The translations under genes and the position numbers were made by a program. From Candidatus Binatia bacterium (lineage in GTDB: Bacteria > Desulfobacterota > Binatia > UBA12015), in the NCBI GenBank assembly GCA_029248525.1, contig JAQWJE010000052.1, forward strand, positions 1 to 64,000: a DNA stretch of 64,000 nt. The letters are read 5' to 3'. Positions 1 to 64,000 of this stretch are shown here, piece after piece. Under the pieces are notes generated by a model. The model had not been told where the DNA came from. It made no database searches and saw only the letters and a list, made by a program, of their open reading frames with translations. The stretch's first letter is position 1, and each line of letters starts with the position of its first letter.

Positions 1-666
1 CCGTCCTCGAGGAAAAAGGCGCGGCTGGTATCGCCGCTTGCGCCGTTGGCCTCAGCCCCGTTACTGGCCACGCTCACGCGTACGGTCGTCCCGGCCTGCA
101 GATCCCGGATAAAGACATCGACTTGTCCGTTAGTGTCGCCCGCGACCAGATTGTCCGCGGCTGAGCGAAACGCCACCAGCTGGCCATCGTCGCTCAGCGC
201 CACCAGATAGCTGTCGTCATGGGCCTGCTCGCCGCCGGTCGAAAAACTGATGCGCTCGGTGATGCCGGTGGTCCGGCTTACGGATGAAAATATCCCGACA
301 ACTGCGGCTCCCGCACGTCCAGGTATCGGTGCTATCAAAGTTATAGGCCTCGGAATCAAAGGCGATCCATGCGCCGTCAGGCGTAATGCGAATATTTGAG
401 CTCTCGTCGTTCGCCGCGGCACCATCGGTGCCGACACTGCCTTGTTCGGTGGTGTCCAGAACGAAATCCTTCACCCAGACCTGATTGTTCTCGAAATAGG
501 CCAGATAACGCCCATCCGGGGAAAGTTCCTGAATCAGGGGGTAGTAGCCCTGTCGCGCCTGCGAGACGCGCTCGACCGCATCGGCAGGCGCCGGGCTCGA
601 GAGGTTCAGGAGCGCAAAAATGATGGCGCCGCACAGGGCGGACTTCGGGATTCGAGTGATTTCCAT
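1..666 (-). pseudogene. PD40 beta-propeller secreted protein, frameshifted and cut by the left edge
   Basis: Starts at 666 with a GGAGAG ribosome site about 8 bases upstream. The first 30 or so residues are a signal peptide (hydrophobic core ending near PAPADA). The body has PD40/WD40-like strands: LSPDGRYLAYF, ITPDGAWIAF and DIFIR. In the starting frame the protein ends at 217 after a nonsense tail rich in H and R. From about 278 down to 1 the neighbouring frame is fully open and reads as the missing propeller: TTGITERIS, ALSDDGQLVAF, NLVAGDTNGQVDVFIRDL, then TVRVSVASNGAEANG, all family hallmarks. One extra base at about 273-282 explains the break. The spacing DIFIR-x4-G matches the next repeat, VFIR-x4-G, only in the shifted frame. 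It is either a real pseudogene or an assembly indel. The gene continues beyond the window, probably as an exported or periplasmic propeller; its ligand is unknown. Confidence 0.8.
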
Positions 667-780
667 GGGCCTCTCCAGCTTTTGATGTGCAAGGGTGCAC
701 GACTTTGGGGAGTGAACTCCGGTCGAGTCGAGCGACGGTGGTCAGTCACAGGTGCTGGGGGCATCATCCTGTCATCTGTT

Positions 781-799
781 TTTGCCTCTTAAAGGCAAA
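781..799. other. small hairpin in divergent intergenic region
   Basis: TTTGCCT (781-787) pairs with AGGCAAA (793-799) around a 5-base loop, between the divergent PD40 and M20 peptidase genes. It could be an operator or part of the 5' leader of the minus-strand gene. Role unknown. Confidence 0.3.
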
Positions 800-852
800 T
801 ATAGCCCAGATGTCAAGATATTTCGGTGATTCCCGGAGTGTTTATTCGCTGG

Positions 853-908
853 GTGACGGCCCTGTGACGGCCCTGTGACAGACCGACAAACTCGCCTATA
901 ATAAAAGT
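853..908 (+). promoter_or_regulatory. sigma-70-type promoter with 11-bp direct repeats, apparently leaderless
   Basis: A consensus -10 hexamer TATAAT lies at 897-902, with GTGACA (5 of 6 matches to TTGACA) at 875-880 and a 16-base spacer. Transcription would start about 7 bases after the -10, at or next to the A of the ATG at 909, so the mRNA would have no leader. No Shine-Dalgarno sequence is present. The 11-bp unit GTGACGGCCCT occurs twice in tandem (853-863, 864-874) and its first five bases repeat inside the -35. One-helical-turn phasing over a -35 suggests an activator or repressor site. Confidence 0.6.
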
Positions 909-2369
909 ATGGCAACAATCTCCAAATCACTGGGCACGGAATTGGACCTGCAACAGGCTCGCGACAGCATCGACACCCTGTGGGAGGACTCGATCCTCCC
1001 GCAACTCGTGGAATATATCCGCATTCCGGCGAAATCAGTCGATTTCGACCCGGATTGGAAGGCCCACGGGCATATCGACGCGGCCATCGATCTGGCCGAA
1101 AAATGGTCTCGCGCGCACGCGCCGAAAGGCGCCAGCGTCGAGGTCGTACGCACCGGCGAGCGCTCGCCGATCCTGTTGATCGAGGCGCCGGCGACGATGG
1201 GACCGCCAGCAGGCGATCCTGCGGCCCCGACCGTCCTTCTCTACGGGCATCTCGACAAGCAACCCGAGATGGAAGGCTGGGAAGAAGACCTCGGCCCCTG
1301 GAAACCCGTTTTGCGCGACGGCAAGCTCTATGGTCGTGGCGGCGCGGATGACGGCTACGCGGTCTTTGCTTCGCTGGCCGCATTGCGCGCACTCGATGAG
1401 CAAGGCATCCCGCGCGGGCGGGCCGTCGTCCTGATCGAATGCAGCGAAGAAAGCGGCAGCCCGGATCTGCCCGCCTATGTCGAGGACCTGCAGGATCGCA
1501 TCGGCCAGCCCGATCTGGTCGTCTGCCTCGATTCGGGTTGCGGAGATTACGACCGGCTTTGGCATACGACGTCGTTGCGTGGCGTGATGGTAGGCGAGCT
1601 CACCGTCGAGATCCTCCGCGAAGGCGTGCATTCCGGGGATGCCAGCGGCGTTGTGCCGTCGAGCTTCCGGATTGTTCGGGCTCTGCTCGATCGACTCGAA
1701 AATAGCGTCACGGGCGAGGTGAAGCCCGAGATCCTGCACGCGGAGATCCCGGCCCAGCGCCGCGAGCAGGCAGCCCGCGCAGCCGAAGTTCTGGGCGACG
1801 CGGTTTTTGATAAATTCCCCTGGGTCGACGGCGCAGGCCCGGCCCCGGTCGAGCGCGTGGACCTCGTGCTCGCGCGGACCTGGAAGCCGACGGTCTCGGT
1901 GACGGGCGCGTCCGGTTTGCCGCCGAGCAACAACGCGGGCAACGTCCTGCGGCCGCGCACCACGGTGAAGCTATCGCTGCGCCTGCCGCCCACGGTTGAT
2001 CCGGTCGCGGCAACCCTGGCGGTGAAAGAGATTCTCGAAGCGGATCCGCCCTACGGCGCCAAGGTGAGCTTTACCGCCGGTGGCGAAGGCGGTTGGGAGG
2101 CCCCGGCGCTGGCTCCCTGGCTTGGCGAGGCTCTCGATCAGGTCTCGGACGATTGGTTCGGCCAGCCGTCAGTGGCGATGGGCGAGGGTGGTTCGATCCC
2201 GTTTATGGGCATGCTCGGTGAGCAGTTCCCCGACGCGCAATTTGTCATCACCGGTGTGCTCGGGCCGCATTCCAATGCGCATGGCCCCAACGAGTTTCTC
2301 GAGATTCATACGGCACGCCGGCTGACCGGTTGTGTGGCCCAGCTGTTGTCGATCCACGCCAGCCGCTGA
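909..2369 (+). CDS. M20 family metallopeptidase (dipeptidase-like)
   Basis: A 486-residue zinc-dependent exopeptidase or amidohydrolase of the M20 family. Metal-site motifs are in the right order: GHLDKQPE (His114, Asp116), GRGGADDGY (Asp147/148) and ECSEESGSPD (Glu180 general base, Glu181 ligand). The C-terminal half has the dimerisation-domain Gly-rich strand (VSVTGASGLPPSNNAGNV) and the late histidine in GPHSNAHGPNE. Length and motif spacing resemble broad dipeptidases of the PepV/CNDP type. There is no signal peptide, so it is probably cytosolic, hydrolysing dipeptides or N-acyl amino acids; the substrate cannot be read from sequence. The ATG at 909 directly follows a TATAAT promoter and lacks a ribosome site, consistent with leaderless translation. 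Confidence 0.9.
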   Translation: MATISKSLGTELDLQQARDSIDTLWEDSILPQLVEYIRIPAKSVDFDPDWKAHGHIDAAIDLAEKWSRAHAPKGASVEVVRTGERSPILLIEAPATMGPPAGDPAAPTVLLYGHLDKQPEMEGWEEDLGPWKPVLRDGKLYGRGGADDGYAVFASLAALRALDEQGIPRGRAVVLIECSEESGSPDLPAYVEDLQDRIGQPDLVVCLDSGCGDYDRLWHTTSLRGVMVGELTVEILREGVHSGDASGVVPSSFRIVRALLDRLENSVTGEVKPEILHAEIPAQRREQAARAAEVLGDAVFDKFPWVDGAGPAPVERVDLVLARTWKPTVSVTGASGLPPSNNAGNVLRPRTTVKLSLRLPPTVDPVAATLAVKEILEADPPYGAKVSFTAGGEGGWEAPALAPWLGEALDQVSDDWFGQPSVAMGEGGSIPFMGMLGEQFPDAQFVITGVLGPHSNAHGPNEFLEIHTARRLTGCVAQLLSIHASR

Positions 2370-2712
2370 AGATCCAGCGGACTTCCTGAACCCGGGCGAG
2401 GAAATCCGGCCTGCTGCGGCAGGCGCGGATTGCTTCCCGGGACCGAGATTTGGAACCTCGGATCGCTCGGGACAGCCTCGGACATCTTCGTGCAGCTTCG
2501 TACAGCCGCCGTCGGCTTGGGACAGCCCGTTTGCGCTCTCGCGAATGGATGCGCCCCTGGAGAGGGGAAGCACCGGACCGATCGGGGGCGAACGATCCGG
2601 TGCTCCGGAAAGGGATGGGGGTGAGCGAATTCTCGACCCCGCATCCCGGAACCACACGCACCATGTGGTGCAGCGGCGAGATTTCTCCCTCGCCGCTGCG
2701 AGCCCGGCCGGT
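2370..2712. other. intergenic stretch with one hairpin
   Basis: 343 bases between two convergent genes. AGCACCGGA (2569-2577) pairs with TCCGGTGCT (2596-2604), a 9-bp stem with an 18-base loop and no T-run, possibly a weak transcription stop. No convincing coding sequence was seen; open frames here lack ribosome sites and family-like sequence. Confidence 0.35.
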
Positions 2713-2967
2713 TTACATGGCGGCCGTCTGGGCCCGGATCTGACGGAAGTCCTCAAGTCCGACCGGCGCGGGCTGTGTGACTGCGCGCCTCTGCTCCATC
2801 TCGATTCGCTCGAGGCTTTGCATGGCCAGCTTGCTGGGCTTCGTGTGCCCGTTTTCCCAACGATTCACGGTCGAGACCGTGACGCCGAGCTGGTGGGCCA
2901 ACTCCTCCTGAGTCATGGTCATTTTGCGACGAAATTCTCGGATTTCTTCTCCTGATTTTTCTACCAT
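2713..2967 (-). CDS. XRE-family helix-turn-helix regulator
   Basis: About 84 residues. The HTH_3 fold is clear: EIREFRRKMTMTQEELAHQLGVTVSTVNRWENGHTKPS (the TQEELA helix, the VSTVNRWE recognition helix and the NGHTKPS loop). This architecture is typical of Cro/C1-like or YiaG-type regulators. A longer frame opens at 3003, but the ATG at 2967 has a purine-rich site (GGAAAAGGG) about 7 bases upstream and is preferred. The C-terminal 35 residues are polar and unassigned. No toxin-like partner is adjacent: the neighbours are the M20 peptidase and an acyl-CoA dehydrogenase, so antitoxin function is not supported. DNA target unknown. Confidence 0.85.
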   Translation of the reverse strand: MVEKSGEEIREFRRKMTMTQEELAHQLGVTVSTVNRWENGHTKPSKLAMQSLERIEMEQRRAVTQPAPVGLEDFRQIRAQTAAM

Positions 2968-3337
2968 TGTCTTGCCCTTTTCCTTTCTGCGGCTGAACCG
3001 CATGAGCGTGTTGGTCTCTTTCTATTGCAAAGGGCTTGCCAACCTTCGTGCCGTGGAAAGTGCTGTAAATACGGACACCCGACAACGCAGCCGCGCAGCG
3101 CACGTGACACAGCCTGTGCTTTCCGCGGAACACCTGTCGCGCCAGTGTGACGCTCAAGGCACAGTTTCACTGGCGGCAGTCGTCCGCACGCCGGACCCAT
3201 GCCAGGCACGAGCAGTCATGGACGAGTCAGATCTCCATCGGCGGCAAGCGCGTCGCTCAAGCCGGTTGCCTGCGCGTGGGCAGAACTTGTGACCTGATAA
3301 CCGCCGCAGGGCCCAGCATCGGTTGCGACCGGCGCAG
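2968..3337. other. intergenic region, no feature recognised
   Basis: About 370 bases between the XRE start and a terminator. Short open frames exist on both strands but none has a ribosome site or recognisable sequence. No tRNA-like cloverleaf was seen. Confidence 0.4.
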
Positions 3338-3368
3338 AAAAGGCCGCGACGAGACGTCGCGGCCTTTT
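3338..3368. terminator. strong bidirectional intrinsic terminator
   Basis: AAAAGGCCGCGACG (3338-3351), loop AGA, then CGTCGCGGCCTTTT (3355-3368): a perfect 14-bp stem with T-runs on both strands. It lies 49 bases beyond the stop of the minus-strand acyl-CoA dehydrogenase, which it most likely terminates. Confidence 0.85.
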
Positions 3369-3416
3369 GCTCGGAGCCTCTCGCGCGATCGGCGAGAGAT
3401 GTCGAAAATGCGATCC

Positions 3417-4667
3417 TCAGGCCGCCAGCAGCGACCGGGCGATCTGCGAGATCTGGATCTCGTCGGTGCCGGCATAGATCTGCAGGACCTTGGCGTCGCG
3501 GCAAAGCTGCTCGACATGGAACTCGGCCATATACCCGTTACCGCCGTAGAGCTGGACGGCTTCGAGGGCCACATTCATTGCGGCGCGGGCTGCATACAAT
3601 TTGCAGGCCGATGCCTCAGCCATGCTCGAGGGCTTGCCGAGTGCGGCGCGCTCGATCTGCGAGAAGACCAGCTGCTGGAGGTTCATGCGTGCGACCTCCA
3701 TCTCGGCGAGCTTGTTCTGGATCAACTGGAACTGCCCGATCGGTTGGCCGAACTGGACACGAGTCTTGGAGTACTCGATGCAGAGCTCGAGGCAGCGCTC
3801 GACGACCCCGAGCGCCATGGCGGCCACGCCGACACGTTCGGTATTGAAAGTCGCCTTGGCGCCGGCACGCCCGGTGCCGGATCCCTCGGTCTCGCCGATC
3901 AGGCGGTCACGACCGACGCGCACATCGTCGAGGAAGAGCTGGCCGGTCGGCGAGGAATGCATCCCCATCTTGCGCAGCGGTTTGGATTGCTCAAGCCCGT
4001 CCATGCCCTTGTCGAGAATGAAGTTCAGGATCTTGCGCTCCTTGGGGTCGTTGCCTTCATCGAGCTTGCAGATAAAGACCAGCGTATCGGCATAGGGGCC
4101 GTTGGTGATAAACGTCTTGGAGCCGTTGAGCACGTAGCCGTCGCCGTCGCGCTTGGCCGTCGATTGCATGCTGCCGAAGGCATCCGACCCCGAGCCCGGC
4201 TCGGTGATCGCCCAAGCGCCGACCTTTTCGAAGGTGAGCAACTCGGGCACAAAGCGTTCTTTTTGCTCGATGGTGCCCTTGGCGCGGATGGCACCGGCCG
4301 TCAGGCCGACGCTTACGCCCATGGCGGTCACCATGCCCGGGCAATAGCGGCAGAGCTCGATGATCGGCAGCAACTGCATGGCGGCGGAATCAAGCCCCTG
4401 CTCGAAGGAGACTTCGCGTTTCTCGCGGGCCTTGGGTTCCTCGCCGCGCTCACGAGCGGCGCGATCTTCCTTCTCGCGAGCCATCTGGCGCTCGAAGCGT
4501 TGCACGCCCATATCGCCAATCCCGAAGGTTTTGTACATTTTCCGCAGGACGTCGTAGGGCGGGGTATCGCCGTGTTCGAGTTCCTCGATATTCGGGGCAA
4601 TCTCGGTTTCGATGAATTTCCGCAGGGCATCCCGCAGGACCAGGTGCTGTTCGTTCCATTCGATCAT
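3417..4667 (-). CDS. acyl-CoA dehydrogenase
   Basis: A flavin-dependent dehydrogenase of about 416 residues. Family signatures are AWAITEPGSGSDAFG (about 151-165, FAD and substrate loop), NGSKTFITNG (181-190), the RVQFGQPIGQFQ helix (303-314) and LYGGNGYMAEFHVEQLCRDAK (373-393). The common catalytic Glu of the IYEGT motif is Ala399 here (IYAGTDEI), while a Glu is present at 277 in NTERVGVAAMALG, the position used by isovaleryl- and long-chain-type enzymes. An Arg/Glu-rich insertion lies at about 60-90. The frame stays open to 5222 but overlaps the opposite gene at 4734-5327, so the ATG at 4667 was chosen; a GTG at 4733 would add 22 residues. Acyl-chain specificity is uncertain. Confidence 0.9.
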   Translation of the reverse strand: MIEWNEQHLVLRDALRKFIETEIAPNIEELEHGDTPPYDVLRKMYKTFGIGDMGVQRFERQMAREKEDRAARERGEEPKAREKREVSFEQGLDSAAMQLLPIIELCRYCPGMVTAMGVSVGLTAGAIRAKGTIEQKERFVPELLTFEKVGAWAITEPGSGSDAFGSMQSTAKRDGDGYVLNGSKTFITNGPYADTLVFICKLDEGNDPKERKILNFILDKGMDGLEQSKPLRKMGMHSSPTGQLFLDDVRVGRDRLIGETEGSGTGRAGAKATFNTERVGVAAMALGVVERCLELCIEYSKTRVQFGQPIGQFQLIQNKLAEMEVARMNLQQLVFSQIERAALGKPSSMAEASACKLYAARAAMNVALEAVQLYGGNGYMAEFHVEQLCRDAKVLQIYAGTDEIQISQIARSLLAA

Positions 4668-4733
4668 ATCTGCGAGGAAACCGATTCGGGACGCTTTCTG
4701 CAATGTTGCGGAATCTGGTAGGTAGGCAGTCAC

Positions 4734-5327
4734 ATGGCAAGTGCTCCCCGACGTAAAGCGCGTATCGTTCTTGATGACAGCCTCACCGACTATGCGTATC
4801 GGTGCTGGCCCAATGGATGCCCACGGGGCTCGACTTGCTGCACGGGTCTGACCATCGAACTCTCGCGTCGCGAGATCCGCGCGGTCGATACGGTGATGGA
4901 CGAGGTCGCCGTTCTGGTACCCTCGCTGCGGGCGGAAGAGGGCGGTTATGAAAATGTATTTGTCGATGATCCGCCAGAGATGATCATCGAGGCAGACGAG
5001 AACGGCACGTGTCCGTTTCTGCGCCGCACAAAGACCAATTCGCTCTGTTCGATTCATACCGTCGCGCTCGAAACGGGCCGCGACATCCCCAGCGTCAAGC
5101 CAGGTGCTTGTCGGCATTGGCCGGTGATGCTCGAGCAGGATGGCCCCGATATCCGTGTCCGCTTGCAGCCGACAGCCGAGAAGATCGGCTGCGTCGCTCC
5201 GGTGGCCGACCTGCCGGGTCATCCGACGGTTCTGGAAGCCTATCGCGAGGAAATCGAGGAGATGTGCGGGGACGAGGTCCTGCCCCAGCTCGGGCGCCGG
5301 CTGCGTCAGGTGCGCGCCGATAGCTAA
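4734..5327 (+). CDS. YkgJ-like cysteine-cluster protein (putative zinc/iron binding)
   Basis: 197 residues with a characteristic Cys pattern: CWPNGCPRGSTCC near the N-terminus, then CPFL...LCSIH...ACRHWPV about 80 residues later, and two further Cys near the C-terminus. This matches the YkgJ/DUF3109-like group proposed to bind a metal or Fe-S cluster. The family's biochemical role is unknown. The gene is divergent from the acyl-CoA dehydrogenase and convergent with the sensor protein that ends at 5346. Leader between the divergent genes is short (about 66 bases). Confidence 0.7.
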   Translation: MASAPRRKARIVLDDSLTDYAYRCWPNGCPRGSTCCTGLTIELSRREIRAVDTVMDEVAVLVPSLRAEEGGYENVFVDDPPEMIIEADENGTCPFLRRTKTNSLCSIHTVALETGRDIPSVKPGACRHWPVMLEQDGPDIRVRLQPTAEKIGCVAPVADLPGHPTVLEAYREEIEEMCGDEVLPQLGRRLRQVRADS

Positions 5328-5345
5328 ACGGCCTTGCTGCGGGAA

Positions 5346-6194
5346 CTAGGCTGCTGGTTCGCTCACAAACAGGACCGAGACCATGGCCCGCAGGCGGTCG
5401 CTGCTCCATGCCGCCGTCGGAACCGGGCTCATTCGCAAGCCGACCAGATCTTCGGCCGCGCCGCCATCGACAATACGCTCGACGCAGGCCTCGATCGCCG
5501 CGGTTTGGCCGGCGGCTGACGAGCATAGCTGTCGGTTGCGCAGCGTGAAGCCACGCTTTTTGGCGAGCAGGTTTTCAGCAGGCGGGTTGGCGGTGACAAC
5601 CCGACCGCGCTCGTCGAGCAGAAGCCTGGCGGCGCCGGCCTCTTCGAGAGAGGTCTGCAGCTGGTCGCGTTCCGCCTCGATCAGCGCGTTGCGTTGGTAG
5701 AGTCTTGCGGCCCGGCGAAGGTGGTCCACCAGCGTCGCCAGAACCTGGCTTTCGTCCGGGCTGAAGGGCTGGTCTTTGCGGCCGCGGGTCACGCGGAGCG
5801 CTGCTTCAAGCCCATCGGGGGTGCGGACATCGAAGCCGAGGACGTGAAACGTATCGCTCGGCTCGAGGAATTCACGGTAAAAGTCGCTCTGCATGAGCGC
5901 CTCGCTTTGTACCAGGTCAATGAGGCTGGTGACTTTGCCCTCGGGCAGATCCGAGAAGGGGTCGAGGGCGAAAAAGCGCTCCGCGTAAGGATGCTCCCAT
6001 CCCCGGAGATTGCCCTCGGTGAAGACCAGAGTTGCGGCGCTCCGTCCCGGAGGGCGCAGGATCAGGGTGGCATTGACCGATGCGACGGCTTCACAAAGGT
6101 GGGAGAGGAAGGCGTGAAAAGGGACTTTCTCCAGAGGTCCCTCATAAAGCGCGGCGATCAAAGTCTCCTGGTCGGGCGGATCCGAGGCAATCAT
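5346..6194 (-). CDS. LuxR-type regulator sensor module lacking the HTH domain
   Basis: 282 residues. The organisation follows a common deltaproteobacterial and actinobacterial LuxR-family layout: an N-terminal GAF-like region (about 1-150, with FFALDPFSDLPEGKV), a helix HLRRAARLYQRN, and a PAS-like segment (LLLDERGRVVTANPPAENLLAKKRGFTLRNRQL). In full-length relatives a C-terminal LuxR HTH follows the last strand. Here the protein stops after VSVLFVSEPAA, just where that HTH should begin, and only 18 bases separate it from the convergent Cys-cluster gene. No shifted-frame HTH is present. It is either a truncated regulator or a deliberately HTH-less sensor acting through a partner. Confidence 0.7.
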   Translation of the reverse strand: MIASDPPDQETLIAALYEGPLEKVPFHAFLSHLCEAVASVNATLILRPPGRSAATLVFTEGNLRGWEHPYAERFFALDPFSDLPEGKVTSLIDLVQSEALMQSDFYREFLEPSDTFHVLGFDVRTPDGLEAALRVTRGRKDQPFSPDESQVLATLVDHLRRAARLYQRNALIEAERDQLQTSLEEAGAARLLLDERGRVVTANPPAENLLAKKRGFTLRNRQLCSSAAGQTAAIEACVERIVDGGAAEDLVGLRMSPVPTAAWSSDRLRAMVSVLFVSEPAA

Positions 6195-6367
6195 GAGCCG
6201 ATTCTACTGCGCGGAACCCGCTTGCGCCACTGCGACAGAAAGGGCGTGGGTGCCCGCTGGAAGTTCGCCAGAGCCTCGCGCAGGTTCCCGGGGAACTTTT
6301 TTTCCGGGGGGTATGAGATCGGTGTGTAGTTGACTCCGGCGACGGGATTGGCCACCCACACAGGAGC

Positions 6368-6631
6368 ATGAAGAAATCTCATATGATCACGGTGATGAGC
6401 CTGCTGGCTCTGGCGGGCGTTTTGGTGCTGCTATCCATGCAGATCAGCCAGGTCGAATGTGACGTTTGCATGAACTTCAAGGGACGTCGTAATTGCGCGA
6501 CCGCAGCAGCCCCGACCGAGGCCGAGGCCATTCGTAGTGGTCGGATGACGGCCTGCGGGACGATCGCGGCCGGAGTCCGTGATTCATTCGCTTGCGACGG
6601 CGCCAAGCCTGCTTCCATTACCTGCCGCTAG
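6368..6631 (+). CDS. small exported or membrane-anchored Cys protein
   Basis: 87 residues. One N-terminal hydrophobic helix (about 7-25) is followed by a short domain with five Cys (ECDVCMNF, NCAT, TACGTI, FACDG, ITC at the end). CxxC right after the helix plus spaced Cys suggests a disulphide-stabilised extracytoplasmic domain. GGAG sits almost against the first ATG; the in-frame ATG five codons later is an alternative start. Function not recognised. Confidence 0.6.
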   Translation: MKKSHMITVMSLLALAGVLVLLSMQISQVECDVCMNFKGRRNCATAAAPTEAEAIRSGRMTACGTIAAGVRDSFACDGAKPASITCR

Positions 6632-6739
6632 CGGGTCGCGTCCGTGGGGCCCGCGCCATCGGTTGGCAGATGTTGCCGGATACTGCGGCAAAGTATGCTG
6701 TGAGCAGGCGCGCCGCGGGGTCGCGCGACGTGGCGCAGA

Positions 6740-8032
6740 TCAACTGCTTTCGTGAAGAGGCGGTCGGACCGGCAAGTTGATGCGGAAGGTACTGCCGGCA
6801 CCGAGTTTGCTCTCGGCATCGACCTGCCCGCCAAGTCTTTTGGTCAGTTCCTGCACGATAAAGAGGCCGAGGCCCACGCCACCGCGCGCCCGACCGGTGT
6901 CGTTTTGCGTATAGGCGTTGAAGAGGTGCGAGATTTCCTCCGACGTCATTCCGACGCCGCTGTCCTGGACCTGGATGGAGATCCCGCCCACGTTCTGGCT
7001 GGCGACGATCCTGATCTCGCCCTTGTCGGTGAATTTGATCGCATTGTTGATCAGGTTGCGGACGACGACCTTGAGTTTGGCGACATCCGTTTCGATGACT
7101 GGCAGGTCCGCGGCGACCTCGAGCGAAATTTGCGACTCGCCCGAGTCGCGCAATCGTTGGGCGTCCCGGACCAGACCGCCGAGAAAGGTTTCGACCGCGA
7201 CCGGTTCAATATGCAGGGCCTCACCTTCGCTCTCCAGCCGGCTCAGGCTGAGTGTGTTGGTGATCAGATCGTGCAGCTCATGGGCGCGCCGTTCGATACG
7301 TGTGAGCGGCTCATTGCAGCCCGGGGGGAGTTCGCCAAAGGCCCCCTCCTGCAACAAACCGGCGTAGCCGAGGATTGCATGAAGCGGGGTGCGCAGTTCG
7401 TGAGACATCGTGGCGAGGAAGTCCCCGCGCAAGCGACTGGTATCTCCCATCTGTGCGACGACCATTTCCGATAGTCGATCGAGGAAAGGCGACGCCCCCA
7501 GAATCTTCGAGACTTCGGCGGCCGCGACCCGGTCTTGCAGGACTTTTTCTCGCTTGGCCTGACGGGTAATTTGAACGGGATCAGGCAAGATCGGCTCGGG
7601 GAGGCTGGTTTCAGGGAGGCTGGTTTCCGGGAGCGGCCCTTCCTGAGACTCGACGACCGCCAGCACGCCATGGATCCAGTTGTTTTCGTCGCAGAGCGGG
7701 CTCAGGCGAAACAGGATCTTGAGAAGACTGCCATCCGCGCGACGCAGCATGCCCAGTTGTTCGCGAGATTCACCGTCCTGTGCGCGGCGGAGTTCGCGAC
7801 TGGCATTTTCCTGAAGTCCGGGTGCCGCAAGCGCGGTGACGGCATCGCGGCCGACCAGTTCGGATTGTTTCCATCCGAAGGTCTCTACCGCGGCCCGGTT
7901 CATGAACGCGACCCGTCCTTCCTTGTCGATCCCGAAGAGGGGAAGGGGGAGCGATTGCATCGCCAGGTCCATCGAGATGCGGGCCGAATTCTGCTCGGCG
8001 GGCGCGGACGATTTTTTCTCGGCTTCAGTCAT
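6740..8032 (-). CDS. PAS-domain sensor histidine kinase
   Basis: 430 residues. An N-terminal PAS domain (about 22-128, with LPLPLFGIDKEGRVAFMN) leads to a Pro-rich linker (132-152) and a coiled segment. The HisKA H-box is MSHELRTPLHAIL with phospho-acceptor His211. The HATPase_c domain has the N-box (NLINNAIKFTDKG), G1 (DSGVGM) and G2 (GGVGLGLFIV). No membrane segment or signal peptide is visible, so it is a soluble cytosolic sensor. No response regulator is adjacent, so it is an orphan kinase. The linker contains a tandem SLPET repeat encoded by a direct DNA repeat near 7600-7630. Signal unknown. Confidence 0.9.
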   Translation of the reverse strand: MTEAEKKSSAPAEQNSARISMDLAMQSLPLPLFGIDKEGRVAFMNRAAVETFGWKQSELVGRDAVTALAAPGLQENASRELRRAQDGESREQLGMLRRADGSLLKILFRLSPLCDENNWIHGVLAVVESQEGPLPETSLPETSLPEPILPDPVQITRQAKREKVLQDRVAAAEVSKILGASPFLDRLSEMVVAQMGDTSRLRGDFLATMSHELRTPLHAILGYAGLLQEGAFGELPPGCNEPLTRIERRAHELHDLITNTLSLSRLESEGEALHIEPVAVETFLGGLVRDAQRLRDSGESQISLEVAADLPVIETDVAKLKVVVRNLINNAIKFTDKGEIRIVASQNVGGISIQVQDSGVGMTSEEISHLFNAYTQNDTGRARGGVGLGLFIVQELTKRLGGQVDAESKLGAGSTFRINLPVRPPLHESS

Positions 8033-8235
8033 TGGATGGATGTCGGGAAGGGCGGGATACTTGCGCCGGATCGCCGGATCGCCCGATGCTATCCGGGATG
8101 ACTTCTGGTGGAAAGAAGAAAGATAGGCCTCTGGAGATAGGGATGAAACCGCTTGCCGCGGGGCTTGCTGCCCATAAAAGACCTTGATTTGCTTGCGGTA
8201 GCGGTGGAAATCGCGCCCTCGATGTAGCGTCTGCG

Positions 8236-8556
8236 TTACTGGAGCAGGTCGGTCGTCTCAAAATAGACGATGCTGTACTCTTCGCATTCGTGGCAGAGGA
8301 GCCTTGCGGTTCGATACCGGTGGCCGGCTTCTTCGCGGCTGCCTTCGCCCCGGAGTTCCTGAAATCCGCCACAATGGCAGAACCGTCCCCGGAGGTGGTC
8401 GTCCATTTCATCGTAGGACCGGATATAGATGGCGTTTTCGAGACTGGCACCGGCGCGCTCGAGGGCCTCGCTTTTCGCTTGGGATTTTTGCCGGCGTTTC
8501 CAACCCATGGCAACGATCGCGGCGGCAATCGCTGCCACAAAAAGAAGATTGATCAC
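8236..8556 (-). CDS. small membrane-anchored zinc-ribbon-like protein
   Basis: 106 residues. The first 18 residues are a single hydrophobic helix, followed by KRRQKSQAKSEA, so the C-terminal part should face the cytosol. The C-terminal half has two Cys pairs: FCHCGGFQ and LLCHECEEY. Paired CxC/CxxC with flanking His suggests a zinc-ribbon-like fold. It is divergent from pyrophosphatase. Family not recognised. Confidence 0.6.
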   Translation of the reverse strand: MINLLFVAAIAAAIVAMGWKRRQKSQAKSEALERAGASLENAIYIRSYDEMDDHLRGRFCHCGGFQELRGEGSREEAGHRYRTARLLCHECEEYSIVYFETTDLLQ

Positions 8557-8600
8557 GTGGGGGACGACTACCTCGGGTGGGTGTGATAGTCGAGACCTCC

Positions 8601-9299
8601 ATGGCCGACGGCAAGACCGCAGATACCGACTTCAAGAACCTCGAGGATTACCTGCCTTATCTCTACCGGCGGCATCCGTGGCACGGGATTCCCATCGGAG
8701 ACGAGGCGCCCGAGCGGATTACGGCGTTTATCGAGATCGTTCCGACAGATACGGTGAAATACGAGCTCGACAAGCGGACGGGATTCCTGAAGGTGGATCG
8801 GCCGCAGAAGTTCTCCAACGTATATCCGAGCCTCTACGGCTTTATTCCGCAGACATATTGCGGCGATGAAACTGGCGCCTATTGCGCCAGCCGGACCGGG
8901 CGCGACCGCGTCGAAGGGGATGGCGATCCTCTCGATATCTGCGTCTTGAGCGAGCGTGATATTTCGCATGGCGATATACTTTGTCAGGCAATTCCGATCG
9001 GCGGCCTTCGGATGATCGACGGCAAGGAAGCCGACGACAAGATCATCGCGGTCCTCGAGGGGGACGCGGTCTACGGCCACTGGCTCGATATCGAGGAGAG
9101 CCCGCACGAGTTGGTCGAGCGGCTGCAGCATTATTTTCTGACCTACAAGCAGGTGCCCGGGGAGGGCGAGGCGGAGGTCGAAATCACCGACGTCTACGGT
9201 CGCGAGGAAGCGCACGAGGTGATCCGTCGCAGCCAGAGGGACTACGAAAATAGCTACGGGCATATCAAGGCGGCCAAGGCCCGCCTCGCGCGCCTCTAG
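8601..9299 (+). CDS. ppa: family I inorganic pyrophosphatase
   Basis: Hydrolyses pyrophosphate in the cytosol, pulling biosynthetic reactions forward. The signature DGDPLDICVL (about 107-116) supplies the Mg2+ aspartates, and upstream TVKYELDKRTGFLKVDR plus YPSLYGFIPQTYCGDE matches the family core. About 232 residues, longer than the 175-residue E. coli enzyme, with extra N- and C-terminal segments. The ATG at 8601 is preferred; a GTG at 8577 would add 8 residues. Neither has a strong ribosome site. Divergent from the zinc-ribbon protein and convergent with the DnaJ gene. Confidence 0.9.
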   Translation: MADGKTADTDFKNLEDYLPYLYRRHPWHGIPIGDEAPERITAFIEIVPTDTVKYELDKRTGFLKVDRPQKFSNVYPSLYGFIPQTYCGDETGAYCASRTGRDRVEGDGDPLDICVLSERDISHGDILCQAIPIGGLRMIDGKEADDKIIAVLEGDAVYGHWLDIEESPHELVERLQHYFLTYKQVPGEGEAEVEITDVYGREEAHEVIRRSQRDYENSYGHIKAAKARLARL

Positions 9300-9383
9300 T
9301 CTCGAATTCGCAAGGTCCTCGAGATCGTCTGGGCCCTTGGCGTCGCGACGGTCGTGAGCTCTCGGGTGCCGGCCACCCGGCGC

Positions 9384-10343
9384 TCAGACCTCCAGCTTCG
9401 CCCGGATATTCGTGCCGTCGTAGAGGCCTTTGAGCTCCTCGGCCATCGCCTCGAGCGCTTCTCCGTTGGGTGGAAGCGTTGCCTGGAGGTGGACATAGAG
9501 ATGGCCACGCTCCTTGGTGCCGCGGCGGGTGGCGCCCTTGCCGGGGAGTCGCAGTTTGCCGCCGTTGGCCGAGCCTTTGGGGATTTTCAGAGTCACCGGT
9601 CCATCGGGGGTGGGGGTGATCACCTCGGCACCCTGGATCAGTTCATGCAGAGCGACGGGCAGGTCGACGTGCAAATGGTCGCCCTCGCGACGAAAGAACG
9701 CGTGCGGTCGCACCTTGAGCTTGAGATAAAGGTCACCGGGAGGACCACCGTTGGCGCCCGGGCTGCCCTTGGCGCGCAGGCGAATCTTGGTGCCCTGGTC
9801 GGCTCCGGGCGGGATCGTGACCTGCAGCTCTCCCATGCCCTGCAGCTGCAAGCCGACTTTGCCGCCGCGCACGGCGTCGAGAAAATCAATCGTGACATTG
9901 CCTTCGGCATCCGAGCCCCGCGTCGGGCCCTGGCGACCGAAACCGAAACCACCGAAGCCACCACCGCCCCGTCCGGAGAGCCGTCCGAGGAGGTCGTCGA
10001 GATCGAAATCGCCGCCGAAATTGGAGAAACCACCGGGTCCGCCTGCAGGGCCGCCGGCGCCGGGATGACCACCGCCCCAACGTTGTTGCGCCCGAGCCTG
10101 ATCTGGCTTGAAGTTGGGGTCGAGTCCCGCGACACCGAATTCGTCGTAGGTCTTGCGCTTGGCCTGGTCGGAAAGAACCTCATTCGCGAAGGAAATTTCC
10201 TTGAACTTGTCAGCCTTTTCCGGGTCGTTCTGGTTCACATCGGGGTGGTATTTCCGCGCCAGCTTGCGGAAGGCTTTGCGGATCGCGTCATCATCGGCGT
10301 CGCGCTCGACCCCGAGGGTCGCATAGAGGTCTGCTTTGGCCAT
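9384..10343 (-). CDS. DnaJ-family co-chaperone without zinc finger (CbpA-like)
   Basis: About 319 residues. The J domain (1-70) has the HPD tripeptide in KYHPDVN (33-35), which stimulates DnaK ATPase. A Gly/Phe-rich linker (GGGHPGAGGPAGG to GGFGGFGFGRQG) follows. The C-terminal substrate-binding beta domains are recognisable from IDFLDAVRGGKVGLQLQG and GDLYLKLKVRPHAFFRREGDHLHVDLPV. The CxxCxGxG zinc finger of true DnaJ is absent, so this is a type II (CbpA/DnaJB-like) protein. A longer frame extends to 10529 but its extra 62 residues are not family-like; the ATG at 10343 begins MAKADLYATLGV. Confidence 0.9.
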   Translation of the reverse strand: MAKADLYATLGVERDADDDAIRKAFRKLARKYHPDVNQNDPEKADKFKEISFANEVLSDQAKRKTYDEFGVAGLDPNFKPDQARAQQRWGGGHPGAGGPAGGPGGFSNFGGDFDLDDLLGRLSGRGGGGFGGFGFGRQGPTRGSDAEGNVTIDFLDAVRGGKVGLQLQGMGELQVTIPPGADQGTKIRLRAKGSPGANGGPPGDLYLKLKVRPHAFFRREGDHLHVDLPVALHELIQGAEVITPTPDGPVTLKIPKGSANGGKLRLPGKGATRRGTKERGHLYVHLQATLPPNGEALEAMAEELKGLYDGTNIRAKLEV

Positions 10344-10483
10344 CACGTGGGTTGTAACCACGAATCGGTCATCTGCAATGGGAAAGGGGCTTTCTGTGGG
10401 GTTTCGGACCATGCGCGGCTCTTGTAGGGAAAGCCGACAAAGCTGCTTTGGAGCGGCACCGGACAGGACCAGGAGAGCAGAGC

Positions 10484-11275
10484 ATGGCAAGACTCGAGGG
10501 AAAGAAAGCGGTGGTAACCGGAGCGGCAAGCGGGATCGGTCGGGCGAGCGTCCTGCGGTTTGCGCAGGAGGGCGCCTCGGTTCTGGCGGTCGATGTCGCC
10601 GAGGAGGGTCTCCGGGAGACGGTAGCGATGGCGCAGGAGGCCGGCGGTGTGGCCGAGGCGCAGGTTGCCGATGGCGGCTCCGAGACCGACGTGGCCGGTA
10701 TCGTCGAGCAATGTGTGGCGAAGTTCGGCCGCCTCGATGTCTTCTATGCGAATGCAGGCATCGGGGGCCCGATGAAGCCCTTCTGGGAGATGACGGCCGA
10801 GGAGTGGGAGCCCGTCGTGCGGGTCAATCTGATCGGCCCTTTTCTCGCGATCAAATACGCATCTCTCGCGATGCGCGACACCGGTGGTGGGTCGATTATT
10901 TGCACGGCATCGGTCGCCGGCTTGCGCTCGGGTGCAGGTCCGACTCCCTATAGCGCGACCAAGGCCGGCGTGATCAACCTGGTGCAGACCACAGCATCCC
11001 AACTCACCGGGCTCGGGATTCGGGTCAATGCGATCTGTCCGGGCCTGATCGAGACCGGCATGACCCAGCCGATGTTCGATATGGCTCGCGCGGTGGGCAA
11101 AGGCGACCGCATCGGTCAGCTCAACCCCTTGCAGCGAGCGGGAGAGCCCGTCGAGATGGCCAACGTCGCGCTATTCCTGGCCAGCGACGAGGCGAGCTAC
11201 GTGAATGGCCAGGCCTATGCCGCGGATGCCGGGCTGTCCTGCTCGCATCCCTTCGTGCCGGGGCGTATGGCCTGA
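10484..11275 (+). CDS. short-chain dehydrogenase/reductase
   Basis: About 263 residues. A classical SDR with the cofactor motif TGAASGIG (12-19), YANAG (88-92), catalytic Ser143, Tyr156 and Lys160 in YSATK, and a terminal NGQAYAADAG strand. Asp37 after the second strand (LAVDV) suggests NAD(H) preference. The ATG at 10484 follows an AGGAGAG site; the longer frame from 10448 adds 12 residues without family match. Substrate is unknown. It stands alone, divergent from the DnaJ gene. Confidence 0.9.
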   Translation: MARLEGKKAVVTGAASGIGRASVLRFAQEGASVLAVDVAEEGLRETVAMAQEAGGVAEAQVADGGSETDVAGIVEQCVAKFGRLDVFYANAGIGGPMKPFWEMTAEEWEPVVRVNLIGPFLAIKYASLAMRDTGGGSIICTASVAGLRSGAGPTPYSATKAGVINLVQTTASQLTGLGIRVNAICPGLIETGMTQPMFDMARAVGKGDRIGQLNPLQRAGEPVEMANVALFLASDEASYVNGQAYAADAGLSCSHPFVPGRMA

Positions 11276-11341
11276 GCCCGTCGGGACGAAGCGCAGCTTT
11301 CCCCGAAGGGCGCGGGGCCGTGGAGACGGGAGTGCGGGCGA

Positions 11342-11379
11342 GGGACTGTGGTGCGGGACTGCGGTGCGGGACTGCGGGC
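11342..11379. repeat. 13-bp tandem repeat
   Basis: The unit GGGACTGYGGTGC occurs twice (11342-11354, 11355-11367) with a third partial copy to 11379. It lies in the 125-base gap between the convergent SDR and DUF255 genes. Probably slippage-derived; no function evident. Confidence 0.7.
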
Positions 11380-11400
11380 GAAGGACCGCGGCCGCATGCC

Positions 11401-13812
11401 TCAGGAGTAGGGCTGGACTTTGCCGAGCTGTTCCCGAAAGACCTCGGGCGACGACGTGGGAAGCTCGCAGACGCGGTTCTCGCAGACGTAGGCGGTCACC
11501 TGCCCCGAGCGAGCGACTTTGCCTCGCAGAAGAGGGACGGTTTCGGCCAACTCATCGAGGTTTGCCCCCTCGGTGGCCCGAATCTGCACAGCATTCGGTT
11601 GGAAACTCGCGGCCAGAACCGCGTCGAAGGCGGCCGTGGACGCTTCCCGATCCGGTGCAATCAGAAGGATCTCGCGTGGGGTATCGAGTCGGAAGTCGAG
11701 AGCGGCAAGCATGCGCGGCGAGCCTGCGCCTCCTCGATTCAGTGTCACCGAAAAAGCCGCCAGGCTGCGTTCGGCCTCTTCGCGGTAGGCATCCTCGGTG
11801 AGAATCGTCGCCAGCCGCAGAAGGTTTTGGATCGTGACGGAATTTCCCGAGGGGCGAGCGCCATCGTAGCTTGGCTTCTTGCGCGTGAGGAGCGATTCAC
11901 TATCCGAGGCGGTGAAATAATAGCCGCCCGCCGGGTCGAGGAACTTTTGGTCCTGGACTGCCTGTATTTCGACAGCGGCCGTCAGCCAGCGTGGCTCGCC
12001 GGTGGTTTCGAAGAGGTCGAGCAGACCGAAGATCAGATAAGCGTAATCGTCGAGGACGGCGACACCGCCGATCTGTCCGTTTCGCCAGCTGCGTCCCAGC
12101 GCGCCGCGGTTGACGAGGTTGTCGAGGATGAAGCCTGCTGCGTCGCGGGCACGTTGGGTAAGCTCGGGGTCTTGCAGGATGCGGCCTCCGCGCGCGAGCG
12201 CACTGATCATCAAACCGTTCCAGCCCGCCAGAATCTTGTCATCGAGCAGGGGAGCCGGCCGTGTCTGGCGATGGTCGTAGAGCACCTCACGGGCCCGAGC
12301 CAGACGGGTGCGCACCTCTTCGGGCGTCAACTCGGTCAGCGCAGCCACGCTCTCGAGTGACAGGGATGTATGGAAAATATTGCGGCCTTCGAAGTTGCCT
12401 CCCGCGGTGGTGCCGTAGTGAAGCTCGATCAGGCGCACGTCCTCGGGCGAGAGTAATTCGCCGAGTTCTTCAGGCGTCCAGGTAAAGAAATATCCCTCTT
12501 CCTGATGCCCGCCGGGCACCTCGCTGTCGGCATCGGTAGCCGAGAAGAACCCACCATCGATATGAGTCATTTCGCGACCGATATAGTCGAGGATCTCGGT
12601 GGCGACGTTGCGGTAGAGGGGTTTGCCCGTCACTTGAAATGCTTCGAGATAGGTTTGGGCCAAAAGCGCGTTGTCATAGAGCATCTTCTCGAAATGAGGG
12701 ACCAGCCAGCGCTTGTCGACGGAGTAGCGATGAAAGCCCCCGCCGACATGGTCTCGAATCCCGCCCCCGGCCATCTTGTCGAGGGTGCGTGTGGCGGCCG
12801 CCAGCGAGTCCGGATCGCCGGTGCGACGATAATGACGCAACAAGAACTCGATATTCGAAGACCTCGGGAATTTGGGTGCACTGCCGAAGCCACCCCAGTC
12901 GGCATCGTGACGCGCTTGCAGTTGTTTGGCTGTCCGTTGCAGCGCCGCGGTGTCAGGGACGGCGGCGGGCGGTCGACCGCGCGACTGGGCTTGCAGGTCG
13001 GCGGTGATTTTTCGGGCTTCTTGCGCGACACCTGCCGGATCGGATTCATGGCGGTTGGCCAGCTCCAGAAGGATTTCGCGCAGACCGGCGCGACTTCCGC
13101 GGTCGCCGCGACGCGCCGGGAAATAGGTGCCGCCAAAAAATGGTTCACCCTCCGGCGTCAAAACCACCGTCATGGGCCAACCCCCGCCGCCCGAGAGCAT
13201 CCGGACGGCATCCATATGCACCGCATCGATATCAGGCCGTTCTTCGCGGTCGACCTTGATGGGCACAAACCGTTCGTTGAGAATGCGGGCAATCTCCTCG
13301 TCCTCGAAAGATTCGCCCTCCATGACATGGCACCAATGACAGGTTGAGTATCCGACCGAGAGAAATACGGGTCGATTGCTTGCCTTGGCCTCCGCGAAGG
13401 CTTCCGGTCCCCAGGGATACCAGGACACGGGATTATGTGCGTGCTGCAGCAGGTAGGGGCTCGACGCGGTCATCAGACGGTTGGTGTATTTCGGGCCCCC
13501 ATCCTTGCGTAAATGATGCGTGCGCGGTTCATAGCCGGCTGGTTGTGCGGCAAGGGCGCGCGTCAGAGCCGCTCGTGTTGTGGGGGCGAAGGAGGAAGCC
13601 CCGGGAAGCGCCTGCGGGACGCGCCAATGGAGGCGACGTGCCTGATCGGCCTGATTTACCTGACGCTCCGGATTCTCCTCGGGCTGCCCGGGCTCCCCGG
13701 GCGCACAGGCACTGCTCATGCAGGTCAGGCCGATCAGCCCGACAAGCCCGATGAGGATGCGAAAAGATTTCGCCGCGGTCGGGGATTCCCGGCGGATGTA
13801 TTCAGACGGCAT
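11401..13812 (-). CDS. thioredoxin-fold DUF255 protein (YyaL/SPATA20 family)
   Basis: 803 residues. A hydrophobic export segment (about 18-35) leads to CMSSAC; the match to a lipobox is poor, so it may be secreted or a noncanonical lipoprotein. The DUF255 thioredoxin-like domain follows (about 110-270): [17 protein letters not shown], then [14 protein letters not shown] with the CxxC at 158-161. The rest forms the long alpha/alpha barrel found in YyaL and SPATA20, with [33 protein letters not shown]. The biochemical role of the family is unresolved; disulphide or glycan chemistry has been suggested from folds only. An exported version is somewhat unusual, since many relatives are cytosolic. 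Confidence 0.85.
13642..13737. repeat. 13-bp perfect inverted repeat inside DUF255 gene
   Basis: CTGATCGGCCTGA (13642-13654) and TCAGGCCGATCAG (13725-13737) are exact inverted copies about 70 bases apart, within the signal and linker region of the DUF255 gene. It could form a stem in the early mRNA, or may be chance in a GC-rich, Leu/Gly-rich stretch. Confidence 0.5.
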
Positions 13813-13836
13813 ATCATCAGTGCTATCACCTTTTGG

Positions 13837-15039
13837 GTGACGGGAAATCCATCAAGTGCCAAGCGCAAAATGGCGTGGATTGCCGGCTTCTACTTTGCCG
13901 AGGGTTTGCCCTTCGGCATCGTGGTCGACAATCTGCCGGTCTATTTTCGCGTGCACGGGGTATCGCTCGCGGCCATCGGGCTGCTCAGCCTGCTCGGATT
14001 GCCGTGGACGCTGAAAGTGCTCTGGGCTCCGTTGGTCGATCGCTTTGGCGAGCGTCGGCATTGGATCACCGGTGCCCTGGTCTCGATGGGGGCGATTCTT
14101 CTGGTGCTCCCGTGGTTGGATCCGAGCAGTCCCGGTTTCTGGATATGGTCGCTTCTGTTGCTCTTTACGGTCGCGTCGGCGACGCAGGATGTCGCGATCG
14201 ACGCCTGGACCATCGGAATCGTCTCCCCGGGCGAGGAGGGGATGGCCAACGGGATTCGAGTATCGGCATACCGCGTCGCCTTGATTCTGGCCGGTGGGGG
14301 CTTGGTGGTTCTGGCCGGGCAATTCGGATGGGCGGTCGTATTTCCCCTCGCATCGGCCATATTTTTTCTGCTGGCGCTGGGAGCGTGGCGGAGTCCGCGG
14401 CCGGAGATCGCGCCCCGAGAGACGACGCGCGGTTGGTATGCGCCGCTGCTGGCATGGGTGCGCCGGCCGGGCGCGCTCGCGGTGGTCGCCTTTATCCTTC
14501 TCTACAAATTGGGCGATGCGGCGATGGGGCCGATGGTCAAGCCGTTCTGGCTGGATCGAGGTCTGACTCTCGAGGAGATCGGCGTGGTCTCGACCGGATT
14601 TGGCGTCGGTGCGAGTGTGGCCGGGGCTCTGGCGGGCGGTTGGCTGACCTCACGCTACGGTATCCTCCGCGGGCTGATCTTTCTCGGGGCGCTGCAGGCA
14701 TTCTCCAATTTGGGATACGCCGCGGTAGCCCTCGGGGACGGGGGCCGCCTGAGTATTTACGCCGCATCACTTTTCGAGAGTTTCACCGGGGGGCTGGGAA
14801 CTGCGGCATTCCTCGCCTTTTTAATGCATATTTGTGATCCGGAGGAGGCCGCGACAGAATATGCGCTGCTGAGTGCCCTCTTTGGTCTGACGCGGACTCT
14901 CGCCGGAAGTATCAGCGGTTTTTCGGCGGCGTTTCTCGGATATGGGCCTTTCTTCGTGCTGACCTTTGTTTTGTCCTTTCCGGCATATCTTCTCTTTCCG
15001 CGGGTGCGCCGCTGGATTCATGACGCGCCTCTTGATTAG
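13837..15039 (+). CDS. MFS transporter, AmpG-like
   Basis: About 400 residues with some 12 membrane helices. The sequence tracks AmpG/PAT permeases: [18 protein letters not shown] in helix 1, [19 protein letters not shown] at the helix 2-3 loop (the MFS A-like motif) and [16 protein letters not shown] in helix 4. AmpG proteins import muropeptides; this homologue may carry a similar or another amphipathic substrate. The GTG at 13837 gives a short basic cytosolic N-terminus (AKRK) before helix 1; the ATG at 13870 would start inside the helix. Neither has a clear ribosome site. A much longer frame from 13513 overlaps the DUF255 gene and is rejected. The acyltransferase gene follows after 9 bases, probably co-transcribed. 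Confidence 0.8.
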
Positions 15040-15048
15040 GTCGAGGAG

Positions 15049-16248
15049 ATGGCATCGGTCACCACAGGAAATCCGGCAGGTCCGCGTTTGCGCGATCGGT
15101 TCGCGCCGGTGGACCCGCTCGCACCGCGTCGGCAGGACTATCTCGACAACCTGAGAGTCTGCCTCACGATGCTGGTCATCATGCATCATTGTGCGATTGC
15201 CTTTGGCGCGACCGGGGATTGGGTGTTCAAGATTGATCCGCGCGGCGCGAGCCTGAGCGTCCTGGCCATGACTCTTTTCACGGGGATCAATCAGGCATTT
15301 TTCATGAGTCTCTTTTTCGGGATTTCGGGTTACTTCACCCCGGCCGCTTTTGATCGCAACGGGTCGACCCGATTTCTGCGCAGTCGGCTCGTGCGGCTCG
15401 GGGTTCCCCTTCTCGCATATTTCTTCCTGATCAACCCGACGGTGAATTGGATGGCCTTGCGCTTCGAAGGCGTCACCGACACTTCGTATGCCTTTTTCAT
15501 GGGTACCTATGGCTTCCGATTCTTCGGGTTGGGAGTGACCTGGTTTCTGTTTGCCCTGCTGCTCTTTGCTTACGGGTACGCCGTGATGCGGCGCCTGCGG
15601 GAGGCACCGATTCCGCCGCAACGACCGCGCCCCTTCCCCTCACATCTCGCAATCTTCAGTTTTATTTTCGGGCTGGGCGTTTTCACTTACTTCGTGCGGA
15701 CCTGGTTCCCGGCGGGGCAAGTCATCCCCTATGTCAATTTGAACGTCGGAGAATTCCCGCTCTATCTCGCTGGTTGGATCGTCGGCATCCAGAGCTGGCG
15801 GTATGGCTGGATCGAGATGATTGACTACAGCCGGATGCGGGTCTGGGTGGGCGTGGCGGTCCTGGCGATCGTGCTGATGCCGCCCATGATCATTCTGGGT
15901 GTCGATGTCACGATGAATTTCGACGAATTTTTTGGTGGATGGGGCCCTCTCGCCTTCCTCTACAGCCTCTGGCAAACTACCGTTTTTGTCGGGGTGTCTT
16001 TGGGGCTGCTCTATTTGTTTCGGGTGCATCTGGCGGGCACAGGTCCGCTCCCACGGGGTCTGACACGCACCGCCTACGCCGCCTATATTGTTCATCCGCT
16101 CTTCGTTGTGCCCTTGACCGAGTTGGTCGTGCAATTCCCGACAATTCCACTGATACATTTCATGCTGCTCTTCCCGCTGGCGATTTGTGCAAGCTTTTTC
16201 GCCGGGGCCTTGCTCTGCCGCTTGCCCGTCCTGAAGCGAATCCTCTAG
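15049..16248 (+). CDS. acyltransferase 3 family membrane protein
   Basis: 399 residues and about 10 membrane helices. The N-terminal family motif is YLDNLRVCLTMLVIMHHCAIAFG, with the conserved helix-1 His. RFLRSRLVRLGVPLLAYFF, typical of the acyltransferase 3 (OafA/YrhL) core, follows. Such proteins move acyl groups onto surface glycans, lipids or exported small molecules. It starts 9 bases after the AmpG-like gene with a purine-rich AGGTCGAGGAG stretch directly before the ATG, suggesting one transcript and a shared envelope role. The acceptor is unknown. Confidence 0.85.
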   Translation: MASVTTGNPAGPRLRDRFAPVDPLAPRRQDYLDNLRVCLTMLVIMHHCAIAFGATGDWVFKIDPRGASLSVLAMTLFTGINQAFFMSLFFGISGYFTPAAFDRNGSTRFLRSRLVRLGVPLLAYFFLINPTVNWMALRFEGVTDTSYAFFMGTYGFRFFGLGVTWFLFALLLFAYGYAVMRRLREAPIPPQRPRPFPSHLAIFSFIFGLGVFTYFVRTWFPAGQVIPYVNLNVGEFPLYLAGWIVGIQSWRYGWIEMIDYSRMRVWVGVAVLAIVLMPPMIILGVDVTMNFDEFFGGWGPLAFLYSLWQTTVFVGVSLGLLYLFRVHLAGTGPLPRGLTRTAYAAYIVHPLFVVPLTELVVQFPTIPLIHFMLLFPLAICASFFAGALLCRLPVLKRIL

Positions 16249-16279
16249 CCTTCGCTGTTGTTGCTCGAGAGGGAATCCA

Positions 16280-17326
16280 ATGAACACGAAAATTTTCGAT
16301 CTGAACGAAGCGGAGGCCTGCGCGGTTCTGCAGATTTTCAAAGCGGTTGCGACCGACGAGGGTAGGTTGCCCTTGCACGAGATTCATCAAAAGACTCTTG
16401 CTGCGATTGCCGAGCATGTCTTTCATGCCGATGTGGACTTGAGCGGTTTGCCCGCATCTTTTGCCGGGGCACTGGAATCAATCGTCGACGAAGCTCTGCG
16501 CCACGAGGTCGTTCATATGGCCTCGGTTCTGCCCTACCTCGAGACAGACGATCTGGCGGAGCGAGGCGAGGCCCTGGGCCGACTCGCCAAGGCCTGGGAA
16601 GTCTCCGACCTGACGGTCAAGGGAGCGCTCTCTCTTGCCAAGGGCCATAAAACACTTCTGTATCTGGACAGCTTCCGGACCAACAAACCCGAACTCGGAC
16701 AGGGCGTGGCGGCGCTCTCCTGGGGGTTTCTGAAAAGCTCCCTGCATCTCGATGGCGACAAGAAGGAGCTGGCTCGGTACGAAAGTCTTCGCGAATTACC
16801 GGCCGATACCTTCGGCCGCACTCTGGTCGCGTATTACGAGGACAATCTCTTCCCGCTGCCCGGCAGCGTGGGTTCTCCGTTTTCGAATAATCTGACGGCG
16901 CATGATCGTCATCATGTGCTTGCCGGGTACGACACGACTCCGCTCGGCGAACTTTGCGTATTTTCCTTCGATGGTGCGTTGTCGAGGGCGAATTATAGCG
17001 GGGCGATGATCGGCGTCGTAGCGCAATTTCAACTCGGCTACGCCTATGACCCGACAGTGCGAGCCTGGCGTCACCAATTCGATCCGGACAGGGTGTACCG
17101 AGCGGCCGAGCGGGGACATGCATGCAAGGTCAATTACCTGGATGAGTCGATCGATCTCGATGCCTTGATGACCAAGCCGCTCAATGAGGTCCGCGAGCAT
17201 TTCGGTATTCCGCTGGAGGGTGCGCTGGTGCGGGGCCCCGATGATCGCTGGTGTGGCGAGATGGGGCCGGTCGGGGAGCGCGAGAGCCCGGACATTGCCA
17301 AAGAAGGACTCCTGAAGTTCGATTGA
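16280..17326 (+). CDS. two-domain protein: TerB-like N-terminus fused to Coq4-like domain
   Basis: 348 residues. The C-terminal part (about 172-300) matches the Coq4 fold: LPADTFGRTLVAYYEDN, then the metal motif HDxxH-x11-E, fully present as His208, Asp209, His212 and Glu224 in LTAHDRHHVLAGYDTTPLGELCVF. In ubiquinone biosynthesis Coq4 organises the CoQ complex and acts in ring C1 decarboxylation and hydroxylation. The N-terminal 130 residues are all-helical and acidic (DEGRLPLHEIHQKTLAAIAEHVF, then VVHMASVLPYLETDD), resembling the TerB fold; this part is tentative. No ubi gene is nearby. It begins 31 bases after the acyltransferase gene. Function not established. Confidence 0.65.
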   Translation: MNTKIFDLNEAEACAVLQIFKAVATDEGRLPLHEIHQKTLAAIAEHVFHADVDLSGLPASFAGALESIVDEALRHEVVHMASVLPYLETDDLAERGEALGRLAKAWEVSDLTVKGALSLAKGHKTLLYLDSFRTNKPELGQGVAALSWGFLKSSLHLDGDKKELARYESLRELPADTFGRTLVAYYEDNLFPLPGSVGSPFSNNLTAHDRHHVLAGYDTTPLGELCVFSFDGALSRANYSGAMIGVVAQFQLGYAYDPTVRAWRHQFDPDRVYRAAERGHACKVNYLDESIDLDALMTKPLNEVREHFGIPLEGALVRGPDDRWCGEMGPVGERESPDIAKEGLLKFD

Positions 17327-17415
17327 ACGCCAGGCGCTGGTGACCGCGGGTTCGGGCGGTTTGAAGCACTCTCGACAGGATGCCGAACCCCGGATCTGTG
17401 CTACTGTGGCCCAGC

Positions 17416-18546
17416 ATGGATCGGGAGAGACTCATCCGTCTGGAGGAATCGGATTCCGGACAACTACAGCTTTGGGTCGGAGGTCAGTGGGCTCTGGCCG
17501 ATGGTGTGCCTGAACTGGATGAGCTGCAGACGCGGATTGCCGGGGGCCGCCAGGCGGTCCTCAGCATGCATGTCGAGGAGCTCGAGGCGTGGGATTCCAG
17601 TCTGGTAGCTTTTCTGGTCGGCGCGGCCTCGCTTGCCGATCAGGGGCAATGCGCGGTCGATTACGACCAGTTGCCCTCGGGCCTGCAGCGCCTGCTCGCT
17701 TTGGCGCGTGCCGTTCCCGAGAAAGAAGACGCTCGAACAGCGCCGGTGCCTCCCTCCTTCCTCGAGAAGTTGGGCGACGGCTGGTTGGCCCTGGCCGCCG
17801 AGTTCCGCTCCGGCCTTGAGTTTGTCGGTGAAGCCGCATTGAGCCTGGTGCGGCTGGCTCGCGGTCAGGCGCGTTTCCGTCGCTCCGATTTACTCCTCTT
17901 GATTGAGGACTGCGGGGTCCGGGCCTTGCCTATCGTCACGCTGATCTCGTTTTTGGTGGGAATGATTCTGGCCTTCGTCGGCGCGATCCAGTTGCAGCAG
18001 TTTGGCGCCGAGATTTACGTCGCAAATCTGGTCGGGATCGCGATGCTGCGCGAGATGGGCGCGATGATGGCCGCGATTATCATGGCGGGGCGCACGGGCG
18101 CTGCCTTCGCGGCCCAGTTGGGAACCATGCGGGTCACGCAGGAGATTGATGCTCTCACCACGATGGGGATTTCTCCGATGGATTTCGTTGTTTTGCCGCG
18201 CATGGTGGCCTTGTGTTTGATGATGCCACTGCTGGCGCTTTTCGCGGACCTCGTGGGCGTTTTGGGCGGGGCCGTTGTCGGCGCCACAATGCTCGACCTT
18301 TCACCCTCTCTTTACCTGCGCCAGACGGTCGAGGCGGTCTCATTCTCGGACTTCTCTTCCGGGCTTCTCAAATCAGCTGTCTTCGGGGTGCTGATTGCCG
18401 TGGCGGGTTGCCTTCGCGGGATGCAATGCGGCAATAGTTCCTCGGCAGTCGGTGAGGCCGCAACGTCTGCGGTGGTCACCGGGATCGTCCTGATCATCGT
18501 AGCGGATGCCACCTTTACCGTCCTTTTCAATATTGTCGGGTTTTAA
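17416..18546 (+). CDS. mlaE: MlaE-type ABC permease with fused STAS-like N-terminal domain
   Basis: About 376 residues. Residues 1-105 resemble a STAS domain (LQLWVGGQWALAD, then LEAWDSSLVAFLVGAASLADQ and LPSGLQRLLALA); in E. coli this role is played by the separate MlaB. The rest is MlaE permease: ALPIVTLISFLVGMILAFVGAIQLQQFGAEIYVANLVGIAMLREMGAMMAAIIMAGRTGAAFAA, then EIDALTTMGISPMDFVVLPR. Together with MlaF and MlaD it forms an inner-membrane lipid transporter linking the inner and outer membranes. The ATG at 17416 was chosen; 17380 is 12 codons upstream in frame. It leads a four-gene operon, with mlaF following directly after its stop. Confidence 0.9.
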   Translation: MDRERLIRLEESDSGQLQLWVGGQWALADGVPELDELQTRIAGGRQAVLSMHVEELEAWDSSLVAFLVGAASLADQGQCAVDYDQLPSGLQRLLALARAVPEKEDARTAPVPPSFLEKLGDGWLALAAEFRSGLEFVGEAALSLVRLARGQARFRRSDLLLLIEDCGVRALPIVTLISFLVGMILAFVGAIQLQQFGAEIYVANLVGIAMLREMGAMMAAIIMAGRTGAAFAAQLGTMRVTQEIDALTTMGISPMDFVVLPRMVALCLMMPLLALFADLVGVLGGAVVGATMLDLSPSLYLRQTVEAVSFSDFSSGLLKSAVFGVLIAVAGCLRGMQCGNSSSAVGEAATSAVVTGIVLIIVADATFTVLFNIVGF

Positions 18547-19341
18547 ATGAACGAACCTAAAACAACAGATACGCGTGAGAGCGCCATCGAGGTGCGCGAC
18601 CTCACAATGGCCTACGGCGATTTCGTGGTGATGCGGGATTTGAATTTCGAGATTCGCTCGGGCGATATCTTTATCATCATGGGCGGAAGTGGGTGCGGGA
18701 AGAGCACCTTGCTGCGCCACCTTGTCGGACTTGTCGAGCCGGCCCGCGGCGAAATTCGCTACAGCGGGGCCTCCTTCACCGAAGCGGATGCCGATGGACG
18801 AGCCGCATTCCTGCGACGGTTCGGCGTTCTCTACCAGAGCGGTGCTCTATGGAGTTCGATGACGCTCGCCGAAAATATCGGTCTGCCCCTGGGCGAGTAC
18901 ACGGACCTGACCGAGCGAGAGATTCGCGATGTTGCGGGCCTGAAATTATCACTGGTTGGCCTGTCCGGTTTCGAGGACTTCTATCCTTCCGAGATTTCAG
19001 GAGGAATGCAGAAACGCGCCGGCCTTGCGCGCGCCATGGCGCTGGACCCCGAGATTCTATTTTTCGACGAGCCGTCGGCGGGCCTCGACCCGCTCTCATC
19101 TGCGCGTCTCGACGAATTGATTCTGGAGATTCGCGACAGTCTTGGCTCGACTGTGGTGATCGTTACGCATGAATTGGCCAGTATTTTCGCTATCGGAGAT
19201 GATTCCGTATACCTGGACCCGGAGACCCGAACGATGAAGGCACGAGGCAATCCCAAGCAGTTGAGGGACCACGGAGAAGACCCCGGTGTCCGCGAATTCC
19301 TTTCTCGGGGTCAGATTTCCGGAGGTGGTCGTCATGAGTAA
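18547..19341 (+). CDS. mlaF: MlaF-type ABC transporter ATPase
   Basis: 264 residues. Walker A is GGSGCGKST (46-54), the Q-loop region is VLYQSGALWSSMTLAENI, the ABC signature is EISGGMQKRAGLARAMALDPE and Walker B is ILFFDEPSAGLDP, with the switch His in VIVTHE. The variant signature SGGMQKR and the LYQSGALWSS stretch are typical of the Mla/Mkl/Ttg2A subgroup. It powers the MlaE permease. Its ATG follows the mlaE stop with no gap, and its last codons overlap mlaD by 8 bases, so translation is coupled. Confidence 0.95.
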   Translation: MNEPKTTDTRESAIEVRDLTMAYGDFVVMRDLNFEIRSGDIFIIMGGSGCGKSTLLRHLVGLVEPARGEIRYSGASFTEADADGRAAFLRRFGVLYQSGALWSSMTLAENIGLPLGEYTDLTEREIRDVAGLKLSLVGLSGFEDFYPSEISGGMQKRAGLARAMALDPEILFFDEPSAGLDPLSSARLDELILEIRDSLGSTVVIVTHELASIFAIGDDSVYLDPETRTMKARGNPKQLRDHGEDPGVREFLSRGQISGGGRHE

Positions 19342-20281
19342 GAAGGCGAACCCGACGAGGATCGGAGGATTTGTCCTTGCGTCGCTCATGCTGGCAGTTC
19401 TCGGCGTGGCTCTTTTCGGCTCGGGACGCTTCTTTGAGCGGACCGAGCCTTTTGTCTGTTATTTCGATGGGTCCATCAACGGGCTGGCGGTCGGTTCGAA
19501 TGTGAAATTCAAAGGGGTGCCGATTGGCTCGGTCTCCGAGATTCTCCTGCGCTTCGATGAGTCCGACGATAGTGCCAGCGTGCGGATTCCAGTGGTGATC
19601 CGCATTGACGAGAGCAAGATCGAAAAAGGTGCCGACCGCCCGGTAGACCTGAGCGACCCTAAGGTCCTGCAGTCGCTGATCAGCCGGGGCCTCCGGGCAA
19701 GCCTTCAATCCGAAAGCCTCGTGACAGGCCTGCTCTACGTGAACCTCGATTTCTACCCGGACGCACCACCGATTCGATTGGCGGAGGCCGGCGATATGAT
19801 GGTGATCCCGACACTTCCCTCGACGCTCGAAGCGGTGCAGGAAGTGATGGGTCGGGTGGTTCGCGAATTGGATCAGGTGGACTTCAAGGAAGTCTTTCTC
19901 TCGGTCGAGGAAACGATCGAGTCGATTCATGAAATGCTGACCTCCCCCGAGATCCCGTCGACGATGGAGTCCCTCGCCGACACCATGGAGAGTCTGCGGA
20001 AATTATCGCATACGCTGAACGAAAAGATCGGCCCCTTCTCGGAAGCGGTGGAAGGCACAGCCCTGCAGGCCGATACGACCTTGCAGGAACTGACCGATGT
20101 GATCGCTTCGGTGGGCGTATTGCTCGACCCGGAGTCGCCCTTGGCGTTTCAGGTGGGCCAGACACTGCGCCAGGTTTCGGGCGCCTCGGACTCGGTGCGT
20201 GAGTTGGCAAACTTCCTCGAGGAGCATCCGAGCGCTTTGCTCTATGGTCGTGGCGGTGAGCCGGAAGAGGAGAATCCGTGA
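19334..20281 (+). CDS. mlaD: MCE-domain protein (MlaD/PqiB-like)
   Basis: About 315 residues. One N-terminal membrane anchor (about 10-32) is followed by the MCE domain (FVCYFDGSINGLAVGSNVKFKGVPIGSVSEI, ending near GLLYVNLDFYP). The C-terminal third is helical and likely coiled-coil (ELDQVDFKEVFLSVEETIESIHEML). Such proteins form periplasmic hexameric rings or tubes through which lipids pass. The longer helical tail than E. coli MlaD resembles Ttg2C/PqiB-type proteins that can span further into the periplasm. The start overlaps mlaF (ATGAGTAA), and the stop overlaps the next start (TGATG). Confidence 0.92.
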   Translation: MSKKANPTRIGGFVLASLMLAVLGVALFGSGRFFERTEPFVCYFDGSINGLAVGSNVKFKGVPIGSVSEILLRFDESDDSASVRIPVVIRIDESKIEKGADRPVDLSDPKVLQSLISRGLRASLQSESLVTGLLYVNLDFYPDAPPIRLAEAGDMMVIPTLPSTLEAVQEVMGRVVRELDQVDFKEVFLSVEETIESIHEMLTSPEIPSTMESLADTMESLRKLSHTLNEKIGPFSEAVEGTALQADTTLQELTDVIASVGVLLDPESPLAFQVGQTLRQVSGASDSVRELANFLEEHPSALLYGRGGEPEEENP

Positions 20282-20880
20282 TGGTGAATCGACATTTTCG
20301 CAAGACAAGCTTGTTGTTCATGCTGCTCGTCTCGAGTTGCTCGCTTTTGTCCGGTGCCCCGGGTTCGGGTCCGAATCGATATTACGTTCTGACTGAGGGT
20401 GCGGAATTGCGTGAGATCGCGCGCCTGCCGAAATTGAGCCTCGGCGTGGGTCCGATCGAGCTGCCGGATTATCTCGATCGGTTTTCCATCGCGACTCGCA
20501 GCGAGGCAAACAGGGTCACCTACGCGGAGAATGACCGATGGGCCGAAAGCCTCGGAGGTAATGTCCAGCGCGTTCTCGCGGCCGATCTATCCGTTCTGCT
20601 CTACACGGAACGGATCTCGTTGTTTCCCTGGTACCGGACCTCGGCGCCGGATCGGCGGGTCTCGATCAGCATTCAGCGTTTCGAGGTCGACCCCGGAGGG
20701 AAGGTTCGCTTGTGGGCTCGTTGGATCCTGCGGGATGAAGACGGGAAACGACTGGTATCAGGGGAGTTTGATGAACGACGAGAAGTCGCCACCGGACCCG
20801 ATGCCGTGGCTCGGGTGATGAGCGATCTGGTTGGAGACCTCGCGCGCTCCCTGGCGGTCGTAGTCGCAGAATCCGTTTGA
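20281..20880 (+). CDS. PqiC/YmbA-like ABC transport auxiliary lipoprotein
   Basis: About 199 residues. A lipoprotein signal ends in LLVSSC, a plausible lipobox. The mature part matches the ABC-type transport auxiliary family (PqiC): YYVLTEGAEL near the start, LSLGVGPIELPDYLDRFSIATR, then RWAESLGGNVQRVLAADL. PqiC-type lipoproteins sit on the outer membrane and receive the MCE tunnel. The ATG shares a base with the mlaD stop codon (TGATG). The operon therefore mixes Mla-type permease and ATPase with a Pqi-type outer-membrane partner and lacks MlaA and MlaC. Confidence 0.85.
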   Translation: MVNRHFRKTSLLFMLLVSSCSLLSGAPGSGPNRYYVLTEGAELREIARLPKLSLGVGPIELPDYLDRFSIATRSEANRVTYAENDRWAESLGGNVQRVLAADLSVLLYTERISLFPWYRTSAPDRRVSISIQRFEVDPGGKVRLWARWILRDEDGKRLVSGEFDERREVATGPDAVARVMSDLVGDLARSLAVVVAESV

Positions 20881-20911
20881 GGGTCGGGGCCGCGAATGAG
20901 CTCAAGCGGTG

Positions 20912-21955
20912 CTAGCGCGTCGTCACCGAGACGGTCATATCTGCGTCGGGAACCGGGACATAGGCGCGCAGGATCGCATAAAACGGTTTGCCGGTCGGGA
21001 TCCCGTTTTTACCGGACCCGTCGGGGCTGAGCGTTACGGTGTAGGTGCCGTCCGCATTGGGCTCGGCAGAATAGGTCGTCTGGTCGTATACTTTTTTATC
21101 GTTCGGAATCAGAAAACGATCCTCTGCTCCGTACGCTGTCACCGAGAAATATCCGGAATCCTGGACGATGCCTGCGGGCACCCTGAGTTCGTAGGTTTTC
21201 GTGCCGGACAGAGGCTCCCCTCCCTCGTCGACCATGATGGGGAGGTAGCGGACGGTGTCGGAGGGGGTTCCGAGTTGGCCGAGCATCACGGCGCTGGCTG
21301 AGGTGATCTCACCAACGTCACCGGACTTCTTGCCGAAAGCTCTGCCTGCATCGAGGTGGGGAATGCTCGCCTCGATCAAGGCGAGCCCGGACTTTTCAAT
21401 CGCTGATGAAAATCGCTGCACATCGCGATGCATGTCGCCGTCTCCACCGTCGAGACGCATCTTCTGGCCGAGCGCTGTCACCTCGTCCAAATTGTTGACC
21501 ACGACCATCCGGGTCAGAACCAGTCCCTGATCGGTTTCGAGGATGACGTGATCAAAGTCGCCCGCGGGGGCTTTCTGTCCGGGCCGCATCAAGACGATGG
21601 GTTTGCTCGGGTTGACGATGACGGCGGGTACGTTGTGCAGCATGTCGAAAACCGAGACGGAAAAGAACCGGTCGTATTGCGGTGTATGCAGCACGGCCGG
21701 GCCGTTGGAGAGGCTGAACCAGGCGTAGCCGTAATCGACGGTTGCTTGCGGTGTGACAACCGTCTTGTCGGTCGGGTCTACCAATCCGGTAAAGCTGAGT
21801 TGCCCGGCCTGATTGTCCACCAGCCATTCGTTCATCATGCGAGCCTGCTCCTGATTCGGGTACGCGCGAATATAGGCTTCGATCGTATCCAGAGCGCGAG
21901 CGGAGATCGGGAAAAAGAGCAAGCAGGCAAGTGTGATTATGGTTTTTCTTTGCAC
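20912..21955 (-). CDS. exported DUF1254/DUF1214 family protein
   Basis: 347 residues with a cleavable signal peptide (about 1-21, ending SARA). The N-terminal DUF1254-like part has TVDYGYAWFSLSNGPAVLHTPQYDRFFSVSVFDM; the C-terminal DUF1214-like part has TKTYELRVPAGIVQDSGYFSVTAYGAEDRFLIPNDKKVYD. The family is widespread, of beta-sandwich type, and without established chemistry. The gene is convergent with the Mla operon (31-base gap) and downstream of the ClC gene on the same strand. Confidence 0.85.
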   Translation of the reverse strand: MQRKTIITLACLLFFPISARALDTIEAYIRAYPNQEQARMMNEWLVDNQAGQLSFTGLVDPTDKTVVTPQATVDYGYAWFSLSNGPAVLHTPQYDRFFSVSVFDMLHNVPAVIVNPSKPIVLMRPGQKAPAGDFDHVILETDQGLVLTRMVVVNNLDEVTALGQKMRLDGGDGDMHRDVQRFSSAIEKSGLALIEASIPHLDAGRAFGKKSGDVGEITSASAVMLGQLGTPSDTVRYLPIMVDEGGEPLSGTKTYELRVPAGIVQDSGYFSVTAYGAEDRFLIPNDKKVYDQTTYSAEPNADGTYTVTLSPDGSGKNGIPTGKPFYAILRAYVPVPDADMTVSVTTR

Positions 21956-22006
21956 GAGGAACTCCTCCTGAAATTGGTTGGTCGCCGCGCCCAGTGGGTT
22001 GGACCG

Positions 22007-23326
22007 TCAGGCAGGAGGGGCGTCCTTGCTTTCGGGTGGGCGTAGTCGAGTCATGAAGTTTTCGGCCAGACCTTCGTAGAGAGCCGTCGGACAGACAAGG
22101 CGCGATGCCTCGAACGCCATCATGGCGGCAAGCGCCAGAGGCAGGGTCATGAAGCGGGCATCGGTCATTTCGACGAGAATCACAAAAGCAGTGATCGGGC
22201 TTTGGACGACTCCGGAGAAATAGCTCACCATGCAAAGGAGAATCACCGCTTTGGGGTCCATGAACTCCAGAAAGGGTGCCACGAGTTGGCCGAGCGCGGC
22301 GCCGGTCGCAAGACTGGGATCAAAGAGTCCTCCGGGGATTCCGCTCAGCAGCGCAATCCAGTTCCCCAGAGCAATCGCCCCGAATCCCCAAGTCGGTACT
22401 TCGGTCCCTTCCATCAGGATGGCTTCCGCATGAGGGTATCCGCTGCCGTAGCTGAACCCTTCCGAGAGGATCGCCAGGAGAGCCATGGCCGCGCCGAGAG
22501 AAGCGGCCGCCATGAGAGGTTGTCGGCGATAGAAGCGACCGTAGGGACGCGTGGTCAGCAGCAGGCTCTGGGCAAAAAGCCCTCCGAGCAAACCGAAGAC
22601 CACGCCCAGGACCGGGACCACCAACCATTCGAGGGGCTGGTCGAGGCGGGTCTCTATTTTGCCGTAGAACAAATAGTCGCCGAAGCGTGTCATGCAGACG
22701 ATGCATGCGACCAATACGGTGCGCACGATCGTGCCTGCGTTTTCCTTTTCGAACGAACGGCCAATTTCTTCCAATGCGAAAACAGCACCCGCGATGGGTG
22801 TGTTGAAAGCAGCCGCGATCCCGGCAGCGCCTCCTGCGAGGATCAGGCCTCGTTGCACCAACCATGTCTGGAATTTCCCCCAGCGGTTGGAGAGGTACAT
22901 AAAGCAGGCGCCCGCGTGGACCGAGGGTCCTTCCCGGCCGATGGTCATGCCGGCGAAGAGGCCGATCGCGAGAAGCAGACCTTTACCGACAAGAATGCGC
23001 CAGGAAAGAACATGGCTGCGGGCCGGCCCGTCCTCGATCTTCAAGGCGGCGATAGCCTGAGGAATGCCGGTTCCATCGGTGCCCTGAAAGAAACGGTCGC
23101 GCAGTTGGCAAATGAGAATCATGCCGAAGAAGAGCATCGCCGGCTGAATCCAGGGCGAGACCGTCTGCAACCATTGCGAAAATAGAACGCTCCAGTCGTC
23201 GAGGTATCGAAACAAGGCCGCGACGGCACCGGTTGCTGATGCGGCCAGAATCCACACGGAATGTCGCCGCAGTGCATGCAGAGAGAACAGGCTTTCCTGC
23301 CATCGGGATTTCGTGGACATTTCCAT
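22007..23326 (-). CDS. clcA: ClC-family chloride/proton antiporter
   Basis: 439 residues, about 10 or more membrane helices. ClC signatures: GTGIP (85-89) for the first selectivity loop (usually GSGIP; Thr replaces Ser), GREGPSVHAG (130-139) with gating Glu132, and GGLFDPSLATGAALG for the GxFxP loop. ALEEIGRSFE supplies the internal proton Glu seen in antiporters rather than channels. In the cell it would exchange chloride for protons, for example in acid stress. Its ATG shares a base with the pgi stop (TGATG at 23328-23324), so the two genes are translationally coupled, an unusual pairing. Confidence 0.9.
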   Translation of the reverse strand: MEMSTKSRWQESLFSLHALRRHSVWILAASATGAVAALFRYLDDWSVLFSQWLQTVSPWIQPAMLFFGMILICQLRDRFFQGTDGTGIPQAIAALKIEDGPARSHVLSWRILVGKGLLLAIGLFAGMTIGREGPSVHAGACFMYLSNRWGKFQTWLVQRGLILAGGAAGIAAAFNTPIAGAVFALEEIGRSFEKENAGTIVRTVLVACIVCMTRFGDYLFYGKIETRLDQPLEWLVVPVLGVVFGLLGGLFAQSLLLTTRPYGRFYRRQPLMAAASLGAAMALLAILSEGFSYGSGYPHAEAILMEGTEVPTWGFGAIALGNWIALLSGIPGGLFDPSLATGAALGQLVAPFLEFMDPKAVILLCMVSYFSGVVQSPITAFVILVEMTDARFMTLPLALAAMMAFEASRLVCPTALYEGLAENFMTRLRPPESKDAPPA

Positions 23327-24966
23327 CAGGCACGTCGCCATTGCCGGAATCGGCGAATCAGGTTGTTGGTCGAAGTATCGTGCGAGAGGGTCGTCTCTTC
23401 GTCCGACTTCAACTCGGGGACGATCTTGTTGGCGAGAACCTTGCCCAATTCGACGCCCCATTGATCAAACGAGTTGATGTTCCAGATCGTCCCCTGGGTG
23501 AATATCTTGTGTTCATAGAGGGCGATCAGCTGACCCAGAATATGCGGCGTCAGTTCGCGTTTTACGATAATCGTGGTGGTCGGGTGATTTCCCCGGAAGG
23601 TACGATGCGGCACCTCATTTTCGGGTACGCCTTCGGCGCGAACTTCATCTTCCGTTTTTCCGAATGCGAGAGCTTCGGTCTGTGCAAGACAATTGGCCAT
23701 CAGAAGTTCATGGTGGTCGCGAATATCGTGCGATGGTTTGGCAAAGCCGATGAAGTCGCAGGGAATCAGCTTGGTTCCCTGATGAATCAATTGATAGTAG
23801 GCATGCTGGCCATTCGTTCCGGGCTGGCCCCAGACGACGGGCCCGGTTTGGTAGTCGTGGATCGGTCGCCCTTCGCGGTCCGTCGACTTTCCGTCACTCT
23901 CCATATCCAGTTGCTGCAGGTAGGCGGTCAGTCGCCAGAGATATTGGTTGTAGGGGAGGATGGATTGCGTCTGTGCGCCAAAGAAGTTGTTGTACCAGAT
24001 GCCGACGAGGCCCATCAGGACGGGAAGATTCTTTTCGGGGGGCGTTGTCCGGAAATGCTCATCCATGGCGTGGAAGCCGGCGAGCATCTCCCGGAAACCG
24101 TCCGGGCCGATCGCGACCATGAGGCTGAGTCCGATGGCGGAATCAAACGAATAACGCCCGCCCACCCAGTCCCAGAAGGCGAACATATTGGCGGTATCAA
24201 TGCCGAAGGCCGCCACCTCTTTTGCGTTCGTGGAAACCGCGACAAAATGACGGGCCACGGCAGCTTCGTCGCCGAGAGCGTCCAGCATCCAACGGCGTGC
24301 GCTGTGTGCGTTGGCGAGCGTTTCCAGTGTGGTGAAGGTCTTGGAGCAGACGATGAAAAGAGTTTCCGCCGGGTCTTTGCCCTCGACCGCCTCGGCGAAC
24401 GCGGTGGCATCGACGTTGGAGACAAAGTCGAAGCTGATCGAACGGTCACTGAAGGATTTCAGAGCCTCGTAGGCCATCGCCGGCCCGAGGTCGGACCCTC
24501 CGATGCCGATATTGACCACATGGCGAATTTTCTTGCCGGTATGGCCGGTCCAGCTCCCGCTGCGAATTTTTTCCGCGAAGCCGGCCATTTGGTCCAGTAC
24601 CGCATGGACCTCCGGCACGACGTTCTTGCCCTCGACTTCGATGACGGCGTCTCGGGGCGCTCGCAGTGCCACGTGCAGTACGGCGCGATTCTCCGTGATA
24701 TTGATTTTCTCTCCGGAAAACATCGCCTCGATGCGTTTGCTCAGGTTCATGCGCCCGGCCAGCGCCTGCAATAAACCGAGAGTTTCCGTGGTAAGTCTGT
24801 TTTTTGAAAAATCGACGAAGAGGTCGAGGGCCTCGAGGCTGAGTGCTTCGCTACGGCCCGGATCGTCGGCAAACATCTCTCGGAGGTGAGCATCGGCCAG
24901 CTCTTGCTGGTGATTTTGGAGAGCTTTCCACTCGTCTGTTTCGGTGGGGCGCGGGGATTGAGACAT
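23326..24966 (-). CDS. pgi: glucose-6-phosphate isomerase
   Basis: 546 residues, the usual length of the bacterial enzyme (E. coli 549). It interconverts glucose-6-phosphate and fructose-6-phosphate. Motifs: [31 protein letters not shown], signature 1 in [13 protein letters not shown], the [19 protein letters not shown] loop with catalytic His, and signature 2 around [10 protein letters not shown]. The ATG at 24966 follows AGGAAAGGA; the frame continues upstream to 25371 over the divergent DUF2868 gene and is not used. It is the first gene of a pgi-clcA operon. Confidence 0.96.
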
Positions 24967-25087
24967 TTTCCGAATTCCTTTCCTGGAGAAGGGACAGCGT
25001 GACCTCGGCGGGACAATATCTTCTGCGAGTGGATAGACAAGGGGTGTGCTCTGGCGGTTGCCCCGGGATTCCGATTGATTAAGAAGC

Positions 25088-26557
25088 ATGCGCGAGCGAG
25101 ACGCACAGAAAATTGCCCTGATTCGGGCAGTTGAGGAAGCAGACCCCGAGGGGCTTCTACTGCGCGTGCGCGCGCGTCGGGCCGCCACCGAGGAGGCTCT
25201 CGCCGCAGGTGGCCCGCCTGCAGCACTGGCTGCGCATCGCGCCCGAGCCTTGCTTGCGCTGTTGATGGAGCGAGTATCGGGGATTTCCGGCGTTCTGCGC
25301 CTGACCCGGGTTTCGCAGGCGAGCTTTCTGCCGGTTGGCGTTTTGGCTCTTCTCTCCGGCTTGATGACCAATGTGGCGGGGCCGGAGCGTTATATCAGCC
25401 TTCTCGCCTTTCCTCTGCTGGGCCTGATTCTCTGGAATTTCTTCGCGTATCTCGTGCTGATTTTTTCGGTGTTTCGGGGCGAGGGCGCGCCAGAATCGGT
25501 CGCGGAGCCGAGATTCGGGCCCGGTCGAGCCTCGGCGTTCTACGCCTGGGCGGGGGAATGGGCGTGTGCACGACTCAACGCTCCCGACCCTGATGAGACA
25601 GCGATTGTGGCCCGCGCACTCCCTGCCTATCTGCGTTCCTGGACCGCGGAATTTGCTCCCATCGCGGGATTGCGGATTCGCGCTCTCCTCCACGCCGGTG
25701 CGGGGTTGGCCGTTGGTGGTGCTGTGCTGGGGATGTACCTGCGCGGCCTGGCACTGGAGTATCAGGCGACGTGGGAGAGCACCTTCCTCGACCCGGAAAC
25801 CGTCCAGCTTTTGCTCCAGGTAACGCTCGGGCCGGCGGCCTGGATGCTGGGCATCGCGTTGCCGGACGTCGCCGCTCTCGAGCAGATGCGTCAGCCGGGA
25901 GGGGCCGTGATGGCCGCTCCCTGGATTCATCTCTGGGCGCTGACCGCGGGACTCACGGTTTTGCTGCCGCGGACGGTTCTGCTGCTGGGCTGTCTTTTGG
26001 TGGCCCACCGACGCGGGCAGGATTTGCCTGTGGATCCCCTGTCCGGATCTTTTCGGGTGCTCCGGGGTTCGCGTGAGGGCAGCGGGTTCTTCGCGGAGAT
26101 CCTTCCCTACAGCTACACCTTGCCCCAAAAAGAGAGGGATACGGCCTTGGAACTGGCCCTCGAGGTTGCCGGCCACGGTGTTTCCGCCCGGCTGGGGGAA
26201 CCTCTTGTCTACGGCGCCGGGACTTCCTTGAGGACCGATGGCCCGGTCCCGGACCTGGTCATTGTTGTTTTCTCCCTGGCGCAATCTCCCGAACGGGAGG
26301 TCCACGGGGAGTTTTTGACCCATTTGCTCTCGCTTTCGGAGGGGAGGGCGGTGCTTGCGGTGGTGGATCGATCGCCGTGGCGTGCGCGCTTCGATAGGAC
26401 CGAGGACGCTCGTGCGCTAGAAAGAGAGAGGACTTGGGACCGAGTGATCCGTGAAATTGGCCTGACCGCGGTTCATCTGGATCTGGGTACTGAATTACGA
26501 CCGGAAGACGTGGCGGCTGCCGAGCAAGCCTCTGTCACGGATGATCGAGGGGCATGA
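25088..26557 (+). CDS. DUF2868 membrane protein
   Basis: 489 residues. A polar N-terminus (1-75) precedes two membrane segments near 78-125 ([19 protein letters not shown] and [26 protein letters not shown]), a further pair near 195-220, and more around 300-320 ([17 protein letters not shown]). The C-terminal 150 residues are soluble. The pattern matches DUF2868 proteins, which are known to be encoded next to DUF3482 GTPases in proteobacteria; no function has been assigned. First gene of a three-gene operon with two GTPases; it likely provides the membrane platform. Divergent from pgi across 121 bases. Confidence 0.75.
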
Positions 26558-26564
26558 GCAAGCG

Positions 26565-28004
26565 ATGAGTACCGTAACCCTGAGCCTGATCTCACACACC
26601 AACGTGGGGAAAACGACGTTGGCGCGGACGATTCTGCGCCGTGATATCGGAGAGGTCCTCGATCAGGCCCACGTGACCGAGGAGTCGGAAGGCTTTGATC
26701 TGGTAGCGCATGGCGACGATGCCTTGCGCCTCTGGGATACCCCCGGCCTGGGCGACTCCGCGCGTTTGATGGACCGGTTAAAGCACCAAGGCAATCCCCT
26801 TGGTTGGTTCCTGCATCAAATCTGGGACCGCTATCGTGACCGCCCGCTCTATTCGAGCCAGCAGGCTGTGCGAAACATTCGAGCTGAGGCAGACGTGATC
26901 CTCTATCTGGTGAACGCGTCGGAGGATCCCGGTGACGCGGGCTATGTTGCTTACGAGATGGAGCTTCTTGGTTGGATGGAAAAACCGGTCATGGTTCTTC
27001 TCAACCAGACAGGTGTCGGCAAGGAAGAGGAGCGTGTCGAGGTCTGGCGTCAGGCGCTGGCCAAATGGCCCATCGTGCAGGACTTCCTCCCGCTGGATGC
27101 GTTCACGCGATGCTGGGTCCAGGAAGGGATTCTCCTCGAGCGGGTCTCGAAACTGCTCTCCGATGCGCGCCAGCCTGTGATGCATGGATTGCAGAACGTC
27201 TGGCAGGAAAGAAATCTTGGTGTTTTCGAGAGTTCGTCGAAAGCTGTGAGCGACTATTTGCTGCGTGCCAGCGGCGACCTCGAGGTTCTGGATGGGCAGT
27301 CCCCCGGCAAGACCGAGGAGCGGCGTGCCACGCGCGTGCTTTCCCAGAGGTTGGATGAGGCGACGACTCTGCTGATGGATCAGCTGATCGAAGAGCATGG
27401 CCTCGAAGGTCGTTTTCAGACGGTGGCTCGGGACCGATTGCGCGAGGATTTCGATCTGCCCGGGGCCGCCGCTCTCTCGGCTTCAAGGACCACGATCTTG
27501 GGGGCAGCGATGGGCGGTGCGGCCGGTGGTTTGGTTGCTGACGTCGCTGTGGGTGGATTGACTTTCGGGGGTGGCGCCGTGGCCGGCGCTCTTCTGGGTG
27601 CCGCCGGCGCCGCGGGCCTGCGCAAAGGGTACCAATTCGTTCGGGGTGAGGATGTGCAGCAGGTTCGCTGGAGTGACGAGTTCCTGAAAAATCTCTACCG
27701 CCAGTCAATCCTCCGCTATCTGGCGGTCGCTCATTTCGGTCGGGGACGCGGCGCCTGGCGGGAAACCGGGAACCCGGAGCGTTGGAGCGGCCTGGTCGAG
27801 GGGGCCCTCGAGGGGCGTCAGGAAACCCTGTCTTCGGCGGTCGATCAGGCTCGGGATGGCGAAGATTCGTCTGTTTTCCCGGACCTTACGAAATCCACTC
27901 TTCTCGATATCCTCTCGGAAGGTTATCCTGAGGCGGCTCATTTCCTCGGTCGGGATTTGCAGCCGACGACGGATTCCACAGAGCCTCGGGAAAACCCTGA
28001 ATGA
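26565..28004 (+). CDS. DUF3482-family GTPase
   Basis: About 479 residues. The G domain is N-terminal: P-loop SHTNVGKTT (10-18, with Ser in place of the first Gly), G3 DTPG (58-61) and a degenerate G4 (LNQTG instead of NKxD). The C-terminal half has a long Gly/Ala-rich hydrophobic stretch (AAMGGAAGGLVADVAVGG, then GALLGAAGAAGL), a likely membrane-inserting hairpin. This matches the DUF3482 group linked to DUF2868. The ATG at 26565 lies 7 bases after the upstream stop; an in-frame ATG at 26541 would overlap the first gene. Its stop overlaps the next start (ATGA). Confidence 0.75.
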   Translation: MSTVTLSLISHTNVGKTTLARTILRRDIGEVLDQAHVTEESEGFDLVAHGDDALRLWDTPGLGDSARLMDRLKHQGNPLGWFLHQIWDRYRDRPLYSSQQAVRNIRAEADVILYLVNASEDPGDAGYVAYEMELLGWMEKPVMVLLNQTGVGKEEERVEVWRQALAKWPIVQDFLPLDAFTRCWVQEGILLERVSKLLSDARQPVMHGLQNVWQERNLGVFESSSKAVSDYLLRASGDLEVLDGQSPGKTEERRATRVLSQRLDEATTLLMDQLIEEHGLEGRFQTVARDRLREDFDLPGAAALSASRTTILGAAMGGAAGGLVADVAVGGLTFGGGAVAGALLGAAGAAGLRKGYQFVRGEDVQQVRWSDEFLKNLYRQSILRYLAVAHFGRGRGAWRETGNPERWSGLVEGALEGRQETLSSAVDQARDGEDSSVFPDLTKSTLLDILSEGYPEAAHFLGRDLQPTTDSTEPRENPE

Positions 28005-30013
28005 CACCACTTGGAGAATTTTGTGCGGCCATCGAGCAACGCCTCCGACCTTTGTCGAAGCCGTTGGACAGCATGGTAGAGTCGATCCGGAGATTGCCGG
28101 AAGAGACTTCGGGGCGTGATACAGGTATCGCGGCCCTCACGGATATTCGCAGCCGTCTCGACTTGATTCTGGACAAGGCGGCAGCCCAACAGGCGTTCAT
28201 GATCGTTTTCGGCCCGCTGAAAAGCGGCAAATCAACCTTGATGAATGCTCTGGCGGGGGCTTACGTGAGCGAGGTCTCGAGTTTGCCCGCGTACCCCTGC
28301 ATGGTTTTTGTCGGCGATGCCGGGGAGCGCCGCCTCGAGGTGACCCATTACGACGGGACCTCGCTTGCTTTTGATGATCTCGCGCCGATGAAAAGTCTTC
28401 TGGACGAAGCGCATCGCGAGTTGGCGAAAACCCTGCGCGATGCGGAGGAGGTCGGGCGCGATATCCAGCCGGAAGCCGACCTTCCCCGCGCGATCCGCCG
28501 CATCGATGTGCGGATGCCGGCGGGGCCGCTGGCCGAGTCGGGGGCGATGCTCGTCGATACGCCCGGCCTCTACAGCCGAATGAAGTTCGGGTATGACGCG
28601 ATGGCTCGCGAATTCAGAGACAAGGCCGCGAGCGCTATTTTTGTTGTCAAAACCGAGAACCTCTTTCTGGAGCAGATTTTCGATGAGTTCTCGGATTTGC
28701 TTCGCCTCTTCAGCCGGATTTTTCTGGTGGTAAATCTGGATACCTCCAAACGAGATTTGGGACCGGCAGGCGAGTTGGCGCCCAGTCTCGAACAGATGGC
28801 CCCGGACAGGATTGTCGAAGCCTTCGAGAGCCTGGCGATGAATGCAGAGCTGCGACGAGCATGGGAAGAAAAACGCTTGCAGATCTATCCGGTCGATCTG
28901 CAGCAAGCGGCGAGTCGTCGACTGAATCCCGCCCGCGCGGCCGTCCCGTCCCTGATGCCCGATGGTTTCGAGGTTTTCGAGAAAGATTTGCAGGACTATC
29001 TGGCTGGACATGAGTTCCTGCAGGCCTTCATGCGCGATACGACCCGACAGGCAACAAGTCTGATGGAGGACCTTGCCGATATCCTGCGCACCGGAGCGAT
29101 CGCGGAGATGCGGAAGGCCGCGATTCTGCTGGAGGAAGACCGCAGTGCTGCCGAAGTCCGCGAGAAGATCGCGGATGAATTGGTCGGTCACGATTGGGAG
29201 AAAGCCTTCGCGGACGTTCGTGAGGAAGTCAGGCGCCTCGTGGGTGAGCAGACCGGGTCGATTGGCCCGCGTGCCGTCAGCAAGGCTGAAGGCGCGGTGT
29301 CGCGTTGGTTTGAAAGCGATCAAAGTCTGGCGGATCTGATGCGCCTCGAGATATCCCAGGTCGTCGCGGATTCTCGCAAGCAGACCGTTTCGATTGCGGC
29401 GGAGGTGAGCCGCACGGTGGTGGGTAGCGATGTATCTGGAGCGTTGCTGCGGGCGGATTGTCGTCAGGAGACCGACGCCCTGAATCTTCCGGTGGCTGCG
29501 GTCGCGCGCGAGGCCCTGAGCCAGGTGGTCGAACCCGCCGTCGCGATTGATCTGACGCCCTGGATTCCTCTGGGGATTCTTCCCGTGAAACGCTCGGTCT
29601 GGGATTGGTTATTCTTGCGGCGGAACGCGTCTGTCCGCCGAAGCCTCTTCGGTCCCGAGGATCTGCCGTCTCGTCCGATTCCTGCGGCCACCAAGCAGCG
29701 CCGTCTCTCGGAGGCTCGCCCGGTCCTGATGCAGGCAATGCGCCAGCGAATTCTCTGTATCGCGGAAGAATCGTTGGGCAGAGCGACCAACGAAGTCTTT
29801 GGTCGACATGTGGCGGCGGTATGTCGCGCGCTCCGGGACCATTTGCAGGAGCGCGGCCGGAAGGAAAAGAAAGCCGCTGCCGCGGCAGCCGTGCAGTTGT
29901 CCGGATTGCTGGAAGTTCTGGTCGAGGCGGATGCCCTTGCGGCCCTCTCGCAGGAAATCTCGCCGCTTCTCGCTGAGGTCGGCGTTGCCTACGAAACTTC
30001 GGTCGTCGACTAG
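28001..30013 (+). CDS. dynamin-like large GTPase
   Basis: 670 residues. P-loop GPLKSGKSTLMNAL (71-84), G3 DTPG (186-189) and a G4-like NLDTSKRD (245-252). Long helical segments follow (about 330-500 and 560-670), with a hydrophobic patch near 520-545 (AIDLTPWIPLGILPVKRSVWDWLFL) that could be the membrane paddle. Bacterial dynamin-like proteins (BDLP, DynA, LeoA) remodel or fuse membranes, and some act in phage or antibiotic tolerance. The typical switch I Thr is not obvious. The gene starts within the stop of the DUF3482 gene (ATGA). Its own stop shares the palindrome CTAG with the convergent gene. Confidence 0.75.
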   Translation: MTPLGEFCAAIEQRLRPLSKPLDSMVESIRRLPEETSGRDTGIAALTDIRSRLDLILDKAAAQQAFMIVFGPLKSGKSTLMNALAGAYVSEVSSLPAYPCMVFVGDAGERRLEVTHYDGTSLAFDDLAPMKSLLDEAHRELAKTLRDAEEVGRDIQPEADLPRAIRRIDVRMPAGPLAESGAMLVDTPGLYSRMKFGYDAMAREFRDKAASAIFVVKTENLFLEQIFDEFSDLLRLFSRIFLVVNLDTSKRDLGPAGELAPSLEQMAPDRIVEAFESLAMNAELRRAWEEKRLQIYPVDLQQAASRRLNPARAAVPSLMPDGFEVFEKDLQDYLAGHEFLQAFMRDTTRQATSLMEDLADILRTGAIAEMRKAAILLEEDRSAAEVREKIADELVGHDWEKAFADVREEVRRLVGEQTGSIGPRAVSKAEGAVSRWFESDQSLADLMRLEISQVVADSRKQTVSIAAEVSRTVVGSDVSGALLRADCRQETDALNLPVAAVAREALSQVVEPAVAIDLTPWIPLGILPVKRSVWDWLFLRRNASVRRSLFGPEDLPSRPIPAATKQRRLSEARPVLMQAMRQRILCIAEESLGRATNEVFGRHVAAVCRALRDHLQERGRKEKKAAAAAAVQLSGLLEVLVEADALAALSQEISPLLAEVGVAYETSVVD

Positions 30014-32073
30014 TCGGCCTTCTCTCGTGGGCCGCTCAATCCGGCTCCCGCTTGCAGGGTCACCTGGGTCGTTCCCAGTGGCTGATCCATGCTGTCCTCG
30101 AAGTTCACGCTCACCAGGTAGTTTCCGGCGGGTAGATGCGGGATGTCGAGTTCGATGCCGCGTCCCATCTCGCTTCGGGGCCCCATCGCTAGCGGGAGGA
30201 AGGCCGTGCTCGTGCCCTTGGCCAGAACCTTGCCGCGCATAGTTCTCCAGGTGATGGCGACCTGGCGGGGCTCGATCGGCTCGGGGTGTCGGAAGACGGA
30301 ATCCGACTCATTGGTCATATAGATGGGAACCCATTGCTTTTGGCGCGTGATCGGGTGCGCGTAGGTGGTGGTGCGTGTGGCCTGCAGGTGATTCAAGTCC
30401 TCTGAAATATCGACGGATCCCTTGAGCTTGTAGAGATGAACGTCTTCGGTTTTCTCGATCAACTCGAGCCGATCCGGATCGGCTACCAGCGGGCGCAGGC
30501 GACGATTTTCGTTTATGCCGCCTCGGTTCTGATGAATCGCAAGGGTACGGAACCCGAGAGCGTAGAGTGCATCCGAGGCATTTTTTGCAGGGAGGTTTTT
30601 GGCCAATTCCTGAATGCCGTCCTGGACGTAGGTCGAAAAAGAATTATAGCAAGCGGCCGTGGGCTGCCCGTGAAAGCCCGCAGCGGAAAGGTAGATCGGC
30701 CCGTCAGCAACTTTTCTCCAGGGCCCGAAGTAGGCGGGGAGATCGAGCACCGAGCCTTCGGGAATTTTCCGGTAGCTCTCTTGCATCTCTGTGGTGAGCC
30801 CTGCTGCGCGGGAGTCGATCTGTGCCGAGCGGCCCAGAGACAAGGCCGAGATCCGCGGGTGCGTCACTTCGATCAAGGCCAGAGCCAGAATGGCCGTGGC
30901 CATAAAGGGACGTATTTTTCGCGGCAACCATTCGAGAAGCACCAGAATTCCATAGGCCGCGAGAAAATCAGCGACGAGAAAAACGCCTACCGCGATGCTG
31001 CGAAGCACCCGGATGCCGTCCATGCCGGGAAGGATCTCCCGCAAGGCGAAAATGGGGCTCGGAATCCCGAGCCCCGGTACCGTCGGGATGCAACAGAGAA
31101 AGATAGCGAAGCCTCCCGCCAGAAGCGGGAGGCGGGGGTCCACGCCATTGCGCCGCCGTGGTTTACGGATGCGGTCGGCCAGACCCACGAGCAATAGCAG
31201 CAGGGTAAGCCAGCCGATGCTCGCGTCGCCGCCGGGGAGAAAGTCGGTCGGTTGGAGCAGGACTGTAGAGGCACGCCCTTGCAAGATGCCCCAGGTTTCG
31301 CGGGCGTGCAGGTAGGGAGCAAAAAGCCACCAGGCAAATACTCCGGTGGTGCCACTGAATACGGCAATCTGAGGAATGCGATTTTTCAGGCGGTCCCGGT
31401 ACTGCCAGAGGAGATCTGCGCCATAGACCCCGCCGAGGAGGAACAAACCAAAGGCCTGATAAAAACTCTCCAGAAGTTGCAGAATCAGAAGCGCGGTGAG
31501 GGCGAAGGTGTCTCGCCAGCGGCCACCATAGATGACCCGATGCGCAGCGAGCAGCGCCAATGGCGTCCATATATTTCCAGTGGTGAACAGATGTGCCGGG
31601 TTTGTGGTGCGCAGCGGGTGCAGGGCGAAGAGAATGGCGGCAAAGAGGGCCGCCGGAACGCTGCGCGTCCAAAAAAAAGCGAGCGTGTACATCGAGAGCC
31701 CGGCGATCCACAGGTGCAGAATTGTGACGATATTGAAGGTGGTGACCGGATTGCGCGAGAGAGCATGCGGGATCACGCCCAGCGCTGCTTCCCCGAACAT
31801 ATGCTCACCGAGGGTGTAGGGGGCGGTCAGCGGGAAGCAACTGCTTTTGGCGGCAAAATGGAGAGGATCCGCCAACATCCGAGACGCCTTCAGCCCGATC
31901 ATGCCCGAGACCGCTACCTGATCGGCGTGGTAGACCAATTTCGCCTGGCGAGTTTCATGCCGGGCCGGTTCCGGCAGGCGGTTGCTGATATCGGGTAGAA
32001 TGGACCGATAGACGAAGAGGGTGGCCAGAAGGAGCAGCAGTCCTGCGGCTACGTGTCTCAGTCTTTGGTCCAT
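30010..32073 (-). CDS. polytopic membrane protein, YfhO/GT-C-like
   Basis: 687 residues. About ten membrane helices fill the first two thirds, and the last 230 residues are a soluble, probably periplasmic, beta-rich domain (for example GSVLDLPAYFGPW, FRTLAIHQNRGG). The pattern resembles GT-C glycosyltransferases and YfhO-like proteins that modify surface glycans, but no clear DxD or ExD motif in the first loop could be singled out. FHGQPTAACYNSFS after the last helix is typical of this class of long membrane proteins. Convergent with the dynamin gene, overlapping by 4 bases. The donor is probably a lipid-linked sugar (inference). Confidence 0.6.
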   Translation of the reverse strand: MDQRLRHVAAGLLLLLATLFVYRSILPDISNRLPEPARHETRQAKLVYHADQVAVSGMIGLKASRMLADPLHFAAKSSCFPLTAPYTLGEHMFGEAALGVIPHALSRNPVTTFNIVTILHLWIAGLSMYTLAFFWTRSVPAALFAAILFALHPLRTTNPAHLFTTGNIWTPLALLAAHRVIYGGRWRDTFALTALLILQLLESFYQAFGLFLLGGVYGADLLWQYRDRLKNRIPQIAVFSGTTGVFAWWLFAPYLHARETWGILQGRASTVLLQPTDFLPGGDASIGWLTLLLLLVGLADRIRKPRRRNGVDPRLPLLAGGFAIFLCCIPTVPGLGIPSPIFALREILPGMDGIRVLRSIAVGVFLVADFLAAYGILVLLEWLPRKIRPFMATAILALALIEVTHPRISALSLGRSAQIDSRAAGLTTEMQESYRKIPEGSVLDLPAYFGPWRKVADGPIYLSAAGFHGQPTAACYNSFSTYVQDGIQELAKNLPAKNASDALYALGFRTLAIHQNRGGINENRRLRPLVADPDRLELIEKTEDVHLYKLKGSVDISEDLNHLQATRTTTYAHPITRQKQWVPIYMTNESDSVFRHPEPIEPRQVAITWRTMRGKVLAKGTSTAFLPLAMGPRSEMGRGIELDIPHLPAGNYLVSVNFEDSMDQPLGTTQVTLQAGAGLSGPREKAD

Positions 32074-32155
32074 GATCTCTTTTCGGCCTCTTTCCTCGCT
32101 GGCTGAATGCCGGCGAAGCTAGCATATTTATGAGATCGAAGTGCGGATATGAAGC

Positions 32156-33226
32156 CTATTTTTTGAAGTTCGTCGAGGGCGTGAAGGGTAGATCCAGCGT
32201 GCTGACCAGCCCGGGCGCTTGGCGGCAGACTTCCGGGATCGCGTTGACCATCCGCAGAGCTCCCGCCTGAACACCGCCTTTGACGTGGTCGCCCTCACCG
32301 CTCGACATATGAGATTCGAGGACCACCGTGGGGTTGCCGGTGACCGTGCAGCGGTGAATGCCCTGGCGCCCCTCGGGCGGCATGGGCCAGTGTGGCGCAA
32401 TATCATCGCGCAGCCGATTGACGTGCTCGGTCACGATGACCGGACGACCGTAGGCCATGCCTTCGACCCGGAAGTGTACCGCGGCGCATGCGTCCTTGGG
32501 AACATGCATCATCGGGGTATCGAAGGCTTCGGGGGTATAAGCCCGCTCGAAGGTCTCCTCGATATCGTCCAACTTGATCCCGACTCGGTCGGCGATCAGC
32601 TGCACCATCTGGCCCCAGCCCGTTTTCAGGATGCCGGGAATGCCGAGAGGCGCGTCGAAGGAGGCGGGTTCTCCGAACCCGAAGGCGAACCCGGCAAGCC
32701 CGGGGTCTTCGTAAGTAGCGTAGTTGAAGATTTCCTGGACCAGAACCTGCTCGATCTGATCACTGACCTGAAGAGCCGCCAGCGGAAGCACATCGCCCGA
32801 GAATCCGGGGTCGATGCCATTTACAAAGAGCGTCGATTGGCCCTCCTGGCAGGCGGCGGCGAGCGGGTCGCGAATCGCGGGGTCGGCCGATGGGGGGTGA
32901 ATCAACCAGACCAGTGCCGTCGAAAGGACATTGATGCCGCGTCGGAGAACGGCTGACATCTCGGCAACGGTTTCCATCGGTCGCGGTTCGCCGTTGGCCA
33001 TGTAGAGGACACAATCCGGTTTGAGGTCGAGGAGGGCGTCGATATCGTTGCTGCCGATCACGCCGGTTTTGGTGGGAAGGCCGGCAATTTCACCAGCGTC
33101 CTTGCCGACTTTTTCCGGGCTGAAGGTATGCAGACCGACCAACTCGAAGTCGGGGTGCCGAATCACATGCCGAAGGCTTTCATTACCGATGTTTCCGCTG
33201 CCCCACTGAACCACTCGATATGTCAT
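32156..33226 (-). CDS. NAD(P)-binding dehydrogenase, 2,4-diaminopentanoate dehydrogenase/DHDPR-like
   Basis: 356 residues. The N-terminal Rossmann motif is VVQWGSGNIGNESLRHV (GxGxxG at 9-14), followed by FELVGLHTFSPEKVGKDAGEIAGL as in dihydrodipicolinate-reductase-like proteins. The second domain has LFVNGIDPGFSGDVLPLAAL. The whole resembles proteins annotated as 2,4-diaminopentanoate dehydrogenase or dihydrodipicolinate reductase N-terminal family in mycobacteria and deltaproteobacteria; their true substrates are mostly unknown. No dap gene is nearby, so a lysine-pathway role is not supported. Divergent from cyaY. Confidence 0.75.
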   Translation of the reverse strand: MTYRVVQWGSGNIGNESLRHVIRHPDFELVGLHTFSPEKVGKDAGEIAGLPTKTGVIGSNDIDALLDLKPDCVLYMANGEPRPMETVAEMSAVLRRGINVLSTALVWLIHPPSADPAIRDPLAAACQEGQSTLFVNGIDPGFSGDVLPLAALQVSDQIEQVLVQEIFNYATYEDPGLAGFAFGFGEPASFDAPLGIPGILKTGWGQMVQLIADRVGIKLDDIEETFERAYTPEAFDTPMMHVPKDACAAVHFRVEGMAYGRPVIVTEHVNRLRDDIAPHWPMPPEGRQGIHRCTVTGNPTVVLESHMSSGEGDHVKGGVQAGALRMVNAIPEVCRQAPGLVSTLDLPFTPSTNFKK

Positions 33227-33403
33227 CTTCTCTTGTCTCCTGCGATGGCGGATTCGGGTGCCGATGACCCCCCGATTTACTTGCTCTCGAACCTGTCAGA
33301 GGTCCCGTGCCTCCTGAATAGGGGAAAGCCGCGACGATGAAAAGGCAATGCGTGCTGCGGTGTCGACTTGCTTCGGCGCAGGCTTTCCGGTTCTTCCGTA
33401 TCC

Positions 33404-33724
33404 ATGACAAATCAGGAATATCTCCATCTGGCGGATGCCTGTCTCGATCGAGTGGCCAACTGGTTGGAAGGTTTGGACCCCGAAGAGGTCGATTATTCGA
33501 CCACGGACGGGATGGTTTCCCTCGATTTTCCGGACGGGAAGAAATTTGTTCTGAATCGCCAGTCGGGGAACTCCCAGATGTGGTTGGCCGCGGGCGTTCG
33601 CGCCTGGCACTATAATTGGTCTCCCGAAAGCCAAGCTTGGTTGGACGACAAGGATCAGCACGAACTTTATGCTCGCATCGCTGAAGTTGTCGGGGAAAAA
33701 ATCGGCCGGACAGTCACTCTCTAG
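33404..33724 (+). CDS. cyaY: CyaY/frataxin iron-binding protein
   Basis: 106 residues, the normal bacterial length. The frataxin core is evident: an acidic first helix (EYLHLADACLDRVANWLEGLDPEEVDYSTTDG) followed by MVSLDFPDGKKFVLNRQSGNSQMWLA, the sheet signature. Frataxin binds iron and modulates the IscS/IscU Fe-S assembly machine. The ATG at 33404 gives the family N-terminus (MTNQEYLHL); a frame opening at 33368 adds 12 residues without match. No isc genes are in the window. selO starts 18 bases after the stop, probably in one transcript. Confidence 0.93.
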   Translation: MTNQEYLHLADACLDRVANWLEGLDPEEVDYSTTDGMVSLDFPDGKKFVLNRQSGNSQMWLAAGVRAWHYNWSPESQAWLDDKDQHELYARIAEVVGEKIGRTVTL

Positions 33725-33741
33725 GGTTCCGGGAGCCGCCT

Positions 33742-35181
33742 ATGCCATTTTCTGACAGCTATGCTCCAGCCCCGGCGTGGCAGAGCCTCGGCGAAGGCTT
33801 TTCCGATGAAGTCGCCCCCGCCGAATTCCCTGAACATCGCCTTCGCTTTCGGCATCAGGAATGGGCATCGGCCATTGGCTTGGGTGACCTCACGCCCGAT
33901 GAGTGGACGAATCATTTTGCCAAGTTCCAACCGCTGCCCGAGAATCTCCTCAAACCAGCTGCCGTGCGCTATCATGGTCATCAGTTTCGCTCCTACAATC
34001 CCGACTTGGGCGATGGGCGCGGCTTTATCTTTGCCCAATTGCGCGACGGCGAGGGTCGACTTCTCGATCTCGCAACCAAAGGGAGTGGACAGACCCCGTG
34101 GTCGAGGCAGGGGGATGGACGCCTGACACTCAAGGGAGGCGTCCGGGAGGTGCTGGCGACCGAGATGCTCGAGGCTCTGGGCGTCTATACATCCAAGAGC
34201 ATTTCTCTTTTTGAAACAGGCGAGTCCTTGTGGCGCGGTGATGAGCCCTCGCCGACACGTTCGGCGGTTCTGGTTCGTCTCGGACATTCGCATGTGCGAT
34301 TTGGGTGTTTTCAGCGATTGGCCGCTTTACAGGAAAAAGAAAAACTCGCCCAATTGCTGGACTATGCCATTGCGCATTACGCCCCCGAGACCGCGGCATC
34401 ACCGGATGCGCCGTCAGCTTTCTTGCGCGTCGTTGTGGAGCGCAGCGCGCGACTTTGCGCGTCCTGGATGGCCGCGGGATTTGTTCATGGGGTTTTGAAC
34501 ACGGACAATATGAACGTGACAGGCGAAAGCTTCGATTATGGTCCGTGGCGCTTTGTACCCACCTATGAAATGGGATTCACCGCGGCATATTTCGATCATC
34601 AGGGTCTCTACGCCTACGGGCGCCAGCCGGATGCGGTTTTCTGGAATCTGCAGAGGTTGGCCGAAACCCTGATCGATCTATCTGCAGAGGAGCCCATACG
34701 TAAAGCACTGGATTCTTTTGCCGAGACTTTTTTCCGCGCCTATCGCGAAGCGATGCTGCGCCGCCTGGGACTCCGGGCTTGCGGAGACGATCGGGATGCG
34801 GACATCCTCTCTTTGCTGCGGGCCTTCCTGGAGAAGAGTGGCGTCGGCTACGAGAATTTTCTCTTCGATTGGTGGGGTGGAGAGGCGAGCGCAGGCCGGG
34901 CTGCGGCGGGTCCATCGGCCGAGTTTTATGAACACTCGACTTTTGCCCCCCTGCGGCAATCATTGGGGACCTTCGAGCCTCTAGATGCGGGACGGCTGAG
35001 CGATGACTATTTTGCGGCAACCCGTCCTTGCACGATGCTGGTCGAGGAAGTCGAGTCGTTGTGGGATCCGATCGCCGAAAACGACGATTGGACCGGCTTC
35101 GACACGAAAGTAGCCGAGATCCGAAGGATGGGTGCCATCCTGCAGCTCGGGAATCCTTCGGAGGGAGTGGCGACCGAATGA
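33742..35181 (+). CDS. selO: SelO/YdiU-family protein AMPylase
   Basis: 479 residues, close to E. coli YdiU (478). A pseudokinase that transfers AMP from inverted ATP to protein hydroxyls, acting in redox homeostasis. Key parts: RYHGHQF...LGDGRG loop (76-94), KGSGQTPWSRQGDGRLTLKGGVREVL (113-138, with Lys113), and the metal motif NTDNMNVTGESFDYGPW (253-269, Asn256 and Asp265). The loop reads FRSYNPDLGDGR where most homologues have FGxWAGQLGDGR, a divergence worth noting. There is no C-terminal selenocysteine motif. Its stop overlaps the next start (ATGA). Confidence 0.92.
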   Translation: MPFSDSYAPAPAWQSLGEGFSDEVAPAEFPEHRLRFRHQEWASAIGLGDLTPDEWTNHFAKFQPLPENLLKPAAVRYHGHQFRSYNPDLGDGRGFIFAQLRDGEGRLLDLATKGSGQTPWSRQGDGRLTLKGGVREVLATEMLEALGVYTSKSISLFETGESLWRGDEPSPTRSAVLVRLGHSHVRFGCFQRLAALQEKEKLAQLLDYAIAHYAPETAASPDAPSAFLRVVVERSARLCASWMAAGFVHGVLNTDNMNVTGESFDYGPWRFVPTYEMGFTAAYFDHQGLYAYGRQPDAVFWNLQRLAETLIDLSAEEPIRKALDSFAETFFRAYREAMLRRLGLRACGDDRDADILSLLRAFLEKSGVGYENFLFDWWGGEASAGRAAAGPSAEFYEHSTFAPLRQSLGTFEPLDAGRLSDDYFAATRPCTMLVEEVESLWDPIAENDDWTGFDTKVAEIRRMGAILQLGNPSEGVATE

Positions 35182-36529
35182 CTGGTCGCCGCCTCGGAGC
35201 TGGCTCCCGAACGATATATGCTCTCGGCGATACCAGCACCAACACCGCGCTGACGGCGCTGACGATGATCTACGCGACGTTTTTTCTGACCCAGGTGGCC
35301 GGGCTCAGGCCGGTTCTGGCCGGCGCGGTCCCGCTTGTAGGGCGATTTGTCGACGCGATCAGCGACCCTCTGATCGGACGCCTTTCTGACCGAACCAATT
35401 TCGGCGGCGCGCGCCGCCGTCCCTATTTCCTGATCGGAGCGATTCCGTTCGGCCTCAGTTTCGCGATGCTCTGGATCGTTCCTGATGTCGAAAGTCAGCT
35501 CACTTTATTTCTTATTATTCGTTCATGTATTCCTTGGTCAGCATCACCTCGACCGTCTGCTCGGTCCCTTATCTTGCTTTGATTCCCGAGATGGCAACGG
35601 ATTACGACGATCGTACGTCCCTCAATACCTATCGTTCTGTAGGCGCGACCGTGGGCATTTTTTGCGCCATAGGCATGCGGGGGTTTGCCGACTCGCTTGG
35701 CGGAGGACCTGAGGGCTGGGGGCTGGCTGCGGCGATCTACGGGGGCGGTTTGGCACTCCCCTGGTTTTGGGTCTACCGCGTCAGCTTCGAGCGACCGGAG
35801 TTCCGACGCGAGGAGGTTCAATCGCCGCCTTTGATCACCAGTCTGCTGTCGGCCTTGCGCAACCGGACGTTCGCTCGGCTGGTGTCCCTCTATGTCTGTG
35901 GTCGTCTGGCCATGGATCTCGTCGGGGCGATGCTGATCCTCTACTTTACATATTGGCTGGGTCGTACCGAGGATTTTGAGGTCGCAATGCTGGTATTCCT
36001 GCTGGCGGCGGTGTTCGGGCTTCCCTTCTGGTTCTGGGTCAGCAAGCGAGTCGATAAAAAGCGCACCTTCATGATGGGGGCGCTACTTTGGACGACGACG
36101 CAATTATCATTGTTCCTCGTGTCGCCGGATTGGCCCCGTTGGGTAGGCTTTGCCGGCATTCTTTTCGCCGGCTTTGGTTTTGCGGCGGTCGATATCATGC
36201 CCTGGTCGATGGTCGGAGATGTCATCGACGAAGATGACCTGGAAACTGGCGAGCGGCGCGAGGGGCTCTATAATGGACTCCTGATGTTCCTTCGTAAATT
36301 GGCAGGTGCGGTGGCTGTGTTTCTGGCACTCGCGCTGCTGGATTTCGCCGGCTTTCAAGATGGCCAGGAACAATCCCCCTCGGTACTTCTGATGATTCGA
36401 CTATTGGCCAGTCTCGGTCCGGCGCTTTTCCTTTTTCTCGGCTTTCTCGCTGCGATCCGGTACCCGCTCACACGAGAGCGGCATGCGGAAGTTCTGGCCG
36501 CGCTCGAGTCGCGTGTCGGAAGGCAGTGA
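35178..36529 (+). pseudogene. MFS transporter of the GPH sodium/sugar symporter type, frameshifted
   Basis: The N-terminal half starts at 35178 inside the selO stop (ATGA). It reads IYALGDTSTNTALTALTMIYATFFLTQVAG, then PLVGRFVDAISDPLIGRLSDRTN, with RRRPYFLIGAIPFG, the classic GPH (MelB/XynB) N-terminus. That frame fails after LTLFLII near 35519. The remaining helices continue in the -1 frame from about 35522 to 36529 (SVPYLALIPEMATDYDDRTSLNTYR and on). Adding one T after ATTATT at 35514-35519 would restore a single protein of about 450 residues with 12 helices. It is either an assembly deletion, a true null allele, or recoding. The ctaA gene follows 1 base after its stop. Confidence 0.85.
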
Positions 36530-36530
36530 G

Positions 36531-37475
36531 ATGAACCTTTCGCCGAGCCAGCAAAGGTTTGCTCGTTTCGCCTGGGGAACTCTCTGGGCGACAGTGTTGG
36601 TCATCTTGTGGGGCGCGGTTGTGCGCGCGACCGGGTCGGGTGCTGGATGCGGAAGTCATTGGCCGCTCTGCAACGGAGAGGTCGTGCCGCTCTCCCCGGG
36701 TTGGGAAACCCTGATCGAGTTTGGGCACCGAGCGACCAGTGGAGTCGACCTCCTTCTGGTTGTCGGGCTGGTTTGGGGCGCGCGCCGCGTTTATCCGGCG
36801 GGCTCACCAGTGCGCGGCGCGGCATGGGCATCTCTGGTGGTGATGCTGCTTGAAGCCCTGCTGGGCGCCGGATTGGTTCTTCTGGAATACGTGGCTGACA
36901 ACAAGGAATTGGCGCGCGGCTGGTGGGTAGGTGGCCACCTTCTCAACACCTACGTCCTGCTGCTGGTTTTGACGTGGACTGCCTATCTGGCTTCAGGCGG
37001 GAAATCATTCAGCTTCCGCAGCCGTCTGGGGCTCCGTCTGGGTTTTGTTCTGTTCTGGGTGGCCGCACTTGGCATGACGGGAGCGCTGACGGCTCTCGGC
37101 GACACGCTTTTCCCGGCCGAGGACCTCGCTTCAGGGACAGCGATGACCTTCTCGCCGGATTCCCACCTTTTTGTGCGCTTGCGGGTCTGGCATCCGATCA
37201 TGGCACTGGCCACCGGCGTTCTGCTCCTCGCGACGATCTGGCCCACGACCATGGCGGTGAATACACCCCGCGCATCTCGCTGGGCTTCTTACCTGCTGGC
37301 GCTTTTTTTCGGCCAGATGGCACTGGGGCTTTTGAACCTATGGCTGCTTGCTCCGGTATGGCTGCAGGTGATTCACCTTCTCATGGCGGATCTGATCTGG
37401 ATTGTGCTGATTCTGTTTGCCGCCGAAGCATTGTCGCGGCAGGTACCTCAACCCGCGGCTCAGCCCGCGTCCTGA
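36531..37475 (+). CDS. ctaA: heme A synthase (CtaA/Cox15 family)
   Basis: About 314 residues, 8 membrane helices. It oxidises the C8 methyl of heme O to make heme A for aa3-type oxidase. Diagnostic pieces: WGAVVRATGSGAGCGSHWPLCNGEVVP with the Cys pair (40, 47) of the extracytoplasmic loop, EFGHRATSG with heme-ligand His66, GWWVGGHLLNTYVLL, and VWHPIMA and VIHLLMADLIW for the later His ligands. The ATG at 36531 is one base past the transporter stop; a frame opening at 36483 lies within that gene. The 3' end overlaps the convergent patatin gene by 16 bases. No cta operon is next to it. Confidence 0.93.
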   Translation: MNLSPSQQRFARFAWGTLWATVLVILWGAVVRATGSGAGCGSHWPLCNGEVVPLSPGWETLIEFGHRATSGVDLLLVVGLVWGARRVYPAGSPVRGAAWASLVVMLLEALLGAGLVLLEYVADNKELARGWWVGGHLLNTYVLLLVLTWTAYLASGGKSFSFRSRLGLRLGFVLFWVAALGMTGALTALGDTLFPAEDLASGTAMTFSPDSHLFVRLRVWHPIMALATGVLLLATIWPTTMAVNTPRASRWASYLLALFFGQMALGLLNLWLLAPVWLQVIHLLMADLIWIVLILFAAEALSRQVPQPAAQPAS

Positions 37476-38443
37476 GGGCCGACCAGGCTCTCGAGTGCCG
37501 AGCGCATGCGTTCGGTGGCTGCATGTCCCTCCATGATGGCCTCGCGCGCATGGTCGAAATCGAGCAGCCGTATTCCTTCGAGGCGCGGTTCGATCAGGAT
37601 GTCAGCGGGGTCACCGGCCATGCGGCTTCGGGTAACGCGATCCTGCATGATGTTGATCGAGCCGGCGATTACATCGAAAAAACTCGGAGCCTTTTCCTTC
37701 TCCGACGATCGCGGAGAGAGGAAGAAACGAGCCGGGCCCTCGATTCGATCGCGCAGGGCGGGTGGGAGTCGTGCAAGCGTATCCTCGAGCGCGAGCGGAT
37801 CGTCGCCAAAGAAGGAAGCCGGTTGGGTCAGCTGGGTATTGCGGTTGGCGAGGTCACCACTGAGGTTGACGCCAATGACCTGATCCGCGCCGAGTGCTCG
37901 ACATACCGAAATAGGGACCGGGTTGACGAGACCGCCATCAACCAACCAGGCGCCATCATAGGAGAAAGGGGAGAACAGGCCGGGCACCGAGATGGATGCC
38001 CGCACGGCGTCGTGCAGCGATCCATCCTGCAGCCAGATCTCGCGCCCTGTTTCGAAGTCGGTTGCCACTGCGGTAAAGGCCTTGGGAAGTTCTTCTATTT
38101 CTACGTCCCTGGCAATTCGACGAAACGCATCGAAGAGGCGCGAACCCGAGATCACACCACCCCGGGCTGGTGCAATGTCCATCATGCGAACCACGTCGAG
38201 TTTGCCAATCGATCGTGCCCACGTTTCCAATGCATCCAATTGTCCGGAAACGTAGGAGCCGCCGACGAGCGCGCCGGCCGAGGTGCCCACCACGATATCG
38301 GGAGAAATGCCCATCTCGTGCAGGGCCCGCAGGACTCCTATATGAGCCCATCCGCGAGCGGAGCCGCTGCCCAGAGCGATGCCCAGACGCATTCTCTTGC
38401 GATGTTTCGATCGAGAGCCTGAAAGTTTATCGTTTGCAGCCAT
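37460..38443 (-). CDS. patatin-like phospholipase (RssA-type)
   Basis: 327 residues. A serine lipid hydrolase with a Ser-Asp dyad. The Gly-rich oxyanion stretch is LGSGSARGWAHIGVLRAL (24-41), the nucleophile elbow GTSAG (Ser55) and the catalytic Asp in DGGLVNPVP. It matches E. coli RssA/YchK in layout. The N-terminus is basic with no signal peptide, so cytosolic or peripheral at the inner membrane. The substrate is not known for this group. Confidence 0.9.
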   Translation of the reverse strand: MAANDKLSGSRSKHRKRMRLGIALGSGSARGWAHIGVLRALHEMGISPDIVVGTSAGALVGGSYVSGQLDALETWARSIGKLDVVRMMDIAPARGGVISGSRLFDAFRRIARDVEIEELPKAFTAVATDFETGREIWLQDGSLHDAVRASISVPGLFSPFSYDGAWLVDGGLVNPVPISVCRALGADQVIGVNLSGDLANRNTQLTQPASFFGDDPLALEDTLARLPPALRDRIEGPARFFLSPRSSEKEKAPSFFDVIAGSINIMQDRVTRSRMAGDPADILIEPRLEGIRLLDFDHAREAIMEGHAATERMRSALESLVGPQDAG

Positions 38444-38520
38444 AGGCGCGCGTCCCCAGAATGCCTTCAGGGCGGGGGGCGATGCAACGAAGTTCGTCGA
38501 TTTATGATACTTCTGTAACC

Positions 38521-39339
38521 ATGGAGCCGCTGGATATCCTGCTGGGCCTTGCCGGCTTTGGTGCTTTTTTTGCTGTGCTCGAGCGACTGCAGCCAGCGGT
38601 CGCGGGCCAGCGCGGTTTTCGGAAAGGCTTTCGAACCGATGCGATCTACTGGTTTTTCACGCCTCTGGTGACCAAGCCGCTGACCTCTGTCGTGATCGGA
38701 TGCTGCGTTGTGGTTGCCGCTCTGGCTGCGGGAGTGCACCCCTCTGCCGAGCATCTCGAGGCCTTCCTGAACTCCCGCGGGTTCGTCGATACTCTACCCG
38801 TATGGCTTCAGGTTCTTTCCTTTTTCCTGCTGGCCGATCTTCTCGGTTATCTCGCGCACCGGCTGCTGCATGCGCCAGGACTCTGGCCGATCCATGCGGT
38901 CCATCATTCCTCAGAGGATGTGGACTGGTTATCAGCCGTGCGCGTGCACCCGCTGAACGATCTTTTTGCCCGTCTTTTGCAGGCTGTTCCTCTGGTGCTG
39001 TTCGGGTTCAGCCCGCTCTTGCTCGCGGCATGGGTGCCACTGCTGGTCTTCTACTCGCTGCTCCAGCATGCCAACGTTCCGTGGACTTTCGGCCCGCTGC
39101 GTTACGTTCTGGTGAGTCCGGCTTTCCATCGTTGGCATCATGCGGTGGCGGATGGGGAGGCCTGTAACTTCGCCTCGATCTTCCCGCTCTGGGATCTTCT
39201 TTTTGGCACTTTCTATCTGCCGGAAGGCAAGGGCCCACCAGCCTACGGGACGCCCGAGGAGGCCGTGCCGGAGGGACTGCTGGGCCAGATGGTCTTTCCC
39301 TTCCGTCGCTGGCGCCGCGGAAGGGAAGAACGGTTGTGA
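38521..39339 (+). CDS. sterol desaturase/fatty acid hydroxylase family protein
   Basis: About 272 residues with 4 or more membrane helices. The eight-His diiron motif is present: HRLLH (113-117), HAVHH (125-129) and FHRWHH further on, with the conserved RVHP between. Members use O2 and a diiron centre to hydroxylate or desaturate lipids (sterols, fatty acids, carotenoids, alkylglycerol ethers). The substrate cannot be assigned. The start is uncertain: the ATG at 38521 lacks a ribosome site, and in-frame ATGs lie at 38482 (after a G-rich stretch) and 38461. Convergent with the next lipoprotein gene. Confidence 0.85.
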   Translation: MEPLDILLGLAGFGAFFAVLERLQPAVAGQRGFRKGFRTDAIYWFFTPLVTKPLTSVVIGCCVVVAALAAGVHPSAEHLEAFLNSRGFVDTLPVWLQVLSFFLLADLLGYLAHRLLHAPGLWPIHAVHHSSEDVDWLSAVRVHPLNDLFARLLQAVPLVLFGFSPLLLAAWVPLLVFYSLLQHANVPWTFGPLRYVLVSPAFHRWHHAVADGEACNFASIFPLWDLLFGTFYLPEGKGPPAYGTPEEAVPEGLLGQMVFPFRRWRRGREERL

Positions 39340-39346
39340 AGCTGGC

Positions 39347-39856
39347 TCAGAACTGAGCCTGAATCTTGTCCCCGTTCTTCAGCTGGCATTCGCCGACGCC
39401 GCCACCGGGCATGCCTTCTTCCGGGTTCGCGAGTTGGAACCGGCAGCGCATGACGGCACCTTGATTGCCGAAGAGGGTGGAGATGACTTTGCCGCTGTAA
39501 TTTTGCAGGAAGGTCGAGTAGCCGCCGCCACCCATCCACGGACCGCCATAGGGACCCCAATCTGACCAATAAGGTCCCCAACCGCCCCAGCCACCGAAGC
39601 CGGTGCCGAGAGTGTCCGCGGTGCTTGTGGATGTGATTTGCAGGTAGCGGCCGGTAAACAACTCGCCACTTGGAAGGGATACCGCCAGCTTGCCGGAGTT
39701 GTCGAAGGTATCTTCCTGCCACTCCATGGAAACGGGTTCGGTGCCGGTGCTGCCCGGGACTTCGAGGCGCCCCTTGATCGCGCCTTTCTGGGTGCACGCG
39801 ACCAGGGTCAGGACGGCGATGGCGGCAAAAAGTGTGTGGCTCCATGTGCGGTACAT
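39347..39856 (-). CDS. lipoprotein of unknown function
   Basis: About 169 residues. Lipoprotein signal MYRTWSHTLFAAIAVLTLVAC with a good lipobox (LVAC). The middle has a Gly/Trp/Tyr-rich stretch (GFGGWGGWGPYWSDWGPYGG) and the C-terminus has two Cys (VMRCRFQL, GECQLKNG), a pattern seen in short beta-barrel-like lipoproteins. AGAGGAG precedes the ATG at 39856; an upstream in-frame ATG at 39922 is rejected. Divergent from the chagasin-like lipoprotein. Function not recognised. Confidence 0.75.
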   Translation of the reverse strand: MYRTWSHTLFAAIAVLTLVACTQKGAIKGRLEVPGSTGTEPVSMEWQEDTFDNSGKLAVSLPSGELFTGRYLQITSTSTADTLGTGFGGWGGWGPYWSDWGPYGGPWMGGGGYSTFLQNYSGKVISTLFGNQGAVMRCRFQLANPEEGMPGGGVGECQLKNGDKIQAQF

Positions 39857-39910
39857 TTCGACTCCTCTTGTTGTGTGGTTCCCTGCCGTAGTATGGCGTG
39901 GGTCAGGGAC

Positions 39911-40342
39911 ATGCAAATTCATCGGAAGATTTTGGTAGCCTGCTTGTTTTTGAGCGGATTTCTCGTGGGATGTGCGGGGGTGGTTTCCGGCCCCGCCGGT
40001 GGGTCGTCGTCGAACTCTGCGGCGGGGAAAGCCGATGCGCTCTCATGTGCCGTCGGGAAGGAAGTCCGGGTCGCGCTTCCGGCAAATCCGTCGACTGGAT
40101 TTTCGTGGGGTTTGGCATCCAAGCCGGACCCCTCCATCCTCAAATCCGAGGGGGCGGATCTCGTTCCGGCGCCCTCCGCGACACCCGGGGCTGTTGGCAC
40201 CGGCGGAGACGCGGTCTGGACGTTTCGCTGTCTGTCGCCGGGGACCACGACCTTCAGGCTCGTGTATCGCCGCGTCTGGGAAGTCGGTGTCCCCCCCGCG
40301 CAGAGCAAGCTCTACGAGGTCCGGGTCGAGCCATCCTTCTGA
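39911..40342 (+). CDS. chagasin-like (I42) protease inhibitor lipoprotein
   Basis: About 143 residues. Lipoprotein signal with lipobox LVGC. The mature domain carries the three loops by which chagasin-type proteins block papain-like cysteine proteases: NPSTGFSW (the NPTTGF loop), GTGGDAVWTF (the GxGG loop) and YRRVWE (the RPW loop, with Val for Pro). It would be anchored in the envelope, guarding against host, prey or self proteases. The ATG at 39911 follows an AGGG stretch; the longer frame from 39638 overlaps the divergent lipoprotein gene and is a shadow. Convergent with the MATE gene. Confidence 0.75.
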   Translation: MQIHRKILVACLFLSGFLVGCAGVVSGPAGGSSSNSAAGKADALSCAVGKEVRVALPANPSTGFSWGLASKPDPSILKSEGADLVPAPSATPGAVGTGGDAVWTFRCLSPGTTTFRLVYRRVWEVGVPPAQSKLYEVRVEPSF

Positions 40343-40360
40343 AGAGTTGTTTCCCGAGGC

Positions 40361-41761
40361 TTAGATGCGGATTCGGGCCCAGCGTCCGGAGCGAAAGCGC
40401 CAGGTCTTCAAGGCGGCACGGACGAAGTAGTCGCCGATCAGCGTCGCCCAGAGCCAGGGAAGGCTGAGGTCGAAGACGAAAACGACCAGCGCCGACAAGC
40501 CGAGCCGTACGACGTAGAACGCGACCACCACCGTCCACAGAGGGAAACGGGTGTCCCCCGCACCGCGCAAGGCTCCACCGAGGGTGAAATCGATCGCCAT
40601 GAAGGGCTGCGAAATCCCCAACATATAGATAAACCAGACGGTGTTATTGATGACTTCCGGGTCGTCGACAAAGAGGCTGGCGATGCGTTCGGCAGAGACT
40701 GCAATGAGGATGCCCCCGGCGGTCATCAGCAAAACGGAAAGTCCGGTGGCAATCCAACCGGCGTTGGCCGATTCCTCCGGGCGTTTGGCGCCGAGGTTCT
40801 GACCGACCAGCGCGCTGGCGGCCGCACCGAAGCCAAAACCTGGCAGGAACGACAGCGACAGGATGCGGACTCCGATGAAATAGGCGGCGACGGCGGCTGT
40901 GCCGTAGCGCACGGCGAAGATCAGATAGACGAGGAACCCCACCTGCATCAAGGCTTGCTCCAGAGCCGCAGGATAGCCGATCCACAGGACTCGTTTGATG
41001 GTGGCTGTATGCAGTCGGAGATCACGCAAGCGCACGGAAACACGAAGACGGCCTGCCAGGGCCAAGGCGCTGGCGAGGCTGCCACCGACCGCGAAGGCAA
41101 TGATGGTGGCGATGGCGGAGCCTTCCACACCCAGTGCCGGCGCATTCAGATTGCCGAAGATCAGAACCCAGTTCAGAAAGACGTTCAGGATGTTGATGAC
41201 AATGCCGATCCATAGCGGGGTCCGGGTGTCGCCGGCCGCGCGTTGCGCCGCTCCGATGACAAAGACGGTCGCCGCAAAAGGAATCGACAGCATCACGATG
41301 CGGGTGTAGGAGGCGCCAAGGGTGGCCACACCCGGCTCTACGCCGAAGAGAGCGATGAGTGGGCCGGCGAAGAAAATGATGGGCGCGATAATCCCCAGTG
41401 CACCCAGAAGCCCGACCAGAATCGACTGCCCATGGACCAGTTCAGCTTCGTCGGGTTCGCCCGCCCCGATATGTCTGGCGACCAGTGCCATTGTGCCCGT
41501 GCCAACGGCCGTCATCGTGACCATCGCTGCGCTGACGATCTGACCACCTGTTCCTACCGCTGCCACGGCGGTCGCGCCAAGTTGGGCTACCATCAGCATA
41601 TCGGCCAGACCCACCAGAGACTCCGAGAGCATCGCGATCGTGACCGGCCAGGCCAGAGCCCAAACAGAGCGCAGTCCGGTCGGTAGCGCTCCGGGCGCTC
41701 CATCCGCAGGCGAGCCTGAAGGACTCGCGCGGTCAGGGAGGGAAGATTCCGGCACAATCAT
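40361..41761 (-). CDS. MATE-family efflux transporter
   Basis: About 466 residues with 12 membrane helices in two homologous halves (first: LAWPVTIAMLSESLVGLADMLMVAQLG; second: WIGYPAALEQALMQVGFLVYLIFAVRYG). It exports cationic drugs or metabolites with Na+ or H+. The N-terminal 35 residues are polar. The frame opens at 41791; the ATG at 41761 (MIVPESSLPD) is slightly preferred though neither has a strong ribosome site. The TTC38-like gene ends only 46 bases upstream on the same strand, so co-transcription is possible. Confidence 0.9.
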   Translation of the reverse strand: MIVPESSLPDRASPSGSPADGAPGALPTGLRSVWALAWPVTIAMLSESLVGLADMLMVAQLGATAVAAVGTGGQIVSAAMVTMTAVGTGTMALVARHIGAGEPDEAELVHGQSILVGLLGALGIIAPIIFFAGPLIALFGVEPGVATLGASYTRIVMLSIPFAATVFVIGAAQRAAGDTRTPLWIGIVINILNVFLNWVLIFGNLNAPALGVEGSAIATIIAFAVGGSLASALALAGRLRVSVRLRDLRLHTATIKRVLWIGYPAALEQALMQVGFLVYLIFAVRYGTAAVAAYFIGVRILSLSFLPGFGFGAAASALVGQNLGAKRPEESANAGWIATGLSVLLMTAGGILIAVSAERIASLFVDDPEVINNTVWFIYMLGISQPFMAIDFTLGGALRGAGDTRFPLWTVVVAFYVVRLGLSALVVFVFDLSLPWLWATLIGDYFVRAALKTWRFRSGRWARIRI

Positions 41762-41806
41762 GATGGAACGCCACAGGACCTCGAACCGCAACTCCGAGGC
41801 GCAAAT

Positions 41807-43087
41807 CTAGGTGAGATCGCGGGTGCCGGGGAAGAGTTTCAGGACCTTTTTTCGATCGGTGTCCCGCCCGAGCTTGCCCAGCGCATCGGCGAGAGCCTCT
41901 CTCCAAAGATCGTTCTGGGCGTCACTGCCGCCGATCCGGGGGATTTCCCGGGCCGCCGGGAGCAAGGCCTCGACCACGCCTTCGGGATCGTCGTGGCCGG
42001 CAGCGACACTAGCGGCAAAGGCGGGTAGGCCCGCCTCACGCCAGACACTTCTCCGGAGGTCAGTTCCCTGCCTGGCCTCTCTTTCGAGGGCGCTTTGCAA
42101 GGTCTCGAGTTCAGCCGTTCGTCCAGCCCGCGCCAGCGCATAGCCCCGATGGGCGGTGACGAAGGGGCTCTGGGCCTCGTCGGCGGTATCCATGCAAGCC
42201 TCGGCGAGGGTCTCCCAACGCCTGGCGGGTACTGTTTCTCCCTGAAGTTCCATTCGCCAGAGCAGGGAGATGGCATCGGCCTGTTCTCCCTTGGACGTCG
42301 GCATATGACCCCAGACGTGGCTTTCGTAAAGTTCCCGGCAGCCCTCAGGGTCTCCGGCCTGAAGGCGCAGAACGGCCAAGTGCCATGCATTATGACCGTG
42401 AATGCTGGGCCCGGGGTTGTTCCACGTCGGGAGGAAATCTTCCTGCTCCTGCAGGCCGCGACCGAGGTCTCCGGTGACCAGCGCCAGATGCGATAGCGCA
42501 TGGTGTGCCCACGGTGTGGCGAACCGTAGTTCGACGGCTTTCTCGCCGCACTGGCGGGCCTTGTCGTAGTTGCCGGAAAGCTCGTGTGCAAAGGCGTACA
42601 TCGCCTGCAGGTCGGGGTCCGTAGAATTCGCGCCGATCAGGCGCTCCATATGGCTGAGGAAGCGCGCTGCCTGAAAATGCTGTCCGGTGAGATAGTAGTT
42701 GAATTCACACGCCTTGGCCGCGACGGTATCCCGCGGATATTTCCTGGTGATTTCCTCCAGAAGATCGATGGTTCCTTCGGGATCATTGACCTGCCAGCGG
42801 CGACAGGCCTCCAGTAGTGATTTTTCTCGGGCGTTGGCGTCCGCGATGGAGCCCTCGGCCCCTTGGATCCATTTTTCGGCTTCGATATTCCCGGCCCGCG
42901 TTCCGGCGTATAGCCAAAAGATGGCCGCGTAGAGTTGCAGCAGGGGGCATTGCGGGGCGGCCTCGGCCGCGTCCAGAATGCCCTCATTCCCGCCAGCCAT
43001 CCGCATCAGGTGGTCGCGAAAACTGTGGACGGCCGCAATGGATGCGTCATCGGCGCCTGTGGTCGGAAGTCCGTGGCTGCACAGCAT
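41807..43087 (-). CDS. TTC38-like tetratricopeptide protein
   Basis: 426 residues, mainly TPR-like helical pairs with no signal peptide. It matches the TTC38 group: ATPWAHHALSHLALVTGDLGRG (family hallmark) and GHNAWHLAVLRLQAGDPEGCRELYESHVWG. These proteins are found in bacteria and animals; their molecular role is not known. It sits between metH and a MATE gene on one strand, with 65 bases to the metH stop upstream and short spacing downstream. Confidence 0.8.
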   Translation of the reverse strand: MLCSHGLPTTGADDASIAAVHSFRDHLMRMAGGNEGILDAAEAAPQCPLLQLYAAIFWLYAGTRAGNIEAEKWIQGAEGSIADANAREKSLLEACRRWQVNDPEGTIDLLEEITRKYPRDTVAAKACEFNYYLTGQHFQAARFLSHMERLIGANSTDPDLQAMYAFAHELSGNYDKARQCGEKAVELRFATPWAHHALSHLALVTGDLGRGLQEQEDFLPTWNNPGPSIHGHNAWHLAVLRLQAGDPEGCRELYESHVWGHMPTSKGEQADAISLLWRMELQGETVPARRWETLAEACMDTADEAQSPFVTAHRGYALARAGRTAELETLQSALEREARQGTDLRRSVWREAGLPAFAASVAAGHDDPEGVVEALLPAAREIPRIGGSDAQNDLWREALADALGKLGRDTDRKKVLKLFPGTRDLT

Positions 43088-43152
43088 CGACTCGATACTT
43101 TCGGATGCTCAGATCGAAGGCAATGCCTGTGGCATCGCCAAGGCTTGCGACA

Positions 43153-46100
43153 TCATTCGGTGTCGTAGGCCAGGTTCGGGCGCAGGGCGGATTCGATACG
43201 CCGTCGAGGGTCGCCCTTGCGACGCGCATAGTCTTCGATTTGGTCGATTTCGACGCGTCCAAGCTGGAAGTACTTTGCCTTGGGATGTCCGATGTAGATG
43301 CCGCTGACCGAAGCCGCCGGCGTCATTGCCCAGCTTTCCGTCAGAGCGAGGCCTGCCTGATCGGCCTGCAGCAGCTCGAATAATTTATCCTTCTCCGAGT
43401 GGTCCGGACACGCAGGGTATCCATAAGCGGGACGTATCCCGCGATACTTTTCTCCGACGAGATCCGCATGGCTCAGAACCGGACCAGTCTCATAGCCCCA
43501 TTCGCGGCGCACTTGCTGATGGAGGTATTCGGCGAAGGCTTCGGCCAGACGATCGGCGAGCGCCTTGGCCATAATCGACTGATAGTCATCGCCTTCTTCT
43601 TCGAAGGAGCGCGCGAGGGCTTCGGCACCCAGCCCGGCGGTGACGGCGAAGGCCCCCATATGGTCCTGCAGTCCGGTCTCGATCGGTGCGACAAAATCGG
43701 AGAGTGCGAGGTAATTCTTCTGATTTTCGACCTTGGTCTCCTGCTGCCGCAGCATCGGGAAGCGATAGATTTCGCGCCCGCGATCATCTTCATCAAAAAG
43801 AACCACATCATCGCCATCGGAGGCGGCTGGCCAGAAACCATAGACCCCGCTCGCACGAAGAAGCTTTTCATCGAGGATACGTTGCAGCAGGACTTGCGCA
43901 TTGTCGTAGAGGTCTCGCGCAGCCGCGCCCTTTTGGGGGTCCTCGAAAATGGCCGGGTATTTCCCGTTCAGTGCCCATGTCGAGAAGAAAAACGTCCAGT
44001 CGATATAATCGACGAGCGTTTCCAGAGGCAGGTCCTCGATGACTCGTCTGCCGAGAAAAGATGGTGTGCTGACGTCTTCCGCCCTCCACTCGATGTCGGC
44101 CTTGCGCAGGCGTGCCTGGTCAATCGAGACCAGCGGTGTCTTCCGCCGTTGCTCGTACATCTCTCGCAATTGCGCCTGTGTTTCGCGGTTCTTCAGCTCG
44201 TAGGCTTCGCGCCGGTCCTTGTTGAGCAAGCTGCTGATCACGCCTACGGTTCGCGATGCGTCGAGAACGTGCACGGTCGGTTGTTTGTAGCCCGGCGCTA
44301 CCTTGACGGCGGTATGAGCACGACTGGTTGTGGCCCCGCCGATGAGCAGCGGTTGGCTGAAGTTGCGTCGCTCCATTTCGGCAGCCACATGGACCATCTC
44401 ATCAAGCGATGGTGTGATCAGGCCGGAGAGTCCAACGATGTCAGCCCCGATCTCGTTTGCCCTGTCGAGGATTGTCTCGGCAGGCACCATCACGCCCATA
44501 TCCTCGATCTGGTAGCCATTGCAGGCGAGCACGACTCCTACGATATTCTTTCCGATATCATGGACATCGCCTTTGACAGTGGCCAGCAGGACCTTGCCCT
44601 GGCTGGTGGCTTCACCGCTATCTTTTTCCGCGTCCATGAAGGGCTCGAGGTAGGCAACCGCCCTTTTCATCACACGCGCGCTTTTCACCACCTGCGGCAG
44701 GAACATCTGCCCGGACCCGAAGAGGTCGCCGACGATCTTCATGCCATCCATCAGCGGGCCTTCGATAACCAGCAGCGGGCGCTCGAGTTTTGCGCGGGCT
44801 TCTTCGGTATCCTCCTCGATAAAGTCGACGAGGCCTTTCACGAGGGCATGGGAGAGTCGTTCCTCGACCGGTGCTTCCCGCCACGTCAGGTCTTCGACTC
44901 GTTCGGTTCCCTTGCCATGGACCGTCTCGGCCAGCTTGACGAGGCGCTCGGTGGCATCCGGTCTACGGTTGAGGATGGCATCCTCGACGTGTTCGAGGAG
45001 CTCGGCCGGGATATCCTTGTAGACAGCCAGTTGGCCCGCATTGACGATGCCCATATCCATTCCGGCCCGCATGGCGTGGAAAAGAAAGGCAGAATGCATC
45101 GCCTCTCGGATGGTGTCGTTACCGCGGAAGGAAAAAGAGAGGTTGCTCACGCCGCCGGAGATATGAACGCCGGGGCAGCGGCGCTTGATCTGCCGAGTTG
45201 CCTCAATAAAGGCGACGGCGTAGTCGTCGTGCTCCTCGATGCCTGTGGCGATCGCGAGAATGTTCGGATCGAAGATGATGTCCTCGGGTTGGAAGCCGAC
45301 GTGCTCGGTGAGAATTTTGTAGGCACGTTCGCAGATCGAGACCTTATGATCGGCATCGACCGCCTGTCCATTTTCGTCAAACGCCATGACGACGACGGCA
45401 GCACCATAACTGCGGACCTTTTTGGCGCTCGCAATGAAGGCCTCTTCGCCTTCTTTGAGCGAGATGGAATTGACGATGGATTTACCCTGAACACATTTCA
45501 GTCCCGCTTCGATCACTTCCCATTTCGAGCTGTCGATCATGATCGGGACGCGCGCGATCTCGGGTTCCGTGGCGACCAGATTGAGGAAATTGGTCATGGC
45601 TTCGGCGGAATCCAGAAGGTCCGCGTCCATATTGACGTCAATAATATTGGCCCCGCCGCGGACCTGATCGGCGGCGACTTCGAGAGCGGTTTCGAAATCG
45701 TTGGTGTTGATCAGCCTCTTGAAGCGCAACGAGCCCGTGACGTTGGTTCGCTCTCCGACCATCATGAATCCGGTTTCGGGTCGGATATCGAGTGCTTCCA
45801 AACCACTCAGGTGTGTAAGCCCGTCGCTCTTGGTCAGGCGGTGCGGCGCGAGTCCCTCCAGCGATTCGGCGATGGCCTTGATATGGGAGGGCTGCGTGCC
45901 GCAGCACCCTCCGGCAATATTCAACCACCCAGCTTCGCCGAAGCTTCGCACGGTTGAAGCCATCTTTTCGGGAGTTTCGTCGTATTCTCCCATGGCGTTG
46001 GGCAATCCTGCATTGGGATATACGCAGATATAGGTGGAGGATGTCGCCGCAATGGCCTCGACATAGGGCCGCATGAGATCGGCGCCAAGCGCGCAGTTCA

Positions 46101-46833
46101 GGCCGACCGTCAGCGGGTTGGCGTGAGCTACGGAGTGCCAGAAGGCCTCGATGGTCTGACCCGAGAGGGTGCGACCACTTTGGTCGGTGATCGTCGCCGA
46201 GAGCATCAAGGGGACTCGGGCACCCCGTTTTTCAAAGACGTCTTCGATTGCGCAGATCGCGGCTTTGATATTCAGCGTGTCGAAACTGGTTTCGGCCATC
46301 AGGATATCGACGCCGCCGTCGAGCAAGGCCTCTGCTTGGTCGATGTAGGCGTCGCGGAGCTGGTCGAATGTCACATCACGTTTGATGGCATTCTCGACAT
46401 CCGGAGAAATCGACAGCGTCCGGTTGGTCGGGCCCATCGCGCCTACGACAAATCTCGGTCGTTCAGCCGTGGTGAATTCGTCGGCGACACGACGCGCGAC
46501 ACGAGCCGAAGCGACATTGATGTCCCGCACGGATGCCTCCAGGCCGTAGTCAGCCTGAGCGATCCAGGTGCCGCTGAACGAGTTGGTTCCGATCAGGTCG
46601 GCGCCGGCTTCGAGAAACTCCCGGTGGATCTTTTCGATGATATCCGGGCGAGTAATACAGAGCAGGTCATTATTGCCCTTGAGGTCATGGGAGTGGTCCC
46701 GGAACTCTTCGCCCCGAAAATCTTCTTCGGTGAGCGGGTAGGTCTGGATCATCGAGCCCATCGCACCGTCGTAGATGAGGATGCGCTCGTCGAGAATTTC
46801 CCTCAGAATTGTTTCAGTATCTCGCTCGGCCAC
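43153..46833 (-). CDS. metH: cobalamin-dependent methionine synthase
   Basis: 1226 residues, matching the four-module enzyme (E. coli 1227). The homocysteine-binding module (about 1-330) has the zinc Cys in LNCALGA and GGCCGTQ. The methyltetrahydrofolate module (about 350-620) starts near [13 protein letters not shown]. The B12 module (about 640-880) includes [15 protein letters not shown], whose His is the lower cobalt ligand, and the [11 protein letters not shown] loop. The reactivation module (about 900-1226) has [16 protein letters not shown], which binds S-adenosylmethionine. It remethylates homocysteine to methionine. Start is GTG at 46833, with GGAGGAAGGG about 10 bases upstream. No B12 riboswitch fits in the 99-base leader. 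Confidence 0.97.
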
Positions 46834-46932
46834 GGATGGAACCCTTCCTCCGGGTTATTTCCCGGGCTCTCCCAATATAGCGAATTCGAGCGCGACTTCC
46901 ATCGGTCGTATTTCTCCGTTCATGGGATGTTT

Positions 46933-48105
46933 TCAGGCGCCCAGAGAGGCATATACGGCGTCGATCAGAGATTCTGTCCGCGGCGATTGCCAGCGATCGC
47001 CCGGGCGGTTCATGAGGTATCCAAACGAGACGCCGCTGTCGGGATCGGCAAAGCCCAGCGAACCGCCGTAGCCGAAATGTCCGAAAGCCTGCGCGCTGGG
47101 GCCGATCGGGCGTTGCTTTTCCGGAAGTTGGAATCCGAGGCCGAATCGAGTGTTTCTCCCGAGAATACTGTCCATGCCCTCTGCCTGCGGCAGGCAGGCT
47201 TCGGCGAGAAGACTTTCGGGGAAGAGGCCGCCGCTGAGGGCTTCGGCATAGAGGCTCGCGACCCCGCGTGCGGTCCCGTGACCATTCGTGGACGGGATTT
47301 CGATCGAACGCCACCAACTGGAATTGACGACACCGATCCCGCTGAAAGCGGCCGGGTTACTGTAGGTTTTGCGGAGCATTTCCCGGTGTTCGGGTGGAGT
47401 GGTGGGTGGGACCAGGAAGCTCTCCATGATTTGGGGATCAATCGGTTGCGTGACGTCCCCGATGATATCGGCGCAGAGGCGATGCGCGAACATGGGCAGG
47501 CCCACGTGGAATTCTGCCTCGGCTGGCTGGCAGAGAACTTCTTGCAGGGCGCGTCGAAAAGAGGAAGCGCCGGCGGCCCGCCGTGCGATCTCCCCTGCAA
47601 GAAACCCGAAGGTGTTCACATGGTAGCCGTGCGCGTGACCGGGCTCCCACCAGGGCTCTTGCTGCGCCAGAGCTTCGGTCATCCCGGCCCAGTTGCCGAG
47701 ATCGCTGTTTTCCAGAGGGGCGCGAATCGCCGGCAGGCCCGCTTGGTGGGAAAGGACCTCGCGGAGGGTAATCGACGCCTTACCGGCCGTGCCGAACTCC
47801 GGCCAGACATCGGCGACCTTCTGATCCAGCGCGAGACGTTGCTGGCCCACCAGTGCGAGAACCAGCAAGGAGGTGATCCCCTTGCCCACGGAATAGGCGT
47901 TGACGATGGTGGAGCCGGCCCACGGCTTGCGGCGCGCGGCGTCGCGCCAGCCACCCCAGAGATCGACGACGGTTCGACGGCCGACACAGACCGCGACACT
48001 GGCACCGATTTCGTCGTGAGCATCGAAGTTGTGAGCAAAGGCCGCCCGGACCCGTTCGAAGGCCGGATCGCAAAACCCTTCCGTGGTTTGGGTGGTGGTA
48101 CCCAT
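46933..48105 (-). CDS. serine beta-lactamase-like hydrolase (EstB type)
   Basis: 390 residues. The penicillin-binding fold with SVGK (Ser72, Lys75) as the SxxK motif, YHVN with Tyr161 as the second motif, and HFGYGGS as the KTG-like box. Relatives are family VIII esterases (EstB) and lovastatin-esterase-like enzymes. There is no signal peptide, so a cytosolic esterase is more likely than a secreted lactamase. Substrate unknown. It ends 99 bases before metH on the same strand. Confidence 0.88.
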   Translation of the reverse strand: MGTTTQTTEGFCDPAFERVRAAFAHNFDAHDEIGASVAVCVGRRTVVDLWGGWRDAARRKPWAGSTIVNAYSVGKGITSLLVLALVGQQRLALDQKVADVWPEFGTAGKASITLREVLSHQAGLPAIRAPLENSDLGNWAGMTEALAQQEPWWEPGHAHGYHVNTFGFLAGEIARRAAGASSFRRALQEVLCQPAEAEFHVGLPMFAHRLCADIIGDVTQPIDPQIMESFLVPPTTPPEHREMLRKTYSNPAAFSGIGVVNSSWWRSIEIPSTNGHGTARGVASLYAEALSGGLFPESLLAEACLPQAEGMDSILGRNTRFGLGFQLPEKQRPIGPSAQAFGHFGYGGSLGFADPDSGVSFGYLMNRPGDRWQSPRTESLIDAVYASLGA

Positions 48106-48141
48106 CGACCCGAAGGCTAACGGTTGGTAAGATGAAACCCC

Positions 48142-48687
48142 ATGGTGCAGAAGAATTCCCCGCTGGCGAACGTTTCGGACCGCTCTTTTTACGTTTTTAA
48201 CGCGGTGGTCTCCTCGGCCGCACTCTCGTTCCTGGCTTATATCCTGATTTTCCGGGAAGCCGGTCCTTCAGGACTCGACCTGAGTTTTTTACCGGCCGTG
48301 AATGCGAGCCTGAACGCAACGGCCGCGCTGCTGCTGACGGCCGGGTGGATCGCGATCCGGCGCCGCGAACTCCGTCTCCACAAGCGGCTGGTGGTCGCGG
48401 CCTTCGCCGCGTCAGCCCTCTTTCTGGTCTGTTACCTTGTTTATCATTGGTCCCATGGCGATACGCGCTATCAGGGCGAGGGTCTCCTGCGGGTCTTCTA
48501 CTTCACCATTCTGATCAGCCACATTCTTCTCTCGGTGGTGGTCGTGCCCGGAGCTCTGGCGGCTTTCTTCTTCGCCTACAAGAGGGAATTCGACAAGCAC
48601 AAGAAGGTCACCAAAATTCTGATGCCCGTCTGGTTGTACGTGTCGGTCACGGGGGTAGTGATTTACTTCATGCTCCGCGGGGCCTGA
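48142..48687 (+). CDS. DUF420 membrane protein, oxidase-assembly type
   Basis: 181 residues, about 5 membrane helices. DUF420 hallmarks: LPAVNASLNATAALLLTAGWIAIRRRELRLHKRLV, then YLVYHWSHGDTRYQGEG, FYFTILISHILLSVVVVP and REFDKHKKVTKILMPVWLYVSVTGVVIYFML. Relatives (YozB/CtaM in Firmicutes) are needed for heme-copper oxidase assembly. This fits the heme A synthase at 36531, though the genes are 11 kb apart. Divergent from the EstB-like gene. Confidence 0.88.
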   Translation: MVQKNSPLANVSDRSFYVFNAVVSSAALSFLAYILIFREAGPSGLDLSFLPAVNASLNATAALLLTAGWIAIRRRELRLHKRLVVAAFAASALFLVCYLVYHWSHGDTRYQGEGLLRVFYFTILISHILLSVVVVPGALAAFFFAYKREFDKHKKVTKILMPVWLYVSVTGVVIYFMLRGA

Positions 48688-48735
48688 ATTCGGAAAAGCG
48701 AATCGGCGCTAACTCGCGTTGTCTACATTGGTGGG

Positions 48736-48773
48736 GAGTCCCCGGGGTGCCAACAGGGAGGTTCCGGGGACTC
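48736..48773. terminator. hairpin between convergent genes
   Basis: GAGTCCCCGG (48736-48745) pairs with CCGGGGACTC (48764-48773): a 10-bp stem with an 18-base loop, midway between two converging genes. There is no T-run, so terminator function is likely but not certain. Confidence 0.45.
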
Positions 48774-48793
48774 ACGCCAACCGATGATGGAGT

Positions 48794-49429
48794 TTAGAGG
48801 CTGCGTTTGTTGCGGCGCAGGTTGCGACGGCTGCCTTTGGGTTTGCTCGGTGGAATATTTCCCCCGCCAAAACCGCCGCCGAAATTATCATCACCGCCGC
48901 CGAAGCCGCCACCAAAGCCGCCGCCGAAGCCGCCGCTATTGTTGTTGTCGTAGCCGCCACCGCCGCCACCCGGGCCGCCACGTCCGCCGTAACCGCCGCC
49001 ACCACCGGGACCGCCGCGTCCACCGCCGCCGCCGCCGCGACCAGCGTAACCGCCACCGCCACCGCCGCCGCCGGGTCCACCACGACCACCGTAGCCGCCG
49101 CCGGGTCCGCGAGCGCCCGAAGGAGGGCCGCCCGGTCCGGGTCCGCGTCGTCTTTCGTCAGCTTCGTTTACCCGCAGGTTGCGTCCGCCGAGTTCCAGGC
49201 CGTCGAACTTGGTGACGGCCTCGGATGCCGAAGAGGGTTCCGCGTATTCCACAAAGGCGAATCCGCGGGGACGTCCAGTCTCCCGATCCTTAGGAAGAAA
49301 GCAGTCTACGATCTGCCCCACTTCCGAGAAAACTTCTTCCAACTCCTCCTTCGTAGTGTCGAAGTTGAGGTTCCCCACAAACAATTTGGCGCCGATGATG
49401 TTCTCCTTCAAACAGGACGACCGCGGCAT
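48794..49429 (-). CDS. RRM RNA-binding protein with long Gly-rich tail
   Basis: 211 residues. One RRM (about 14-90): RNP2 is KLFVGNLNF, RNP1 is RGFAFVEY, with EELEEVFSEVGQIVDCFLP between. The tail (about 95-200) is almost only Gly with Arg, Tyr, Phe and Asn, like cold-induced bacterial and cyanobacterial Rbp proteins and eukaryotic GRPs; it is likely disordered and may drive condensation. The extreme end is basic (GSRRNLRRNKRSL). The ATG at 49429 gives an atypical start (MPRSSCLKENIIGA). A strong AAGGAG lies inside it, a few bases before two ATC codons, so initiation at a non-AUG codon near 49393-49398 is possible. Confidence 0.88.
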   Translation of the reverse strand: MPRSSCLKENIIGAKLFVGNLNFDTTKEELEEVFSEVGQIVDCFLPKDRETGRPRGFAFVEYAEPSSASEAVTKFDGLELGGRNLRVNEADERRRGPGPGGPPSGARGPGGGYGGRGGPGGGGGGGGYAGRGGGGGGRGGPGGGGGYGGRGGPGGGGGGYDNNNSGGFGGGFGGGFGGGDDNFGGGFGGGNIPPSKPKGSRRNLRRNKRSL

Positions 49430-49719
49430 GCGCTCGCCCTTCCTCTTCGTCTGTTTCAGCTGAAACAGTTGTTTTCGCGTGTCTGATTGGCCCGGATTGG
49501 ACCACGATAAAGATACGATTCTTTACCTGATTCGTAGCGCACCCAGCGGGTCTCTGCATCCCCCCCATTTTGCCTTCGCCAGCCCTCTCGGCGGCACGTC
49601 ATGCGGGGGATTGGCAATCTTCGCTTTAATATGGCTGAATCAAGGCGGAGAAACGGCTCTGTTGTCAGGCAGAGTTTCGCGGGTTGGGAGATCCAAACAC
49701 GCCAATCGAGGGGTTTGAA
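49430..49719. other. intergenic region upstream of Cys-rich gene
   Basis: 290 bases between the divergent RRM gene and the Cys-rich secreted protein gene. No convincing promoter element, hairpin or coding sequence was recognised beyond the GAGGGG ribosome site before 49720. Confidence 0.35.
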
Positions 49720-50376
49720 ATGAAAAAGTTGCTTATTTCTTTTGGTTTTTCGATCATCATCCTATGTGCGGGTGGTGATGTGGCCGAGGCGCAATCGGAT
49801 TGCCGGGATACCTGTATGGATTCCAAGCAGGTATGTCGGGACAGCGCGCGCACCGCAGTCCGCGGATGTCGCATGACCTGTAAATCCGGGGATCCGGCCG
49901 AACGACGGGAGTGCCGTCGAACCTGTCGGGCAGCTCATAAAGAGTCTCGCTCGACTTGTCGGGGTGCGATTGAGCAATGCCACGATGCATGCGTAGCCGA
50001 GGTTGTCCTGCCTACCTTGCCGGAAGGATCCACTACGGGAATCGATCCGCATATCTGCGTCGCTGATTGCAAGCAGGATCTCCGCCAATGCTCGCGCCAG
50101 GTCCTTGAAGCCGGTCAGGAATGCAGCGTTGCCTGCTTCGAGTTGCGTCGCGAAGATGCGCGGGATTGCCGTGGGTCGGCCAACCCGCTGGCTTGTCTGC
50201 TCCACTCCTTTGGCGGCTTTGGACGATGTCTTTCCGGATGTGCTCAGGACACTCATGCCGCGGGACGTGCTTGTTTGGACGCCTTCCAAGATTGCCGCGG
50301 CGATTGTGAAAACCCCAATCCCTATGGTTCGGCCAGCCAGGCTTTCTTCCGGCAGCCGATGGGTTTGCTGGACTGA
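49720..50376 (+). CDS. secreted protein with 22 cysteines in CxxxC-type repeats
   Basis: About 218 residues. A signal peptide (MKKLLISFGFSIIILCAGGDVAEAQ) is followed by a mature chain of about 194 residues containing 22 Cys, mainly as CxxxC and Cx6-9C spaced on charged helices (DCRDTCMDSKQVC, GCRMTC, ECRRTC, EQCHDAC, then HICVADCKQDLRQC). The even number suggests up to eleven disulphides, hence a stable extracytoplasmic helical protein, or a metal- or heme-rich one; CxxCH is absent, so it is not a multiheme cytochrome. GAGGGG lies 6-7 bases before the ATG. A perfect terminator follows, so it is monocistronic. Family not recognised. Confidence 0.8.
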   Translation: MKKLLISFGFSIIILCAGGDVAEAQSDCRDTCMDSKQVCRDSARTAVRGCRMTCKSGDPAERRECRRTCRAAHKESRSTCRGAIEQCHDACVAEVVLPTLPEGSTTGIDPHICVADCKQDLRQCSRQVLEAGQECSVACFELRREDARDCRGSANPLACLLHSFGGFGRCLSGCAQDTHAAGRACLDAFQDCRGDCENPNPYGSASQAFFRQPMGLLD

Positions 50377-50414
50377 AAACCTTGCGATCGGAAGTTCTTT
50401 CTCGAGGAGAAGCA

Positions 50415-50449
50415 GGGCGGGCCATGATGAAATGGCCCGCCCTTTTTCT
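50415..50449 (+). terminator. intrinsic terminator after Cys-rich gene
   Basis: GGGCGGGCCAT (50415-50425), loop GATGAA, then ATGGCCCGCCC (50432-50442) and a T-rich run TTTTTCTT. A perfect 11-bp stem, 38 bases after the stop of the Cys-rich secreted protein. Confidence 0.9.
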
Positions 50450-50480
50450 TTGCTGCGGGCCGCGGTAGAAGGTCGGCATC

Positions 50481-51257
50481 ATGGACTATCTGGATGTCGA
50501 AGAGGCGCGGTCGCGTCGAGAACCGATGCTGGTACTGACCGAGGGTGTCGCCGGGCCATGGGGAGAGGCGGCCAAGGCGATCCTGAATTGGAAGGGCATT
50601 GCGTGGACGGCAGTGCGCCAGACAGCGGCGGCACCCAATGAAGCCCTCACGGCGTGGACCGGGCAGAATAGCGCCCCAGTTCTGGTATACCCTGATGAGG
50701 CGCCGCATCTGACCTTGCGGCAAATTCTTTTTGCCGCCGAACGTCGAGCGCCGGATAAGCCATTGCTGCCCACCGACTTTGAGCAGCGGGCCCAGTTGCT
50801 CGGGCTTTGCGGCGAACTTCATCTCGAGATGGGGTTGGGCTGGTGTCGCCGGTTGATGATGCTCGATACCTTTCTCGGGGGAAAGCTTACGGGCGATCCA
50901 GCGATGGAGGGTTTGGAGCGCCTCGCTCTCAAATATGGATATTTTCCCGATTGCCTGCCGATGGCACGCCAACGAGTGATCGAGATTTTACGAGCCCTCT
51001 CGGCCCGCAGAATTGATCAGGAAGCTGCGGGCTCGGCCTGGCTTTTTGGTGATTCGCTGACGGCGTTGGATTTGATTTGGGCGACTTTTTCAAATCTCGT
51101 ACAGCCTCTCGATCATGAGGATTGCCCGATGCCGGATCACCAGAGGATGGCCTACGCGCACGGGGATGAGGAGATCCTTGCCGCGATGGCCCCGGCCCTG
51201 TTGGAGCATCGGGATCGGGTTTTGCGAGAAGTCGTCGGACTGCCTCTCCAGTTTTAA
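50481..51257 (+). CDS. glutathione S-transferase-like protein
   Basis: 258 residues. The N-terminal thioredoxin-like half (about 15-95) has WGEAAKAILNWKGIAWTAVRQTA and NSAPVLVYPDEAPHLTLRQILFAAERRAP, as in GST proteins (the SAPVLVY strand with cis-Pro). The all-helical C-terminal half follows (SAWLFGDSLTALDLIWATFSNLVQP, with the conserved N-capping D in SLTALDL). The catalytic Ser/Tyr/Cys is not obvious (LTEGVAGPWGEA), so activity is doubtful. Convergent with the histidine kinase gene: their stops share the 4-bp TTAA. Confidence 0.75.
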   Translation: MDYLDVEEARSRREPMLVLTEGVAGPWGEAAKAILNWKGIAWTAVRQTAAAPNEALTAWTGQNSAPVLVYPDEAPHLTLRQILFAAERRAPDKPLLPTDFEQRAQLLGLCGELHLEMGLGWCRRLMMLDTFLGGKLTGDPAMEGLERLALKYGYFPDCLPMARQRVIEILRALSARRIDQEAAGSAWLFGDSLTALDLIWATFSNLVQPLDHEDCPMPDHQRMAYAHGDEEILAAMAPALLEHRDRVLREVVGLPLQF

Positions 51258-53860
51258 CGAGGCAATCGGACCCGAAAGGAGGCGCCACCTTCGGGGGAAC
51301 TGCCCGCCGTCAATTCCCCGGAATGACTCTGCACGGCTCCGTAGGCAATGCTCAAGCCGAGTCCCGTGCCTTCCCCGATATCCTTGGTTGTGACAAAGGG
51401 CTCGAAGATCTTTTCGGCGACTTCAGGGTCGATGCCCGTTCCATTATCTTCGATCGAGATTTGGATTTGTCCGGAATCGACGTCTTCGATGCTGAGTCGG
51501 ATGCGGGGCTCGGGTATGTCGCGCACGGCATCCAGCGCATTCGTGATCAGGTTGATCCAGACTTGCCCGAGGGCAGCTGAATCAGCCTCGATCTCGGCAA
51601 CTTCGGCGAAGCTGGTTTCGAGAGTCACATTTTGCTCGCGGATTCTCGGGTCGAGCATTCGGAGGGCCGAGGCGAGACTTTCGGCAATCGACGTCGGTGC
51701 ACGATCGCCACGGTCTTTCCGAATGAAAATCTTCAACTCGCTCACGGTTCGCTCGATCCGTTCGGCGCCCTCATTGCAGATGCGAAGAAGTTCGGGAGTT
51801 TCGCGGAGAAGGTCTTCCAGGTTTCGACCGGAGCTCGCTCTTGCGAGGCGGTCCTGAAGCGTTTCATCCGTGATCGGGATTTCCTTGTAGACGGTGAAGA
51901 CCTCGCGCAAGACCTCGAGAAATTCGGTGAGAATCTGCAAGCTGCCGCGGACAAAGCTGGCCGGGTTGTTGAGCTCATGAGCGATTCCGGCAACGAATTC
52001 GCCGAGCGAGCTCAGTTTTTCGGACTGAACCAGTTGGGCCTGCGCCTGCTTGAGTTCATCGTAAGCGCCCGCCAACTGCGTGGTCCGTTCCTGGACTTTG
52101 AAGTCGAGGTCGCGGTTGAGCAGTTCCAGTTCTTCGTAGGAGCGCGCATTCTGAAGTGCGATAGCCGCCTGGTGGCTGAGTGTGCGCAGGAGAAGTATTT
52201 CTTCACTGGAGATTTCGCGGCCCGAACGTTTCGGACCCAACGCAAGCACGCCGATGCTTTCCCCACGCACGACGAGCGGGAAGGCGAGTCGCGCTTTCAA
52301 TTTCTCGAGGGCGTCGGCCGCTTCGGGTGCCTTCTCGCGGACTGCGGGTATCAATCTTTCGGTGTCGAAGCTGGCGATTCCCTTCGCGAGATAATCGCAG
52401 GCGGCGCCCAGATCCGGCGAGCCGTCCTCGCAGCCGAGCGTGTCCTCTTCGGCCCGCATCTGCCAGAGAGTTCCGCCTTCGTCGTTCCCGAGGAAAAGGC
52501 CTGCGGATTCCAGCTCGAGAGTTCGAGTGGCCAGAGACGCCACGCCCTCGACGATTTCTTGCCGATCGAGCATGGTGGTCAGCTCTTCGCTCAGCGAGGA
52601 GATCGTTTGTCGATCATCGATCGAGCTGCGGAAGAATGCTCGATCGATGGTGATCTGGACTCCTCGACGGAGCGGATCAAATAGAAAGGCGAGGAGCAGC
52701 ACGAAGACTCCGGCGGTAATCTCCTGGCGTCCTGCGATCGTCGTCGGGAGCAGCCGTGCCGGGAGGAGGATAGCGAGCGCATAGCCACCCAGAATGATCG
52801 TGCTCATCAGGCCGTAAACAAAGCTCTGGCGGATTACCCGATCGATGCCGAAGAGTTCATGACGGGTGATCGAATAACCAACGCTGCCGTAGAATATCAG
52901 AGTAGCGACAAGCGGTAATTGAATGGGAATATTGCCCCCCGCGATCGCATTATTGAGGAAGGCAAAGAGCATGGCTGTGGTCCCGAGAACCAGGCCTGGT
53001 AGCAATGCGGCAATGCGGGCACGGACCATCCGTTCTGCGTTCTCGAACCAGGCCCAGACCATGAAGGTAATGAAGAGAAAAATGCTTGCGGCGGTATAGA
53101 TGTAGGTGAGTCGCAGCGGGGTCAAATTCGGCGGGTCACTGAAATACCCTGCCAGGCCGGCCACGATCAGCAGAAAGCTGGGGAGATAGGGGAGGGCGTA
53201 GCGGCGCCGGCGGTGCGGCCCGCGATAGCGATCGACGGGGAAGACCATGGCCAGATGAATGAAGGTGGCTGGAAAGAGGCTCTCCATGGCGAGGCAAAGC
53301 GAACTTAACCAGACACTATCGGCCTGATGCAGAAAGACTCCGGTGAGTGCGTAAATTCCGCCCGTGAAGGCCATCAGTTGGAAAACTCGGGCTTGATGGC
53401 TTGCCGGCTGCAGGGAGGCGACCAGCAACCCGACAAGGATCGTAATGACCCCGAAGCCCGAAGTGATGGCCCAGGTCTGCAGGTAGTCGCTCAGAGTCCA
53501 GGTGCGCGAGCGGATATTCTTTCCGAAAGTTTCCTCGCCCTTTCGGAACTCGTATCGGAACTTTGTCCCGACAGGCTGTTCGCGGACCAGCGCATAGATC
53601 TCGGCCCCGCTCCGCACGGGTTGTCCGTCTACCGACACGACTTGCGCATGGAAGAGCGCTGTCTTGTCGCGGGGCCAATCGACCCCGCTGACGCTTGGAA
53701 CGACGGCACTGGCGCCGGCAAAGAAGCCCGGGAATGGCTTGTCGAGCCAGCCGACACCTCGGGAAATGGATAAGATAGCGATAGGGAGAGCGATCGCTAC
53801 AAGAATCAGCGAGACGAGGTGGGGCCGAAGTTTCTCGGGAAGTGTTCGAGAATTCGTCAT
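51254..53860 (-). CDS. membrane sensor histidine kinase with PDZ-like periplasmic segment and GAF domain
   Basis: About 868 residues. After one N-terminal helix (13-33), a periplasmic PDZ-like stretch (65-115, HAQVVSVDGQPVRSGAEIYALV) precedes 7-9 membrane helices (130-395). A GAF domain (about 425-572) follows, then a coiled coil (575-615), the H-box GIAHELNNPASF (His628) and HATPase_c (WINLITNALDAV, DNGTGIDPEVAEKIFEPF, GTGLGLSIAYGAV). The layout resembles NtrB-class kinases that partner sigma-54 activators. The ATG at 53860 is preferred over 53944. It is divergent from the NtrC-type gene across 95 bases, almost certainly its cognate partner. Signal unknown. Confidence 0.88.
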   Translation of the reverse strand: MTNSRTLPEKLRPHLVSLILVAIALPIAILSISRGVGWLDKPFPGFFAGASAVVPSVSGVDWPRDKTALFHAQVVSVDGQPVRSGAEIYALVREQPVGTKFRYEFRKGEETFGKNIRSRTWTLSDYLQTWAITSGFGVITILVGLLVASLQPASHQARVFQLMAFTGGIYALTGVFLHQADSVWLSSLCLAMESLFPATFIHLAMVFPVDRYRGPHRRRRYALPYLPSFLLIVAGLAGYFSDPPNLTPLRLTYIYTAASIFLFITFMVWAWFENAERMVRARIAALLPGLVLGTTAMLFAFLNNAIAGGNIPIQLPLVATLIFYGSVGYSITRHELFGIDRVIRQSFVYGLMSTIILGGYALAILLPARLLPTTIAGRQEITAGVFVLLLAFLFDPLRRGVQITIDRAFFRSSIDDRQTISSLSEELTTMLDRQEIVEGVASLATRTLELESAGLFLGNDEGGTLWQMRAEEDTLGCEDGSPDLGAACDYLAKGIASFDTERLIPAVREKAPEAADALEKLKARLAFPLVVRGESIGVLALGPKRSGREISSEEILLLRTLSHQAAIALQNARSYEELELLNRDLDFKVQERTTQLAGAYDELKQAQAQLVQSEKLSSLGEFVAGIAHELNNPASFVRGSLQILTEFLEVLREVFTVYKEIPITDETLQDRLARASSGRNLEDLLRETPELLRICNEGAERIERTVSELKIFIRKDRGDRAPTSIAESLASALRMLDPRIREQNVTLETSFAEVAEIEADSAALGQVWINLITNALDAVRDIPEPRIRLSIEDVDSGQIQISIEDNGTGIDPEVAEKIFEPFVTTKDIGEGTGLGLSIAYGAVQSHSGELTAGSSPEGGASFRVRLPR

Positions 53861-53955
53861 AGAGCCACCGCGGTTGAATTGGTTGGAAGCGCAGGGCAGG
53901 ATCCCTCTCGCGCCATTCCGCCGATTCCCGTACAAGGACAGCAACCGGATACCTC

Positions 53956-55395
53956 ATGGAAACCAACGAAGCCAAACCGACAGTGCTGATTGTCGATGAC
54001 GAAAAGGCGAGCACCGAGCTCCTGCGCATTGGTCTCGCGCACCTCTATCCAGTTCTTACGGCGAATTCCGGCGAAGCTGCGTTGGAAGTACTGGCGGCCC
54101 ACCCCGAGGTCGCCGTGGCGATTATCGACCAGCGGATGCCCGGGATGTCGGGGTCCGAGTTGATTGCGCGCACCGCTGAACTCTATCCGGACCTCGTCCG
54201 GATTATTCTGACCGGGTACACCGATATCCAGAGCTTGATCGATGCGATCAATGCGGGAAGCGTCTACCGCTACTTGACCAAGCCGTGGAATGCCGGAGAA
54301 CTTCGGGGGGTAGTCGACGCCGCGATGCAGTTGCACCTCATACGCGCGGAGAATCAACAACTTCAGGCGAAGCTGGAAGCCAGCAACGTTGTGCTGCGCG
54401 AGCAGAACGTCGAGTGGAAACGTGAGGCCCAGGGGCGCTCGCGCATGGGGGATATTCTGGGTTCGAGCCCGGCTCTGCAGCAGACGCTCGAGTTTGTGGA
54501 GAAGGTGGTTCGGACAGAGGATAGTGTTCTGGTGCAGGGACCTACCGGAACCGGCAAGGAATTGATGGCGCGCGCGATCCATTATAACGGCCCGCGAAGC
54601 GACGGTCCTTTTGTCCCCGAGAATTGCGGAGCACTTTCCCCGGAACTTCTTGCGAGCGAGCTTTTTGGTCATTGCAAAGGCGCCTTCACGGGAGCCAACG
54701 CGGACCGCAAGGGACTGTTCCAGACGGCGGATGGCGGGACGCTCTTCCTCGATGAAATCGGGGAATGCCCGCCGGAGCTGCAGGTGAAGCTGTTGCGGGC
54801 TCTGGACCAACGGGAGATCCGGCGGATTGGCGACGATGTGACCATTCCCGTCGATGTCCGAATTATTGCCGCCACCCATCGCGATCTCGAGGCGGAGGTT
54901 GCCAAAGGCAATTTCCGCGAGGATTTGTACTATCGCCTCGCTGTATTCACCGTTCCGGTTCCTTCGCTGCAGGAGCGTCAGGAGGATATTCCGATGCTGG
55001 CTGAACATTTTCTTGAGGTCGCGGCCGCAGAACGTGGTCGTTCCATCCCCGGATTTGGGGCGGACGCTCTGGCCGCCCTGCAAGGCTACGCGTTTCCCGG
55101 TAATATCCGCGAGCTTCAAAATGAGGTTCGACGGGCAGTGGCTCTCGTCGAGGATGGATGTTTTATCACGCACGATCTTCTCTCCCCCCGATTGCAATCT
55201 TCGGGCCTGCAACCCTCAGCAGCCGCAGCCGAGGGCTCACCGACAAGTCTGAAGGCGTCTCTCGAGCAATATGAGCGCCAGGTTCTGGAAGAAGCGCTTC
55301 GGGCGAACGGTGGAAATCAGACAAAAACAGCCGATTCTCTTGGCGTTTCCAGACGCACTCTGGTGGAGCGGATCGCGCGCTATCACCTGCGCTGA
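53956..55395 (+). CDS. NtrC-family sigma-54-dependent response regulator
   Basis: 479 residues. The receiver domain (8-125) has phospho-acceptor Asp58 in AIIDQRMPGMSG and Lys in YLTKPWN. The AAA+ domain (about 165-400): Walker A GPTGTGKE, the sigma-54 loop GAFTGA, Walker B GGTLFLDEIGE and the arginine finger region REDLYYRLAVFTVPVP. The C-terminal Fis-type HTH is LEEALRANGGNQTKTADSLGVSRRTLVERIARY. It uses ATP to open sigma-54 RNA polymerase promoters. Two sigma-54 promoters lie within 4.5 kb downstream, both preceded by palindromes fit for a Fis-type HTH. Partner of the divergent kinase gene. Confidence 0.95.
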   Translation: METNEAKPTVLIVDDEKASTELLRIGLAHLYPVLTANSGEAALEVLAAHPEVAVAIIDQRMPGMSGSELIARTAELYPDLVRIILTGYTDIQSLIDAINAGSVYRYLTKPWNAGELRGVVDAAMQLHLIRAENQQLQAKLEASNVVLREQNVEWKREAQGRSRMGDILGSSPALQQTLEFVEKVVRTEDSVLVQGPTGTGKELMARAIHYNGPRSDGPFVPENCGALSPELLASELFGHCKGAFTGANADRKGLFQTADGGTLFLDEIGECPPELQVKLLRALDQREIRRIGDDVTIPVDVRIIAATHRDLEAEVAKGNFREDLYYRLAVFTVPVPSLQERQEDIPMLAEHFLEVAAAERGRSIPGFGADALAALQGYAFPGNIRELQNEVRRAVALVEDGCFITHDLLSPRLQSSGLQPSAAAAEGSPTSLKASLEQYERQVLEEALRANGGNQTKTADSLGVSRRTLVERIARYHLR

Positions 55396-55440
55396 GGCGA
55401 ACGCGCCCTTGCTGTCTGCTCCGCGGATGGCTGGCTGATT

Positions 55441-55480
55441 CGCGCAGAACTTCGCTCGATCGGGGGAACGTCTGCGCAGA
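55441..55480. promoter_or_regulatory. candidate upstream activator sites, promoter 1
   Basis: TCTGCGCAGA at 55471-55480 is a perfect 10-bp palindrome, 49 bases before the -24 element. Just upstream lies GCGCAGAACTTC (55442-55453) followed by CGATCGGG, a block that recurs before the second sigma-54 promoter. Placement and symmetry fit enhancer sites for the adjacent NtrC-type activator (inference). Confidence 0.6.
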
Positions 55481-55528
55481 TCCTCGCTCGGTCCTCCCTT
55501 TCCGGGTTGTTTTTGCGGGGTTTTTTTC

Positions 55529-55544
55529 TGGCATGGGAACTGCA
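55529..55544 (+). promoter_or_regulatory. sigma-54 promoter 1 (-24/-12)
   Basis: TGGCATG-GGAA-CTGCA: the GG (55530-55531) and GC (55542-55543) dinucleotides are exactly 12 bases apart, as required for sigma-54. It matches TGGCACG-N4-TTGCA at 10 of 12 fixed positions. It lies 50 bases before the 67-codon ORF at 55595. Confidence 0.8.
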
Positions 55545-55594
55545 ACTCTCTCTGAGCCTGCGGTTCCGAAAATTCCCTCGCCATCGGAGGTCTC

Positions 55595-55798
55595 ATGACC
55601 CAATTTCTTGCCCGAAACCTGATTCGACCAACCAAAATCTGCGTTTTTCCGACAGCCGAGCGTCCTAGCCACTGCGCGCGGCGCTGTTTTACGCCTCGGT
55701 GCTTGCACCATAATGCCGTATTGACCGCCGGGCCTCGGGCTGATGATCTGGAGATCGCAGAAAGGAACGCTCCTTTTCCGCGCCTCTCCCGATGCTGA
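55595..55798 (+). CDS. small ORF (67 codons) coupled to the large secreted protein gene
   Basis: 67 residues, no signal peptide, five Cys, basic (RPSHCARRCFTPRC). Homology not recognised. Support is structural: a strong GGAGG ribosome site 5 bases before the ATG, position just after the sigma-54 promoter, and a stop codon inside the start of the next gene (ATGCTGA). The next gene has no ribosome site of its own, so reading this ORF may be needed to translate it. It may be a true small protein or a leader peptide used only for coupling. Confidence 0.5.
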   Translation: MTQFLARNLIRPTKICVFPTAERPSHCARRCFTPRCLHHNAVLTAGPRADDLEIAERNAPFPRLSRC

Positions 55799-58700
55799 TT
55801 CGATCCCAAATACGAATGCTGGTCCTGACCAGCCTCTTTTTCTGGATGAGTGGTGTCGTCCCGGCGAGTGCGTCATGCGACCTCTTCCCCGGGGTCGAGC
55901 GGACGTATTCCTCGGCGCTGGGGTCCGCCAATCGGCCGTGGGCGGCTCCCGGAGAATCCATCGAAGTGCGCCATCGGGCTTGCGACACTGAGGGGGCGCC
56001 TCCGGCCCTCGAGGGTCGGGATAATTTGGTGACCGTCGCCTTTCTCGATCCGGAACTGACCGGAGCGTCACTGGTGATCGTGTCCGATCAATGCGACGCC
56101 GCTCTCGAAGATCGCGTATCTCGATGTCAGGCGGCCAAGGGCGTGGATGAGGCCGTTTGCGTCGAAGTCCCCGGGGGGGCTCTGGAGAACCTGGGCGGTG
56201 GCGAGTTTCGCTTTCCGTTCCCGGATACCGCCGAAATTACCGGAGGCGCAGGCTGGGCCGGTCCGGCACGGATTGCCGTAACCGACCGTAGCGCGGATTT
56301 GCCATGCAAGCTGGCTCGCTTGTCCTGCGACCGGATGGAGGGAACCTCGATCTGCGTTGACCAGTTTTTCGAGGATGACGGTGCTTGCGATGCATCCACC
56401 GCCGCGACGACGTTCAATCATTTCACAGCACTGCCCCGTCCGAATTCGTTCAGTGCGGGTTGTTTCCAGAGCGAGGAAATTTGTGAGGCCAGTGAGCCCG
56501 TCCTGCGGCTGGCCGCCGACCCCCAGGGCAACCTCTTTCTCCCGGTCGATTGGTCGGGTGTTCTAGCCGAACAAGACGATTTTCCGGTTCCCCGGATTGT
56601 CCGCGCGGCAATTCATTCACCGATTCCATTCTCGATCCCGGATGAGATTTTTGTCGGTTCCTTCACCGCGGATGGCGGACGCTTGCCGCCTATTTTCACG
56701 CCGCTCTTTGATGCCTCCGGTTTGGATCCGACCGACAAGGTTGTCTTTTTTGGTTCCGCGGACGCGCCCTATACAATCTTGAGATTTGCGCGTCGCTTCG
56801 GTTCATGCCGGGGTGGTTCCGATGAGGAGCGCCTTTGCGAAATGGATATCGATTGCCCGGGGCGTGGCGCCATTTGTGAATTGGCCTGCTTGCAAGACTC
56901 CTCGGAGCTCTGTTCGCGCGATAGCGATTGTGGCGCCGCTGGCCCGTGCGGCGCGTTATTCGATCCTGCCGCACTGAGAGAGGGGCTGGCGGGTCTGGAG
57001 ATGCCCAGGCACCCGCTCGCGATTCCCATGCCTCCTTCCGGCGTCTGCCAGTTTGCTCAGGATCAGAAGTGTCGCACGGATGCGGAGTGCACCGCTCTCG
57101 GAAACCCGGCGGACCTCTGTGTGCACTGGGCGTTGGAGGCTGGCGACGCGGTGCCGCTCGACGGAATTTTGGAAACTGAGGAGCTATGGGCATTTACCTT
57201 CGAGGAGTGGCTCGACGAGGTGGACCGAAACGGGGATGGCGATAATGCTGATACCGTCGTCACCATTCGCTCACGTTCGACCGGGGTTCTACATGATCTG
57301 GGATTACACCCGGCTTGTCCGGGACCATCGGGCGGAGGTCGTGCGACGCTGCGCTTGATGCGTGGGGGCTTTGATTTCCCCGCGGTCGTTGTCGAGGGGC
57401 ATCAGATGGCTTTTCTGGAACCTGAGTCCGGTTATGGCGTCGGTTGCGATATGGATTTGGTGCCAGACGGAGACAGGGACGGGGTGCTTGTCTCGGTAGC
57501 GCAGTTGGGAACAGAAGAAGTGTTTTTATCGCGCTGGGCAGCTGCCGATTTGAATATGGAGATTGACGGCAACGCCTTGGCGCTCTCGCCGATCGAGGGC
57601 ATGGGGCAGGCGATTGCCTTTGCTCGTTTCGATGAGACCGAGGCGAGCAGCGACCTTTATCCGGACGGGGTACTGGGCGATGTGGTTCTCGGCCTCGTGG
57701 ATGAGCTCGGCAATACGAAGATCTTCTGCCCGGCAGGTCAGGTCGCGACCGCCAATGGTGCCGCCGTTTTCCTCCGTCCCGAAGATGGTGCGAGTGCCGG
57801 AACGCCCGACTGTATGGCCGGGCCGCTCAACGGCGATGGGGATACTGCCGATACGATTGTGCAGTTGTTGCGCCGCGATCCGGGCGATCTTTCCTGGCGG
57901 GTCAGGAATCTGGAGTTGGCGGCGACTGCAGTGGATTTGTCCAGCTCCTGGATCGCCGCGCTAGCCGACGAATCCGGCCAGTTCGGTGTGGGCAATGCGG
58001 ACGGGGACTCGCTTGATCAGGTCGTCCATATCCGCTCTCTGGCCGAGCCGTTACAGGCGCAGCCCTGGATCAACCTCGGCTATGCGGCTGATCGTTTGCA
58101 TCTTGATGATGATATCCTCGTCTTTCGTGTCCCGGAGGCAGACCACGGAGCAGACTTGAACGAGAATGAGGAATCCGAGTCACTGCTCTTTGTAGCTGTG
58201 GCGGGGGCGGGCGATCCGCTCATGCTCGAGCCAGCTGTTGATTTTGTTCTCGGCGAAGAGGAGACGCTTTGTCCGGGGACGGACGATCCTGTGCGATTGC
58301 TCGCATATACGACACCGACACAGGAATGGTCGCCGGGCGCCGTCGCGCTCCGTGTATTTAATGCGGCACACGTCGGGGGGCAGTTTCCTGCGGTGGTACC
58401 CGCCGTGACGGGGGAGTCCGTCTACGTCTGTGATTCGGATGCATGCCATCCCGACAAGCCATTCCACGTGGAGGGGCATGAGGTTCGGTTTCTGACCGAC
58501 GAGGCCATCCAGCAGGAGGATCTCGACGGTGATGGCTCCATGGATGATCTGGTCCTGCAAATTTATGATTTTTGTGCCGATCGCCCTCGCACGGTGGGTG
58601 CAATCGACCTTGCGGCTCTGGATGTAAGAAACCCTCTGTCTGAACCGAATTCTCTGGTTTCCGGTGAAGTGCTGGTGCAGCGGACCGGGCGATGCATGCA

Positions 58701-59697
58701 GCCCGCCCCGAGTTGTTTGATCGGCGACCCGCAGTGCTGCCCCCGAGGTTCTTCCTTGAGCCGCGTGGATCAGGAGATGGCCTGTATTTATGCCTCTCCC
58801 AGCAACTGCTCGGTCGACGCCGATTGCGGGATTGTGGCCAACGCGACCGTGTCCTGTATTACCCGTGCGGTAACGGTAGCTGTTTCGGCGGAGGATACCG
58901 ACGGAGATGGTGTGATCGATGCGGTCGATAGCTGTGACGAGAATGCGCTGCTGGGCAGCTGCATCGATGGTGCACAATGCCGCAAGGCTGCCGAAGCGCT
59001 GCGTGCCCCTCCGGGAGAGGCGACCCTGCGCGATGCGCTTGGCACGCACACCGTGCTCGTGAGCTCGATAGACGCCGCTTGTCGGACCGCCGGGCTCGCC
59101 GGAGCCTCCGTAAACGACCCAGCGGCGATGGCGACTCGTTGGCGGATTCGCGAGTCCGGTTTCGACAAGGTGCGGGGCGTCCGGATCAAGGATCGGTTCG
59201 GGGTGCATGAACTGACGATCCGTCGACCCTCGCGGCTTTTGCGAAGTGCCCAGAATGCGAAATCGAAGCACACACTCAGCTCGAACGATCATCTCTGCTA
59301 CCGGGTCCGCGAGAACAAGCCTGAAGCCCGCGTCCGCAGTCTGACACTCGAGGGCGTTGGAGGGGAACGGGCTGCCTATCAGGTCCGTCGCCTCCGCCAG
59401 ATATGTCTCCCGGCCACTTTCGATACACAGGGCAAGGTGCCTTCGTCCGCGGCATGGGCCTGCTACCAGACGAAGACGCCCAAGGGACGCGCCAACCGGC
59501 CCTGGAGTACCGATTCCGAGGAAGTTGTGGATGGCTTCGGATCCCATGATCTTCGTCTGGGCGCCGATCGGGAGATCTGCGTTCGCGCCCGAGTGAGCCA
59601 GGCGACTCTGGCACGAGGCGCTGCGGCACCGGAGGTCTCGATTGGCCCGGCAGGCAACTCTCCGGGTGCCTTGGCATCCGGCACCGCCGCGCCCTGA
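55792..59697 (+). CDS. large secreted multidomain Cys-rich protein
   Basis: 1301 residues. Signal peptide about 1-27 (ending ASAS before CDLFPG). The middle has Cys-knot pieces of the CxxDxDC sort (CEMDIDCPGRGAICELAC, LCSRDSDCGAAGPC, CRTDAECTALGNPADLC, CSVDADCGIVANATVSC). It also has repeated acidic loops (RNGDGDNADTV, NGDGDTADTI, DTDGDGVIDAVDSC) that look like Ca2+-binding type-3-like motifs. The end (about 1060-1290) has three copies of a module with DxFG and ICxPA strands (DHLCYRV...RQICLPA; AWACYQT...REICVRA). The same module forms most of the 153-residue protein at 59936. No C-terminal anchor is visible. Likely a cell-surface or released protein. Confidence 0.8.
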   Translation: MLIRSQIRMLVLTSLFFWMSGVVPASASCDLFPGVERTYSSALGSANRPWAAPGESIEVRHRACDTEGAPPALEGRDNLVTVAFLDPELTGASLVIVSDQCDAALEDRVSRCQAAKGVDEAVCVEVPGGALENLGGGEFRFPFPDTAEITGGAGWAGPARIAVTDRSADLPCKLARLSCDRMEGTSICVDQFFEDDGACDASTAATTFNHFTALPRPNSFSAGCFQSEEICEASEPVLRLAADPQGNLFLPVDWSGVLAEQDDFPVPRIVRAAIHSPIPFSIPDEIFVGSFTADGGRLPPIFTPLFDASGLDPTDKVVFFGSADAPYTILRFARRFGSCRGGSDEERLCEMDIDCPGRGAICELACLQDSSELCSRDSDCGAAGPCGALFDPAALREGLAGLEMPRHPLAIPMPPSGVCQFAQDQKCRTDAECTALGNPADLCVHWALEAGDAVPLDGILETEELWAFTFEEWLDEVDRNGDGDNADTVVTIRSRSTGVLHDLGLHPACPGPSGGGRATLRLMRGGFDFPAVVVEGHQMAFLEPESGYGVGCDMDLVPDGDRDGVLVSVAQLGTEEVFLSRWAAADLNMEIDGNALALSPIEGMGQAIAFARFDETEASSDLYPDGVLGDVVLGLVDELGNTKIFCPAGQVATANGAAVFLRPEDGASAGTPDCMAGPLNGDGDTADTIVQLLRRDPGDLSWRVRNLELAATAVDLSSSWIAALADESGQFGVGNADGDSLDQVVHIRSLAEPLQAQPWINLGYAADRLHLDDDILVFRVPEADHGADLNENEESESLLFVAVAGAGDPLMLEPAVDFVLGEEETLCPGTDDPVRLLAYTTPTQEWSPGAVALRVFNAAHVGGQFPAVVPAVTGESVYVCDSDACHPDKPFHVEGHEVRFLTDEAIQQEDLDGDGSMDDLVLQIYDFCADRPRTVGAIDLAALDVRNPLSEPNSLVSGEVLVQRTGRCMQPAPSCLIGDPQCCPRGSSLSRVDQEMACIYASPSNCSVDADCGIVANATVSCITRAVTVAVSAEDTDGDGVIDAVDSCDENALLGSCIDGAQCRKAAEALRAPPGEATLRDALGTHTVLVSSIDAACRTAGLAGASVNDPAAMATRWRIRESGFDKVRGVRIKDRFGVHELTIRRPSRLLRSAQNAKSKHTLSSNDHLCYRVRENKPEARVRSLTLEGVGGERAAYQVRRLRQICLPATFDTQGKVPSSAAWACYQTKTPKGRANRPWSTDSEEVVDGFGSHDLRLGADREICVRARVSQATLARGAAAPEVSIGPAGNSPGALASGTAAP

Positions 59698-59723
59698 ACC
59701 GCGGCTCGCCACGTCGTTGCCGG

Positions 59724-59803
59724 TTTGCGCAAACGACTGCGCAAATGACTGCGCAAACGACCGCCCAACCTGGCGATGCTCTGCGCAACTTCATCGATCG
59801 GGC
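59724..59803. promoter_or_regulatory. candidate upstream activator sites, promoter 2
   Basis: TTTGCGCAAA (59724-59733) is a perfect palindrome. The 12-bp unit GCGCAAAYGACY follows in three near-identical tandem copies (59727-59738, 59739-59750, 59751-59762). Nearer the promoter, CTGCGCAACTTC (59781-59792) and CGATCGGG repeat the block seen before promoter 1. Together they fit an array of activator sites 46-126 bases before the -24 element (inference). Confidence 0.6.
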
Positions 59804-59848
59804 CCGGCCATCTCCCTAAAAAGCTTTTAAATCCGGTCTCCTTCGTTT

Positions 59849-59864
59849 TGGCACGGCACCTGCA
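59849..59864 (+). promoter_or_regulatory. sigma-54 promoter 2 (-24/-12)
   Basis: TGGCACG-GCAC-CTGCA: full consensus -24 half and CTGCA in place of TTGCA, with GG (59850-59851) and GC (59862-59863) 12 bases apart. It is 71 bases before the start of the 153-residue secreted protein. Confidence 0.88.
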
Positions 59865-59935
59865 ATGTCTGCTTGGCGTAACTCAAATACGACACGAATT
59901 GTCGTCAATCGCCCTCGCGGCAGAAGGAGCATTCC

Positions 59936-60397
59936 ATGAAATCCCTCAACCAAATCATCGCAGGACTTACCCTCGGCGCTCTGGCCATTCTGGGCAACGC
60001 ATTGGTGGCAGACGCCAAATTGCTTGATGACCATTTGGCTTGTTTCAAGATCAAGGATTCCGGCAAGGCGAAGGTGGCCCTTGATATGATCGCCAATGAA
60101 GCTCAGATCCAGTACTCGATTCATGGTTGCAAGATGAAGGCGAAGGCCGACAAATTTTGCGTACCTGCAACCAAGATCGTGACCTACGGGGATCATAAGC
60201 CTATCGGTGGTCAGCGCTTGGAGAACGACTTCCTCTGCTACAAGCTCCGTTGCGAGCCGCAGGATCTCCCGCAAAAGCAGGTCGTGATCGATCAGTTCGG
60301 GCGCCGCAAGGTTGGCGGGTTCCGACCGGTCGAGATCTGCACCCCGGCCTGGAAGCTGAATCTCGACGGCTCGGACATCATCCCGGTCAATCCCTAG
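59936..60397 (+). CDS. small secreted Cys-repeat protein, sigma-54 controlled
   Basis: 153 residues. Signal peptide MKSLNQIIAGLTLGALAILGNALVADA. The mature chain is two tandem copies of the module shared with the 1301-residue protein: HLACFKIK...KFCVPATKI, then FLCYKLR...IDQFGRRKVGGFRPVEICTPA, each with the CY/FK start and ICxPA-type end. It resembles DUF7450-like modules reported in environmental proteobacteria (from memory, not searched). AAGGAG lies 6 bases before the ATG. Base composition is more AT-rich than the neighbours. A strong terminator follows, so it is a monocistronic unit with its own sigma-54 promoter. Confidence 0.82.
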   Translation: MKSLNQIIAGLTLGALAILGNALVADAKLLDDHLACFKIKDSGKAKVALDMIANEAQIQYSIHGCKMKAKADKFCVPATKIVTYGDHKPIGGQRLENDFLCYKLRCEPQDLPQKQVVIDQFGRRKVGGFRPVEICTPAWKLNLDGSDIIPVNP

Positions 60398-60445
60398 CCG
60401 TTGGGGAGGCAGTCTGGGCGGAGATCGCCAGGGTGTGTGGGAAAG

Positions 60446-60480
60446 GCCCCGGTGCGAGAAGAACTCGCACCGGGGCTTTT
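60446..60480. terminator. strong bidirectional intrinsic terminator
   Basis: GCCCCGGTGCGAG (60446-60458), loop AAGAA, CTCGCACCGGGGC (60464-60476) and TTTT. A perfect 13-bp stem between the secreted-protein gene and the convergent kup gene; an A-run on the left serves the other strand. Confidence 0.9.
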
Positions 60481-60485
60481 CTGCG

Positions 60486-62381
60486 TCAAAGCTCTACGGG
60501 CAGCGTGATTTCAAAGGATCGGTCCATGGGGAGTTCGAGATAGCCGACGGCGGGGAAGGAATTCTTGACGAGAGCCGCGAAGATACGCATCCTCCACCGA
60601 GCCATGCCGCCGCGCCCGAAGGCCGCAATGCGGAAGGCGTTCTGAAAATAAAAGACCGTATCGACATCAATCTTCAGATCTCGTGCGGAACCCGCGGTCA
60701 GGGCGCGTTGCGGGTCGGGTTGCTCCATGAATCCAAAAAGCGCGACCACGCGCGTAAAGCCCTGCGTCATCTCCGTGACGGTCACCCGCTCTTCGTCATC
60801 GACGCGCGATGTGTCGATCGGAAGCAGAGAGAGGAGAATCACCCTCTCGTGGAGGGCCTGATTGGCGCGCAGGTTCCGGAGAAGAGTTACGGGAACCCCC
60901 CGAGTTTCGCCGGTGAGATAAATCGCTGTTCCGGGCGTCCGAAGAATCTCCTGATCCTGAATCCGGGCAAAGAAGGACTCGGTATCTTCGTTGCGCTGGT
61001 CCAGTGAGCGCAGCAGCAGAAAGAGGCCGCGCCGCCAGGTCATCATGAGCAGGAGTCCCAACAAGGCGAGGACCAGCGGCAGCCAGCCTCCTGTGGGAAT
61101 CTTGGTCAGGTTCGCTGTCAGGAACGTCAGGTCGATGCAGAGAAATACGGCGGTCAGCGCCAGGGTCCCGATGAGGTTCCAGCGCCATCGTTGTCGGGCG
61201 ACCTGAAAAAAGAGAATCGAAGTGATCAACATGGTGCCACTCACGGCAACGCCATAGGCGTCGGCCAGAGATGCCGAGTTCCGGAAGCCGAGTACGATCA
61301 GGATGCTGAGGACCATCAGGGAGCGGTTCAAGCCCGGGAGGTAGACCTGTCCTTGCTGAGAACCGGAGGTATGCACTATCTGCATCCGGGGGAGAAAGCC
61401 CAACTGGATCGCTTGCTTGGTCACGGAGAAGGCACCTGTGATCAGAGCTTGTGACGCGATAATCGTGGCAACGGTAGCCATTCCGATCAGTGGGTAAAGG
61501 CCCCAGGAAGGAGCCATTTCAAAAAAGGGCTGGTTGGTCATATGCCCGGTCGCGAGCAGGTGCGCTCCCTGCCCGAAGTAGTTCAGCAGGAGTGCGGGCA
61601 GGACCATCCCGTACCAGGCCATGCGAATCGACTTGACGCCGAAATGACCCATGTCGGCGTAGAGTGCTTCGCATCCGGTCACGGTGAGAACGACGGCACC
61701 CAGAATGGGGAAAGCATCGGAACCCTGACCAAGGATGAACCGGATTGCATATACTGGATTGAGAGCGGCGAGGACTCCGGGCTGGGCTTGCAAGGCCGAG
61801 ACGCCGAGAACTCCGAGCAGCAGGAACCAGACAAACATGGTGGGTCCGAAAACCGAGGAGATCCGCTGCGTACCGAATCGTTGAACTGCGAAGAGGCCGA
61901 TCAGAATCGATACGGTCAGGGGAAGGACGTAGGGCTCGAACCTCGGGGTGATGACCTGCAGTCCCTCGACGGCAGCCAGAACGGAAATCGCAGGCGTAAT
62001 CACGCCGTCTCCGTAGAGCAGGGCGGCTCCAAACAAACCGATCACCACGGACAGGCGACCGACGCCGTGGAAGGATTCGCGGTGGGCAAGTTTTGTCCCC
62101 AGCGCCAGAAGCGCGAGAATGCCGCCCTCGCCTCGATTGTCGGCCCGCAGGATAAAAACGAGATATTTCAGACTGACAACAAGCAGGAGCGCCCAGGTGA
62201 TCAAGGAAAGAATGCCCAGGACGTCCGCTTCGACGATCGGCTGCCCTGCTTCCTGACGAAAGCATTGCCGGAAAGCGTAGAGGGGCGAAGTGCCAATGTC
62301 CCCGAAGACAACCCCGAGCGTTGCCACTGTGAGCAAGGCGAGGGTGGGGTTTTCCCGAGTTTTCGCTTTTTCGCTATCCAT
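60486..62381 (-). CDS. kup: Kup-type potassium transporter
   Basis: 631 residues with about 12 membrane helices in the first 430 and a cytosolic C-terminal domain. The family motif VVFGDIGTSPLYAFRQC is at 24-40. Further family sequence: NRGEGGILALLAL, GDGVITPAISVLAAVEGL and GCEALYADMGHFG. Kup is a low-affinity K+/H+ symporter. Length is close to E. coli Kup (622). Convergent with the secreted-protein gene across the terminator. Confidence 0.95.
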   Translation of the reverse strand: MDSEKAKTRENPTLALLTVATLGVVFGDIGTSPLYAFRQCFRQEAGQPIVEADVLGILSLITWALLLVVSLKYLVFILRADNRGEGGILALLALGTKLAHRESFHGVGRLSVVIGLFGAALLYGDGVITPAISVLAAVEGLQVITPRFEPYVLPLTVSILIGLFAVQRFGTQRISSVFGPTMFVWFLLLGVLGVSALQAQPGVLAALNPVYAIRFILGQGSDAFPILGAVVLTVTGCEALYADMGHFGVKSIRMAWYGMVLPALLLNYFGQGAHLLATGHMTNQPFFEMAPSWGLYPLIGMATVATIIASQALITGAFSVTKQAIQLGFLPRMQIVHTSGSQQGQVYLPGLNRSLMVLSILIVLGFRNSASLADAYGVAVSGTMLITSILFFQVARQRWRWNLIGTLALTAVFLCIDLTFLTANLTKIPTGGWLPLVLALLGLLLMMTWRRGLFLLLRSLDQRNEDTESFFARIQDQEILRTPGTAIYLTGETRGVPVTLLRNLRANQALHERVILLSLLPIDTSRVDDEERVTVTEMTQGFTRVVALFGFMEQPDPQRALTAGSARDLKIDVDTVFYFQNAFRIAAFGRGGMARWRMRIFAALVKNSFPAVGYLELPMDRSFEITLPVEL

Positions 62382-62535
62382 CTCCTGCGTGGCCTGCGTG
62401 GTCTAGACTTCCCCGGCCGGCGGAGTTTGCGCGTCGAACCACCGCACGGTGTTCACGGTCCTCATGCACTTCCTAGAGCAGGCTCGGGCGTTCGCGTCCA
62501 GTGCCCGAAGGGCTGTCGTCCTCCGGAGAGGGGGA

Positions 62536-63129
62536 CTAGTCGGTTGCTTGGGCGACGTCGACCATATGCGCTTCGTCGCTTCGACCCTGAGCACGCAGCA
62601 GATTCGCCAGCTCCCGATGAGCCGGAATAAAGGCCGGATCGAGCGAGATCGCGCGTCGTATCAGCGATTCAGCCCGATCATTATCGCCCCCGAGCATCCA
62701 GGGAAGCTGCCCCAGCATGGCGCCGTGGGCGACCAGAGCATCCACGTACGTGGGCTGCAGGGCGAGTGCTTTTTGTACCGCGCGATGGGCGCGGTGCACG
62801 AGAAATACCGAGCGAAGGTGGTTTTTGCTGGTTTCCAATTTGCGCCCGAGAGAGCAGAAAAGCGCGAATTGCGATCGCGGATCCTCGGGAAATCTCGCGA
62901 TGGCTTTCTCCGCGGCAGCCACCGCTGACTCGATGCGCGAGGCCCGCTCCTCCGGAGGCGTCGAGTCGATGGACTCGCAAATGCGGATGGCGCGAATCGC
63001 GTCGGGGGGACCTCCCGGTGTTGCGGAGTAGAAAATGTTTTCGGCGTGGGCGGGTGAGGGGAAAACTCCCGGACTCAAGGCCAGGAAGAAGAGGGGGAAA
63101 CAGGTTGCGGCGAGACGCTTTATTTTCAT
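62536..63129 (-). CDS. exported TPR protein
   Basis: 197 residues with a signal peptide ending near PAHA (about 1-29). The remainder is helical repeats of TPR type (ALALQPTYVDALVAHGAMLGQLPWMLGGDNDRAESLIRRAISLDPAFIPAHRELANLLRAQGRSDEA). It probably acts as a periplasmic scaffold. The pattern GRKLETSKNHLRSVFLVHRAHRAVQKAL resembles TRAP-linked TPR proteins, but no partner transporter is nearby. Confidence 0.75.
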   Translation of the reverse strand: MKIKRLAATCFPLFFLALSPGVFPSPAHAENIFYSATPGGPPDAIRAIRICESIDSTPPEERASRIESAVAAAEKAIARFPEDPRSQFALFCSLGRKLETSKNHLRSVFLVHRAHRAVQKALALQPTYVDALVAHGAMLGQLPWMLGGDNDRAESLIRRAISLDPAFIPAHRELANLLRAQGRSDEAHMVDVAQATD

Positions 63130-63328
63130 GGGACGCTCCGTTCGGTGACGTCCTGAAGATGCAACCCTGATGCCAGCGCGGGGCCTTCCCGCGATTCGCC
63201 AGCGAACCCGGGTGATTCTCGGAAAATCAGCGTTTTCCCGCAGGGCGGCTCAAGCGGGTCCGGGCCCCAAGCTCGTGCATTTATGCGATACCGGGGCGAT
63301 TCCGCATGATTTCGGAAGCCTTTGGGCC

Positions 63329-63700
63329 TCAGGGCGACTGGTCGGTTTTTTTTCGAAAAAGTCCCAAAATACAGGTACTTCGGCCGGGTTCGAGGGTCTG
63401 GATAAATTGCCCCCGACAAAGACGATGGATGCTCGTGTCATATGTGAACCCGCGGTTGAAGCCCAGGCCGACGCAGGCGGCCGGCAGCTGATTGGTCCAC
63501 TCCTCACCGCCATAGAGTCGGAAGACGATTTCGCGATTGCCTATCGCTCGCGTGCTATGGATCTGCGCGAGCAGGAGGCATTCGCGAGTATCGGGTGGCA
63601 AGGTTTCCCTGGCTGCGGGTCGGGCTCCAGCGCATCCCAGCAGCACCATCGATGCGAGCAGAAGACCGCCGCAGACTTGTTTATGGAAGTTCTTCGTCAT
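63329..63700 (-). CDS. small lipoprotein, DUF6491-like
   Basis: 123 residues. The lipoprotein signal ends VLLGC (good lipobox). The mature part has four further Cys in the order ECLLLAQIHSTRAIGNREIVFRLYGG, QLPAACVGL, HRLCRGQFIQ and TCILGLF. This matches short DUF6491-type lipoproteins as I remember them (C, NxL..CxGL, LCxGD and CxLG blocks), with unknown function. It is divergent from a partial gene that runs out of the window. Confidence 0.7.
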   Translation of the reverse strand: MTKNFHKQVCGGLLLASMVLLGCAGARPAARETLPPDTRECLLLAQIHSTRAIGNREIVFRLYGGEEWTNQLPAACVGLGFNRGFTYDTSIHRLCRGQFIQTLEPGRSTCILGLFRKKTDQSP

Positions 63701-63779
63701 GAATCTTTCATCCCGATTTCATTCTGGCTCATTTTGGCCTTGAAATGTAGCGTCGTGTCCCGCAGATTCGACTACGAGA

Positions 63780-64000
63780 TGGCGGAAAACGGAACAGTGT
63801 TGCGCGGACCCTGGCGAAAATCGTCAGTGGACCCGGCCTTGCAGCGTCCGACCTTGGCGGAGGGAGATGCGCCGGTGCGGGTCCTCCTGGGCTTCCTGAC
63901 CAAGGAGTGCGCGCTCGCACTCGGCCACAGCCCCGATGCGGGAGAGTTGGCGGATTGGGCCAACCATCAGCGCGACCAGCGAGGCGTGTACTGTTTGTTC
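63780..64000 (+). CDS. partial gene at the right edge, function unknown
   Basis: An open frame from the ATG at 63780 (or a GTG at 63756 giving MSRRFDYE first) runs to the end of the window without a stop: 73 or more codons. Third-position GC is high as in neighbouring genes. It reads like a folded protein (VRVLLGFLTKECALALGHSPDAGELADWANHQ, then GVYCLF). The opposite-strand frames here look like shadows. Family not recognised. Confidence 0.55.

Follow-up and report, generated by a model that had tools for sequence, protein, structure and literature searches.

A DUF2868 gene (A), a gene for a small GTPase with a DUF3482 domain (B) and a dynamin gene (C) form a recurrent operon in the uncultured bacterial family of the DNA studied here, a 64,000-nucleotide stretch of a Candidatus Binatia contig (the window). 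Because C is kept as the third gene in most family members having both B and C, the three genes are probably made from one transcript. We put at roughly 55 % the reading that C, a stand-alone dynamin, became and has mostly stayed the third gene of the A-B pair in the window's family, where co-expression would let the A-B and C modules act at one membrane. The arrangement does not extend to a general DUF2868/DUF3482/dynamin system.

Organisation of the locus

The three genes are co-directional (Table 1), with +7 bases between A and B and -4 between B and C, the stop codon of B and the ATG of C sharing 4 bases. These frames and spacings are as described in the first-pass annotation of the sequence, and its gene identities were likewise confirmed, the matches to the DUF2868 (30.9 bits, cut-off 26.8), DUF3482 (53.4 bits, cut-off 29.2) and Dynamin_N (40.1 bits, cut-off 27) profiles all lying above the curated Pfam cut-offs; the third gene is, by the Dynamin_N profile and its predicted fold, a real 670-residue dynamin. 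The ATG at 26565 is the likeliest start of B, an alternative in-frame ATG at 26541 giving a 17-base overlap with A; the later start is preferred because relatives align from it. That the genes are strictly co-translated, as had been proposed, is overstated, since five relatives have 36-91 bases between the stop of B and the start of C (taking the start codon nearest the aligned start of C).

A scan of 24800-30300 returned no sigma-70-like promoter (0.8 expected) and nine terminator-like sites (5.8 expected), none of them between B and C; one + strand match lies within B at 27858-27871, about 130 bases ahead of its stop. The scan is weak evidence either way. Genes for phosphoglucose isomerase (PGI) and a CLC channel lie beside A on the opposite strand, a convergent gene at 30010-32073 (YfhO match under the cut-off) overlaps C by its last 4 bases, and frataxin and SelO genes are found past C. 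The annotated neighbours are mostly housekeeping or metabolic, and the base composition of 18000-38000 is unremarkable, with no island.

Table 1 Features of the A-B-C locus (window coordinates)
Feature	Coordinates	Strand	Description
Gene A	25088-26557	+	DUF2868 protein, 489 aa, probably polytopic; PF11067 E 2.7e-7, above cut-off
Gene B	26565-28004	+	Small GTPase domain + DUF3482, 479 aa, type II form; MMR_HSR1 (PF01926) E 3.1e-10, above cut-off; PF11981 E 3.4e-14
B P-loop SHTNVGKT	26592-26615	+	Type I rows mostly GHPNEGKS
B LNQTG	27000-27014	+	Stands at the NKxD place
B glycine-rich hydrophobic stretch	27495-27620	+	Possible membrane hairpin, putative membrane role; hydropathy maximum 1.68; AF2 confidence <50
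Gene C	28001-30013	+	Dynamin-like, 670 aa, mitofusin/BDLP-type predicted fold (AF2, Foldseek, VIA); PF00350 E 5e-10
C P-loop GPLKSGKS	28211-28234	+	Invariant in 51 rows
C switch I VSEVSSLPAYPCMV	28265-28306	+	Includes Tyr98; YPC in 80/80 loci, the locus scan itself having used FGPLKSGK and LPAYPCMV as patterns
C G3 motif DTPG	28556-28567	+	Invariant in 51 rows
C G4-like NLD	28733-28741	+	Asn and Asp without variation over 51 rows; two further dynamins of the class likewise read NLD
C hydrophobic/aromatic tip between long helices	29525-29656	+	Conserved; candidate membrane-binding paddle

The A and B proteins

Hydrophobic stretches at residues ~75-98, 110-128, 197-223, 241-259 and 274-305 (hydropathy >1.4 in 19-residue windows) make A a probable polytopic membrane protein. 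A profile search of the PDB gave no match for A, which was tracked mainly as a neighbour of B.

B retains the P-loop, a threonine-bearing AHVT motif and DTPG, with LNQTG where NKxD is usual. DUF3482 proteins split by motif into two forms. The window's B is type II (SHTNVGKTT, AHVT, DTPGLGDS, LLNQTG), whereas type I proteins of the phylum sample mostly carry GHPNEGKSS, PGET, DTPGFQ and INxK; both forms share the glycine-rich stretch and, at the C-terminus, an AH-GRR-like motif. Type I genes of the phylum sample also stand in the order A then B as in the window, in genomes that are without C. The best PDB matches of the GTPase domain of B, weak ones, were Era and Der, which unlike B have neither DUF3482 nor LNQTG at the NKxD place. 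The predicted model of B is weak (pLDDT 66 from 4 alignment rows), with structure matches that are mostly GTPase domains and include IniA and a dynamin pair, and we dropped a fold assignment for DUF3482 on these grounds. The possible hairpin falls in a low-confidence part of this model. The available portions of the literature naming DUF2868 or DUF3482 give no function for either, the mentions being one indel marker, one protein with differential expression and a listing of domains whose function is unknown; PMC12440251 also names DUF2868 or DUF3482.

The predicted fold of C is closest to mitofusin/BDLP-type dynamins

The fold predicted for C comes nearest to those of mitofusin-1, BDLP and IniA. 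The AF2 model, built from 51 rows (pLDDT 87.8, pTM 0.73), has long helices joined to a GTPase head, and a Foldseek search with it placed BDLP first (1.3e-14) with IniA and mitofusins next. The possibility raised beforehand, that the best matches of the third gene would be unrelated GTPases of the EngA or Era type, therefore does not apply. VIA-align gave Z 21.4 against mitofusin-1 (rmsd 8.9 over 362 aligned residues) and Z 16.3 against BDLP. The top matches in both searches, BDLP (2j68/2j69) and mitofusin-1/2, share with C the GTPase head on a helical bundle at ~13-17 % identity in structural alignments. Foldseek TM-scores by query length were low, 0.20-0.31 among the 50 matches listed, and the domains of C are therefore probably arranged differently from those of the matched structures. 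By sequence alone the only PDB match was BDLP (E 0.18); the sole PDB profile match, TM_1646 (2p61, E 0.0029), covers a helical stretch and was judged uninformative. In Pfam the window's C matched, apart from other P-loop models, only the general Dynamin_N, and neither NCBIfam nor PADLOC gave a specific match for it. The portions available of the literature on bacterial or planctomycete dynamins contain no description of its family.

A threonine in switch I (G2) is a feature of the dynamin superfamily. C appears to differ from the compared dynamins in having a tyrosine at this position: Tyr98, invariant in 51 rows, stands gaplessly opposite Thr (three) or Ser (one) in four other dynamins, the four aligned among six loci of the class with dynamin-like matches, although Ser/Thr at residues 93-94 and a local pLDDT of ~69 around switch I make a shifted register possible. 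The P-loop, DTPG and switch I are strictly kept across records titled Planctomycetota, Opitutales/Verrucomicrobia, Pseudomonadales and others. C also differs from BDLP and the mitofusins in having no clear transmembrane segment, its hydropathy reaching at most 1.51 (residues 625-643), with a second peak of 1.44 (509-527). Hydropathy, AF2 layout and conservation together place the conserved tip at about residues 509-552.

Linkage of the dynamin to the A-B pair within the family

The search covered 13 genomes of the window's family (G000-G012). DUF3482 was found above the cut-off in nine (G000, G002, G004, G005, G007, G008, G009, G011, G012) and C in ten (G000, G002, G005-G012). Eight genomes have both, and in six of these, from three genera, B is directly followed by C (G000, G002, G005, G009, G011, G012), so that the order is more than an accident peculiar to the window. 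Identity of the linked C proteins to that of the window is 46-48 %, and PGI and CLC genes adjoin A in the five linked relatives.

In G007, B and C lie on different contigs, C having SelO downstream of it just as it does in the window; the contig of B stops ~200 bases past B, so a true separation there looks the same as an assembly gap or insertion. B and C are both present but apart in G008, where the 19 kb contig of B has no C match. G004 has B, with C not found, and G006 and G010 have C with no DUF3482 match, C sitting after a transporter gene in G006 and the contig beginning 0.5 kb ahead of C in G010. As several family genomes are fragmented, these absences are soft.

Distribution of B and C outside the family

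A scan of a genome collection with the C alignment yielded 162 relatives, 80 of which were kept, eight in the window's family (L115 being placed there by 99 % identity) and 72 outside it. The scan required FGPLKSGK or LPAYPCMV and so misses members of the C family lacking both. A or B was found near C in 0/72 outside loci (profile search of all frames of at least 60 residues, E <= 1e-3); the upstream flank of C was no shorter than 3 kb in 48 of these loci, and both flanks in 42. The neighbourhood survey for linked dynamins that the first-pass annotation had called for thus found adjacency in six of eight genomes within the family and none at the C loci elsewhere. No conserved partner of C emerged from its neighbours; the recurrent families, drawn mostly from a single group of Planctomycetota loci, resemble local synteny, and many may be wrong-strand frames.

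Genome samples were searched for C at E <= 1e-20, scoring the top two candidates per genome in the phylum, three in Planctomycetota and up to five in Verrucomicrobiota. Among 395 genomes of the phylum sample, DUF3482 was above the cut-off in 35 and C was present in one, the window's own; the other 34 DUF3482 genomes had no C match at that threshold. Linkage that is only sporadic, named earlier as an observation that would refute the first-pass reading, is therefore what is seen outside the window's family. DUF2868 and DUF3482 had been described as known neighbours, and the pairing is borne out: in the phylum sample the gene upstream of DUF3482 was DUF2868 in 10/10 tested, and 13 of 27 pairs overlapped by 4 bases (starts called at the first start codon). 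Downstream of these other pairs a dynamin was found by Pfam in 0/10 next genes and 0/2 second-next genes, and the C profile had no match in further DUF3482 loci (sets of 34 and 33).

C is mostly a Planctomycetota gene, present in 19/294 Planctomycetota genomes, 6/194 Verrucomicrobiota genomes and a handful of records with Gammaproteobacteria or Pseudomonadales in the title. The complete Pla86 chromosome (L137) has C, with no DUF3482 match (G449). Of the 40 genomes with C that were traced from its loci, 15 had DUF3482 above the cut-off.

Co-occurrence and history of B and C

DUF3482 was above the cut-off in 19 of the 294 Planctomycetota genomes, nine of them with C as well. C was present in 7/9 type II genomes, in 2/10 type I genomes (four of these type I calls, G569, G545, G579 and G615, having no motif match and following from Pfam at 5.9e-39 or better plus a P-loop flag) and in 10/275 genomes with no DUF3482 above the cut-off. 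An rpoB tree covering 47 genomes of this sample shows five changes of type II and eight of C; over five independent pairs type II B and C changed in the same direction in 2.6 and in opposite directions in 0.3 (median p 0.5), and with any DUF3482 as the trait the values were 2.8 and 1.5. The seven type II genomes with C come down to ~3 independent events, which is not significant. The raw association of B and C therefore appears largely to reflect shared ancestry, and raw co-occurrence was set aside as proof of a link between them. Among the 194 Verrucomicrobiota genomes DUF3482 was above the cut-off in 11, one of which had C; the type II genomes had C in 0/3. G022, too, has a B of type II but lacks a close C.

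A tree of C built from 41 rows places the window's family, with support 100/99, as sister group of a clade of Planctomycetota (G440, G451, G452, G455, G461). As this grouping spans phyla, it suggests transfer of the gene. Each of the five genomes sampled from that clade carries a type II B, consistent with B and C having a history in common. In a tree of B (32 rows) the window's family falls weakly (71/51) beside a wider Planctomycetota type II set, and G465, G473 and G474 have their C elsewhere in the C tree while their B lies near. With one tree strong, the other weak and these three genomes discordant, we do not claim a co-transfer of B and C; a joint transfer is possible.

A proposed model for action at a common membrane and its alternatives

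If the favoured reading is right, A would be seated in the inner membrane, and B, a P-loop GTPase with a putative glycine-rich hydrophobic hairpin, would dock onto this membrane or into it, switching with its nucleotide state. C would bind the inner membrane from the cytoplasmic side by its tip, self-assemble by way of GTPase heads and helical bundle, and tether or bend the membrane. Co-expression would bring the A-B and C modules to the same membrane, where they may come into direct contact and the GTPases may hydrolyse GTP. A joint A-B-C membrane machine is plausible; as the B-C linkage is confined to one family among the genomes examined and the modules are apart elsewhere, a shared machine is possible rather than probable.

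It may instead be, and we hold this as a tentative alternative to be taken seriously, that C landed behind A-B by an ancestral rearrangement and has been kept there by inheritance only, the jobs of the two modules being unrelated. This would account for a linkage seen in the window's family and at none of the 72 other C loci, for the 34 DUF3482 genomes of the phylum sample without C, for the two family members that keep C without DUF3482, and for a co-occurrence that loses significance once corrected for the tree. It sits less easily with the close gene spacing and with an order kept in three genera despite the divergence of the linked C proteins. The operon in six of the eight family genomes with both B and C and the enrichment of C in type II Planctomycetota would be expected of a true three-part machine, in which C tethers, repairs or surveys the membrane after being recruited or gated by the A-B membrane GTPase pair. 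We regard such a machine as unlikely, since the enrichment shrinks to ~3 events, the Verrucomicrobiota type II genomes and G022 are without C or a close C, and several genomes retain just one module. A more elaborate version, in which A and a hairpin-anchored type II B recruit a mitofusin-like C that is without the usual switch I threonine, B doing the nucleotide switching and C serving as a slow or non-hydrolysing tether in a remodelling machine of new layout, with B and C perhaps having moved together between Planctomycetota and the window's family, seems to us distinctly improbable.

Stress or phage tolerance, the task suggested in the first-pass annotation, gained no support, and a role of A-B-C in phage defence, or as a system akin to LeoABC, seems to us very improbable. 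For B. subtilis DynA, phage resistance has been reported (PMC8844932, as far as its available text goes), and C weakly matches the PADLOC models of LeoA (5.7e-9) and LeoBC (9.9e-7), members like C of the dynamin superfamily; the LeoA structure 4aur comes at Foldseek rank 30. B, which is not a dynamin, matches the same PADLOC models (3e-6 and 1.3e-5), and A has no PADLOC match. LeoABC has neighbouring dynamin partner genes; unlike it, C has no dynamin partner beside it, the genes around it being those for DUF2868, the DUF3482 GTPase, PGI, the YfhO-like protein, frataxin and SelO. By Pfam the neighbours are not defence genes, and the base composition around the locus is ordinary.

The analysis delimits a family of dynamins whose switch I reads YPC and which in Pla86 can be studied apart from B. 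If the operon reflects function, it would hint at a working partner of the uncharacterised DUF2868/DUF3482 pair.

Motif forms of the DUF3482 GTPase

Comparison across phyla resolved the DUF3482 GTPase (B) into two motif forms: type I, carrying mostly GHPNEGKSS, PGET and DTPGFQ, and type II, the form present in the window, carrying SHTNVGKTT, AHVT and LLNQTG. Dynamins of the family of C, the mitofusin/BDLP-like gene following B, were identified at loci L157, L179, L180 and L194 in records labelled Gammaproteobacteria or Pseudomonadales. Two of these C-bearing genomes (G459 and G468) also contain a type II B with the variant motif HTTM, LNQLPP; in neither was this B found in the examined DNA flanking C.

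Neighbouring genes

The YfhO-like gene converges on C, the last 4 bases of which are common to both, and its homologue also adjoins C in G002, another genome of the window's family. The CLC channel and/or PGI gene again adjoins A, the DUF2868 protein gene, in family genomes G002, G004, G005, G007, G009, G011 and G012. Elsewhere in the window, the MlaD-domain and auxiliary lipoprotein genes belong to a likely lipid-transport set.

Genes neighbouring A-B-C and elsewhere in the window
Feature	Position	Strand	Remark
MlaD-domain protein	19334-20877	+	overlapped by ABC-transport auxiliary lipoprotein gene
CLC channel and PGI genes	22007-24972	-	divergent to A
Large YfhO-like protein	30010-32073	-	Pfam YfhO similarity below cut-off
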